Made by a program: the position numbers and the translations under genes. From Hirudinaria manillensis (lineage: Eukaryota > Annelida > Clitellata > Hirudinida > Hirudinidae): a stretch of DNA of 64,000 nucleotides. The notes below the pieces were generated by a model. That model did no database searches, was not told where the DNA came from, and saw nothing but the letters and a program-made list of their open reading frames with translations. This document shows positions 1 through 64,000 of the stretch, in pieces (the first letter of the stretch is position 1; each line of letters starts with the position of its first letter). The DNA is taken from assembly GCA_034509925.1 (NCBI GenBank), contig CM067534.1, positions 1,466,501-1,530,500 on the forward strand. Reading direction: 5' to 3'.

Positions 1-359
1 GATTTTATACGCCCTTTGCTGTGTTACCTGTTTACGCTGACTTTAACAAGGTTATTGATTAAATATTAATTATATAGTTTAATAACTTAGGGGAAATCAA
101 TTAGTCGAAGAGCCAATCGCCTGTTGAATAAAAGGAAGATATAATCGAGTATTATCGGAATACATTTGGCTGTCAAATACGGTAAATCTCGATTGTCCCA
201 TTTTTCACTTTCTTCTTTGAGTTTTTGATTTTGTTGTAAACATTTGTAATTATTAGAAATTGCAACGACTCGTGACGACATTAGTAACATTTTAGCAGAA
301 TGTTTAGGTTCGCTTACATTTTTGAACTTATTTTAAAAAAAGAATCTGAACTCAGTACC
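1..359. other. upstream of EPS8, no gene supported
   Basis: AT-rich sequence before the first recognised EPS8 codon. The EPS8 reading frame stays open back to an ATG at 300, so the protein may start 20 codons earlier, or an upstream exon outside the window may supply the true N-terminus. Nothing else is supported here. Confidence 0.5.
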
Positions 360-3300
360 ATGAACTCCGCGCCATGCTTTGAGGCCGAGCACCTGCTCAG
401 CCTGGAAATATCCACGGGTAGTGAAAAGAGCGTCACAAGACCTGAAGAAGCCATAATAAGACTTCATCAACTGGACTTTAGCAAATGTCTCACTTCCACC
501 AGGGTAATTCTGCGCCTCGAACCGTCAGAATTATCCATAGTCGATCAGAAGGCCGGTTACACCATCGAAAGAATTCCTTTTTCGAGCATAACACCCTGCC
601 AAGAGGTCTTCGTGAAAAGTGTCAATGACAAGCATCCAAACTTGGCTATAATAACAGTGGGAGATAGCTTCGACATCGTACCGGCAGAGTTCTACATCTT
701 CCAATTTGCCAACACTTCGGTTGGTAATGAGTGATTCCGATGGCGTTGATGATGTTGATGGTATTGGTGCTAATGTTGGTATGTGAAAACGATTTAAATG
801 CCCGTGACCAGTAGCAGCCGACAAAGTAAATCAACACGTCAAGAACCTCTCGAAATCTTTGAAAACATTTCAACAGCCCTATTAAATGTTCGGTCGACAT
901 CAATCTCACCCACATCTTCCATTAATGCACACGCGAATCTATTTGTTCGTTCATCCTTCCACTCACACTTTCGATCATCCACTTCAATACAGTTTTCAGC
1001 TTTTTGCTAAAATACGAATTGTTTCTTGAGCTTGCTCCCGATGGCCCAAAGAGCGCTTTAACGTCTTCCAAGCAACTTCAATTGCAAGACTAAATTATTA
1101 TTATCGACATCATCATCATCATCATAAGCAGCATTATAGGAACTAAATCATAGTTATCAAATTGTCATTGTGACAAACTCTGCTGTCGAACTGACCATGT
1201 GTGAAGTTAAGTTAGGTGGACGATACCTGGATAAGGCAAGTTTTATTGGGTTGCCGTAGATTTCCAGAGTCAAGGTAGGGTTAGGTTTGTGTCTGAATGA
1301 ATTAGAAACTAACGATTCCCGCCTGTGAGTTGTCTTTTTGCCTGTCACTTATCCGAAATTCAGGTGAACTTGGTACGACTCGATAATCGAGTGAAGAGTG
1401 GGTAAATAAATGCTAAATAATTGCCAGTGAGTGAATGAGTGAAGTGATGAAAGAATGAACTTGTCCGTTATAAATATTTGAATATATTTGAAAAAATGCG
1501 AAATATTTTTACAATTTTTAATAACAGATGATCGCCAAAGATTTCATTCAAAAGATCAACGAATTCAAAGAGAGCCGTGAGAAGAATCAACAAATGTTAG
1601 AAACCATTACCAACATCATCATCATCATCATCACCATCGACGTCATCGTCATCCTCTCAAAGTCATGAAATTCAAACGATCCCATGCACGTGACCTCTCG
1701 TTTGAGTGATATGCCGCTATTTATGACTCAATAAGACTCAATAACTTTATGGGATCGTCATCATTATCACCATCATCATCATCATCATCGTCGACGTCTA
1801 TTATTGCTATTACCAATTGCGGTCAAATCTTTGAATTGCAGCACCCTAGAATAGGGTAAAACCTTTGGTCCATAGGGCCACTTATTATAGGAACCGATTT
1901 TTTCCCAGTACAATTTGACGATTATTTACAGTGCGCCTGTCAAACTTGACCAAGAGCACACCTGAAATAGTTACGAAACTGTAAATAGGGATATTTACTT
2001 TCTCTGAAAATTCCTTAAATGCTTCAAATTTTTAATTTTCATGGAAAAGTACGTCTGACTTTTTTTATATTTGTATCAACTCCTTCGTCTTTCATTCAAT
2101 GTGTTTTAAGACGGTTTGGCTACCAGTAAATTAATAGCTGTGCATTCATAGAAGAAACATTGGCTCTAATTATAAAAGAAAATGGAAAATTTTGAATCGT
2201 TCAACAAACGAAATAGCGTTAAGTGGCGGCATTCGTGATGTTCCTTTAGAAGCTGTTGCAGACATATCTTTCAAGGCTTTCATATCTTTGCAAGGACTAC
2301 TCCATGGAAAATATTTTCAAATGAGGCTGTCTTCTTCTATAAGTTTCTGACGTCCAAATCCTTCATAAGCAAAGGTCAGGACAGACAGACTGAAGAAGGT
2401 AAAAGACAGAATCACAGTTTTGTTGGCAGCAAGCATAATTGGAGAAAAGTTAGAGCCGCAGGTGAGAAGAAAGTCTAGAAATCAAGATGTTTCAGAAACT
2501 TTAACATCTTTAACATGAAACAACACGTTGTTGAAACGATCAACAATTCAGAACTTTGGAGAGAAAGTTGATGACGTCATTTTGGAGATTGAAACTGAGT
2601 AGGCATTACAGAATTTGTCTTTGTTCTTCCTTTGGACATAACACGGAGATGATTGAATGGCAAGACAATGATGACTACCTCCTCCACTTGGAGAAAATCC
2701 TTATCAAGATCCACAATTCTTACCACAGGCAATACGAAGACAATAGTTACAATCCAGAAACAAAAATTTGTCTCTGTTCTTCCTTTGACATGACTGATCA
2801 GGAGTTCATCTTAATATTAGATTAATATATTCATTAGATGAAGGATGTAAAACAGCATGTGATAAAAGTGATAATGATTTTGAAAATGAAGAATTCCCAA
2901 TGAACTTGACCATCCAGACCTGAACATGACATGAGCTTAGAACATGAAATGATGTAACCATCAGTTACTTATTTGTGTCAATTCAAGTACTTGGATGATA
3001 TTTCAATGGATTTATCCAGAATTCAGTATAAAGATTAGAAGGCAAGACCGACGAAAAAGCCAAACAAGTCAATCTTGACTTTTGTTTAATAAAGTGTAAT
3101 TTCTGTGTTATTTCATGATGTATTTTTCATGAATTGTGTTTGTTTTGTCTTCTTTATAATGATTTTTTAAGTTTTATATTTCCATAACACGTTTAACATA
3201 AACAACTGATAAAAAGGACAACCTACTCATAGGAGGACTTTATTTTGTTCAAAGTATAGCTATCCCTATAGGCAGGTTTCACTGTATTACTAGAGTACCA

Positions 3301-6300
3301 ATGCTAACAAAAGTTGTTGTTTTAAACAGCAACAGGAACAACAAACCCGATACAGCTGAGAAGCCAGACAAATCCGACGCAACGAGAATGATGGAGGACC
3401 AAGCTCAGAGAACGGGTTAGATGATGATGATGATGATGATGATGTTAACAATGGCAATCGTAATACCTACTATCATTGCCATCCGTTTGCATAGTTGTTT
3501 TAGTCAAGCGTTTGTTGGTTATAATTGGGTTTGCTTTTCAATGTGGTCTTTGAACGTTTTGAAACATTTGTCTCAGCATTTGCAACTCAGCGCTACAAAA
3601 GACCTGCCGACTATCCAAACGTCACCAGTTCAACCATCTTCTTTCCTTCGAGCGGTTCAGGACCTCAGACCCCTAATGAAGAGAATCAAGTGATGGACAA
3701 GTACTTGGTAGGTCTTGATCACTTTGATCTTTGATCGCGATATTTCTATCGTCCTCATCATTGTCGTCATCACGACGGTCGTCAAAGACGCTACTCGTTG
3801 CTTTCAGAATCTCCTGAACAAATCCTTGGACGACGTGGAAAAGTTTATTTCGCGACTTCAACAGGCAGCAGTTGCCTACCAGGAGTTGGAAGAGAAACGA
3901 CACCAGAGCAGGAGGATGCCTGCCAACGAAGGTTTCTTCACGTCATTTACATCGTCGTCATCATCATTATCATTACCATCACCACTACCATGATCATCAC
4001 CACAGTTACTTTCTATATCAAAACCAGTTTACCATCAGGATAATAACAATAATATTAGATTAATACTACTACAAATAATGATAATAATAATAACAGTAAC
4101 AATAATAATAATAATCATAATTATCACCAATGACAACATCCTAGAGAACATGTTGATCATGCAAGCAAGACCACCACCTCCGAAAGACTACTTTGACATC
4201 TTTCAGAAGATCAAGTTCACCTTCAACCTACTGGTGAGTGCAAGTGCGATTATGATAGTGATGATGATGATGATGATGACGACGACGACGATGAAGGTAC
4301 ACTGATGATGTGTTGGCAATGATAACTTTAAAAAAAGAGCACACCACGAACATGGTAATCGATCAAAGTTGATAATAACAATGAAATCGTTAAATGATAA
4401 GATAATTTTCGCATCATTTTTTCACTGCGGAATGTCATTATGGTGACGATAATGATGTCGATGATGATTGCGATGGAATGCTCCAACTCGAGAGCATCGA
4501 TAAAGGACAGATATTTTCCTGAACACAGCATTATTCTAAACTGAGTACTCCTACAGGCCAAGCTAAAAGGTTCAATAAGAAATCCAACTGCAGCTGAAAT
4601 GGTTCATTACATCTTCCATCCACTCGATCTGATTGTGGAAGCCAGTTGTGCCATCCTGGGACCCGACGAGCAGCCTCTCTGGGAACACGTCCTCAATCCT
4701 CTCCTGATTCCAGAGGCCGTCAATTTTCTCGAAGATTGCCTTTTGACCAAAGAGATGGAATTGTGGAGGTCTTTGGGAAGCGCTTGGAACATCAGCTCGG
4801 CTGAAAGGTTCGTTGTTTCGTTATCTTAAGTGACCTCAGACAAAAAAATAGCTCGAGTAGTCTCAGAAGAGATTTCAAATTGAAAACTGAACTCTAATAC
4901 CGACACTCTAAATTTTTTGTCGATTGCAAAAAATATGGCCAAACAAAGTTCTCGTTCAAAATGTAAAAGCATTCATTTAGATTTAAATTTATTCGTGAAG
5001 TTACCACATTTTTGATGGAAAACATATCTCAATTCATACGAGAGATTATACAATTTTCAGAGACTTTTGGTTGAGTTGCATCCAAGAGATACCGATGTAC
5101 GTTCCGGTTTTCTATGACGGGTATTCACCTCCGCCATCCATTTTGGCCGAGGTGTGCCCCAAATTGGACCCCAGGCCACAGGCACCCACGACCTTCAACA
5201 AACCAGCAAGGCAATCCAGATTTCTCCTTGATGCTCATACTGTAAGTTAGTCTATCTCCGTCGTCATCATCATCATCGTCGTCATAGTCATAGTCATCAT
5301 CATCATCACAGCAATTGATGGATTAATCTATTTAGAATGTCAAATTTATCTTTCAATCGGTGGAGCGCTTTCATTTGACCTCAGGGTCTTATTTGCATAA
5401 TTTATGCTAATTTAGTACGCGATTGTGTTAACTATTAACCTTGTTAAGGGAGCTATTCTTATTCTTATTATTATTATTATTATTATTATTGCTAAATGTA
5501 CAAATTCAATTAAATAATTCATCTATTTTTTTGATAAACTCTCATTAATCTTAATAATATTATTTTTTAACAGCCACAACAGAGAATGGACACTTCACCT
5601 TTTAGACCAAATGAACTTCAGTGGGTATTGCTGATGATAGTGCTAGCGATGGTGATGATAATGATGACGACGGTGATGATGATGATGGTGATGATAGAAA
5701 CTTTGTATAACACAACCAACTCCTGCCATTAAAGCCTTAGCACAGGTGTGCATTAAAAGGGTTAAAAGCAGCCAATAATCTGACGAGCAGAGTCTGATTA
5801 GTGCAATGTTATTGTTATTATTGTTATTGATAACAAATAGCACCAATGAAACCCTTTGGCTCTTCATTGAAAACTCTTGGAAATTGTCCAATAATTTTTT
5901 GCTAAAATAAATTTTTTGAAGGCACCAAGGACTGGTGAGCAGACGTTCCAACAGTCCTCAGATGTATCGATCTTCTTCCGGTTCCAGTCCTCGGTGGTCT
6001 CCTACTTATCCAATTCAACAGCTTCACCCGCCACTACCACCGTTGTCGCAGGCATCGCCAATCACCGAAAGTTCTGATCTTCAAAGGGAGTTTGTAAATG
6101 GACTTCTTGCCAAAGGGGCAAAGTATGTCAATTTGCCCATCACTTATTTATGTTTTACCTCTTCTTTTTCCTCGGTCATTGTTTTCTTATAACACGACCC
6201 CTCCTTCTTTGACAGGGTTTTCATTGTCACCGGCGACAGAATTGCTGAGAACAACATGGAACTTTCTGTTACGACAGGCCACGTTCTTGAGGTAAAATGT

Positions 6301-8139
6301 TGAACCTATGTGAAACATGGATAAATTGTTTGTTAAAAAGTACTGAAATGTAGATAAACTGTATCATAAACTGCTAATTGTAAGAGGACCCACAATGACT
6401 TGAGTTCAGATGCAATTAAAATTGTTTTGTAGATGTAGAATTAATAACATTTTTATAAAGTAGCTAAAATGATAACTCATGTGGATGTCTTAAAATAATT
6501 AATTTATGCACAGGTCCTGGAGACAAACAGATTCAACTCAAAGGTTCGAAACAGCAGTGGAATCATCGGCTACGTACCCAGTTCTATAATTACTCCTTAC
6601 GTCATGGTAAAATAATTAATATTTATAAGTCATTATAATATCATTATTCATATAATGTTCATTATTTTCATTTTAGTCGTCATTTAGAATGAAAACACTT
6701 AAGCTGCTTATGATTTCCACTGATTACAGAGACTGATTTGTTTGCTTTGCAGGGTAATGGCTCTTTAGAAGCAGGTGATTATGTATTTTATGATGATTTT
6801 ATAATAACAATAATTGTATAATAATAATTTAATAATAATTATATTATTATTCTATCAAATTCTATTATGCTATCGATACCATGGTATCGCATTGTGATGT
6901 TAGCAATTGATTTATTTCAATATTAAAACATTAGATTTATAACAATTCTGCTTGAAGAATTTTTCATCATGGAAGTTTCCACATAGCCTTTGTTTTCCTA
7001 CCCGAAGTGGAATATTAATGTCGAAAAACATTTAATATTAATGTAAATAAATAATTATCAACAGATCTGAAAAACAGGCATTCTTACATTAGCGAAGGTA
7101 AGTCAGAGGCTTCTGGATGATGGCCATAGATGATGAATTGTATGTCGCTCTTCCACCACGATCAACACCGCATTCATATTATCGCTCTTTCATCATTGCA
7201 ATTTGGCACCTTAATCAACAGGTGAAAAAGGCCAAAAGTCAGCCATTGACAACCTGAATGAAGAATTTCAATCGAAAATTAGGTCAAATGATATGGAACC
7301 AACCAAGAAGAAGCACGTGGCAAAACCAAGCTCTGGCGTCATCACTGACAAGTCGACCCCTGAAGAAGTGACAAATTGGCTCGCACAGAAAGGATTCAGT
7401 GAAGCGTGAGCGGCACATCTTCAATCATCGTTATTTGAATTAAGCTATTTTTGGATGGAATTTAATGATTTTTTTTTCAATTATTGATTGCTATTGCATT
7501 TGAAGCGTCCAATCAAGTTTGGCCTCATTTGGCGGGAAGCAGCTCTTTGTGATGGACAAGACAGTTTTAGAAAAACTATTCGGCTTTGATGTCGGGTCGA
7601 GACTTTACAGCCAGATACTTGTTCAGAGGAATTTGTGTGGGGTCAGAATGCCTTAATTTATTCTGATCAAATCACTTCTAAAATCACAACGATTAATCTT
7701 CAGCTTAAATTATTTTAATTAATGCGACAGTACAAGACGATGAGAGCCAAAGAACTGCAATCGATACTCGAGCAAAGAAAGAAGAAAGCAGACAGCATAA
7801 TTGGAGACGTCTTCAAAACCAATGATCGGCAACAAACTACTTCCCAGCTTTTCTCGGCCAGCCTTTCTCCCCTTGGTAAAATTGCTTAAAAACCTATAAT
7901 GCTAGCACTAATAACAATTCATTAAAGTTTCGATGCATTGGGTTGAAAGCTCAGAAAGTTGCCTTCTTATAAGCGATGGTGAAAGTCGACCGCATTAAAA
8001 TACAATGCAGTGTTAGGAACAGGCCTTGTGAGCGGTAAAACGTCTGCGATTTTTGAGGTCACACAAAATATAGGAAAAATATACTTCCTAATGACTTGTT
8101 GTTGACATCAAACATCTTTCAGTTTCAGAGCAATTGTGA
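360..8139 (+). CDS. EPS8: EPS8-family actin regulatory adaptor (EGFR kinase substrate 8 orthologue)
   Basis: EPS8 proteins cap and bundle actin and link receptor tyrosine kinases to Rac through Abi/Sos1. Exons read: 360-719 (PTB domain start, FEAEHLLSLEI), 1528 to about 1660 (IAKDFIQKINEF, 3' end uncertain), 3330-3415, 3577-3711, 3788-3931 (coiled segment, LDDVEKFISRLQQAA), 4145-4233 (ARPPPPKDYFDIFQKIKF), 4557-4807, 5061-5241 (YVPVFYDGYSPP), 5574-5620, 5922-6122, 6216-6291 and 6514-6606 (SH3), 6753-6774, 7065-7097, 7222-7405, 7506-7641, 7731-7875 (SAM-like C-terminal domain, EEVTNWLAQKGF then KELQSILEQRKKK), 8123-8139 with stop TGA. Reading phases agree at nearly every junction. The order and spacing of PTB, middle region, SH3 and helical C-terminus match EPS8. 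Oddities: the SH3 lacks the conserved groove tryptophan, and the donor after 719 (GTTGGT) is weak. ATG 360 is the first in-frame start near the PTB; ATG 300 is also possible. The gene converges on the SHANK gene. Confidence 0.9.
1932..3290 (+). mobile_element. decayed pogo/Tigger-type DNA transposon in EPS8 intron 2
   Basis: A broken reading frame near 2400-2500 reads KDRITVLLAASIIGEKL followed by KSRN and, in another frame, CFRNF. This resembles the core of pogo/Tigger (CENP-B-like DDE) transposases, where K-R-x-TVLL-x-AN and a KS-x-x-PRCFK motif occur. The right edge near 3264-3289 reads in reverse as CAGTGAAACCTGCCTATAGG and is followed by TA, as expected of a Tc1/mariner-pogo terminal repeat and target site. 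A TA-CAGTG left edge near 1930 is only weakly similar. Frames are interrupted many times, so it is a relic in EPS8 sense orientation. A sequence near 2609-2640 recurs near 2756-2790 (TTTGTCT-TGTTCTTCCTTTG). Confidence 0.55.
3421..3444 (+). repeat. (ATG)8 microsatellite just after an EPS8 5' splice site
   Basis: Eight perfect ATG units start five bases after the donor at 3416. Similar GAT/ATG or CAT tracts follow other EPS8 donors (about 4258-4290, 5255-5310, 5640-5700). All are intronic; the short open frames they create are artefacts. Confidence 0.9.
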
Positions 8140-9460
8140 AGACGTTAAGGACACAGGAACAAGCACGGAGTGTCATCAAGGCAGACCGACTTATATTATC
8201 ATAATTAGATGCAATTCTTGTAAATCCTAGTTCTTCGTACTATAGCACCAATCAAAGTGGTCAAACGTTTTGAAGGCTTTGTTAATTATTAAAATTGCTT
8301 TAAATCAAAACTCTCTTACCACTATGCCTTTGACCATCATCATCATCATCACTCAAAACCATGATTTTCAAGTGCCAATCAAAATATTCCGACCATTATC
8401 TATTTGATGCGCACAGAAGAAACACCGCATTTTCAATTATTTGATTAATGTGATTATTTTCATTAAAAGGAGTCCTTCTTTGACTCAACCCCTGGTTACT
8501 ATTTAGTCAATCTATTGGCATCTAATACCGTTTCCTCATATCCACACAGCATATTAAATCTGGATCTATTAAATCATTCCCCCTAGAAACTGTAATGGCA
8601 CATCACTTTCAATCATGGTTAACGCATTAGATGAGAAAAATACCCTAAACTTCGTCCCAAAGGTTTCTTTCTTTAAGTAATAATAATGCCAACGCCAAAA
8701 GTGTAGGAAAAGCAATCTTACAGGTCACCTATCAACTCTTCCCTTAGGTTAGTTTGGAACACTTTATTGAAGCCCAAGAATAGAACAAAAAATATTTTAG
8801 GAATCAATCCAATTTGAAATGCAAAGTCTTCCTCAATGAATTTCAGTTGACAATCAAGATTGATTAAAAGAGTAAGGGAATGATTAACTTGTCAAGTAAA
8901 AAAAAACCCGTAACGCCGAAGATTAAATATTGGCAGGTTAATCAGACCAATTCGATTACAAAAACCTTTAATACTATAATTGGGTGAATTACTGTGCTTA
9001 TTCGGTGAACGACATTTAGTGCTGATTTAGACAAAATTACGTGAACGTCCAACATTCAAAATGTTTCAAATAAGCCATCTTCCGTCTGTGATAAATAACA
9101 AATTCAAATGAAAAGGCGCTGGGAGATATTCCATAGAAAACAAAACACCGCAAAACGCATACATAATATACTAAAAATATTTTAGTAGTAGTATATTTAA
9201 TGAGAGTAATACAAAAATAATACGATAGTAATAAAATATGAATAAGGATAAATAAAGTTTGGGGATGGAAGTCACTTTTGAATCAAAACAACTTTTAGCG
9301 TTCTGCAGCTTACAATCGGTTAGCAATTGGCAATAATCACCCAGATATACAACGATGCCTTAAAATGATGTAGACTTGATTTTGATTATCATTTTTGTAA
9401 TAATAAACTACAAGTGACTGATCAATTTGTTGTAATGTTAGCAAGTTTGAGTTTATCCAT
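8140..9460. other. intergenic, between convergent EPS8 and SHANK 3' ends
   Basis: AT-rich 3' flanks of the two convergent genes. There is a (CAT)n tract near 8335-8351. TTTATT near 8762 could be a minus-strand AATAAA for SHANK. No coding exon, RNA gene or mobile element was recognised. Confidence 0.6.
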
Positions 9461-12400
9461 TCAAACTTTCTTGGCTTTGAAAACCATCGTGTTCGAAGTT
9501 TGTTGACTTGTTTTCCTCAACGTTGGAAATATCGTGTCCGGAGAAATGGGGATCTGATCAGGCTTGGAGGTGTTTGGTGAAGTGCTGTTGTATATTGTCA
9601 TCTTGTTTACGTCTGCTGACATACCATCAGTTTTGATTCCAGTTGCTAAATTTCCACCATTTATTTTACCATCAGAATCTGTTGCAAACTCCAATGGGGG
9701 AGGAATAACTGGTGCCTCTTTGAAAACCTTTCTATTTGACATGTTATTAAGGTTGTGGTAGCTTGTTGAAGTGCCCACTGTGTTGATGGCACTGGTGCTG
9801 GCATAAGGACTCTGGTTACTGCTAATCTTCAATTTGTCTGTGGGTTGCAATTTCAAGTTCTTGGGAGAAAAAGTCCTTTCCTGTGAAGTTGAACGAGGGA
9901 CGACTGGTTTTGCAAGCTGAACTCTGCTTTTAGATTGTGCGACTGATGAAAACATTTTGGTCATCTCGCTGACGGACGAACCTTCCGACGAGAATATTCT
10001 TTTGTTGGAGGGGTTTATTATGGCAGATGATGATGGCGATGGAGTTAAGGAAACGTTTTTAACCGCAAAGTTGTTGGTACTTTTTGGGTTGGGTTGATCT
10101 GAACTCGATTTGGCAAGACTCATCTTTGTCTCGGTGGAACGTGTGTAGCGCTTAGTGGTTCCAGTAGCTGGGGGCTCTGAGGCAAAAGGAATTCCTTTCT
10201 CTTCTGAAACCTTGTGCATTTGCGCTGCTTTTTCTGCCACCAAAGTAGCAAGATCGCCGAATGACATCGGACTTTGTGCTACGGGACTGCTGACGTTACT
10301 GTCGCTTCCTGGCAACGTATTTGGTGAGGCAGTTGGTGTTTTTGGATCCATGGCATCTCTGGGCATTAGAATGACTTCTGCTTGAGTGTCAGGTTTAAGT
10401 TGCTCTGTGAGCTGATGAGGCAGGGAACCCAAAGGCTTTTTGGGAGGGAGAGGTGCCGTGCGATTCTTTTGCGGAAAGCCGATCGTTTCTATATTTTTCG
10501 ATCGAGCTTCATGATGGTCGGTCGATTGCTCCTCTTGTTTTGTTATCAGGGGCTTTGCTGAATTATCGTTTCCATTTCGAGGCTCTGGAGATGCGGAGCA
10601 ATTGTCCGAGATTTCTTTAGTCCCGCTTTGTTGAACGACTTCATCAGATGAGGTGTCTAGTTTTAGTTCTTCTCCAGCTTGGTTGGTGCTGGTGTCACTG
10701 AGAGAAAACTGAGAACCATTTAAATTTTGTTGTTTCTTTTTTATAAAGTTCTGCCTCAGCATTTCTGCCACGGCCAGGAAGTCTCCGGTTGTTTCGCTCG
10801 TCGAAGTTAAAGCTTCCGATGACTTTTTTGGCAGCGTTTTTGACTGTATTTCAATTTCTTCTAGTCCATTTTGGTCTAAACTATCACCCAGTGAGCCTCT
10901 CTTTGTTAGATCATTGTGAGCCTTTTTAAAGGACTTGGGCAAAGTTTTGACTTCTGGAGTAAGAGGAGAAAGAAGATTTCCTGATTGAATTTTGTTGAAT
11001 GTGGGTGAATTGGAATTATTTTGTTTGTTTGTAGAAAGTATATTCGATCCGAGTTTTTTTGTTTTACTGATACGATTTTCAATATTTTCTGACATTCGAT
11101 TTTGGTCGACGTTGTCTACCAACTCTCTCCTTCTTCTGACGGCTTCCATCAATGCATCGTGGGCGGCGTTTGGAAGATTCGTGGCAGAATTTGTGGCACC
11201 TGGCCTGGGAGAACTTCTGCTGGAAAAGCCATTGTCTGTCGAGTCTTCGCCGGTCGATAGATTGCTAATACCCCTTTGATAGCTCTTCCCGAGAGTGTCT
11301 GGCAAAGGAAGGGGAGGAGGGGCAGGAACGGGGGAATTCAGTCGATCGATCGGACTGCCGGGTCGAGTCTTCTTGATTTCATTGACCGAAGCGGATGACG
11401 AAGCGGGACTCGGACGATCTTTGTCTACGTGATCCATCGAAGGTGATGAGGTAAGGATCTTGTCAAAATTATCTGTTGAATAATTTAAAAACTGTGAATT
11501 GATCTTATGCCTTAGTGACAAATTTAAATCCATAACGGGATTGTTGTCAATTTTGAAGCTTGAGATATAGCTCGTGGAGCAAAGTTCAAAATCTTAGGCA
11601 AACGAACTCAAACAATTTTCGAATGGATTCCTTAACCAATGCTTTTGGTTATAGTTTATCTGTTTTTACTCACCAAGAGTGGCTTGAAGATCCTTGTTGA
11701 TTGATCCTTCACAATTACTTGAGGTTTCTAATAAGAAAAATTACATTAAAAAAAATTGAGGTTGAATCTAATGTCAGCATATTTTTGCTGATTTTAGATT
11801 TTACTTCCTGTATTTGATATATGGTGATGTTTTCCAGTATGCATAGGTCACACAAATGCTGGTGTAGTTGTATCACTCATAAATATATAAATAAATAAAT
11901 AATTCAAACAAGAAGCAATTATATCTTCTTAACGCTCTCCATGCCAGCTGTAGTATTATTGAATTTAATATTTCCAACAATGTTAACCATTGACTCCCAT
12001 CAAATGGAGGGTTTTTGTCTTTCTCAAAACTTTCAGCCTCAGGTATTTTCCAGACTTGACTATGGTGTCAACGCAGAAAGAATGAGGCTGTTCAGAGACT
12101 TTTGTGCCATTTATCTGAATAATGTTGAATAATACGACGATAAAGACGGCCATGATCAAATTAAATATGCTCGAAAATCATAAAATCATAAAATCAAATG
12201 TTGCTTAGAAATGTCTCATTTCGGCTAAACTGCTAAAACACTATTTGTGGACAAATCATTGCAACAAACCTCGATGAGAAAATCCCCGTCTCTCATCCCC
12301 ACTTCGTCTGCTAATTTTCCGAGCTCAACTCCCGCTATGAAGTTTCTTGCAGGCGTCTTCTGGCTGATCTTAAAAGTGTTTCCTGGTCCTGGGGAATCTG

Positions 12401-15400
12401 TGATGTGTTTGTTTTTGTTGTTGTTTAAGATGATAATTAGGTGAATTAATGGCCGAATGTTGCTAGTTATGCAAGGCGTTGGAATTCATTTTGCAAGGTC
12501 AAAGGTCGGAGGTAGCAATGAAATGATGGCAGAAAAAATCATCATATCAATTATTTTTAGGCTTGTTAATAGTTAAACAAATAACCTAAAACTGCAGTAA
12601 TAATAGCAGTTATTTTACTGACCATTGGTTCCCTTGAGGGTGAATCCAAATGTGGCATCTCCAGTCTTATGTAGAATGAAAGTATGTTCCTCAAAGCCTT
12701 CAAACCTGTGACGTACAAATGCACAAATAAATATTAGTACAACCTGCAAGTACAAATAATTCATCAAATTGGCAGCTAATTGGATAATGGTTGTGGATCG
12801 TCACGACTTGATGCCGTCATTTGCATGATTATTTTAAATTTTCAATTATTCCATTTCATCAAATGCACTCAAATAAACTCACTCGCTCGGAGTTTCAGTC
12901 GGATTGCACGTTGTTTTAGCATTGCCTTCCAAAAATATAAATTAATCGATTAATTAATTGGTGCCAGTCTCTATGATTATTTGTTTATTTATATTTTAAT
13001 AGATGTCTTCAAATTGTGCCTTGAAAAAGAAACTACCAATTTGCATGCCACTCGTTCCAATTTAACAATAAATATTTAACAAAATTAAATCATTTAAAAT
13101 TAACCTGCAATAAAAACGGTCAACTCACCATTCCAGGTGAGGTCCATGGCACTAACTCTGTGATTGGATGCCAAAGATTTGGGATGGAAGTCGTTTGCTT
13201 GGAAGTTGTTGAGTGATGAAATGGAGATGGTCGAGTTTGGGTTGTTGATGGGATCGGAGAAGAGGGTGTTGATGTTCGGTATGCTGCGACTCCTCGCTAT
13301 GTTCTTGATGGTTGCCATCGACAACGTCCCTCTCCTTTTGTCGTTGTAAGTCGGCATTTCGGTGAACAGCACTGGAAAAGAAGTCGAATTGCTTTTGAGT
13401 TTGTGATTATTTACAAATAATTGGATTCGTTTCGATCATAAACAGGAAATAATTGCATTCTATTAAATGAACCTTAAGCACAGACAACATGAGGGAGTCT
13501 GCAATAACTGCAGAGTTTCTCACCGACATCACTTGACTTGAAACCATTAATGAGCTTGTAAATATTGTCGTGTTTGTTCATGGAAGCAAGATCAGAAGGC
13601 AGCATTCCTGCCATGTTTTTGATCATTTTGTCAGCCCCTCTCAGCAGCAATGCTCTGCAACTGGCCTCCTGTGTTGCATTTCAATTTTTTAACATGCATT
13701 GTCATGTGATTATCAATAAACTGATTGATGATTTGCTAAATAAATTATGACAATTTTATTTATTGCTTTAAAAAGTATTACCCAATTTCAATTAAGCCGA
13801 CCATGTACTCTAAATTCAATATTTTGTGCAGATTTTTCATTTGGATTCATTAAAATTTAGCCTCAACTTCAAAACCCACAATCAATTGAAGTTCCGGCTT
13901 GTGCCTCAAGCTACTTCAAAGTATTCGCAATCCTCAGGTGTATGAGTATATTTAATGATCATGTACAATAAAGGAAAAAGAACCTGATTGAACTTGGAAC
14001 TAATGTGCATCGGAGTGTTTCCATCCCTGCTGGTTGCATTAATGTCTGCACCATAAAAAATTAACTGCTCCACTATGCAAGTCTTTCCGTGCTTGCAAGC
14101 CTTTAAAATTTAATGTTTAATTTAAAATTAATGTAAATTTTAAGTAGTTATAGGTGTTCATTTGTTCTGTTGTTGCTGCAATACGGAAGAGACATGATTT
14201 GGCAGTAATTTTAAGTTATGGTTTCAACTCTTATTGAATAATTGAATCATTAATGCTAATTGGAAACATTTGTGCGTTTTAAAATAATTTGCATTGCATA
14301 ATGAAGTTGCCTAAAAGCAAGTGCAGTAAAATAATCCATAATTATAAAAATAATCAATCAGCAACCCACTTCAGAGCATATTTTTCATTACATTTCAAGC
14401 AGTGGACTGCCATAGAATTCAGATAAGCACAGCAGTTACCAAGGCTCCAATCGCTTATATTAATCTTAATGCACTATCATTCAATTTGAAAAATAACGCA
14501 ACTTGAAAATGAGGCTTAAAGAATTGCTCTGCGTACTAATGGTAGTGGCATTTAGCTTGAATTTTGATGAAATTCGTAAAAAGTTTATGCAAAGTTAATG
14601 TGTTTGACGCGATGATGTATTTGCAAACGAAATATATTTAAAAATTTCAGCTGTGAAATATTAATTTTTTTTATTAAATTAAATTATATTTTATCATAAT
14701 TTCTAACATGGTGAAGCTCAGTCCATCCTTGTGCATCCCTGCAATCAATTTCTGCTCTTTCGTGTAGCAACATGTTGAGACACTGAATATCTTTATTATA
14801 AGATGAACAGTAAAACAGTGGCGTCAGATTGTTGTTATCTTTATAGTTTGGACTTGAACCAAGATCAAGGAGAGTCTAAATATAGGAAAACAACATTTAC
14901 AAATGTGGTTCATTTCAGTTAAAATTAAAAAATCTACTATGTATCCAACATGTTTATCAAACGTTTGCTACAATAAGACTATGAACTCATGAACTTTCTG
15001 TTTGCTTATTGCATGCGATAACGCTTTTATATAAATAAAAAATAACTTAATCCGGATTAGTTTTATATTCGAATGATTCATGATTATTCGAGTGAAGAAA
15101 ATTTCAATAAATAAAAACGCACCCTGACGGCTTCTTTGTTTTCGTTAAAGGCTGCCGCGTGTAACGGCGTCTGACCTCGTTTGTTGCGGAAATCGAGGAG
15201 CGCTCCGCCACCAACCAGCGTTATCATCATAGAACGTGGCTTCGCTAAATTTGCGCAAATTGTGAGTGGAGTTTCTGTGAATGAGAATGAGGAGATTTGA
15301 TTAAAACGTTTGATATAGGAAACCACGTAGTTTCAAATTATTACGTAGGGTGTGCAATGCAGCCTTCAGAATTACTAAAGGTTAGTAATAATTTTATATA

Positions 15401-17254
15401 TTTGAAATTGCTTTGTTCTTAGAATAAATAATAACAATAACATTATTCGTACATCGTCGTTAACATAACCATCATGAAAAAGAAGTCCGACTTCACCTCC
15501 GGTGGTGACGTGAAAGTTTGGATCCAAGCCTCCATTGAGAATCCTGTCGACTCTCTCCACGTCATTTCTTTTCACCAGTTCAAAGAAGTCTCTTTGGTTG
15601 GACTAGAATTGAAATTATTGAACTTATTGGAATTATTTAAATTATTGAGCCTATTTAAATTGCGTTATTCAGATTACTGGGTGTTGTGGATCTCTTATGC
15701 ACTTAAGATTAATCTGGTCTTTCTAAGAAATAAGTGACCGTTTGTTTGGGCACTGTGTGTCCACAAATTCATCCCAATTTAATTGGGAGTCCGTTAGGAT
15801 CTTTGCTTAAAATGATCATTTCATTACCTTAAGTGGTCTTGCTGGACCTTGCAATATAAGCCTAATATAATACCCATAACTTTAAAACTAGATGCTATTT
15901 GCTGAGGAAGTCACATTTGCAGAGAAGTTGAAGCAGTCCTATGTGATTATATAATGTTTGATATATATTATATCTTTCTCAATTATCATTTGCAAAATAT
16001 CTATCAGATACATGAAATGAAATGATGATGTTTAGATCTGATGATTAGATGTTGGTAAGCTACTTGGACAAGTGTTCCATCACTTTATATTTTTGATTTT
16101 AAATTAACTTTAAATTTACAATTAAATTATGGACTGCTGATGTCTCTAAATTATAAATAAATTATGTATTTCGAAGGAGAAAATATTTTTGTTTATGCTG
16201 TTTTGTCCTAAAATGCTTAAAGTTCTGTCATGGATGAAAACGTCAATGGAATTTTCCAATGGTAAAATGCAAAACAGTTTCGTACTAACAGCGTTGTTTA
16301 TCTTTTTAATTTTCATGTAATTTAGACTCAGTCCGTAGTTGATCCTCTGCTTGTATTTCAACTGAAAGGTCGTTAATATTAATCAGCATCGTTTGCATAA
16401 TTAATTAGTTGTTTAAGCGGTTATTATTAATTAGCAATCACTAATGATTAGAAATAAACTTGATAAGAGAAATCAACGACGACAACAACATCAACAACAG
16501 CACGTAATGCACCATAAGTTCAGAGGAGGTCCCGATGATTGCGTATTCTTTGAGCATCCTTTCGTCATCCAGGAACTTTTCCCCCCTTCCGTTGGAGGCC
16601 GGAACGTACAAACCGTAGTTCTGAGAGTCTGGCAATACCTGTATTGCATTATCGTGGTCATCATCATCATCATCATCGCCATATCTCATTGATAAGGTTA
16701 TCATAGGCGCTGTTATCGCTTTCGAAAGAGTTAATTGGTTTCCAGTTTAAAGCAATTGTTTTAAGTAATTCACGTTAAATGCCAGGTCAATTCGCTTTGA
16801 ATCAAAAGTGCTTTCAAACCTTGGACGAGTTTCCAAATAATTTCTGTTTGGCGGCCCATGCCGTATCTGTTGTCAGAAAAGTCATCTCCACCTGGAACAT
16901 TCCAATACGTCAGACGAGGGGTGACGGTATCGATTTGGAATAATTGGAAAAACATTGGAAAGTTATTCGATAAAGCAACCCGATTGTACTACTCTGAAAT
17001 TATGCTCGTGCATTCACGCAAATAAATTCGTCCATTTTGACGATCTTCACTTCGACTGAAGATAATCTTATTTCATAACAATTTGCTTGCAAATAAAGAC
17101 AAAACTAAGAGCCATTAAACCAGATATTGGCAAGTTGAGGAAAGTCTTTGAGAGTTTTATTTCGAATGAAATCATTTGAAACCTGTTGATTATCCGGCAT
17201 CGTGATTTTTAATTGGATTGTTTCCGCTGCTCTTTCGTCGTTGGATTCTGCCAT
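9461..17254 (-). CDS. SHANK: SHANK/ProSAP-type postsynaptic scaffold lacking SH3 and SAM domains
   Basis: SHANK proteins organise receptor-actin scaffolds under synaptic and other membranes. Exons, in gene order: start ATG 17254 (directly after a TTCCAG acceptor, so a 5' non-coding exon lies upstream) with IQLKITMPDNQQ; about 16900-16845 (DTAWAAKQKLFGNSSK); 16638-16513 (NYGLYVPASNGRGEKFLDDE, ubiquitin-like N-domain); 16361 to about 16335 (LKYKQRINYG); ankyrin exons 15591-15497 (VKRNDVERVDRILNGGLDPN), 15274-15123, 14875-14708, 14100-13984, 13668-13524; linker 13371-13129 and 12925-12883; PDZ exons 12705-12623 (GFTLKG), 12397-12270 (VGMRDGDFLIE), 12114-11988; 11727-11674; then one large terminal exon 11592-9461 encoding about 700 residues rich in Ser, Pro, Lys and Asn, with proline clusters (PAPPPLPLP, APLPPKKP). 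Each block aligns in order with vertebrate SHANK and phases agree. The introns between linker and PDZ (about 200 and 180 bp) leave no room for an SH3 exon, and the tail ends MVFKAKKV with no SAM. The second small N-terminal junction is unresolved. Confidence 0.88.
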
Positions 17255-17400
17255 CTGGAATGATGAAAAGATGACGACGACGATGATGATGAAAAGATGA
17301 CGACGACGATGATGATGAAAAGGTGACGACGACGATGATGATGATGATGACAAAGATGATAAAACGGTTACTACATTTGCAACTGTGCGCCATGAAAAAG
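17255..17400 (-). promoter_or_regulatory. SHANK upstream region with GAT/GAC microsatellite
   Basis: Immediately upstream of the SHANK start exon is a compound tract of ATG/ACG triplets (about 17268-17352) with an imperfect ~30-bp higher-order period repeated three times. The splice acceptor at 17255-17257 indicates that this is intron or 5' non-coding sequence. The Ser/His-rich frames it opens on the minus strand are not credible proteins. Confidence 0.5.
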
Positions 17401-17879
17401 AAACAATCGGAATTTACAATTAGAAAGGAATGTATTTCATCGATGCAGGCTCTACAGTGTAACCGTCATTTGGATGTTTTTAGGTTAAATTAATGATTAT
17501 TTCAATTAAACACTTTAATCAAAAGATATTTAGAGAACGCAGAATAACTTGCATGCATTAAAAGTCGGATTTGCATAATTTCATGAATTCCGACGAACTG
17601 TTAGAGATGCGCAAACATCATGATGATGGTGATGATGCCGTTCTAAATTTAGGCAGACGTCACGTGGCCAATATGAAGTTATTTTGTGACGTCATTACAA
17701 TGTCGTTGAGGGTCGTTTTTAGGAATTTTAAAAGTTTAATAATTTAGGAGTTAGGGTTTAAAAATTATTAAAACAAAATTAATCAAAATTATGAATTAAT
17801 AAAACATTTCAATGACGATTGTCAAATAATCCTAACTCCGACGATTGTGGTCACTTTTCATGCCTTTTGGTGTGTAACA

Positions 17880-17892
17880 ATGAAGCCGTTGG

Positions 17893-17924
<32 letters not shown>

Positions 17925-18640
17925 CTGATGATGATTGTGGTGAGATGTTGATGACGATGAGCATACTTTGCACCTATGGTGTTCACTCAGAGATTAGTTG
18001 TGCATAAGGAATGTTTGAGTGAGGACAGGTAGAATCGAGAGTTACGACGACGATGATGATGATGATGATGCATCTAGACGATGATATATTAAGGTGATAA
18101 TGAGCTTAATAGTTATCACCATCCAAACCAACGCAGCCGTCATCATCATCATCATGACCAGCACCGCCATCATCATCATCATCATCGTCATCATCGGGCA
18201 CTAAAGTCAGAGTAGAATGTTGTCTTATCAAACAAAACACAGCAGAGGTGGCAAAAACGTGTCAGGTCGTGTCATGATAATGATTAAAATGATGATGATG
18301 ATGATGATGATGATGACGATGTCAGGACGATTAATGATTGTTGATGATTGTTAGAACGTAAACGATGTATAGCTGCACCCACTAAGGTAGCAATCGTTCA
18401 ATGACCTTTAAAAAAAACAACAGTACGACGTACGACAAATGTAATAATGCCTCTTAGAATGTTAAGCAGCCTAAAATTGTTGTTGTTTTTGACCTTTGAC
18501 CTCATCGATGACCTGTGAAAATCGGTTACGTCTTGGTCTGACGATGAGGAAGAGGATGACATTGCTGTTGGTGATGATGATGATGGTGGCGATGCTGATG
18601 ATGATAATGATGACGACGACGACGTCGATGATGATCAGAA
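17880..18640. repeat. cluster of GAT/CAT trinucleotide microsatellites
   Basis: At least five separate pure or near-pure tracts: about 17896-17935, 18050-18070, 18141-18196 (CAT orientation), 18288-18320 and 18560-18632. They lie upstream of SHANK with nothing coding between them. Confidence 0.85.
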
Positions 18641-18643
18641 AAA

Positions 18644-18704
18644 TCACTGAGCCAGTTCCAGCAGGAAACGTTTGATGTGCGGCAGCCGGTTAATTGCAGA
18701 TGTT
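18644..18704 (-). other. candidate terminal coding exon, gene unknown
   Basis: On the minus strand a TGTGCAG acceptor is followed by one base and 19 codons reading TSAINRLPHIKRFLLELAQ, then TGA. The composition is protein-like and richer in GC than its surroundings. It begins in the phase left by the candidate start exon at 21041-21099, but no intermediate exons were found and no family was recognised. It may be a chance open frame. Confidence 0.25.
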
Positions 18705-19706
18705 CTGCACATAGTAGATATTCAAATTGAAATATTTATGCAATAAATACAGTCAATTTAAAGTAATAAAAAAATTAATAGGGATACAAAACGTGGAGAT
18801 TTAAAATTTCTGATATAAAGTTGTTGATGACGACGACGACTACGACGTTGTTATTGTTCGATATCATTGGTGATGGCTGCAATTAATTAAACAAGCTTGG
18901 ATCTGAGATGATACTTGCTTATCAACTTGTATCATAAAATAACAACCGTCACTTCAAATCTTCGATGTTGGTTTGGTTATCCTCGTTTGAGTGCCGGCTT
19001 TTTTTGTCATTTTAATTTTAATTGTGAAAACATATTTTATTTGAATTAAGCAACAAATTAGCCGTATTAACAGTAGCAATGCTATATAAACACATTGTTA
19101 CACAAGAGTAAACAAAAGTGTATATCACAGGATACAAACGTTGGCAGTTCATTAGTCTGCGTCATTAAAAACCGTTAATATCATCAGTGAGTGATAAACT
19201 AGGTTGATATCATCGATGGATTGTTATCAACTCCGCTGATAGCAAGTTGCTTGACTCACTCGAATAAAGTTCAAATGCAAACCCTTCGTCTGAATGGACC
19301 AACTTACATATTCATGATCTTCGGTGCTAACTTTTTGAGTGGATGACATTTATACGAAAACAACGTATAATGATGATGACGACGATGATACTGCTGCTGG
19401 CACTGATGACGATTGTTAGTACATTAGAGAATTAAGAATTATTACAATCCGTACAATAAGCCAGGCACAAAGCGCACAATAAACTCGTCTTATTTTAACT
19501 CATTCGTCAGTCATTCTCTCCAAAGATAAGAAAACAATTGAACGATTATAAAATAAATAAAAAAAAAACAAATCGAATAATTATGAAGTTGGTCCTGTTT
19601 GTAAAATCCATGTACAAATATTTCACTCCAAATTCCATTGACCCATCCCATTTTAACATTACGTCAAATGAGGACGTCTTTTGCTTTGCAACACCTGACA
19701 CCCTAA

Positions 19707-19784
19707 AAACCATTATTGTATCCTTAATGCGTTCAAAAAGCAGTGTTTGCATCCAAGTCGTGAATGGACAACAATTGAGCAGAC
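19707..19784 (+). repeat. imperfect inverted repeat, left arm
   Basis: About 78 bp that recur in reverse complement at 20089-20167 with roughly 85-90% identity by eye and a spacer of about 300 bp. The shared core includes ATTGTATCCTTAATGCGTT and TTTGCATCCAAGTC. It could be a small foldback element or a relic inverted duplication. No transposase is nearby. Confidence 0.8.
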
Positions 19785-20088
19785 GGTAGAAGAAAAGGGT
19801 CGCATTAACATGAATGCACAACATTAGAATACATTACATCATCGACGTTGTGATCATTATATTACGTCATTATCTGACATCGTCATCATATTATATCATT
19901 ATGATCACTTTACGACACTGATTAGCACAATAGTTAGCTCAAAGTATTGTAATTATATAGGATACGTAATCCATATTATATAAATCCATTATATATTATA
20001 TAGTATTGAAAAATAATTAATAATCAAAGGATATTATTCGTGAATGGACAGGATGAGCAGAACTGTAAGTTGAAGAACAAACAGAAGA

Positions 20089-20167
20089 GGTTTGCTCAGT
20101 TGTAGCCCATTCATGACTTGGATGCAAATACTGCTTTTTAAACGCATTAAGGATACAATAATGGTTT
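20089..20167 (-). repeat. imperfect inverted repeat, right arm
   Basis: Reverse-complement partner of 19707-19784. A second short piece, TGAATGGACA, occurs near 20041 and after the left arm core, so the duplicated unit may have been longer before decay. Confidence 0.8.
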
Positions 20168-20294
20168 GCACCCAAATGATGTTAATGGAAGAACTATTGA
20201 ACAAAAAATGTCGCAGATCCAAGCAAAAATCCAGAAAATGCAATTAAAATGAATATATTGAGACAAGCTGAAAGACTGAAGAAATGGGCCAGAG

Positions 20295-20410
20295 TTAGGA
20301 TTAATGGTTAGGGTTATGACTAGGGTGAAGATTAGGGTTAGAATTATGTTAGGGTTAGGGTTAGGTTTAGTTTTACTGTTGGGGTCAGGTTTAGGGTTAG
20401 GATTAGGTTA
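20295..20410 (+). repeat. degenerate interstitial telomere-like (TTAGGG)n tract
   Basis: About a dozen perfect and variant TTAGGG units (TTAGGG, TTAGGT, CTAGGG, TTGGGG). TTAGGG is the canonical repeat of most lophotrochozoans. Shorter pieces occur near 24434-24447, 53293-53308, 57522-57541 and, on the other strand, 60986-61003. The tract is interstitial, with unique sequence on both sides, so this is not a chromosome end. Confidence 0.8.
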
Positions 20411-21883
20411 TTAGAAAGTAAATGCTATTGGTCTATATTATATTATTCTTGGGACACATTTTTAAAAAATGTTCTCTGTGTAACTACGCGTTATTGATCT
20501 AAGCTAAAAAAATTCTAATCACCATTTATAACCCACAATTGCAGGCCATAATGATTTAACGAAGACACAAACAAGAGTCAACAGTCACAGAATGGCTCCT
20601 GGCAGCTCAACAGCCATTGTCAAGCTCGATACTCGCGCTATCACTTAAGATTGAATACGTGGAAATATTTTTAAAAATATGGAAACTATGAGAAAGCATT
20701 GACTCTAATTTGTAGTTCACCAACTAAACAAATCATTCGAGTTGTTAATTTGACTTAACGAATACTTCAAAATATCATTTCAACTTCTTACCTTCATTTG
20801 CTTAAACGGCAATTTCAATATTCTCGAGTAGCTTGATTCAAGGATTACGCAATATCGCAAACAATCTGATGTACGTCTTGGTTATTATAATTCCAGACAA
20901 CAGTCGTTTTACAAAATCGTGTGAAACGGAGCGGACCCAAATGGGTTCCTTCGAAGCTATGAAACTACAACGCGAATTTTAATGCTGACAATTCGAATCA
21001 AATTTGAATTATTTCCTAAGTTTTTATAAAATCTTAATACCGAGATTGCTTCTCTTCACTCTTCGGACAGCCTCGGATGCACCGCCTAGTAGTCGACATT
21101 ATGTTTATACCTCGATTTAACACACCTTCCCAAAAGCAGGGATGTGCGTACAATAACTAGGATCTCAGGTAGATAAACAGGACACCTTTTGCAAGACTAA
21201 GTTAAATCATTACCTACGATAAATAATAAAAAACATATATCAATTATCGGATTATGTAGTCAATTTAAATAAAATGCCAATAACTTTAGGGGCCTGACAT
21301 GAAGTATGCAGCAAAAGCTGAAGACATGAAAAGCTAAATCCGAAACTCTTAACTTCACTTCTTAGATCCAAAACATCAGTTTCGTTTTATTAGGGATTTG
21401 CCGCCCAAAAATGATTTGCAACATAGCAGTAGCATTAGCATGGCGGTGATGTGCGCACTTTGCCGAACAACCAAAGCCAACCCAAGAATAGGATAAAACC
21501 TGAACTTAGGGTCGTTTTCCCAGTTTAGCGCAGATACCTGATAAAATTGTCGACCCGCCCTTAGGGACACTTTTCCACCCGCTATACATGGATGTTGCTC
21601 TTTGATTCTTTCTTAAAGATTTTGTTTGGAGATGATAATAAAACAAAAGGAAGCACATTAAAAATTGTTTAAAGTTTCTTTTATCCAAAACATTAAACAT
21701 CAGGCAGATGCAACCTGCCTAGGCAATCTGCTCCAACTAAGCTGGATATGAAGATTGATAACAAGGTGGCAGCACAGCTTTCTTAATGAAAACAACTAGG
21801 AGAGGCATGTTCTATAATAATGAAGGACAACTTCAAAAGTAATAAATAGTAATAATAATAATAATGACAAGTTCATCTTCACT
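20411..21883. other. intergenic downstream of Polybromo
   Basis: AT-rich 3' flank of Polybromo. Apart from the weak candidate exon at 21041-21099, nothing coding or structural was recognised. Confidence 0.5.
21041..21099 (-). other. candidate start exon, gene unknown
   Basis: Minus strand: ATG at 21099 opens a frame reading MSTTRRCIRGCPKSEEKQS, ending at a GTATTA donor in phase 2. The sequence is basic with two close cysteines (CIRGC). Phase matches the candidate terminal exon at 18704. No family was recognised and no transcription signal was seen, so this is only a lead. Confidence 0.2.
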
Positions 21884-24800
21884 TCAGTACAAGATGTTGT
21901 GGATGTTCAGGGCATCCCTAAGCATGTGCTCCCTCATGGCCCAAAGAGCACTGACCACGTCTCCATGGTGGCCAGGACCACCACCCAACCAATGGGAAGG
22001 AAGCTTGCTCGCTTCCATGGAAACGGAGTCCGGTTTCTTGGCGCAGAACGTCTTGTCGAAGTCCCCGATTCGTTTGTTGCCTCTTGCCAAACCGTGGATG
22101 TACCTGCAGAGAATGAGTTCCATTTCGTTTGGTTTCAGTTAAAACTTCTATGGGAAGAAATAACAACAACAATCGATCGACCTCAGGTAAGCTTCAGAGT
22201 GGACGATCTTTTGGGTCTGCGGAGGAACCCCGACGAAGATGGGGACGGCGGTCGATGCCGGTCGGGTGGAAGTCGTCGGAACTTGGGAGGCGAACGAGGA
22301 GGGAGTCGCGACTGGAAGTTGATTTGATTAAGTTTTAATTTTAAATTAATTTAATTAAGTCGAGTTAATGCATGATTCGTGGAATTTTGCATTTCCATCA
22401 TTTTTAGTGATCGATTGATTGATTGATTGATTGAAACTGACTTTGAGGCAACTGGTTGATACTTTGTTGGATTGTTGCATCATTTGAAGAGGCAGGAATT
22501 GCTGATGTTGCTGCTACTGTTTTGTTGGTTACTAAAACAACATTCACTGAAATGACATTTTAATGAAGATACAAATTAAGGAAAACAAACAATATTGACT
22601 TGGAAGTCACAAACTCATTACAAATTAACAAGTGATAATTTAAATACTAAACCTATGGATTTGATTGCCAAACATTGGCATAAATAACGGACTGAATGTT
22701 TCCATGCAATTTGTAAACTATAGCTATCATTACATTATCATTATTATCATTATATTATCAATCCACTCCATCAATTCCACTTCTTGTGATTATGACCAAC
22801 CTGTCGGAGCAATCGAAGAATTCGGAGACATGCTCCTCGAATCCGCACCCGGAGACGGAACTGCAGAACTGAACTGTGATTCGTTAGACTTCAAATTAGC
22901 ATCGGCCAATAGAATTCTGGCCTTCTCCTCATACTTTTCCTTAATTTCTCTAGGCAGATTTTTCCACTGTCAACAAATCGGTCACAAACATCACATGATG
23001 AAGTATCACTAAGAAAACAAACATCATCATCATCATCATCATGCCACCATAGTTTAGACTGAATAAAATTATCTATCCACAACTTCCAAGAAATTGAATT
23101 ATTTTCAAGAACCTTAGTTACAAAGCTAATAGAATTCTACAAATAAAAACACACCCTCGTCCCAACGGCCCTGCTGATGTCGCCAAAGTTGAGGTCGGGA
23201 AATTCTGCTTGGATGTCCTTCCTGCACTCTCCGGCATAAACGATGTAACCCGTGATGTTGCGTACCTTCGTCGTTCTCTGCGAAGAAAATATTAGCGTTG
23301 GAAAATTATTTTTTTTTTTAGAAAATTAGACTTAAATGCGTTCCGTCACCTTTTTTCTCTTCTTGATGTTGTTCGGAGTCAAGTCGCCCGAGCCGTTGAG
23401 TGCTTCGCCCATGAAAGACGAGGACTCGTTGAGGCTTTGGTCGCCAACGGACGAACAGAAGTCCATGCTCTCCTCTTCGATCGACTTCACTTCAGAAACT
23501 TTGCTCGAGTGTCCGACTGCAAGCGGTTCCTGCGGAGGAAGATTTGAGATGAGGCGTTATTGCAGACGACCAGGATTTCAAATGCATTTCTCAAAAACAA
23601 TTAAGTGATTCTAAAGCCCTAAAGATGATCGTAAGACATGATAAAAGATGACACAAGTTTTAAAATAGGTATGACGACGATAACCTTTAATTCAAGGAGA
23701 TAAATCAATAACACCGACTGACTGAATGACTGACCTTGATGATGACGATGGCCTTCTTAAAATAAAGTATTTCATCTTCGCAGACGCTACTTGACAGGCA
23801 CGGATGCTGAAACAAAACAAAAACTTTGCAACGAACCACAAAGTATTTTTTTCTTAAACAAGGAATTTTAAAACACGCAACAAGAACTTCGAAGGAAGAC
23901 AAAAATAATTTTACTTTGAGAGGTTTGTTGAACTTCTTGAACGTACGATCCGTCTCGTTGAATTTGTTGTCGCAGATGAAAACGTCTTCCTCGTCGACCT
24001 CCGTGAACCTACAACAACAGTAATCCCTGCTGCTCAGCACCGAACAGAGACGAACGACGTCCGACAGCGACCCTCTCTCCTCCCTGTTGCTGAGCAACAA
24101 CAACTCCTTCCTGAAGTAAAGTCGCGACCCCGTGTCGGAATCGACTTCCGAGGGATGCAAGAACGGCATTCCAGACAGGAAGGCTTCTCCGCTGGGAAGA
24201 GGAACGTCGCAACATCAGTCAAAATTAATTATTTAATTGATTTCATTTAATTTTTAAATATTTTAATTGATAAAATAATTTAATTAATCAATCGATCACC
24301 TGGAAGTGGTCCACAGTTTATCCACCCGAACGATCGTTTGTCTGTCGGAATTCGAGAGGTTCTTGATTGCCACACAGTCCCCTGCAAAAGTCAGCAAGAG
24401 TTTCAAACTCCGTCCCAAAAGAGAACTGTTGTTTTAGGGTTAGGGTTAATACTTCACAACATCTAAATTATCGTAGCATGTTGTTGTTGTTGTTGTTTAT
24501 GACAAGACGACGCAACAAGAGTCAATTTCACCCGACCGATTCTAATCCAGCAGTTGGTTCCCCGTAACTGCTCGAAGTACGTCGCCCCCGGTTCCCCGTC
24601 GGGCACGTTGTCGACGGCGACCGGCGTCCTGTGCTTCTCGACGATGACGGGCGAGTCGTACGTCTTCGCGGGTGGTCGAATGAGGTACGTCCTCGACGGC
24701 AGGTGGGTCCTGCTACGCTTCGTCAGTTTTGTGTTCGGAGAAGTTGACAAGTTCCATTTCTGATTTTAAAATAAATAAATAAATAAATGAATAAATAAAT

Positions 24801-27800
24801 GAATAAATGAATAAACATTGATGCAAGGATTTGAACGAGGAGTTGATTTAAGACCGGAAAGTCGTTAAGTCAAAAGTAATTCAGGATACAATCATAGGAG
24901 TCGGGTGCGGAAGGACGGTGGCTTCATGAATAATTGATGAGGTGAATGAATTATCTGAAATCATTTTTTAAATCTAATCCACCTTGATCTTCCTGAAAGA
25001 CTTTTTCTTGCTCGAATATCTCGACTCGCAAACGTAAACGTCGTTCGACGGAAATTCCTGAAAAATATTTCGACAAAATATTCGTACGTTTAAAACCAAA
25101 GACGACGTTAATTAATCGCAATTAATTTTTAATCGTTAATTTTTTTTGTCAAAATATTTTCAGCTGATAAACGACTCACAAGTGGTTGATAATCAATGAA
25201 CTGCTGCACGTGCATGACCAGGCACCTGCCAATGACCTGGTCAAAGGTCACGGACTCATAGATTTCACTTTTGAATACTTCCTGTTGCAAGAAAAGAATA
25301 AGAAGTATGACTTAGAAACCAAATTATTGAAATTTAACTGAAATTTCCGATTGCAATAACAAAACAAAAAACCAGCAAATTCACCTTTTAAATATTTGCA
25401 TAAAATAAATAAACAAATTAATTAATTAATAAATAAATAAAATCCACCTTTTCAATGAACTTTCTTCCAGGAGGGTGAAAGGTCTCATTTGGCCTCAGAA
25501 ACCAACATCCCCTGATGCACGCGTTTCCATCTTCCAGCATTGAAATCCTTTCGACACTCAAAATCGGAGCTGGCAACCCTTGCTCCCTGAGGCCATAAAC
25601 GCGCAACTTTACTTTGGACGGATTTGATTTTTTTTAGTCCAAACAAACTTCCAAACAAACCTCGGTCGTATGTAAACAAAATCTCCTCTCGTATATGAAT
25701 GTCCGTCATATTCGAAGGTCGTGCTGGGTTCCTGAAAAGTTTAAAATTAATTTAAATAAACCGAAGTCACGAGCATTTTCAATGCCTCGAAAACCACCTC
25801 CGCCTCCTCGTCTTCCTCTTCGTCGCCACTCGGGTCATTTCCCTTCAGACCGTCGACTGCCATCTTGTCTCTCTTCTCTCTGACGACGGAGTCGTACAGG
25901 TGGTCGACGGTAAAACGAAGGGCAGGTGAGTGAAGTGCATCTCCCTGCCTGCACAATTCGTCTCTTTTTCTTATGAAAAAGTCTTGAACTTCCACAGCAT
26001 CCTCATAAAGCTATGACCACAAATTGTTAACATTTTATTATTATTATTGTTATTATAATGATTATTATTATATTAAATACATTATTCTTTGATCAACCTG
26101 TGAGTTGATGGATGAATGGTTCCTGGCATGTTCACAGAGCTTAAAGACATCCTCTTGAAGACAATCTAATCTTTTGTAGACTCCCTGTTGAGCACATAAA
26201 TTAAGACAAAAAAATTATAAAAGAATTTAAATCAAATTAATAACAATATTAATAATATGAGTGAACATCATCTTTAATAACAATCATTTCAATCACTTCA
26301 ATCGTTCCATTGTCTCAATCATTTCAATCAGTTCAATCATTTCAATCAATTCTCCTCCTCAACTCACCACTTCAACCCTGTGCATTATTTCCTCAAATGT
26401 GAGAAAAGAGCTGCAAAAAGTCAAAATTACTCGTGAAATGTTGAAAGGTCAAAGGTCGAGAGGTCGCGACCCACGAAACACAAAGGTCAACCAACCGCGG
26501 TGCACCTGTCTGGAGTTCGCAAAACGTGTCCGCGTAGCACCTGCCTTCCTTGTCCTGAACGGAATCGTGTCATTGGTTCGTGAATATTGAAGTTATTTTT
26601 TAAAGAAGACGTGGAAAAAAAAATTTGATTTCAAAATGGATTACTAATTAAAATTACTTATGTTGATTAATGTTAATTAAAACATAACAAACTCCTGATA
26701 ATCTTTACATGATTAGTTTAAATTCTTCTCGAGAGCTTTAACAACAGCAACAACCACCAATATTTCAATAACAAACCATTTCTTGTTTCGTGTTTAACTT
26801 GGACGGATGTTTATAATTAACAACCACGAACCGAATAAGAGATGGTGAGTTGAACGAGAGTGTTGATGATCCTGTGAACGACCGAAGGTACGTGAAGGGC
26901 CTGCCTGATGGACTCCTCGTTCACCTCCGACCTTCCTTCGTTGCAAACCTTCAACAAGGTCACGGCATCCTGGAAAAAAATCGACTTCCGATGAAACGTT
27001 CGTCACGTGATCGTGGACGAAAGGACAGACGGATGGACGCGGCGAACCTTGTAGATCCGAGACTCGGGCTCGTTGTAGACGCAGGCGTTGTCAAAGACGA
27101 GGGTCAAGTCAGAGAAGAACTCGTCGAAGGAATAAGTGGCATTGGTTTGCAGCTTCTGTTGAATCTTAAGCAGGTCCATTGGCCTGGTTATGACTTCGTA
27201 ATAATCCGGATAATCCTGTTGTGCATGAATGAAAAGGAATGAAAATTATTCGTCCACTTCGATAAATGTTTTTATATCATCCATTTTATATCATTAAAGA
27301 ATAAATATTTTTAAATTATTGAAAAATAAATATTTTTATATCATCCATTTTTTTTATAAAATTGTTTCGTTGACCGAACAAAGCTTTTAAAACAAAATTT
27401 GCGAACATTTTTATGAGGGAGTTTCATGAACGGCGTTGAAAGGATTCTGCCCTTGTTGTCCACGTAATCCTTGACCCTGTTGAAGAGTTCTTGAAGTTTG
27501 GCAGATGAACTGGAAGAATAAATTGGAATTGAAAAAATAAATTGGAATTGAAAGAATAAATTGAAATTGGAAGAATAAATTGGAATTGAAAGAATAAATT
27601 GGAATTGAAAGAATAAATTGGAATTGAAAGAATAAATTGGAATTGAAAGAATAAATTGGAATTGAAAGAATAAATTGGAATTTAAAGAATAAATTGGAAT
27701 TGAAAGAATAAATCAATTTGAATAACAAATAGACTGAAACAGGGATTAAAACAAATCATAAAATATCAATCAATCACACGAATCAAAACTTTATCCGACC

Positions 27801-30800
27801 TCTTTGAACCCGCCTTCTCCAAGACACCCCCCGGACTTCCAGACCCTCCCGCCGTCCCGTGGCTCGACGGAGACAGACACCCCTCGGCTCGGACCATCTG
27901 CTGCACCTTGGCCTGCACGAACCTCTCCAGCATTTCCGCGTCCTTGTGCACTTGCGACGACTCCTCGTTGTAGTGTCGAGCGTTCCTGAACATGAGCTCG
28001 AAGTCACTGGCCAATGACTGGATGTTGTTGTACTGCAAAGGAAAAGTTGTACGTGATGTGTTTCATTAAGTACTCGGTTTAAAAGAAAATTTAATGTTAG
28101 TGTTACACATAATATTGATGCAAGTAAGAATTATATTGTAATATTGTTGTTATACCTAAGAATTATTACACGTAATATTGTTGCCCTTAAGGAATGCATC
28201 TTCAATCTATGAAGTATAACAGCAAATAGTTTTAAAAACAATTCCATACGCCATTCTACCCTAGCTTATGTAAACTACATTATAACAAACGTGAATATCT
28301 TAAATTAAAATATAATTATATTTTTATTATAAAATAATTAAAATAATTATGAATTAATATTTTAAATAATTCAAGCAACCTTATTGGATCTAATCTTCTG
28401 GTTAATGCTATTCATATCGATTGGTTGACTGATGACTTGATAGTAGTCTGGATAATATTTCTTCGAAGGCAGGGTCATGAATAGGTCGATCACGTGCCTG
28501 TCCCCAACCTGTTGTTTAATAATGGTTTATTAATAAATTTATAATAAGTTAATAACTAATTAATTCTAATGCATTAATTTATGTTCAGACCTTCAAGTCA
28601 AACAGGGACTTGTACAATGAACATAGGTTTTTATTCAACACTTCATTGGACGACTTCTTCCTGCCGTCATCTGCATCGACATCGTCTCCCTTTTGCTGCT
28701 CTGTCGATTCATGCGTGACCTCCTAACAATCATCATAATCATCATCATCATTATCATCACTATTACGACATTGCAATTTCAATTATTTAAACAACTTTAA
28801 AATTGTAAACCTTGCTTCTCATCAGTTCCGCATACTTGTTCTGCACGACTCTTTGCAATGTGTCAGCATCCTGAATAATTAATTAATGAATTAATTAATA
28901 ATGAATGAATGAATTAATTAATAAATAATTTATCCTATAATTATTATAATAATAATCAGATTATTTCAATTTTTGGCCCTATTAATGAATTAATGAATGA
29001 ATGAATTAATTAATTAATCTGTTTATTGCAACATTTGCAGGTCAAGAAGAGAAAATGGCCGACCTGGTAGATCCTGCTGTCCTCTCTGTTGTATTGTTTG
29101 GCATTGTTGAAAACCAGGTGAAGATCACTTGCAACTCCCTCCATATCCTGATACGCTCCACTCTGCAAAGTAGACTTCAGTAGTAGAAAGTTTATAAAGT
29201 CAAAATGTTTTTATGTATATTTAATATATCATTCATAACATCAAAAAATAACTATTTATACATTTATTAAATAAAATATACTTTTATTCAAACCTTAATC
29301 TTTTTCTGAATTTTCATCACGGACATTGGCCTCTTTATTTCCAAGTAATAATCAGGATAAAATCTGAATTAATATAAAATCTGAATTAATATAAAATCTG
29401 AATTAACATAAAATCTGAATTAACATAAAATCTGAATTAACATAAAATCTGAATTAACATAAAATCTGAATCAACATAAAATCTGAATCAACATAAAATC
29501 TGAATTAACATAAAATCTGAATTAACATAAAATCTGAATTAACATAAAATCTGAATTAACATAAAATCTGAATTAATATAAAATCTGAATTAACATAAAA
29601 TCTGAATTAACATAAAATCTGAATTAACATAAAATCTGAATTAATATGAATTAGAAAACTTTTGTTTATAAGCAAAGTAAATTAGGCTTGTTTAGAAAGT
29701 GGTTGAAACAATTAATATAAAAATTAATATAAAAATATAGATTTAAAAGTCAGTAAAATAAAGACATTAAAGAATATTAAACAATCTCAGACACAAAACT
29801 TAATTCAAACCTTTTGCTTGGCAGTCTTAGAAAAGGTTCACAGAGCAATTGATCGTTCGAGTCCTTGTAATTCTTGACCGCGTTGTACAAGAACCATTGG
29901 TCCGTCTCCGTGCCGTCGTCGTCCGACGCTTCCCCGTCGCTGCCTCTGATTGGTGGGAGGTTAATTAATAATTAATCACAATAACATTAATAGAATATCA
30001 TTCATAACTGTATTAACAAATTATTAACAGTAGTAGCATTGTTAAAAGTACCAACAATATTATTCATAACTGCATTAACATATTATTATTACCATTATTA
30101 TTAGTATTATTATTATTAGTATTATTATTATTACCATTATTATTATTATTAGTAACCTGCGACGCGAGTCGGGCATCGCCTCCTCGTCCGACTCTGATTT
30201 GAGGGCAGCAAAGACCGCAGAAAGATTCGACTGCTGTTGAGCCAAACTCCTCCCCCTCGTCCGTTGACTTCTGACTTGTTTCAATTGTTCCAGTTCTTGC
30301 TTCTTGTTCAACACAAACTTTTTCAAACCCGTCGCATCCTGAACGAAAGAACAGAGGATCAGAAACGAACGAACGAAGCGCCCTCCGAAGTAGTTCCGAG
30401 ACTCGCCTTGTAAATCTGCGAACCGGGTTCGTTGAAAGTCTTGGCGTTGGCGACGACCAGCATCAGGTCCGCGACGAGGGCGTCCAAGTTTCGATACGAA
30501 GACGACCTGATCTTCCTGGCGATCAGTCGAAGGTCCATAGGGTCCTCGATGACCCGGTAGTACTCGGGAAACTTCTGTCGACGTGGAAACCAAAGTCGTT
30601 TTCGACGGACGACTCGTCAAAGAAGAGAGGAAGACGTCGACTCACGGTTTTGGAAGGAAGGACTCTGAACATGTCCGTCAGGCACCTGTTGTCCTCAGAA
30701 GCCGTCACGGTGGAACTGAACAACTGCTCGATCAACAACTCGTCGTCCTCCGTCTGACCGAAAGAGTCTTCGTTGGACATCATCGCCTCCATCATCTGCT

Positions 30801-32942
30801 AGCGATCGGAGTCGAAGGAAAGTAGTTGCAATGTTTATTACGAATACGCTTTGTAGTCGTTACTATTGTTATTTTCGTTGTTTTATAACATTTTTAATTT
30901 TCAATTAAATTTGATTAATTAAAATCTCCTCACAGCCTTTTTAGTTCTCCTTTTCCTCTTTGTGGTGCTTTTGCTCGGTTTTGCCTAATAGTAATAACAT
31001 TATAATAATAATAATAAAGTAATAATTACAATTCACTTTGATTTGTAAAAGCAACAAGCACCACCATTTGCACAACTGTAGATTGCATCATCATCATCAT
31101 TATCACCATCGTCATCATTTTAAAATTAATGGCTACCACATTACTTATTCACACTAAGATAACTAAATGTTGATTCGATTTTTAAATGCAATATGTCGTA
31201 AATAAATTTATGCACGATCTGATCTGCTTGTACTGAAAACAGAAAGCTCATTATCATAAATGCATATTCATGTACACATCAGACCTCCTCCTCGCCCTCT
31301 GAACCTGACGACATGGCATTCGAGAAGCAGCCGTTCGACTCGTCTGCCTCCAAATGACGCTCGGGCCTTCGACGAATAAATTACTAAATTAATAATTAAT
31401 GTAATGCTAATAATAAAGTCAAGGGCATCGAGAGCATGATGTAGGATGATTCAAGAGTTCATTGAAAGAAATATTAATCAGTGAATAAGATTTAATTCAT
31501 TGATCATCAACTGGTTGCTTTATTGACATTAATTCATCAACTGATCGATCGACTCGTTAACGTAAATAAACGCAGAGCGATGACGAAAGTCTTCTGTTCC
31601 GACTCAAACTTCACCATGTTCAAAAAAAGTTACCAAACGTAAACCTCATACATCCGACCTCTTATGTAAAACGTAAACAAATGTACAAAAACGTAAACAC
31701 GAATATCGACCTGGTTTCCATGGAAACGGAAGTCGCTTCTCCGGATCCCGGAACAACCTTCAGTTTGAGGACGGGGACTTTTGGAGAGGTTGACTGCTGC
31801 ATCTGTGGCCTCTTTTGTTGTAGCATTTCACTGGAAAGATCATTATTATCATCATCATCATCATCATCAACGATCACCAAAACAAATCTCAACATCCATT
31901 AAAATTGGTACACATAATGACTGGCACCACCGTCGTCAGTTGAAATAAATCACGAATCGCACGAGCACTCGACCTCGTCGCGACGTTGCTCGACGCCTCT
32001 TCGTCTGTTTCCGTGGCAACCTTCCTCTCGGCGACGCAGTCTCCGAGTGCCTCGGACACGAGCTGCGTCTTGGAGTGCTGGAACAGATCCCACAATTCCA
32101 GGGCATTCTTGTATTCCATTGTATCCGGCTAAACAAATTCAATGCGATTGTAACATGTTTATGATCTCATCTCATGCAAATTGTGTCCTATAAAAACATA
32201 ATTAATATTCATAAGGTGTATACATTAATTAGCTTTCATCCTATTCACAAGCTTTAATTGCTACATTTCCATGTTGTGCTATCATTTTCTAAGAAACAAA
32301 AGTAACGAATTGCTACATGTTATCAGTGATGCAATGTCTCCACATTAGTTGCTAAGATCATTAGCATCTAAAAATACTATCAAATAAAGTGTTGCCAGCT
32401 TGCCTGGTAGAATGACTTGGCATTGTTGATCATTAGTTGAAAGTCATTGGCCATCTCTTCGACATCATCATATTCTTCAGACTTCAACCTATGCTGTATC
32501 TTCAGCAGATCCATTGGTGTGTTCACTGTGACGTAATAGTCTGGTTCGTTCCTGAAATATAACATTTCAAGCGCATTACAACAAACGTTTCAATAGAGCG
32601 CCAGGGAAGACCTTCAAACAATTAAATTAGCGGCAAACCTTCGCTTCGGAGCTCTGATAAACGGCTCGCATAGCAACCTGCCATCCTCTGTTTTCTGATT
32701 TCTCACGATTTCGTAGAGATCTTGACATATTTCTTGCTATTATTAATTAGAAACTGTTGATTAATTAAATCTCAGAATACGCTGTCTTAAGTCGTGGTAT
32801 CGAAATTGGGTGAAATCTAATTATGTGAAAGAATAGAAATGAAACCGACCGGATTGTAACTCGGTATTTTTTTCAATCTCTTGCAGGCTGTTTCATCGTC
32901 TCGATAGTCGTTACTGCCTCTACGCTTCTTGTTAAATGGCAT
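21884..32942 (-). CDS. PBRM1: Polybromo-1 (PBAF/SWI-SNF subunit): six bromodomains, two BAH, HMG box
   Basis: Polybromo targets the PBAF remodeller to acetylated chromatin. ATG at 32942 ([16 protein letters not shown]); about 37 exons. BD1 32736-31974 ([29 protein letters not shown]); BD2 30798-30157 ([14 protein letters not shown]); BD3 29945-28811 ([14 protein letters not shown]); BD4 28722-27800 ([14 protein letters not shown]); BD5 27509-26832 ([20 protein letters not shown]); BD6 26554-25771 ([34 protein letters not shown]); BAH1 25731-24983 ([20 protein letters not shown]); BAH2 24759-23735 ([22 protein letters not shown]); acidic linker 23529-23350; HMG box 23277-22801 ([33 protein letters not shown]); C-terminal motif 22311-21884 ([26 protein letters not shown]). 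The acetyl-lysine-contacting Asn motif (YN/FN) is visible in BD2 to BD5, but BD1 has FYQ and BD6 has NHS. Two introns use GC donors (after 32404 and 30407). The junction between 26554 and 26410 did not close in phase. Confidence 0.95.
24433..24448 (+). repeat. short TTAGGG-like run in a Polybromo intron
   Basis: Two and a half telomere-like units (TTTAGGGTTAGGGTT) inside the intron between the BAH2 exons at 24537 and 24381. It is too short to infer more. Confidence 0.6.
24775..24815 (+). repeat. (AAAT/GAAT)n microsatellite in a Polybromo intron
   Basis: About ten tetranucleotide units, AAAT with interspersed GAAT. It begins about 15 bases upstream of the exon that starts at 24759 on the minus strand, so it lies directly next to a 3' splice site. 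Confidence 0.85.
27515..27716 (-). repeat. 19-bp minisatellite abutting the Polybromo BD5 exon acceptor
   Basis: About 10 or 11 copies of a 19-bp unit, on the coding strand roughly CCAATTTATTCTTTCAATT. The array ends within a few bases of the TTCTTCCAG acceptor of the exon starting at 27509, so the unit is an expanded polypyrimidine-tract-like sequence. The frame-open protein it implies, with recurring SIPIY and NSNLFF, is spurious. Confidence 0.9.
28081..28379. other. Polybromo intron, nothing recognised
   Basis: AT-rich intron sequence between the two BD4 exons at 28508-28380 and 28032-27800. No repeat or coding signal seen. Confidence 0.6.
29364..29648 (-). repeat. 17-bp minisatellite, 17 copies, each a copy of a 3' splice site
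   Basis: Seventeen tandem copies of a 17-bp unit; on the Polybromo strand it reads TTAATTCAGATTTTATG with T/C or A/T variants. The BD3 exon at 29363 begins ATTTTATCC directly after TTAATTCAG, so the last unit is the genuine acceptor plus the first exon bases. The array starts at the splice site and extends upstream. Confidence 0.92.
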
Positions 32943-33255
32943 CTCCGATCGCACTTTATAATCACGTCAAAAGTTTGATCCTGATGCAAGCCAGTATCTG
33001 AACACAAATTTTTGCAAGTAAATAATCCGATTTTGATGTATGTTCGACGACGGTTTCAAAATCCTACTAGTACTGTGAAGTGGAAACAAAGAACTGATAT
33101 ACATTAAGATTAACTTAAAAGAATGGATTTTTTTTTATTTGGTATTTTTTTTATAGATATGCATTTTGACAAATTGCGCCTATACGTCAGCTGAATTAAA
33201 TTTGACCGTCGCCGCTTTGAAACTTAAAGGCAATTTTTGGTGTCGCTCTGCCTGC
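32943..33255. promoter_or_regulatory. divergent Polybromo / MBD4 promoter region
   Basis: Start codons of Polybromo (minus, 32942) and MBD4 (plus, 33256 or 33268) are only about 313 bp apart, head to head. No TATA box is obvious. A T-rich tract lies at 33126-33152. A shared bidirectional promoter is inferred from spacing alone; 5' non-coding exons could change this. Confidence 0.5.
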
Positions 33256-35827
33256 ATGCGGCGAAGAATGGAATTAAACGAAGAGTTGTTCATGACTGAG
33301 TTGCACTTAAAAAAGGAAATACGGGTTCGTCAATCCGGTAAAACTGCGGGACGAAGAGACGTTTATTATGTCAGGTTTGATGCTGTCCAGTTATTTAGAG
33401 AATTTCAAATTATTGATAGTGATTTCAACCACAGTGCATCTGGGCGAAGACTAAGATCTAAAAGAGAAGTACTGAGCTACCACAATGAAGTTCTTGGGAA
33501 AAGCAATAAAGAGCAGTCATGTTTAGGGCCCTTGATTCATCCAAAGGCGAAAATTTCTGAACGTAATGACATTATCAACTCTCTACTCGACAATGTGTTC
33601 TTAGTAGTTGAACATTTCATTTTAGAAAATGAAACAACGAACGTCTTTAAGAAAACCCGTCTGAAAACCAACTGCCATTTGAATCAAACTCTAACCAAAT
33701 CATCTGTTAGAAAGTGTTTCTGACATCAGTTTTTAACTATTTTTCCAAACCTTGAAGCTTAAATTATCACATTTTAGGCATCAAATGATTCAATCACATC
33801 TAACCAACACAAATTTATTGGGCACGAAGAGGAGAGTCAATGTCTCCATCATTCTGCTCTAAACTTCCAATCTTTGGAAAAGGCTTACCACGAAGCAGAA
33901 CTTCCTTGCAAATCTGATAATTTTGAAAGTAATGACCTTGTGACAGAAAATACTAATGAATTAATTCAAGTCAAAAGTTCCACACAAGAAGACAAACTGA
34001 AATCATGTTTGGAATTATCATATGCTGAAAATTCTAAAGAGGACAAAACATTTAAAAATCATTTTAAAGGTCGTAAGAATGTAAGGCGGAAATCTTTTTC
34101 CAGGCCCATAACTGCAGAATCTTCCACTTCCTCTCACAATTTAAATCTCACAAATGCCCATAAAGACTGCAAAAAGTTTGCGCCTCGTGGCAAATTAACA
34201 AAAACGACAAAGACGAGCAGCACTCCAACATCCAGGAAGCTGTCTCGTTTTCAGAGGAAAAAGCTGGCATCAGAAGAGAATTCTAGCCTGAAAGGATGCT
34301 CGTCTCCAGGGAGATTCAAAAACCACAGGGACTCGAAATGGCACCCTCCAAGATCTCCCTTCAATCTTGTTCAAGAACAGCTGTATGATGATCCTTGGAA
34401 AGTTCTGGTGGCCACAATTTTTCTCAACAAAACATCTGGTGTGCACTTTTTTGCGTGTGTTTTGATCATAACTAATTATTTTTATTGTCCGCACTGGTGC
34501 CATTCATGACTTAATGATGTGAATGCAATATTGTTATTATTGTATTATGTTTATGTCCATAACATAATATGGGGTTATGTAACATTTCCAATTGGTATGA
34601 ATAAAATTTTAATAATATTTATATTTATTTTTTTTAGCTCTAAATGATGTAGCATGATTATTTCTCTTTTATTTGTATCTTCTGTCAATTTATGTATCTT
34701 ATCAATTCATGTTTGTATTCTATTATGTCTGTACTTGCTAATGTTAACTCTAAGTAAGTGATTCACATAACTTTAACATAAATATAAATGCATGTCTCTT
34801 AAGTTAAGATTATTTTCATTTAATGAACAACGGATTTATGTTGTGATTGTATATATATATCCCTTAACTATTTATCAATTTCGTATCCGACTCAGGTCAA
34901 GTGGCGATACCGGTGTTGTGGTCATTTTTCGAGAAGTGGAAAAGTCCCGAAGAAGTGGCATCCGCGAATCCGTCTGACATATCCGGGCACATGGAATGTC
35001 TCGGACTTCACAACAAGAGGGCCGACATCCTTATAAAATTCTCGAGTTGGTAGTTAAAACAGATTGTTAACCAATGATGCCCTGAAATCGATTTCCAAAA
35101 AGTTCTTAATTCCCGAGCACTTTCGTGCCTTTTTATGTAACCTTAACGCACGGACATGGTTAAAAGCAAAACTCTCCATTATAAGATCTCGTGCATTTAC
35201 ATTTTTGAGTTGTGAAACAAAAATATGAAAATTGAATTGTTTATGTATGTATCCATTGAGGAAGGGTGTAATTATCTCATTAATTATGAGTGTTATATCC
35301 GTGGTAATGCCTTAATTCGGGCCCACAACAATGAGTATCACTGAAAACAATCTATTTTAACAGGGGAATACTTGGAGAAGGATTGGAAATATCCATCTGA
35401 ATTGTATGGAATTGGAAAATATGGGACTGATTCCTACAGGATATTTTGCATTAACGAGTGGAGAGAAGTGAATCTTCTAATTTTTTAAAACATTTTTATG
35501 ACATGACATTGGATATAGGTTGAAGTTTGACTAAATGAACTCTTTGTAGGAATATCATTCTGCAGAAGTATTTAATTGAAATTATATGGATGTATTTATT
35601 AATTATTAAATAATTTATTATTATATATTAATTAATTAATTAGATGGATATATTAATTAATGTACTTCAACATTCATTGTTTCATTTCAATTTTATTCCC
35701 ATGAACTTCTATTTATTTATTTATTTATTGTTATCTTTTTTCTTCTCTCTAGGTGAGTCCAGATGACCACATGTTGAACAAATACCATGATTGGATCTGG
35801 GAGAATCATACATCTCTGTCCATTTAG
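33256..35827 (+). CDS. MBD4: MBD4 methyl-CpG-binding T:G/U:G mismatch DNA glycosylase
   Basis: MBD4 removes thymine or uracil mispaired with G at deaminated CpG. Exons: 33256-33374, 33435 to about 33711 (donor GTGTTT), 33778-34438, 34896-35045, 35364-35467, 35753-35827 (stop TAG). The N-terminal MBD reads [15 protein letters not shown], then (after a 60-bp intron) [12 protein letters not shown], keeping both arginines that contact CpG. A Lys/Ser-rich linker follows. The HhH-GPD glycosylase starts with [20 protein letters not shown] and [10 protein letters not shown], continues [12 protein letters not shown] and [19 protein letters not shown], and ends [16 protein letters not shown]. The aspartate in DDHMLNKY matches the catalytic Asp560 of human MBD4. 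The usual GW near the MBD start is not seen. Start may be ATG 33256 or 33268; the frame is open further upstream. AATAAA lies at 35943-35948. The presence of MBD4 suggests CpG methylation in this animal. Confidence 0.93.
33375..33434 (+). other. 60-bp intron inside the MBD, multiple of three and free of stops
   Basis: The MBD is interrupted between DVYYV and [10 protein letters not shown] by exactly 60 bp that begin GTTTGA and end CCACAG. Removing them restores the family spacing. Because the intron is in phase and open, retention would insert 20 residues into the DNA-binding loop region rather than end the protein. Confidence 0.75.
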
Positions 35828-38800
35828 GAATTCAAAAATCCTTATGTGCATCCTTGTTATTATCATGTGTTAATATACAGTGGATATTTTTTTATTAGAT
35901 TCTTTTTTGTCAAGTTTTTAGTTTTATATTGTATGATCACCCAATAAAAATATGACTGGCCGTGTTTGGTATAATTTATAAATTATATGATTTGTAATTA
36001 TTTGTTCCTGCATGTTGTGAAGCGATGAGTAGAGGGACTAATGGAAGGTTCCAAATGCCGATGAGTTTCTAAAGTTAAGAGAAAAACTAAAAAGAATAGC
36101 TTACCTACGGCGTAGGAATACAGAGTCTTTGGGCCTCAGCGCGTAATGGCTGACAATTCAAAATTCAAACTTCCTAGGACGGCAGGTGGTTCGAATCGTT
36201 CCGCGTGAACGTGCGTGACGTTTGTGCACGCGTTTCGAAAACACGCGACTATTCCGAGGATTATTTATCAATCGAGTGAAAACAAAAACATCCGGACAAT
36301 TGCACTGGTTTTCATGTGCCGTGACTCCATGTACCCTAGGAAATCGGTGTGGTAATGTTCTTTCCAGCAAAACAATAAGGAAGCATGGAGACAGTAAAAA
36401 AATCAGCTTTTCTGCGATTCAGCCATTTGTACAGTTCAAAGCTATCCCACGATCATTTTGGAATCACACTGGAATGAGTGTAGGTATACCGAGTGTGTGC
36501 ATGTGTGTGTGCTTGTGTGCACTTTCTTGTGGCAGGTGTACGGGCCCTGTGGGAATGTTTGTCTTGGCGGTGCTACTGCGTGGACGTCCGGCTATTTGCC
36601 GGTCTAACTAGCTGTGGATTGAACTCTCCAGTTACTGGATGACGCGTGTCACTGACAGAATTCACTTTCAAATTAAGAGTCCTAATAAAAGTCTATTTAA
36701 ATAAATCAATTACCACTTTCTGTTCTACTGGTTTCAGATTTCAACATTAATTACTGGGCAATTGACAACGTATAGTTATCTGTTTAATTTCAAATTCGTT
36801 GAGCAATCCGACTTTTTTGAAAATATAAATAATATAATATAATAGAGCTGACCAGAAACTACTCCGATGTGCAGACATTTCTAAAGGCTAAAAATCTCGC
36901 AGATCTTTAATTCCACGCCTTGTCATTAACACCTGTCCTCCACTCTCACCATTTCTCAGTATCTTCCTCACTCATTCATTCATTTCCAATTTCTCCCCTA
37001 TGGACGGACCAATCCATTAATCAATTCATTCATCCATTCTTCCATCGGTTGAATCTCCAATTAAGTCTTACAGACATGGATAATACTAAATACTGTATAT
37101 AAATATAAAAATACTGGAATACATTTTTACCACTAGTGGTTTATCTTATTTGGTAAGTTATCGTTAATTTAACCTCTTTAATTAATATTTCCAAACTATT
37201 GGTATTATAATAGCAATAAACAATAGCATGAATTATTCAAATTTTCAGTCGGACATTATATCTCAAAATTACATAAATGAATTTATTACAACGATGATGT
37301 AAAAATTATAATAATATTGATTAGTTAACATTATTTAATTAAATACATGTGTGAATGATTTGTAAATTTAGACAAGCATCAAGTCGTGTGCTCTTAAAAC
37401 ACAAAAGAAGAAAAGGACTTCCGACACCTCACCACGATCAGAGGCGTCCGACATTCGTTTTCCACTTGCTGGAATGACTACTTCCTGGGGTTATAAGTGA
37501 CCTTCTATGACCTCGGTCCCGCATTCATTATTTTTTCGCTCATGTTATTATCTCGTATGTGATTGTAATTATTAAAGTTGCCGGTTGCAGCACTATTGCT
37601 ATTATTGTTTCTTTTTTTACTTTCTTTGATAATGCATTTCAAAATCGCTTCGAGATGGACTGTCACTTTGAACCTACATCCAATTGTATTAAATAATTTT
37701 CAGACTTTATTTGTTCTTTCCTGCCGTAGTCTTAAAATTTTCTGTTTGGTTCTAATTAAGATTCTTTCATTTCCGACGTGGAAAATGAAGTGCAAACATG
37801 GATAAGACAAGACATTTAAACATTCGACCAAATGGCTTAAAGAAGCGTTGTTTGTCCAGGTGACTCGGGATAAAACGCACGAGTCTTCAGGACGAGTATA
37901 ACGTTACGTTTAGTAACAACGTCCTATCTCGACTTTGCATCATCAAAGGTCGTCAATGAAGTTTTTTTTGGGGGGGCGTTTGAGTATCACGTCTGATAAA
38001 TTGTAAACGTAATGTCTACAATTCCTCTATTATTGTCAACCAATTCGATTTAACTACTACAATTGGCGGCGCAGGGTCGTGTGTTTCTCCAGGACAGGTA
38101 AAAATACGAAAAACACAACTCTGGATCATCCCATAGCCATGCCTCTCTTCACTTGCAGGCCGCACACCTGCTGTTTCGAGTTGTCCGTGTGCCAATGTGC
38201 GTCTGTGACCAAGGGCACTTCAAAGACCCATTCTTTTGTCATTTTATTGGACCGACCAATCGCCTTGCTCCCTCGAAGGAACGCAGACAAATGCACGCGA
38301 TAATAATAGAATATAACAATGTAGAGACAGGTGTGTTTATACTTAAACGTGATATATGCCCACTAAGCCGGGATGGTAACGTGTGCTTGTGAGTGAAAAG
38401 GAGCCATTTAAACATCCTAAGTGCTGAGAAATTGCCATACATAGACTCGTGCCTCTAATTTTCTGGAGATTCTCTTCAAGTTTTTTTTTTGTTCAGGATT
38501 CTCTCGTTATAAATTGCTTGTAATGTATTGAAACTCAATTGGATTACGCCGTAAATTTATGTCGAATGAAAATAATGAAAACGGATGCGCAACATTTCGC
38601 CTAAGAATTGACGGTAATTTAAAAATATTTAAAATTAAATGAATACATCAACGTGAGCAGGAAAATTTTTACCCGATAATTGACGGATAATCTGCCGATA
38701 AGATGCTGTCGTATTGCACAACACTGTTGCATAATAGCGATCTCTTGCAGGGCTCTTTTGAATGACATGGCGCGTGTTATGTGTCGGCGTTTTCCCTATT

Positions 38801-38906
38801 TCACGGCGACGGAGACAAAAATTACGACTAATTACACGAGTTTAGATGAGAACATCGGTTCGAATAATTATATTAATTAAACAAATTTAAATGTCTCTGT
38901 TTCTAG
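35828..38906. other. intergenic between MBD4 and TEAD
   Basis: Contains the MBD4 3' flank with AATAAA at 35943 and a (GT)n-like stretch near 36493-36512. Otherwise AT-rich. Several short open frames (for example 36222-36611 and 38079-38392) have no recognisable protein features, and no RNA gene was seen. Confidence 0.5.
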
Positions 38907-39054
38907 GAAAACATACGAACAAAGATTTGCGTCTGGAACCTTGTTCACCTGATTTCAACGCTGCTTTTGGGTTACATCACGCTGACAGAAAAGGGAGGTA
39001 TTTGTCAGGATTGAATCAGAGGATATTGTCGGCGTTACGCAATTTGGGAACAAG
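38907..39054 (+). other. candidate 5' non-coding exon of TEAD
   Basis: 148 bp bounded by a strong acceptor (TGTCTCTGTTTCTAG) and donor (AAG-GTATGT). It would join an acceptor at 39411 (TTTGTTTATAG) ahead of the TEAD start exon. Its open frame hits a stop soon after that junction, so it is probably untranslated leader rather than protein. It could instead belong to an unrecognised gene. Confidence 0.4.
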
Positions 39055-39610
39055 GTATGTCCAATTTATTTAACACGCAGAGATAAAACCAGCGGACAAG
39101 ATGCTGATGCGTGAAATGTCCAAAAAGTGACTGATTAAGTTTTGTGCACTCGTGGTGAACCCGACTCTATTGAAATTCATATTTACTTTCTGCTCTGTCC
39201 TACCAGACGAATGAGATAATTTATTCCATATCGTGATGGTCTTTTTAATTAAACCATATTAATTGCGTTGAAATAAGACGGACTGTAAGGATCTTATGAA
39301 CTTTCGATTTATTCAGCAGCATCCAACGTAATCCAAGTAATAACTTTGCTAGGAAATGTGGAAGAAGTGAGAATACTTAATTCTTTTGGTTTTTTTAAAT
39401 TTTGTTTATAGACATTATTTTAAGCCATGTTAAATGAATATCTGGAATGGCATCATGCAAATGTGGCTGAAATACTATTTGTTATGACTTTTATTCATCT
39501 TGTGGATTCCATTGCAACCGAACTAAATTCATTAAAAAAAAAACATACTTTGACGACATTAATTAAATTGGCACCGGACAAACAGGTCACTGATAGCAAG
39601 CAACAATGCA

Positions 39611-42600
39611 ATGGCTCTGTCCCCGTCCAATGGTTCTTGGGACGAACAGTCAGACTGCAGTCTGGATTCGCGACCTCCAAGACCAATTGGAGCTAAAGAA
39701 TTGATGACGAGTCCTCAAATCCAAGTCACGCAATCAGACAACATGGATTCTGCCGAAGGAATTTGGAGCGCAGATATCGAACAAGCATTCATCGAAGCCA
39801 TGGCCATTTACCCTCCTTGTGGTAGGAGGAAAATCATCCTATCAGAAGAGGGCAAAATGTATGGTGAGAAACGCCTTTTCACTTGTAAAGGATTCCTTTG
39901 GTTTACGAAATATTTCTGTAGGGTATTGAAACGCAGGGATTGGCAGTAATTAATTAATTATTTATTTATTCATCCATCCAAATAAACGATCCAATGAGGA
40001 CGAGCCTTCCCCAATTACAAGTGTAAACAAGGCTTGGTAACATCTAGTGAGGATTAAATGAAATGATGGAAAGATAAAAGAGCTATACTTTAGAAAACAC
40101 AAATAAAAGCAAAACAAAAAAAAACAGAGATAGGATGATTGTGATTTTTATTTTGTCTAAGACTATGATAATAAAAATATTAATATTTATTATCATTAGT
40201 GTTATGATGACCATTGATAATTGATTAATATGGAGTGAATCCGTGCTTTGCATCAACCAATAGGAAGGAACGAATTAATAGCTCGATACATCAAATTGAG
40301 GACGGGAAAGACGAGGACCAGAAAGCAAGTATCGAGTCACATTCAAGTTCTTGGAAGGAGGCACGCAAAGTTCATTTCTGCTGCTGCTTTTAAGGTTCGA
40401 TCGTTTTCTAAGTTTTAACCCTTTATTTGTGTTTATTTATTTCTATTCTATTTATTAATAAATTCATAAGTTTGGTTCCTGAAACAGTGTCAAACATTGT
40501 GAATTCCTAAATTAAATTTTCACTAATGTTTTGTAATCGTTCAGTTCCAGACGTTCAGAGATCATCCGTACCTGTCTCTCGGTTCTCCTATAAAATCGCG
40601 CTTCACGGAACTGGAAATCAAACCCTGCTCGACTCCGGAGAAGGCGATCACGACCGAAGAAAGACCTCCGTCGAAGGATGAAACTGTATTCGGGAGTCCG
40701 TCGAAGGACTTTCTGTCGGAAAAGTGCAGGGGAAACGATCTCGTGTCGCCTCTCAAGTCCTCCTCCGTGTTCAATTCGTCCACTCACGGAGAAGAGCTCT
40801 CCAGAACCGAGGCAAATTAATTGTCGTTTATTATTTATAATAATTCTTTATTAAATATATTAATAATGAATAATAAAGCTGAAACATGTTTAATGACATG
40901 TTGCACACTAGCACTTGGCTACTGTCAATTGAGAAAGAACAACATCAGTGCAACATTAATTAATCAGTATTTGTTGACATTTTAAACATTTCATTGCATT
41001 CAAACTGCAGCTACATCTGAGACGGGTGAATAATCCATTCAAATCCTCTTCAGATTACCAGCCTGGACGACAACAACAACAGCAAATTTACATCCGAAAA
41101 CTGCTCGGCTCAGTTTTATCCAGACTCGACCTTTTCTCCTTCATCCCACAACAACAACAACAATACCATGTTCCCCCTTCATTACAACACCCCCAACTTC
41201 CCCTCTGACGAGGGGGCAGTCTACCCGCACCCGCACGTCCAACCCTACTCGGGCAACTACTGTACTGCTCAGGACTTTCGCAGCCATCGCAGGTACCGTC
41301 CAGAAACTCCAACTTCCTGCTATCCTCCGATGGCACATGCCTATTCCCCCTTCACGAGCCAGGTACTCTTTGCGTTGAACTTTGAACCCTCAATTTTTAA
41401 TTTTTAAAATTTTTATTTCATAACTTTTAGTTCACCGAGAGATTCGATTAGAAATGGGATTTTAATTTTTTCTGCTCGACTTTTGTTCGTGACTTGCTTT
41501 AATCAAGCGAATTCCAACTTTTTTAATATTCATTATCATTATTAATTCCTTCATGAATTATTAATTAGCAAATTTTGTTTGTCTTTTGAACTCCTAGCAA
41601 CAGTTGTGGAATTCGCCGGGCCACTTTAACAGGTTGGTGTCCGCGTCTTCGTCTTCGAATCCGAACCCCGACCTTCACCTTTTGAATCTCCGAAACAGGT
41701 GCTCCAGGACTCCCGAACACGTCTCTCGTCAGGGACCCCACTGCACCCCCAGGGACCTGACGCTGGCTTCGAGTCTCAAGTGCATCGAATCCTCGAAACT
41801 CAGACTCGTCGAACTGTCGGCTTTCCTGGAAAAACCGAGCATCGGCGGACGGGTTCGTACTCTCGGAGGCCGACTTCGTGTTTGACTTTGAGTCGATTAA
41901 TTAATCGAAATAAATTATTGATTAACTGTTAATATTTTACGAGCATAGTTCGATTTGTTAATTCGTTAATGCGATGATTTCAATGTTTCAATCTTCCTCA
42001 GATGAAACAAAATGTCCACAACTTCCTACGAGTCGACCTGTCGTCCTACGACAATGCAGAGTTCGAGGCAGGTTTTAAAAAAAAATCATCGATTAATTAA
42101 TTAATGCTTCTTCGAGCCATCGACCAATCAGATTCGTCATTCTGTTTTCAGACCATCGACATCAATAAAATTTTGGACAAATTTCCTTCAAACAAAGGAG
42201 GTTTGTTGGAGCTCTTTGAAAGGGGTCCAAAGGAAGGATTCTACCTCATAAAATTCTGGGTAAGCAATGCTGTTGGATGTGTTATTAATTCATTATATAT
42301 ATATTTGTACATTATTATATATTTGTATATATTATGTATTTCCATATATTATCCATTTGTATATATTATATATTTGGGCAGAATAATTGGATTAACAACT
42401 AACAAATTATCATCACAGACAAATTTGAATGTTGACCTCGAAACCACAACAGATCACTTTTTTGCCTCTACAACCAGGTTTAAGAAATATAATTTGATTA
42501 TAATTGTTTATTAATAATTATTATTAATTAATCTGCCTAATTATTTGTAAAACTTTGTCAAAGATGGGAATTCACATTTTATGAGAAGTTTTGTAAATCG

Positions 42601-43855
42601 ATCTGCACATCCGACGATGCATTTGAACGTACAATTGAATCGAAGGGACGATGAGCGAGTAATTAATCAAACTGAATTAAATTAATTTTATTAATAAAAT
42701 GCAATTAGTATTTAAATTACTGATAAATTTGTGACGATCAGATTCGAAAGCCGAGTGTTTTGTTCCGAGATTCAGTCCTCGTCAAAAGTTTGTTCTTTCG
42801 GTCGACAAGTCGTCGAACGGATTGAGGTTCGTCACGATTGAGTTGGAATGTTGAGTCAGTTGTTGGAATGTTGAGTCAGTTGTTGGAATGATGAGTCAGT
42901 TGTTGGAATGATGAGTCAGTTGTTGGAATGATGAGTCAGTTGTTGGAATGATGAGTCAGTTGTTGGAATGATGAGTCAGTTGTTGGAATGATGAGTCAGT
43001 TGTTGGAATGTTGAGTCAGTTGTTGGAATGATGAGTCAGTTGTTGGAATGATGAGTCAGTTGTTGGAATGATGAGTCAGTTGTTGGAATGATGAGTCAGT
43101 TGTTGGAATGTTGAGTCAGTTGGAATGATGAGTCAGTTGTTGGAATGTTGAGTCAGTTGTTGGAATGATGAGTCAGTTGTTGGAATGATGAGTCAGTCGT
43201 TGGAATGTATTTCCTTTAATTTATTTGTATTTTTTTTAGTTAATCGCTTAATTTAATTATTTTAATTATCAATCAATGGATCAATAATTGTGATGGAGGT
43301 TGAGAGGATCTGCCATGTTACACATTTAAACTAATCGTGAAGTGTTGTTTGTGGAGTTTTAAAAGTATTGTCGATAACAATTTAAATAATTATTAATTCA
43401 GAAGGAGTCGTGCCGTTGTGCTGAGAACAAGTTCCACTTTGAGTTCGTCAGACTCCCCATGTGCGAGTACCTCATCAATTTCCTACACAAACTCAAACAA
43501 TTACCTGAGAGGAAAATGATGAACAGTGTTCTTGAAAACTTTACCATATTACAGGTAGGTCATCTCCACCATCATGTTTCAATGTGTCTTCAGTAATTTT
43601 CATGATGCACTAAGTGCATCTGGTAACATCTTAGCTGGGCAATAGAAAATATCTGGTGAAGGTTTTAATTTGATCTAATGGAGAGCATTTTTAATTTTCG
43701 ATTAACAGAATATATCTATAAATTAATTTTTATTGAATTCTGGACAGGTAGTGACGTCTGTTGAAACAAGAGAAACTTTGCTCTGTTTAGGATTTGTCTT
43801 TGAGGTTTCTGAAAGTGATGCGGATATTCAACATTGCATTTATCGCCTTGTTTAA
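39611..43855 (+). CDS. TEAD: TEAD/Scalloped transcription factor (Hippo pathway, YAP/Yorkie partner)
   Basis: TEAD binds CATTCC/GGAATG sites and recruits YAP/Yorkie. Exons: 39611-39863 (TEA domain start, [36 protein letters not shown]); 40264-40394 ([32 protein letters not shown]); 40545-40811 (serine-rich linker); possible 15-base micro-exon 41011-41025; 41054-41362 (Asn/Pro/Tyr linker); 41598-41852 (start of YAP-binding domain, [16 protein letters not shown]); 42002-42067; 42152-42259 ([27 protein letters not shown]); about 42420-42475; 42742-42826 ([16 protein letters not shown]); about 43402-43555 ([20 protein letters not shown]); 43748-43855 ([22 protein letters not shown]). DNA-binding helices and the YAP-binding surface are nearly intact. 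The intron after 42067 begins GC, and the one after 40811 probably does too. An extra open exon-like piece at 42564-42653 is not needed by the family alignment. Introns carry the TEAD/AP-1 motif array described separately. Confidence 0.93.
42841..43207 (+). repeat. 20-bp minisatellite of paired TEAD and AP-1 motifs in a TEAD intron
   Basis: Eighteen tandem copies of a 20-bp unit, TTGGAATGATGAGTCAGTTG (one copy shortened to 17 bp), starting 15 bases after the donor at 42827. Each unit contains TGGAATG, the reverse complement of the M-CAT/TEAD site CATTCCA, then one base (A or T), then TGAGTCA, the AP-1 consensus. In all there are 19 TGGAATG and 18 TGAGTCA. The few differences between units fall mainly in the spacer base, leaving both motifs unchanged. 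Confidence 0.95.
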
Positions 43856-44665
43856 GCCCCTCCATGGCGATTATTATTAAATATGATCATAATTAAATCA
43901 ATTGAGGTTACTGTTGTTTTTTTTTCGTTAGGGACAGTTGTTTTTGTTGGATGTCATATTGAACGTTTCTTGATGAATTTGAAAAAATCAATTTATAAAA
44001 CAGGAGTTAGTCGTTTCGTTATATCGACAGGATATAAATTTGGCAAACGTGGGGGTGTTCTCGTGAATGGATTGCGTTTTTTGTCTCAAATTTATTAGTG
44101 CCTTTAATAATGGCTTTAAAATTCGAATAAAAATTGCCTTTAGATAATTTGTTGTTGCGGAAAAAAGAAAAGTAAAAAAATTCATTTAGTTGGAAGCGCC
44201 TAAATAGCATTTTTTAATCTTAAAAATTTTGCCTGTGTCTCATATTGACATATTGTAAAAATGTTAACATTTATTAATAAATTATATTTCTAGCTCTGAA
44301 GTACCCTGATAACAAATAATTAATTATTCCCAAACTCAGCGTTAGGCGTACCTTTCGTACGACAATCTTGTTTATATATATATATAATTTTATTTTTTAA
44401 ATTGGCGCATGGTAGGCCGCTTATTTCAAGATGTTTTCGTTTAGCTAACATAAAATGTCTAGATTATCCGTGCATGCCCTATTGGTGGCAGATCGTACTT
44501 TCTTCGGCTTGTAAACAAACAACTCGTTTCTCCGTTCTTGATGGTGCGTTGTAACACTGGGATATTTGCTTGAATTCGAGAAAATTTCCTCGACTGTAAC
44601 ACCTATCAAGTTCGACCTGCAGTTATGTCGAACCATTCAACAATCAGAGTTTAACGCTTTATACA
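43856..44665. other. intergenic between TEAD and the zinc-finger gene
   Basis: TEAD 3' flank and promoter region of the next gene. AT-rich, with a (TA)n run near 44371-44384. AATAAA near 44275 may serve TEAD. No gene supported. Confidence 0.55.
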
Positions 44666-47600
44666 ATGGAGCAGTCTAATATCGGCTTCTGTCATTTTGA
44701 ACCTTCATTGACTGGCTTCGTCAATGAGATGGAATGCCAAGTAAGCGGTGATGCCGCCCAGAGGCCTGCAAACATCGCCGGCAGTGCAGGACTAGCACAG
44801 CAGACGTTAAACACAATTTTTGAAAACTCGGATTTCAATAACGAGAATCACTTCGATCACCATCATCATCATCCGAATTTTCCAGTAACTTCAACCCAGT
44901 TCTTCATGTCAGGTGAAATGTTTGGCATGTCTTCTTCATCGAATTCCTCGGTCTTCAACTTCCCTGCTCCTTCTTTTCTGTCACAAGCTGACTTAAGCAG
45001 GGTATATCCATTTATTCAGAGAGGGACTGCTATGCAGGGGCTGTTGAGTTCTACCATGGATCCTCACCACCACCATCACCATCACCACCATCCACATTTG
45101 CCCCACCAGCTCACCCACTCCATCTTTCCAATGCACAGGTTTCCGGATCTCCTCAATGCCAATCCGGAGGTCCTTCCGGCATTGAACTTTCATTCCGACA
45201 TACGAGGCTCGGCTCCGTTTTTCAAGCCTTCTGTGCAGTTTTCTGTCCAGTCTGTACATCAGCAGCAGCAAAACATCCTTAAACTTCCCACCCTTCCGAC
45301 AACCTGTGCCCCAAACATCATTAACAATTCTCCCACATCATCTTCGTCCACCCCTTCGACTCTTCCTACCTCATCATTGCAGCAGAATGCTGTTCCCCCA
45401 AAACCAGTCGAAGCCTCCCCATCTTCTAGTTCTTCCTCTGCCCTCGTTCCATCCCGTCATAGGGGTATCGAAGAGACCAATGTGCCAAGCAACATGTCTT
45501 CTACGATGCTCAAATTCTCTGAGGGCAGTAAAGTTTTTCAAAATGACTTCCTAGCTTTCCAGAAGTCTCACCAGTCCAATATTCCTGAGCATCCGTCGAA
45601 TCACTCCAGGATGGCTCTGGCTCCGGCCGTCCCGGAAGCCGGCAAGTTAAATAATCCTCATCATTTTCAGCCTCCAGTCCATGACTCTGGCATGAACTCT
45701 TCCAACATCGCCGAAGATGATTCTGTCAAGTCGAGAAAGCCGAGCAAGTCTTCGAAGCACAAGCATCACAGGGTGACCAACAATGCCAATGTCTGCAACA
45801 ACAATAACAACACCGCTCTGACTGATGCTTGCATGAACCAGATGCTCGCTAGCCAAGTCCAAACCGGAGGTGCAGATCTCAAGAATCAGGTCGAATATGA
45901 TGAGGGCGACAAAAACGTTGACATCGTCAACACAATCCTTCAACTCGTGAACGACGAGAAACCAGAAGAAATCGATCGGCCGGAGCATCTTCCGGGCATT
46001 TCCGGGGGCCCGGATGGCGACGGGGTCAAAGACGTGGAAAGGCAGTTTTTTGAAGGACGTCTTCAGGATTCGAACTCCAACCAGGACGGCCAGCAGCAGC
46101 TTCATTCGATGATCCCCGGACAATCTGGCGTCTCGATCAAGGTGGATTCGCTCGTACAGGTGGAGGAGAGCCAGTGCATAATGGTGGATAACCAGAAGAG
46201 ATGGAAGTGTTCTCAGTGTCCGAAAATGTACAGCACCAAGCACAACCTCATCACTCACATGCTCGGGCACAAGGGCATCAAACCCCACTTCTGCTCCCTT
46301 TGTGGAAAATACTTCAAACAGGTCGGTCATCTGTTTACTCTTGTCTTTGGTTAAAACTGGGGAAATGTTTAAATTAACCACGAAGATACCATTTTGGTTG
46401 TTGGCGACAGAATGAAACATAATGACAGAAGTTGTTTTTGAGGCAACTGATTCACTCCTGCCACTTGGCATGAATTAGCAAATTGAAATCGATAACTTTT
46501 TTTTCAGGTCAGTCACCTACACACCCACATGTTGACTCACGGGAAGATCAAGCCCCACACGTGTCCGGTGTGCTTCAGGAGTTTCACTCAGTCGTGTCAC
46601 GTCAAGAGACACATGGTCGTCCACCAGCAAGACAAGACTCACGCTTGCAACGTCTGCGGTCGCAACTTTGCCTACCCCAACGACCTGAAGAAGCACCTAC
46701 AGAAGCACGAGGTTTCGATTCGAGTTTTTGCGCTACCGAACGTTTGCGAGCGAGTGATTTCGTGAAAGAGCGAATGCGAACGAACGAGTGAGTGAATCTA
46801 AATGAACGAATGATGCCAACAAGAGAGGATGTGCACAGGACTCAAAGAACCACAAAGGGACCGATGAGGATGATGATGATGTTGAGGAAGCGAGGCAGGC
46901 AGCAAAGAGCTCGAAGAGACAACTCGTGAGTTTCACGTCGTGCCGGGCCGTCAGGGAGACACGAAATAACAATAATAACAATAATAATAACAATAATATA
47001 ATAATAATGTAATAATAATAATAATAATATAATAATAATAATAATAATATTAATAATGATGATGATGATGATAATGACAGATACATCCCTAATATCATAG
47101 GTTAATTGGCAATAGCTCGATTGTTATTTAGAACCATTTCTACATTACATGGTTCAACACAAATGAACTGGTCAGGTAGAATTAAGATTTAGAAGTTTGT
47201 GTGGCATGGCAGGAGCTGGGTTTTGAAAGCAGACCCAGAGGACTGCCAAACTTAAGAGGTCTTCAAAAAATTCTAAATTTTGAATTAAGTGGTCTCACTC
47301 AAAGCCTATGGTGTAATGTGGCAAAAATAAAAAACAGAGGTTTGGAAAAATGGCAAAATGGTATTTGGTAATATTTTGTATTGCAATGGTGGGTTTGTAG
47401 AAAGCATATTTAGGACCATTTCTACATTACATGGTTCAACACAAATGAACTGCAGGTCAGGTATAATTAAGATTTAGAAGTTTAGTATCTTAAATTTAAT
47501 TTCAATTTAAAAGTCGTGAAGAGTAAAAAAAGGATTTTAATAAAATCTTTAGATGTTTGTTGCTTCACTGGAAGGAATATTTTGGCATTAAACATTAAAA

Positions 47601-48347
47601 ATGCTTTCAGATGTTTGAGAATGTATTGATTCAAATTGCATTATTAAGTTGTGATTGGTGGATTTAAATATCTGTGCCAGATGCAAATTGTGATTTTGCA
47701 TGGTTCATGAATTCTTGGGTTTCTAATATTTGGTTTTATGAGGTTGAAAAATTGAATTTTGATAATTATTATAGTTTAGTATTTCAGCTTTTATTGAAAT
47801 CCATGTGCTAGAACGCTCTTTGAAAAACATTTGAATTGCATAAACAATTCTACCTTCTGAGTTGATTCTATGTTAATAACTTCAGTTTTGTTAAGTATTC
47901 GAGTGTTTGGACAGGAACGTGTTTTCTTTTTCTGGAATTTATTTAAGGAGACGTTTATTAATTTTTAACCACTGATCTCATTCGATTCCCTGCTTTACAT
48001 GGACTTCTATCGTTTCCCCGTCAAGCTAAAACTGCACGCCATACAGAACGGCCTCAAGTGCGAACAATGCCAGATGACCTTCGAGAGCAAGGACAAGTTG
48101 CTGAACCACAGGGCCCTCGAACATCGGGACACGTACGCCTGCGCCGAGTGCGACAAAGTTTTTGCGTATCCGAGCCAACTCAAGCATCACGCCTCGAAGC
48201 ACAACAACATCAGGCCGTTCATCTGCAGGGAATGCGGAGAGAACTTCATGAAGGTGAGTCGAGCTTTTAAAATCATTCGAACCTGGGGTGTTCCGACCCG
48301 GCCTTAACGTCGCCTCCCGGAACATTTAACAATAGTTATAAATTAAC

Positions 48348-48407
<60 letters not shown>

Positions 48408-50401
48408 ATGTACATTTATTTAGCCAATTTTTAACATGCTCCATTTTATCCCAAAGGGATGTAAGGGTACCGAAAAACAATACCATCAGACACAAACTAG
48501 CGAACATTGCGTTTTGATTTTCACCACCTGTACAATCTCCTCCCATTTTCTTCCCTCGTGCGCGCAGGAGCATCACTTAAAGGCTCACATGTTCACCCAC
48601 ACCGGCCTGAAACCTTACGATTGCACCACGTGTGGTCGAGCCTTCAACCAAAAGGCCAACCTGAGGAGACACACTCTCATCCACGAGGCACAGAAGAAGT
48701 TTTCCTGCGACGTCTGTGGCAAGATGTTCACTCAGCTCCAGATCCTGAGAGCCCATCTGATCACTCACAGAGAACAAAAGCCCTTCCAATGCAAAATTTG
48801 TGGTAAGATTTTTTTGCGGCTTTGCACGGAAAACGACGAACGTCTTGTATAAGTGGAAGTACAAGACATTGATCTGAAACTGCTCTTTGACAGACAAGAG
48901 GTTTAGCAGGCTTCACAACCTCAACGGGCACATGCACCTGCACGGCGGAGAGAGACCTTACGTGTGTTCGTGCGGATCTTCTTTTACACTAAAAGGTGAG
49001 TCTCATGCGAGCAATGGTCGCAAAATTAATTTTAATTTTAATCATATTTTATTCTTCCTTTAGGCAACCTGAACAGACACAAGAAGGACAAGAACTGTCA
49101 GCCCATCGAGATGATAGAATTGGACGAGATCGACACCAAGCCCATCTTCGACGCCATCGCCGTGGACGCGGTGGCCATGGAAACGGACAAGGGCGCGACT
49201 TCGTCCGGGGAAGACAGGAAGGAGGGAGGGGACGGGTCGAAGAAGAAGAGGAAGTCCGTGCCGAGGAAGACGGTCGCGTCGAGGGATGCTGGGGGAAGTT
49301 CAGAGGACAAGAAGGAGGAGGTACGAATGATGATGATGATGATGATGATGTCGTGGCAGTGCCTTTTCATGCCTGGCCTTTGATGAAAGTCAATAAAAAT
49401 GCTTCTCGGGAAATTAATTCACCACCAATTGTAAAATATTCGTAGGAAAATGATTCGTCCACATGGCAAGAAAAAAGAGGCGACGACGAAGACTTCGAAG
49501 AGGAGGACGACAACGAGGATGAAGGTGCGAAAGGGCACGGTGACCGACGGCAACCGAACGAATACATCGAGTTGCTGACCGTCAAGGAGTACCTGGTGAG
49601 GTCCGACGCGTGACACGCATCGCATCACGTCACGAATCTTGATTTTAATGCAAAAACAACAACAACAACTGTCCAGTTTAAAAAAGAAGGCTTTTGTTGT
49701 TAGAAATACTACAGTAATGGAGTCAAACAATGTTTGTTGATTTGCAGTTTGATAAAGGAGACGAACAAGAAGAGGGAAAATTCACTCCTTCAAACTTTCC
49801 TTTTCAGGGTGCGTTTTGAACACGTTATTAATATTTTCATTCTATATTACAATTTAACATAATTTATATTTTTTATTTTATATAATAATTCAAGAACTCA
49901 AATGTCATACATGGCAGCATGCTTTTAACAATTGCTTTACAATTGAAAACTTAACTTTTCCCACTTCAAGCGTTATAATAATATTTTTATTTTTCCAAAT
50001 ATATGCATCGTCCTTAACGATATATGGTTGATTATATATGGAAGAGAATGCACAGAATAATGTTTATTTAAAAATCACATTTCTTATCTTTTTTCAATTA
50101 ATCAGATTACTTATTTAGATTAATTAATTAGTGTCAGTGTTTTTTACTAATAAATACTATATTAATTATCGTCCTCTCCTCAGGGATGTACAATCACGAG
50201 CAAGGTGCCGACCAATCGATGCAGTTCCTTTCCTTCGCCTCTGAATCCACGAATTGTTCTGCAGCCAATCGGGACGAGTCCGACCGAGCGGACGGGGACG
50301 ACTCCGGCGACAAGGACATGAGCAGCACGGACGACGAGTACGACTACGAAGAAAGTTCCGTCGCGGCGGACGAGAAACCCCGTCGCGCCGACCTCTCGTA
50401 G
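44666..50401 (+). CDS. C2H2 zinc-finger transcription factor, about 11 fingers, orthology unassigned
   Basis: Exons: 44666-46321, 46508-46711, 46839-46925, about 47993-48253, 48568-48802, 48894-48995, 49064-49320, 49446-49595, 49748-49808, 50184-50401 (TAG). The first exon encodes about 500 residues of low-complexity Ser/Pro/His sequence (His runs near residues 67-72 and 133-141), then finger 1 (CSQCPKMYSTKHNLITHMLGH) and half of finger 2, which is split by the intron at 46322. Fingers 2 to 4 follow (CPVCFRSFTQSCHVKRHMVV, CNVCGRNFAYPNDLKKHLQ), then an acidic spacer, then fingers 5 to 11 (CEQCQMTFESKDKLLNHRA to CSCGSSFTLKGNLNRHKKD). The last finger is atypical: C-x-C instead of C-x2-C, ending H-x5-C. 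The tail is highly acidic (Asp/Glu clusters near 49470-49520 and 50310-50360) with a KKKRK motif near 49240, a likely nuclear localisation signal. AATAAA at 50876-50881. Phases agree at each junction. The exact vertebrate orthologue was not recognised. Confidence 0.85.
46965..47076 (+). repeat. (AAT)n then (GAT)n microsatellite in a zinc-finger gene intron
   Basis: Interrupted AAT repeats about 90 bp long, followed by a short GAT run, starting about 40 bases after the donor at 46926. Confidence 0.9.
47131..47208 (+). repeat. 75-bp direct repeat, copy 1
   Basis: CCATTTCTACATTACATGGT and the following ~55 bp recur at 47412-47484 with a three-base insertion and a few changes. Both copies lie in the intron between 46925 and 47993. 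No coding potential; possibly a short dispersed element or local duplication. Confidence 0.85.
47412..47484 (+). repeat. 75-bp direct repeat, copy 2
   Basis: Second copy of the 47131-47208 sequence, about 280 bp downstream in the same intron and same orientation. The DNA between the copies does not resemble a known element. Confidence 0.85.
48349..48405 (+). repeat. (ATT)19 microsatellite
   Basis: A long, pure ATT run in the zinc-finger gene intron between 48253 and 48568. On the minus strand it makes a false poly-Asn frame. Confidence 0.95.
49326..49352 (+). repeat. (ATG)n microsatellite next to a 5' splice site
   Basis: Nine ATG units starting six bases after the donor at 49321 in the zinc-finger gene, the same arrangement as in EPS8 near 3421. 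Confidence 0.9.
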
Positions 50402-52189
50402 TCGGAGGAAAGTTCGCGACCCCTTCGAACTCTGCGTCCGAAAGACGAGGTCGTTGCGTTCTTTTATTCGACATGCGTGCGTGCGAACGGCATTCGCACT
50501 GTCGTCGATCGAATCTGCGGACGCTAATCTCGACGACTCACCTGACGACGTACCTGACGACGACGTGTACATTTCTCGGAGTATTTAAAGAACCATGCAA
50601 GATCACGTACCTCTCGAACAATCTGAGTTTCTATTTATTTCTTTTAGGCCAATCTCGACCGACCTCCATTTGTTGTCTTGTTTTATAGTTTTTTTTTTGA
50701 TTTATAGTTAGTTATTATCGCCATAATAAGTCGTTGAAGACGCGACCTTGGATGAATGACTTCATCTTTGACAATCTTTGTTGCAAGATTTTTAATTTGT
50801 AAGTTCGTGATCATTCGTCGGGTTTTTTTTTTGCCATCTCTGAGTTGACTTTACAGATAAACTGTAGACAATTTCAATAAACAGTTTGTTAATGGACGTC
50901 AGTTATCTCGGTTGTCTTGTGGGTCCGTCATCTGTTCTCGCAGGAAGGTCACGCTGTGGACTTTATGGGTGTATTTTCTGTGTTTATTTTTTTTTAAACC
51001 ATTTTGGCAGTTATTTGACTTTTAATCTAATTCTGAATGCGTTGTTTTTGAAAGGTGAGCATCACTAATGTTTAAAAATCTTTTCACTTGTGAACTCAAT
51101 GAAATGATTGATTTGTGGCTATCAAAGGATAGGCTCGGCAGTGGTGGCAGGCCTTTTTTCTGGAGTTGAGTTGAGTGAGGACCTGGAAATGTTAAACTGC
51201 AAATAGTTCTTTGGTGGTGGAGTAACATTCGCCCTATGTTGACTTTTGATCTAAAGTAGAGACAGGAGCAACTGATGATGATGATTACGCAGTCGGAAGA
51301 CCGTTGGTGCTGGATATGAGTTCTTGAATTTTGTTATGCTTTCAGAAATTACTGAGAATCAAAAACAGAAGACAGAAAAAACAGCTCACTCAATGAGTCG
51401 AATATGGCCTTGAGTTGCGCACTTATTTACCCAAGCTTTCTTTTGAACAAAAGGTCTCTTTGTCCTCATTTAATCAAAGTAAGAAACAAAACCACGGTTC
51501 ACGAGGAGTGTTTTTCATGTGTGGCCTTCCAACAATTTTGGTCCTCACTTTTTCGTGAGTCTTAAAATGTTGTTTATTTGGACTAAAAGCAAACAATTGG
51601 CAAAATAAATAAAAAACAAATTAAAACAAAGCGAAAATAGGTTAGGACGTTACATTAGCCTGTGAAGTATGTCCTATAAAAGTCATTAAACAGACCTTCA
51701 TGCAAATTTTAAAATCCATTGTTCGGCGAGAACTTTGTGCAGGAATTGAAAGAAAGCAGATAACTGTTTCTGTCCTTGAGGTCATTAAATGTTTGCATAA
51801 ATACTAACAAGGGACCAACATCCCTAGCGTCTCTACCGGAGCCTCTGAGTAGTGAAAAGTTTGTGATGCATTATTATAATGTTATTAATACTGGTGTTAT
51901 TATTTTTATAATTACATTTATAATAATTACTTTCCATAATTGATAAATCATTTGCAATCATTTATTTTTAATGGTTACTTGGTGCTGGCCAATTTAAGAA
52001 ATTATGAATGAATAGGTTTCCTGCAGAACTTTCTTAACAGATTTTTTAAAAGACTATTTAATTAAATCATCTGCCTTATGCCTAACTATTTTCTTTGGAA
52101 ATATGTTTTAGAATAAACATTTTTTCCATATTTACATTTTACTTTTATAACTACCGCTATTTTTATCCCGTAATCTTAGCAACACCATC
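50402..52189. other. zinc-finger gene 3' UTR and globin 1 upstream region
   Basis: Contains the zinc-finger gene polyadenylation signal at 50876. From about 51705 the sequence matches the region upstream of globin 2 (about 55228-55513), marking the start of a tandem duplicated block. No other gene recognised. Confidence 0.6.
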
Positions 52190-53130
52190 ATGTTGAAGTT
52201 TGCAGTCTTTTTGGGGTTTACCATAATCGGCACCGTCTTTGCCGACTTGGAAAGCGACGAACTTGACACCTACTGCAGTGCCGAAGATGGTAATGTCGTC
52301 GGACAGGAGTGGCACAATCTTTGGGAAGACAGTGATTCATCATTTAAGGTGGCTCTGGCCAAGAGCGTTCTTTTGAGGTTTGTAAATAATGCATTAATGC
52401 TTATTAATTAATTAATGCACACACAAACATATACGGCCAATCTATTCATCTGTCATCAGGACCATCACAAGCTTAAGCTATTACAGTTAATGATGTCATT
52501 TCCTGACACAGAGTTGTCGAAAAACATCCCGAAGCAAAAGAGCTTTTCGAAGGAGTTGGAATCGAAAATCCAAATTCTGGAAAATTCGACGCTCATGCCC
52601 TGAGAATTTTCAACTCACTCGATCTCCTCCTCAGTCTCCTCCACAACAGAAATGCCCTCGCAGCAGCAAGCAAGCACCTCGGATTTCAACACGCTGCCAG
52701 AGAAGGAGTGTTTTTCAAATTCTTCCAGGTAAATTTATTTTAATTAAAGATCTACCTGGCGCTTTACCTATATTCTCATTGTGCTATCATTTTAGACTTT
52801 CGAAACTGTTCTGTTGGCCGACCTCAAACAACTCGTCAATCAGTTCCACTACACTTCCTGGAAAGCTTGCTTCAAGGTGCTGACCAAAGGAATTGAGGAA
52901 GCAATCCCTCAATAATTTCCCAGACAAAAACAAAGCGATTCAATTAATAGACGAATAAATGGCTCCTTATTCGTTTATTTTTTCAATCCAAAGAATCTAA
53001 AGAAGAATGAACCGTTGAAATGAACCCTAAAGAGGAGACGTTGAACATCTTTTTATCGCAACTGCCATCTTTTGACTTTTAATAAAATTAATTTAAAAAA
53101 AACGCATGGTAATTTTGTGTGAAGTGGCGA
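51705..53130 (+). repeat. tandem duplicated globin block, copy 1 (globin 1 with flanks)
   Basis: From about 51705 (TTGTTCGGCGAGAACTTTGT) through globin 1 and about 200 bp of 3' flank, the sequence matches 55228-56425 with high identity, including intron 2 (about 92% by eye) and the 3' flank. Further downstream, 53690-53880 and 54650-54750 match 57970-58130 and 58825-58920 more weakly, so the original duplicated unit was about 3.5-4 kb. Confidence 0.8.
52190..52915 (+). CDS. annelid extracellular globin 1
   Basis: Secreted oxygen-binding subunit of an annelid erythrocruorin/haemoglobin. Exons 52190-52377, 52512-52728 and 52796-52915 (TAA); introns in phases 2 and 0, the standard B12.2 and G7.0 globin positions. 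A signal peptide (MLKFAVFLGFTIIGTVFA) precedes DLESDELDTYCSAEDG. Cysteines in YCSAED and WKACFKVL are placed for the conserved N-to-H-helix disulfide. EWHNLW is the family A-helix motif. The distal His is in FDAHALRI and the proximal His in KHLGFQH. About 174 residues, near the family norm. AATAAA at 52954-52959. Nearly identical to globin 2, so a recent duplicate. The residue after the distal His is Ala, with no sulphide-type cysteine. Confidence 0.95.
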
Positions 53131-53394
53131 TTTTGCGTGCTTATTGCTCAATAAGAAAATGGATGCCTTTTTTTGCATGGGTGAAATTTTAGCAAAAAGA
53201 GGATGAGATATTTTACTTTTGAACGTGGGACCTCTATCTTCCTACTTACCTCTTAATTGGCTTGAACCAAATATTTAGTTGGACTTAGCATGGAACTAGG
53301 TTTAGGGTTACGTTGCCAGGAACATTGCCTCAAAGTTGATGTTATTTATACGTTAATTATCTCCTTATGACATAATAGACTTTACATCCAGCGA

Positions 53395-53420
53395 TATATA
53401 TATATATATATATATATATA
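53395..53420 (+). repeat. (TA)n microsatellite
   Basis: About thirteen TA units between globin 1 and the globin relic, intergenic. Confidence 0.95.
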
Positions 53421-54640
53421 GTTTTAAAACTATAAATAATGAAATAAAAATCTCGTAGCACGAGGTGCATTGCATTACTTAATAGTATTAATCGTTTCTT
53501 TGCCTTTAAAAACCAACAGTAAACTTTCCGCAATTTGTAATTTAGATCGAACTATAAATATGTCTGGGTATGGAAAAGGGGAAAAATTTGCAAATTACTC
53601 CTTCAGGTCTATCAAGATACCCAGGTTCTGAGGTCCAACTTGACTGTAAATTGGAGGCTCTCTTGCTGTTACTACTCTTCACCAACATCTTCAATTAATT
53701 AGTCTTTATGAATTTTCCTGAAATCTAAAAAGTTTTATGCATTTATTCCTTTGTACAAAATTTACAGTTACTTAAAACATTTACAAAATAAATTTGCATT
53801 AATAACAATGACCTTTCTTCCCTCCTGAGATCGCATTTGTCAGAACTTAGCAAGCGTACCCAAACCTGCTTTGGAAATGTACAGCATAATACGATTAACT
53901 AATTGAAACATGAAAATTCTCGATATTTACCGAATGTTGCAGCCAAAAAGAATGACCAAAAACCATTTCATATAGACTGCTTCTACAAAAATATAGGTCT
54001 GTTTTGTTTCATTAAAGAAAGAAAGTTAACCCAGAATAGTGATTTTTTTCTAAAATTAATGATAAAAAGAAAAGTCACTAAAAAAGTAGAATGTCTTAAT
54101 TTTAAACCCACAACACTGAACTGACAAGAGAAACACGAATGCTTCATATATAAATTTAATAAAACTGGATTTAACAATGGATCCTTAAATATTAATTTAG
54201 ATTGAGGGGTTGGTGCACTGGTTTTTGTTTTCGGTTTCGGCGAGGGGCCGTTGGCCCGTGCTGATTTTTTTTCAAATAAATTCCAATAAAAATTAATATC
54301 AACAAAACAACGTATTGATTGAGAAACGAATGGAGCTGGAAATTTGAACAATGCTGTTTGTTAAGACGCTGCAATCACAAAATGTCCAATGCTCTTTCCA
54401 CGCAGGAAGAATACTTAATTTGGTTTAGTCAGGTGTGAGGTAAATGATTAGGTAAAGTGACCATTGAAAAATTAACCATAAGAGCCAATGAATATCGACT
54501 CATCAACTTCATTTCAATAACAAGAGTGAAGCAAATGACCTATATGATTTACCTAATTTTAATTTAAAAAAAAAACAAGTTAATATTCATTGTTTGTTGC
54601 GAACTTTGTACGTCTCCTGGAAAGAAACAGAAACTTTCAT
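53421..54640. other. intergenic between globin 1 and the relic
   Basis: Parts of 53690-53880 match 57970-58130 at moderate identity (TCTTCAATTAAT, then GAGAT-GC-TT-GTCA). The reading frames in this stretch have no recognisable product. Confidence 0.5.
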
Positions 54641-54649
54641 TTTTGGATT

Positions 54650-55045
54650 GAGAGTCTATGTAAACGACAGTCTTCCACCGGTTCGATCAGCACCTGTTTT
54701 GGAGCCGCAGAGTAGTTGTGAGAAATTGGTAATATAAGAATTTTTGTTTTGGAAATTTAAATCGTTTCTCGTCAATAATCATGGACGCAATAGAAGGAGA
54801 ATACAGGATAATTAGATTAGGACATTACTGCCACTCCTCTTGTTCAAATAATTTCAGTTGGTGACCATTTTCAAGTCAATATCAGAGTTCAAGTCAAGAT
54901 AAATTATACACATTTGCATAGGTTTGACAATGCAGTCGAAAGATATCACGAAGCAAAAAACCATTTTTCGAAACGTTGAAATTGAGGGTATAGACGAATC
55001 CAACGAATTCAAGAATATAATGGATAATTCAAGGGCTTAAAACTG
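54650..55045 (+). pseudogene. decayed globin gene (promoter plus exon 2 remnant)
   Basis: 54655-54745 closely matches 58828-58915, the region just upstream of globin 3 (both contain TCTATGTAAACGACAG and the phrase TCGATCAGCACCT). Downstream, about 54930-55045 matches globin exon 2: GTCGAAAGATATCACGAAGC resembles GTCGAAAAACATCCCGAAGC in globins 1 and 2, followed by a degraded LFxxVxIExxxxxxEF region. Exon 1 and exon 3 are not recognisable. Position and promoter match suggest that this was the globin-3-type partner in the first copy of the duplicated block. Confidence 0.7.
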
Positions 55046-55227
55046 AGAATATAAAGTCTTATTATAATTAAAAGAGTTATGTTTGGAAAGATTTATAAAT
55101 AATAATACCAATTATAAGAAACATCCTAAGTAAAAGTTACTAATTATTATATACTAATTACAAACATTAATAAATATTAAGAAATAACAAATAGAACCCA
55201 GAAATTATCCAAATTCCCTGGCACGAT

Positions 55228-56425
55228 TTAAAATCCATTGTTCGGCGATAACTTTGTCTAGGAGTTGAAAGAAAGCAGACAACTGTTTCTGTCCTTGAGG
55301 TCATGAAATGTTTCCATAAATACTAAAAAGGGACCAACGACTCCATCGTCTCTAACGGAGCCTCTGAGTAGTGAAAAGTTTGTGATGCATTATTATAATA
55401 TTATTAATACTGGTGTTATTATTGTTATCATTACAATAATCAGGTATTATCGATAATCAGTTGCATGCAGTTGTTACGGTTATTTTTCATCCCAAACGCT
55501 TAGCAACACCATCATGTTGAAATTTGCGGTCTTTTTGGGGTTTACCATAATCGGCACCGTCTTTGCCGACTTGGAAAGCGACGAACTTGACACCTACTGC
55601 AGTGCCGAAGATGGTAATGTCGTCGGACAGGAGTGGTACAGTCTTTGGGAAGACAGTGATTCATCATTTAAGGTGGCTCTGGCCAAAAGCGTCCTTTTGA
55701 GGTTTGTAAACAATGCATTAATACTAATATAGGTCTATAAACGCAGACACAAACTTATATTACCCTAGTAAGCTTAAGTTACTACTTGAAATTGACTATC
55801 ATTTATGATATCATTTCCTCATGCAGAGTCGTCGAAAAACATCCCGAAGCAAAAGAGCTTTTCAAGGGGGTTGGAATCGAAAATCCCAATTCTGGAGAAT
55901 TCAAAGCCCATGCTTTGAGAATTTTCAACTCACTCGATCTCCTCCTCAGTCTCCTCCACAACAGAAATGCCCTCGCAGCAGCAAGCAAGCACCTCGGATT
56001 TCAACACGCTGCCAGAGAAGGGGTTTTTTTCAAATTCTTCCAGGTGAATTTATTTTAATTAAGGATCTACCTGGCGCTTTACCTAAAATCGCATTGTGCT
56101 ATCATTTTAGACTTTCGAAACTGTTCTGTTGACCGACCTCAAGCAACTTGTCAATCAATTTCACTACACTTCCTGGAAAGCTTGCTTCAAGGTGCTGACC
56201 AAAGGAATTGAGGAAGCAATCCCTCAATAATTTCCCAGAAAAAAACAAAGCGATTTAATTAATAGACGAATAAATGGCTCCTTATTCGTTTATTTTTTCA
56301 ATCCAAAGAATCTAAAGAAGAAAGAACCGTTGAAATGAACCCTAAAGAGGAGATGTTGAAAATCTTTTTATCGCAACCGCCATCTTTTGACTTCTAATAA
56401 AATTTATAAAAAAAAAAACGCACGG
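55228..56425 (+). repeat. tandem duplicated globin block, copy 2 (globin 2 with flanks)
   Basis: Direct-repeat partner of 51705-53130. The match covers the upstream region, all exons, the start of intron 1, all of intron 2 and about 190 bp of 3' flank, arguing for duplication of genomic DNA rather than retroposition. Confidence 0.8.
55514..56230 (+). CDS. annelid extracellular globin 2
   Basis: Paralogue of globin 1. Exons 55514-55701, 55827-56043 and 56111-56230 (TAA), same phases. The signal peptide is identical. It differs at only a few residues (EWYSLW for EWHNLW, LFKGVG for LFEGVG, SGEFKAH for SGKFDAH, VLLTDLK for VLLADLK). Both disulfide cysteines and both haem histidines (FKAHALRI, KHLGFQH) are kept. 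The copies are probably a recent tandem duplication, possibly homogenised by gene conversion. Confidence 0.95.
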
Positions 56426-59139
56426 TAATTTTGTGGAAAGTGATGATGCAGACTGCTTTGTTCCATCGATGTCAAGTTTAGATCTTAAACTGTAGCATTC
56501 CCAAATGTAAAAACAATCGCAAAAAATTCGTGGAAGTGCAAAATTAGAACTCATTATTGGATTCTGGATACGAATATAAGAGAGTTGAATTTCACATAGC
56601 ATTAGGTAACGTCTTAATGTTTAAAACAAATTTAGATTGTCACTAATATTGCTGAATATTCCTCACCGAGCACTTACGACATATCTTTAGGAGTTTCACT
56701 TTATTGGGCGTAACTTTATTAGACAATAATTTTATACCATAAAATTGGGTTATATAATGAGAATGCTCGTATGAAATCTTGAAATAAACTTTATTCATGG
56801 TTAGGCATGAAATGCTAATTGACGTGCCAATTTGTACGCCATGTCTCTAGTGGGGTTTTCACACATTTTTATAATTAATTATTTGCTAGGTAAGTGTTCA
56901 TTATTTCATTAGCTATACAAATGTACATCAAGTACAACTAATTAAAAGTATTGCTTGACTCCTAAGAACATGGGGAGGAAGGCTTAGAGAACAAGGTAGA
57001 GGTTAGATTGCGTCTTTCAAGAAGGCAAAATTTTCAATTCGTGTAAATAAATATAATTTTAGAAGAGCGAAATTTTGAAATTCAAGCAACGTCAAAAGAT
57101 GCCTCTCTCTCTCTCTCTTTCAAGAAAAAGGCACAGACTTTGCTGGAATAACAAAATTTAAGAAAAGAGCTATAGGTTTATTGAAGCAAAAATTCGGAAG
57201 TGCTTCCTTGGTGGCATCTCAAAAAGACTTTGCATATCTCTTCATTGGTTATAGCCTCAGTTGTTTCATGAAAAGTGTTGGCCGTATTTGATCGTTCGCC
57301 CGAACACACAGGTTTATCTCTTGGCTCTCTTACTCTGTTATTTCTAACCTACTTTACTTATCCTTCTCTTGAATGGCAATACTTCTCTCGTCTTTCAGGT
57401 CGATTGCAACTCAGTTAAATACTTGTGAGTCATGGATCAATAAGCAATTATCTAGTTCAGATGCATGAAGTTTAGTGACACCTTAAATACGAGAACGGAT
57501 AAGAGACTTAGAAAATTTAGAGTTAGGGTTTGGGTTAGGTTTTATAATTCTATTACGTATTATATGATGTATTAACATACCATCATAGCTACTTACCTTA
57601 TTTCCATCCTTCATTAGTAATGATTCTTGCCACGAAAAGTATGCCTGAATAATAAAATATTTACGTTTAATCTAATATTATAGAATCTATGGTCAAATCT
57701 CACTTAAATATTAATATATATCAAAAGCTGGTCACCTATAAATCTGCAAAGCTAGTCGCTAGAGGGACATTGCATAACATTATTTAGTAATTGAGTTAAT
57801 ACTATTAATCATTTCGTTACCACTGAAACCAATAATAAATATGCCACGATTTAAATTTTTTAATAGACATAAGAAGGAATAAATAAATTAGGACGTGAAA
57901 GAGTCATTGATTCGTAAATTACTCCTGCTTCCAGGTCCATCGCGCTCCTCCAGAAGTTCTTGTTACGATTCTTCGCCATCTTCTTCAATTAATCCGTCTT
58001 TAAAACACACATTGACTCGTTTTGCGCTTCTTTTTCATCATGCAGTACTTGCAGTCTCTTGATGCATTAACGAAATAAATTGCAGTGTTACAAATGGCAC
58101 TCTCAATTTCCCTTCTGAGATGGCGTTGGTCAAAATTAACAAACTTATTCAAACATGGAATGAAGTGCAATACATTAGAAAAATACAGATTCTCCATATT
58201 TATCGAATGTTACAGCTGAGAAACTGAAAAGAATGATCAAAAACCGTTGCATACATAGACTACCGTCACAAAAATGTAAGCCTGCTTCGTTTCATGAAAC
58301 AAAGTCCCCCAGAAGAATGAAAACTTTTTTTTTATAAAAAAGAAAGATAAAAACCAAAGGAACAGTTGATATAAAAAATATAAAGAATCCTTATCTTCAA
58401 ATTGAATCAACAATGAAGTGACAACAGAAACATAAATGTTTCACAAACACATTTAATAAAACTGGATCATTAATAATATTAATATTGTAATAACCTCTCT
58501 AATCGAGTAGCATTATTTGTTAGGTTGCTGCATATACAAAATGCTAATTCTAATTCTAATGCTAATTCCAAATATCTTGTTTATCATGATTACTAAAATT
58601 AACTTAATTTATCTAAAGTAAAATTCTAAAGAATCATATTGAACCACAAGAGCCAATGAAAAATCAGAGTAAAGAATGATAAAATCACTTTTGAACCAAT
58701 AAAAATTACAAGGTCGAGGAACTTTACATTATTTTTTTTTTCGAACTTTTTCGAAAAAAGTTAATATTCATTGTTCGTTGTGAACTTTGCTTTAAAGTAA
58801 ACAGACCACTCTTATTTTTGGAATGCGAGTCTATGTAAACGACAGCCTTCCACCAGTTCGATCAGCACCTCTTCTGGAGCCTCAGAGTAGTTGTGAAAAA
58901 TTGGTAATATAAGAATATAATACTTTCACGACTACTGCTATTAATTAATAATTATTATACCAATTAAATAACAATTGGTAATGTAAACACATTATGTGTA
59001 TTATTAAATAATATTGTTATTGTGCCAGACAGCGAATTTACAAGTCGAGAGGATTTTTACTAAGAAGAATATTATAATATTCTCTGTGCTGATAAAAGCG
59101 TAACTGACGTTCTTTCTTTCAGAGCCTAAAGACATTACG
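56426..59139. other. intergenic between globins 2 and 3, includes globin 3 promoter
   Basis: A (CT)n stretch near 57103-57120 and a TTAGGG-like run near 57522-57541. From about 57970 the sequence is similar to the region after globin 1, ending in the upstream block 58828-58915 shared with the relic at 54655. No other gene recognised. Confidence 0.55.
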
Positions 59140-59825
59140 ATGCTGAAGCTTTCGGTCATCCTGGTCCTTGCCTTGTTCGGTGCAGTCTTCGCAGATCTGC
59201 ACGACGATGAGCACCATAGTGACCACTGCAGTGCAGGTGATGGTGCAGTCGTCCAGGAAGAATGGGATCATCTTTGGGAGGGCTCCGACTCGTCTTTCAA
59301 AGTCGAATTGGCCAAGGAACTCCTTTTGGAGTAAATAAATTACTTATAATTTTTATTTAATTATTTGTCCAAGAAATATTTATCAAATATGTTTTTATCA
59401 ATTTTAGACTTGTCCATAAACATCCCGAAGCCAAGGAACTCTTCCATGGAGTTAATGTCGAAGATCCAAGCTCTGGCGAATTTGAGGCTCATTCTCTGAG
59501 AATCTTCAACTCCTTTGATCTCCTGGTCAACCTCCTCCAAGATAGAGAAGCCCTCCACGAAGCCAGCGCACATCTTGGTCATCAACACGCCGAAAGACAT
59601 GGAGTCGTCGCAAAATACTTTAACGTAAAAATCTAAATTTATTTAAAACAAATAAATGACATTATTCATAACCACAATTAACTCAGCACGATTGCATTTG
59701 TACAGACATTCGGAACGTTGCTGGTGAACAGTCTTGAACACCTCGTTGATGGATTCCACAAAACTGCCTGGAAAGCTTGCTACAAGGCCGTCACCAAAGC
59801 ACTCGTGGATGCCGTTCCCGAATAA
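59140..59825 (+). CDS. annelid extracellular globin 3
   Basis: Exons 59140-59330, 59408-59624 and 59706-59825 (TAA), introns in phases 2 and 0. Signal peptide MLKLSVILVLALFGAVFA, then a His/Asp-rich stretch and HCSAGDG. A-helix EWDHLW; distal His in FEAHSLRI; proximal His in AHLGHQH; C-terminal cysteine in WKACYKAV. More diverged from globins 1 and 2 than those are from each other, and probably a distinct haemoglobin chain type. AATAAA near 59871. Its upstream region has a degraded twin at 54655-54745. Confidence 0.95.
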
Positions 59826-61330
59826 ACTCAACAAAAACAACTAAACATTGAACTGATTCAACTAATAGACAAATAAATGGCTCCTTATTTGTCCATTTGT
59901 TCGATCGGTAACATTGTCCAATAACATTGTGCGAAAGAAGCTCATTGAAGTGAACCCTGAAGAAGAGGTGTTGACAATCTTTATCATCGCAACTATCAAC
60001 TCGTCACTGTTTAAAAAATAAAAGATTCATTAAAAAAAGATTGTTGTTGTGTTGCATAAAAGTATAAACTTGCATTAAACGTATCAAACTATTTCATAAT
60101 TGATTAATGTTCAGGGTACTATTCAGAGACTTTGGTTGTGAACCTCGACAAATAGAATAATCTAGAAAAGCAGAGCGAGAGTGAGAGAAACAGCAGATTC
60201 AAACAGAAGACTTAGACAATTAGGCATTGCATATCTTTCAAGCCATCGGAGCTTTCAATAAACCTGACCTTTCATAATTAGTTTGAGGACCCTGGGTTAT
60301 TACACTATGAATCGGCGCTATATGAATGGTCGGAGTGCAGGGTGAAAAATGAATTAAATCAAGAAATTAAATTAGAATTCTTCAAACATGATATCAAAAT
60401 TGACATCTTTAAATACATAATTACGCCAACTTCATTTCGGTTGGACATAGGCAAGTTTTTCAAAAGTATCAATAAACACAAATATGTCTAGAAATTCTTG
60501 AAAATAACTTTAATCAAAAGCTTCCAGAGGTTTTTGTCCAATCCAACAATTTAAGAGCAAATTTGTTAGAATTGTTAGCTTCTAGCTCGATGAAAATCCA
60601 GCTGAATGAACTTTCTTAGCCTTCCTATCATTTACAGAGGAAGGGCATTAAGGACATCTTGCTTCATGGCTACCAGCTAACATGGCTAACTTTTCAAAAG
60701 TTTTGAAAAATTCGATTTTGAGATTTGATCCGTCGAACAATGCGAAATAAAAGCATGTGAAAATCAGCTTCAACCTGGTTGGTAATTCTAACGATAACTC
60801 TGAAAAATCTGAAAAACGAAACTCGGGGGATGAATAAATTTGTTTACTGATTAAATTTTTAATATGTTTTTACCATTCATAGAGATCATTACAATATTAA
60901 GTCGAGGTATTTCGCTTTTTAAAAATAAGGCATAAATGAACGGTTCCAAAATATTTCATTATAGTTGATATTAGTTGGTTGACCTTAACCCTAACCCAAC
61001 CCTGCTAAAATTAGTTAAGAAAATGAAATTAAAAATTAAAAAACTCCAATTGTGTTTCTGTACAATGTAAGGATGGAAAGAATGAGAAATACCTAAAACT
61101 ATTGGGTGAACTTTGACACAAGAGAAGGCCTTACTTTTTATATTGTAAATCTACTTATAAGTCGATTCTTAGCCGATATTTTCGGACTTCGTTTCAAAAA
61201 GGAAGGTACATTTAATATTTATATATATCCTTGCATTCCATGACCTTTCAATGAAATAGAGCAAAATTTATTTGAACTATTTATTTGAAATCATTTTACA
61301 TCCATCTGTAGTCACTGGTTTTAGCACGCC
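59826..61330. other. intergenic between globins 3 and 4
   Basis: Holds the reversed globin fragment at 60464-60684 and CCCTAACCC-type telomere-like units near 60986-61003. Otherwise AT-rich with nothing recognised. Confidence 0.55.
60464..60684 (-). pseudogene. inverted 3'-terminal globin fragment
   Basis: The reverse complement of this stretch matches the end of globin 4: the last ~50 coding bases (GGTAGCCATGAAGCAAGATG versus GGTAGCCATGATGCAAGGTG, through the stop), the 3' UTR and flank to about 62335. It includes TCATTCAGCTGGATTTTCAT and GAGCAAATTTGTTAGAATT-type sequence. Only exon 3 and the 3' side are present, so it is a fragment. Together with the original it forms inverted repeats flanking globin 4. 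Confidence 0.85.
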
Positions 61331-62178
61331 ATGATACCAAAGATTCTCATCGTTTTGGGCGGTGTTCTGATTAGTTCCACTTTCGCTCTGCGCAATGGAC
61401 ACGAGGCTCAATGCACGGCAGGAGACGCAAAGACTGTTCAAAATGAATGGAATACCCTTTGGAAAAATAGCGATTCCACTTTCAAAATCCTGCTAGCGAA
61501 AAGGAATATTTTGCTGTGAGTTAATACAACTCCAGGCTGCATTTTCAATTGGTCGATAAATTTAATGGTGACACATTTGAGATTTGATCTTCTATATTTT
61601 GAAAAATAATTTATATCTCTAATGATTGCATTCTGAATTAATTTGATTCAGTAACCTGGATTAATCTTACTTAATGTGAAGCCACAAATTAAAGACCTCC
61701 AATTTCTTGGTATGCAGAAAATTCAACCGAATCAATAATGGGAAATGTCTTTTTTTTATTTACAGAGTTGTTGAAAACCACCCTGAAACTAAAGCGCTAT
61801 TCGAGAGAGTTAGAGTAGAAGATCCTGATTCTGGTGATTTCGAAGCTCACAGTCTGAGAATATTCAATTACTTCGACCTACTTGTCAATCAGCTTCACGA
61901 TGGAGAAGTTCTCAAAAACTTGAGCGAACATCTCGGGCATCAACACGCTGCCAGAACTGGTGTGCTCGGAAGGCATTTTTTGGTAAGTGATCATTTCGTT
62001 CAGATGTGTACATGTTACATGAATGATGTATTCCATGCATGACTTCAAACATTCTCAGACCATCAAATCCATTGTCATGGATGTTCTGGCATTCGCTATT
62101 GATGACTTCCATGAATTGTCGTGGGATGCTTGTCTGGTAGCCATGATGCAAGGTGTCCTTGATGCCATTCCTCTGTAG
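61331..62178 (+). CDS. annelid extracellular globin 4
   Basis: Exons 61331-61515, 61766-61982 and 62059-62178 (TAG), intron phases 2 and 0. Signal peptide MIPKILIVLGGVLISSTFA; QCTAGDAKTV carries the N-terminal cysteine; EWNTLW is the A-helix motif; the distal His is in FEAHSLRI, the proximal His in EHLGHQH, and the C-terminal cysteine in WDACLVAM. A divergent paralogue that resembles globin 5 in its N-terminal region (GDAK-VQ-EWNT-W). Flanked by inverted repeats 60464-60684 and about 62130-62335. Confidence 0.93.
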
Positions 62179-63096
62179 ACTGAAATGATAGGACGGCCAA
62201 GAAAGTTCATTCAGCTGGATTTTCATCGAGCTTCTAAATTCTAACAAATTTGCTCTTAAATTGTTGGATTGGAAGTTTTTGATTAAAGTTATTTTCAAAA
62301 ATTTATAGACATATTTGTGTTTATTGATACTTTCTATGTAGGAAAAATGTAGTTTAATTGCTAGATTAATACGAGTATGTATTACATTTCCATAAGAGAA
62401 CCTCATCAGTTTAACCTAAACTACATCATTTTCATCCATACTATATAATTTTACGTAGTATTACAAATTAAACGGGAACCCACTGCAAGTTTAGAACTCA
62501 TAATCTCATAACAAATAAATCAAAATAAATGAAATAAAAAGAAAAAAATCTCAAGAATATTGTTCACAAAGTCCGAAGTTTTTACTTGGAGTCCGTCTCC
62601 TATTTACATAATTATTTGCTCCATTCTGTTGCGTTAAAACATTCTATTTCTTGAGATTTATTCACTAATTTTAAATAAACTTCAACAAATCCAACTAAAT
62701 AAAACCGAAGCCAACATCCCGAATTTGTTACAAAAGTCATTTCGAACGGTGAAATCATTCTCTCGTAAAACAGACATTTCGTACATAATTTATAATATAA
62801 TAATACAGGATTTACAAAATAATAATTTATAATTTATGATGTAATAATAAAAACATTTTCATAATGTTTTGTTTTGTTGCTCTTGATTGAGCTTTTCTTT
62901 TCGAAAATTCCTTCGTTTTATAGTCTGTAGTTATCTGATCAAAGAAATCGTACTTACAATTCAACGGTAGCTTAAAATGAATTTAAATTGCCTAAAGCAG
63001 TTACTCAGGTCTGCAAGAACTTTGAAATGAAGCAGCACCCTTTGGCAACCCAAGACGATTCAAATATCTGTTCATTCCCACAAATTCTATTACGCC
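62179..63096. other. intergenic between globins 4 and 5
   Basis: The first 155 bp are the globin 4 3' flank that also occurs inverted at 60464. The rest is AT-rich and featureless, up to the globin 5 promoter. Confidence 0.6.
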
Positions 63097-63971
63097 ATGA
63101 GAGCGAAACTTCTCATTATTTTGAGTTTAGCTTTGGTCCGAGCAATATTCGCTGGTCGGTACCATGAAGAGGAATGCAGCAGAGGAGATGCTAAAATCGT
63201 TCAAACGGAATGGAACACGATGTGGTTCAAAAGCGGAACACGTTTCAAGATCGAATTGTCCAAAAGAATCATCTTTCTGTTAGTTGAACTCATTTGATTC
63301 GTTAATCAATTTTGTAACAGGTTTTCGAGCAAATATTGTTTCGTATCGTTTGAGACTCCAAATTCTATCTTTTCGATTGAAGCAGTCGCTTTATGTCGGT
63401 TAATTTGTTTAATTTAATTTAATATGCAACCTATTTCACTAAAATATATTACATTTGGCATTCAGGGTGGTAGAAATTCATCCTGAATCCGTAGAACTTT
63501 TCCGAGGGGTAGGAATCGATGATCCTAATTCTGGCGAATTCGAAGCCCATTGCCTTAGGATTATCAATCAGATGGACCACATGGTCAATCTGTTGACTAA
63601 CAAAGAAGCACTTCGAAAAGCGAGTGAACATCTGGGAAATCAACACGCAGTGAGACCTGAAGTGTACGGAAGATATTTTGAGGTCCAATGAGTTACTTGT
63701 CGTGCTAGACATGATTATATTGTCTTCATTGCAATCTCTTCTTTCAAAACTTTCGCTAGGGTTTCCCGAGTTTCTGTCTCTGTTGATTACGATTTAAATA
63801 ATATCTCTAAAAATGTTTATTTTGTAGTAATTATGAATAATGTCTTCTTTTCAGACGTTTATTGAAGTCGCAATGAATAATCTTGTTCACAACGTCGATA
63901 ATCTCCACCACTTCTCCTGGAATAGCTGCATGAAGCTCATTTTCCAAGGAGTATTCGATGCTCTTCCATGA
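63097..63971 (+). CDS. annelid extracellular globin 5, with a free cysteine after the distal histidine
   Basis: Exons 63097-63278, 63466-63682 and 63855-63971 (TGA), intron phases 2 and 0; donor GTTAGT at 63279. Signal peptide MRAKLLIILSLALVRAIFA; ECSRGDAKIV; A-helix EWNTMW. Exon 2 has the distal His in FEAHCLRI, and the next residue is Cys. The proximal His is in EHLGNQH and the C-terminal cysteine in WNSCMKLI. In annelid globins a free cysteine one residue after the distal His marks A2-type chains reported to bind sulphide. The other four globins have Ala or Ser there. The gene is complete just before the window ends. Confidence 0.93.
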
Positions 63972-64000
63972 TAAGTTCAAATGTCGGCTCCCGACAACGT

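What the first reader, a model, noticed from the sequence alone, without database searches (positions are those of the whole stretch)
42841..43207. Eighteen tandem composite TEAD/AP-1 sites inside the TEAD gene's own intron
The 20-bp minisatellite unit TTGGAATGATGAGTCAGTTG holds a TEAD site (TGGAATG, the complement of CATTCCA) and a consensus AP-1 site (TGAGTCA) separated by one base. I count 18 pairs plus one extra TEAD site. Unit differences fall mainly in the spacer base. The gene carrying the array encodes TEAD, and TEAD and AP-1 are known to co-occupy enhancers in Hippo-pathway regulation. The period (about two helical turns) would place all sites on one face of the DNA. This could be an autoregulatory enhancer or sink grown by tandem duplication. 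Chance expansion of a unit that happened to hold both motifs is the alternative.
Basis: partly seen in the sequence, partly recalled or inferred. Interest (0 to 1): 0.92.

Follow-up and report, generated by a model that had tools for sequence, protein, structure and literature searches.

The report
TEAD/AP-1 minisatellite in TEAD-gene intron
A short DNA unit holding landing sites for two growth-control proteins is repeated 18 times inside a gene for one of those two proteins; it looks like a young repeat that could work as a switch, but nothing yet shows that it does.

Summary
The array is real: 18 units TTGGAATG(A/T)TGAGTCA(GTTG), 42843-43199, plus one extra TEAD site at 43200. It fills 63% of a homology-inferred 575-bp intron (42827-43401) of a divergent TEAD gene, from intron nucleotide 17. 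The genome has three TEA loci; the conserved paralogue on C2 has the same intron (121 bp) without array or motifs. The unit occurs as an array nowhere else. Minisatellites are common here (5 loci in 140 kb), but a random 20-bp unit carries both motifs with probability about 3.5e-6, so even one such array per genome is unexpected (about 0.02). Against a purpose-built element: neither spacing in the array (1 bp within units, 5-6 bp between) is enriched elsewhere in this genome, sites are not on one helical face, and the RNA has no special fold. No orthologue, chromatin or transcript data could be reached. Best reading: a young intronic minisatellite, probably binding-competent, possibly an accidental enhancer. 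Selected autoregulation remains open (0.22).

The parts
42843..43199 (+). 18-unit minisatellite, unit TTGGAATG(A/T)TGAGTCAGTTG (17 units of 20 bp, unit 14 of 17 bp), each with one TEAD consensus and one AP-1 consensus
43200..43207 (+). partial 19th unit TTGGAATG: extra TEAD site without AP-1
42827..43401 (+). host intron (phase 0, GTTCGT...TTCAG), 575 bp; array covers 365 bp (63%) from intron nucleotide 17
   Evidence: frame and splice-site reading against TEAD homologues; no transcript data
39764..39865 (+). TEA domain, first part (exon boundaries not fixed)
40263..40376 (+). TEA domain, second part with [15 protein letters not shown]
42155..42259 (+). co-activator-binding domain exon segment ([11 protein letters not shown]...LIKFW), upstream boundary not fixed
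42419..42477 (+). short exon [20 protein letters not shown] (inferred from homology and splice sites)
   Evidence: read from sequence, aligned
42742..42826 (+). exon just upstream of the array, ending [17 protein letters not shown]
   Evidence: acceptor inferred
43402..43554 (+). exon just downstream of the array (KESCRC...[13 protein letters not shown])
43748..43855 (+). last coding exon ([13 protein letters not shown]...IYRLV, stop TAA)

Best explanation
A young minisatellite that grew by slippage or unequal exchange from a single seed in a short, tolerant intron of a duplicated, fast-evolving TEAD gene. The seed happened to hold a consensus TEAD site one base from a consensus AP-1 site, so expansion multiplied both. 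Shown: the array, its motifs, its place, its uniqueness in the genome. Inferred: recent origin (near-identical units) and absence of selection for the motifs. The 37 sites can probably be bound by TEAD and AP-1 in open chromatin, so a weak or accidental enhancer effect is quite possible, but nothing shows that it was selected for this.
For: Minisatellites of similar unit size are ordinary here: 4 in the window and 5 separate loci in a 140-kb sample, about 5,300 per genome by a loose extrapolation. About 22 arrays per genome would carry a TEAD 7-mer by chance, so a TEAD-motif array as such is expected. Units are near identical and the unit is found as an array nowhere else. The same intron of the conserved paralogue is 121 bp with no TEAD or AP-1 site, and the 20 kb around that gene have 0 TGGAATG on either strand and 1 TGASTCA. 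TGGAATG-1-TGASTCA accounts for 5 of 78 hits outside the array over spacings 0-20 (mean 3.7 per spacing). The reverse geometry (CATTCC-6-TGASTCA) has 9 hits outside the array against about 8.8 per spacing (hand count). RNA fold is unremarkable, z +0.85.
Against: A unit with both motifs is expected in only about 0.02 arrays per genome, and such an array within three TEA loci (taken as 30 kb) about 4e-6 times, before correcting for the many TF genes and partners that would have looked equally striking. All three classes of unit difference fall outside the 14 motif bases (chance about 0.03 if independent). Published FOS-TEAD or AP-1-TEAD pairs prefer 6 or 7 bp (PMC11741299, PMC5201045, passages), and CATTCC-6-TGACTCA is a geometry that the array contains 17 times, though the papers' text did not let me check which orientation they mean. 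The reversed-pattern controls printed by the searches are about five times below the hits (15 against 78; 44 against 232 outside the array; 5 against 28), which would favour real co-occurrence if taken as the null; see Tried and rejected for why I did not.
Confidence: 0.55

Rival explanations
1. Selected autoregulatory tandem-repeat enhancer: TEAD-coactivator and AP-1 bind the array cooperatively and tune the transcription of this TEAD gene, copy number setting the gain.
For: Perfect consensus sites in 18 of 18 units; joint motif content very unlikely for a random unit; both kinds of protein encoded; motif bases unchanged while spacer and linker vary; published intronic tandem-repeat enhancer with dense homotypic motif clusters (PMC13373173, passages).
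Against: No accessibility, binding, expression or orthologue data; conserved paralogue lacks it; array spacings not enriched in the genome; sites spread round the helix.
Confidence: 0.22
2. Enhancer of the neighbouring zinc-finger gene rather than of TEAD.
For: A same-strand gene with C2H2 fingers has its first long ORF at 44600, 1.4 kb after the array.
Against: No promoter, transcript or contact data for either gene; same lack of evidence for activity.
Confidence: 0.05
3. Binding sink: the array titrates TEAD or AP-1.
For: 37 consensus sites in 365 bp.
Against: One locus against about 30,000 exact TEAD 7-mers per genome, extrapolated from 30 per 140 kb; titration by one array is implausible unless TEAD is very scarce.
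Confidence: 0.03
4. Splicing element: a repeat starting 16 nt after a weak donor (GAG|GTTCGT) that modulates use of the intron, as suggested for some intronic minisatellites in C. elegans (PMC4039745, passages).
For: Position from intron nucleotide 17; non-consensus donor in both paralogues.
Against: No RNA structure beyond shuffles; the paralogue's inferred intron has the same kind of donor and no repeat. Splicing-factor motifs were not searched for.
Confidence: 0.1

Closest known systems
MORC3-regulated element (MRE), an intronic tandem-repeat enhancer of IFNB1 with a cluster of SPI (PU.1) motifs (PMC13373173, passages seen)
   Same: Intronic tandem repeat whose unit multiplies a consensus TF site; that paper also reports MORC3-restricted tandem repeats with AP-1-like motif clusters.
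   Different: Here two different motifs alternate, the host gene encodes one of the binders, and no activity is shown.
TEAD/AP-1 composite regulatory elements (PMC5201045, PMC11741299, PMC8463077, passages seen)
   Same: Both motifs close together.
   Different: Published elements are described with a 6- or 7-bp preference or with highly variable distance; here the pair is 1 bp apart within units and repeated 18 times. One array geometry, CATTCC-6-TGACTCA, may coincide with the published 6 bp, orientation unchecked.
Ordinary intronic minisatellites, e.g. CeRep25B in C. elegans (PMC4039745, passages seen)
   Same: Unit size, intronic place, head-to-tail copies.
   Different: Unit holds two consensus TF sites; single locus instead of a dispersed family.
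Laboratory multimerised TEAD or AP-1 reporters (recalled, no call)
   Same: Many copies of the same sites head to tail.
   Different: Natural, with both sites in each unit.

Membership tests
Intronic minisatellite | head-to-tail near-identical units of about 10-60 bp | tested here: met
   18.5 copies, period 20, 95% matches
Intronic minisatellite | lies inside an intron | tested here: met
   splice sites and frame against TEAD homologues; no transcript
Intronic minisatellite | copy-number polymorphism | not testable with these tools
   one assembly, no reads
TEAD/AP-1 composite element | both consensus motifs adjacent | tested here: met
   18 of 18 units
TEAD/AP-1 composite element | published 6 or 7 bp spacing in a fixed orientation | tested here: inconclusive
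   1 bp within units; 6 bp between CATTCC and TGACTCA across 17 unit junctions; orientation of the published motif not readable from text
TEAD/AP-1 composite element | geometry over-represented in the same genome | tested here: not met
   5 of 78 at spacing 1; 9 at spacing 6 against about 8.8
Tandem-repeat enhancer (MRE type) | motif cluster in a tandem repeat | tested here: met
   19 TEAD and 18 AP-1 sites in 365 bp
Tandem-repeat enhancer (MRE type) | accessibility, factor binding, enhancer activity | not testable with these tools
   no functional data held
Tandem-repeat enhancer (MRE type) | motif cluster kept in orthologous introns of other species | not testable with these tools
   The genome search says the own genome has no relatives there; only paralogues compared
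TEAD gene | TEA domain and C-terminal co-activator-binding domain | tested here: met
   128 bits to the TEF-3 (TEAD4) TEA domain, 199 bits over 169 residues to the TEF-3 C-terminal domain

The most novel reading that the evidence does not exclude
A TEAD paralogue acquired a self-made, length-tunable enhancer: an array of 18 alternating TEAD and AP-1 sites in its own intron gives a Hippo- and AP-1-responsive feedback loop whose gain changes with repeat number.
Probability: 0.22. Interest if true: 0.8.

Novelty: new member of a known kind. Interest (0 to 1): 0.45.

Why it matters
If active, it would be a natural multimerised TEAD/AP-1 reporter inside a TEAD gene: a clean case of an enhancer born by tandem duplication and of repeat number setting the strength of a feedback loop, testable by simple reporter and deletion work. 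If inactive, it is a useful caution: a genome with several thousand minisatellites will throw up motif arrays beside relevant genes.

Tried and rejected
Tried and rejected. (1) 'All sites on one face of the DNA': rejected for the whole array; only neighbouring units are roughly in register. (2) A genome-wide TEAD/AP-1 grammar matching the array: not found. One geometry was over-represented, CATTCC-1-TGASTCA (57 hits; 49 are exactly CATTCCATGACTCA, hand count), but the 5 copies that I fetched (5 of 49) share their 90-bp left flank, with one base different in L047, and 4 of 5 share the right flank, so it is a dispersed repeat family; the array does not use that geometry. The 8 other hits are about the background of 8.8 per spacing. 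Spacing 7 has 15 hits outside the array, a mild excess that I did not test further; the array does not use it. (3) RNA structure or Rfam family: none. (4) Coding through the array: each of the three + frames meets a stop at or within the array's first units, and a 20-bp unit with TGA rotates through all frames. (5) Bacterial-type promoter scan: 2 found, 1.3 expected (not apt for an animal). (6) The reversed-pattern controls printed by the searches lie well below the hits. I did not use them as the null because the reversed words differ in dinucleotides; single-motif counts in the 140-kb sample (30 TGGAATG on both strands, 19 TGASTCA) give about 90 expected pairs for the pattern, against 78 seen, so no overall enrichment for that arrangement. 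For the CATTCC arrangement I have no such estimate. (7) Published sequence-level form of the composite: not found in the text passages or listings seen. (8) Organism: the two fish-leech assemblies in a listing (171.1 and 174.1 Mb) do not fit the 148.4 Mb here; not pursued.

Full report
What is there. The window holds, at 42843-43199, 18 head-to-tail units TTGGAATG(A/T)TGAGTCA(GTTG), followed by a lone TTGGAATG at 43200. Tandem Repeats Finder reports 42842-43207, period 20, 18.5 copies, 95% matches. Seventeen units are 20 bp, unit 14 is 17 bp. The spacer base is T in 5 of 18 units. The other differences are one T>C in unit 18 and the 3-bp loss in unit 14. The gap from TEAD to AP-1 is 1 bp in 18 of 18 units; from AP-1 to the next TEAD it is 5 bp in 17 of 18 and 2 bp once. 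In the genome the 20-mer with up to 2 mismatches occurs 18 times here and once elsewhere, and the core TGGAATGNTGAGTCA 18 times here and 3 times elsewhere.

Where it is. TEA-domain matches lie in the window (39755-39871 and 40251-40352), on C2 and on C8. Downstream, the window encodes most of a C-terminal co-activator-binding domain in pieces without stops; joined from IDINK onward (169 residues) they match residues 50-217 of a solved TEF-3 (TEAD4) chain at 199 bits, and the TEA domain matches at 128 bits. The piece before IDINK and the N-terminal part of the gene were not modelled. The exon ending [17 protein letters not shown] stops at 42826 and the next begins at 43402, both phase 0, so the intron is 42827-43401 (575 bp) with donor GAG|GTTCGT and acceptor TTCAG. 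The array begins at intron nucleotide 17 and fills 63% of it. There are no transcript data, so the gene model rests on homology. The window's copy is the divergent one: against the C2 paralogue it is 60 of 71 identical in the TEA domain but 91 of 167 aligned positions in the C-terminal domain.

Paralogue test. The C2 paralogue has the same intron at the same position, 121 bp, with no TGGAATG, CATTCC, TGASTCA or the partial forms tested. The 20 kb around it hold 0 TGGAATG (either strand) and 1 TGASTCA; the 20 kb round the C8 TEA exons hold 3 and 3, two of the TEAD sites 17 bp apart in opposite orientation, no array. A C-terminal domain was not found within the 20 kb on C8.

Is it more than chance? 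As an array, obviously. As a motif coincidence: in 14 regularly placed 10-kb stretches (140 kb, 11 from C1 and 3 from C2) 8 TRF rows, which are 5 separate loci, meet period 10-70, at least 4 copies, score at least 100; the window has 4. That is about 5,300 per genome, loosely. Of 200,000 random genomic 20-mers from that sample read as tandem units, 0.42% hold the TEAD 7-mer, 0.24% hold TGASTCA, none holds both; the product with a non-overlap factor gives about 3.5e-6. So about 22 arrays with a TEAD site, 13 with AP-1 and 0.02 with both are expected per genome, and 4e-6 with both inside three TEA loci taken as 30 kb. The last figure is post hoc: hundreds of transcription-factor genes and many partner motifs would have looked equally striking, and the unit matches other motifs too (also a Myb site and an E-box among 40 consensus strings recalled from memory; of the 8 other minisatellite units tried, 1 matched one string and 7 matched none).

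Does this genome use the array's geometry elsewhere? TGGAATG-N(0-20)-TGASTCA has 96 hits, 18 in the array; of the 78 others 5 have the 1-bp spacing, mean 3.7 per spacing, and the spacing distribution is flat (chi-square P 0.36). The other geometry that the array contains, CATTCC-6-TGACTCA across unit junctions, has 9 hits outside against 4 and 15 at spacings 5 and 7 and about 8.8 on average (hand count; one search listed only its first 100 places of 250, so the average uses its totals less 18 array hits and the 57 of spacing 1). The excess at CATTCC-1-TGASTCA is a dispersed repeat: the 5 fetched of 49 exact copies share their left flank, and 11 copies lie about 4.4-4.5 kb or twice that apart on C12. 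So no native fixed-spacing grammar was found that explains the array.

Published geometry. One paper reports a 7-bp oriented TEAD-AP-1 spacing in footprints (PMC5201045, passages), one a strict 6-bp FOS-TEAD composite in models (PMC11741299, passages), one highly variable distances with some spacings slightly preferred (PMC8463077, passages), and one AP-1 motifs enriched in YAP1 peaks but no convincing sign that AP-1 recruits YAP1, with a functional double TEAD site of 3-bp spacing (PMC4546604, passages). The 1-bp pair inside the unit matches none of them. The junction geometry could match the 6-bp form if its orientation is CATTCC then TGASTCA; the text does not say and figures are not held. 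This is the strongest open point in favour of function.

Physical points. 20 bp per unit is 1.90 turns at 10.5 bp per turn, a drift of 34 degrees per unit; the sites spread round the helix (mean resultant length 0.37, 0.15 and 0.19 at 10.2, 10.4 and 10.5 bp per turn), and unit 14 shifts the register again. The intron RNA folds no better than shuffles (z +0.85; 80 of 100 shuffles fold at least as well).

Reading. The simplest account is a recently expanded minisatellite in a tolerant intron of a duplicated TEAD gene, with a seed that carried both sites. TEAD and AP-1 could very probably bind it if the chromatin is open, and tandem repeats with motif clusters can be enhancers (PMC13373173, passages), so an incidental or even selected regulatory role cannot be excluded. 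Motif bases are unchanged while 3 of 3 classes of difference fall in the 6 other positions (chance about 0.03 if independent, which homogenisation makes doubtful). If it is an enhancer, its target need not be TEAD: the first long ORF of a zinc-finger gene starts 1.4 kb downstream.

Literature. Searches of the open library listed no paper whose title or abstract opening tells of a tandem TEAD/AP-1 array or one in a TEAD gene. The listings were capped (20 of 105, 25 of 242, 25 of 328, 15 of 173, 15 of 50), most's hits were 'YAP1-TEAD' and off the point, and subscription papers are not held, so this is no proof of absence from print.

Noticed in passing
G000:C12:360077-414274 and 38 other places; L045-L049: Dispersed repeat family containing CATTCCATGACTCA (49 exact places, hand count); 5 of 5 fetched copies share the 90-bp left flank (one base differs in L047), 4 of 5 the right flank, while L046 runs into a TTA repeat; 11 copies on C12 lie about 4.4-4.5 kb or twice that apart. 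Element unidentified, no Rfam match.
   Followed up: partly
window 52151-63700: Cluster of globin genes (Pfam Globin in 2 of 3 ORFs tested), probably extracellular haemoglobin chains of an annelid.
   Followed up: partly
window 27514-27713 and 29357-29644: Two further strong minisatellites; the first has unit AAGAATAAATTGGAATTGA, which contains TGGAATT, one base from the TEAD site.
   Followed up: partly
window 20294-20407: Degenerate TTAGGG-like interstitial repeat (12-bp unit TTAGGGTTAGGA, 67% matches).
   Followed up: no
window 30359-32589 (-) and 33157-33723 (+): Two bromodomain exons of a minus-strand gene, and an ORF with a borderline methyl-CpG-binding-domain match just beside it.
   Followed up: no
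G000:C8:2163564-2167500 (L011, L012, L027): Third TEA-domain locus; no C-terminal co-activator-binding domain found within the 20 kb examined.
   Followed up: partly
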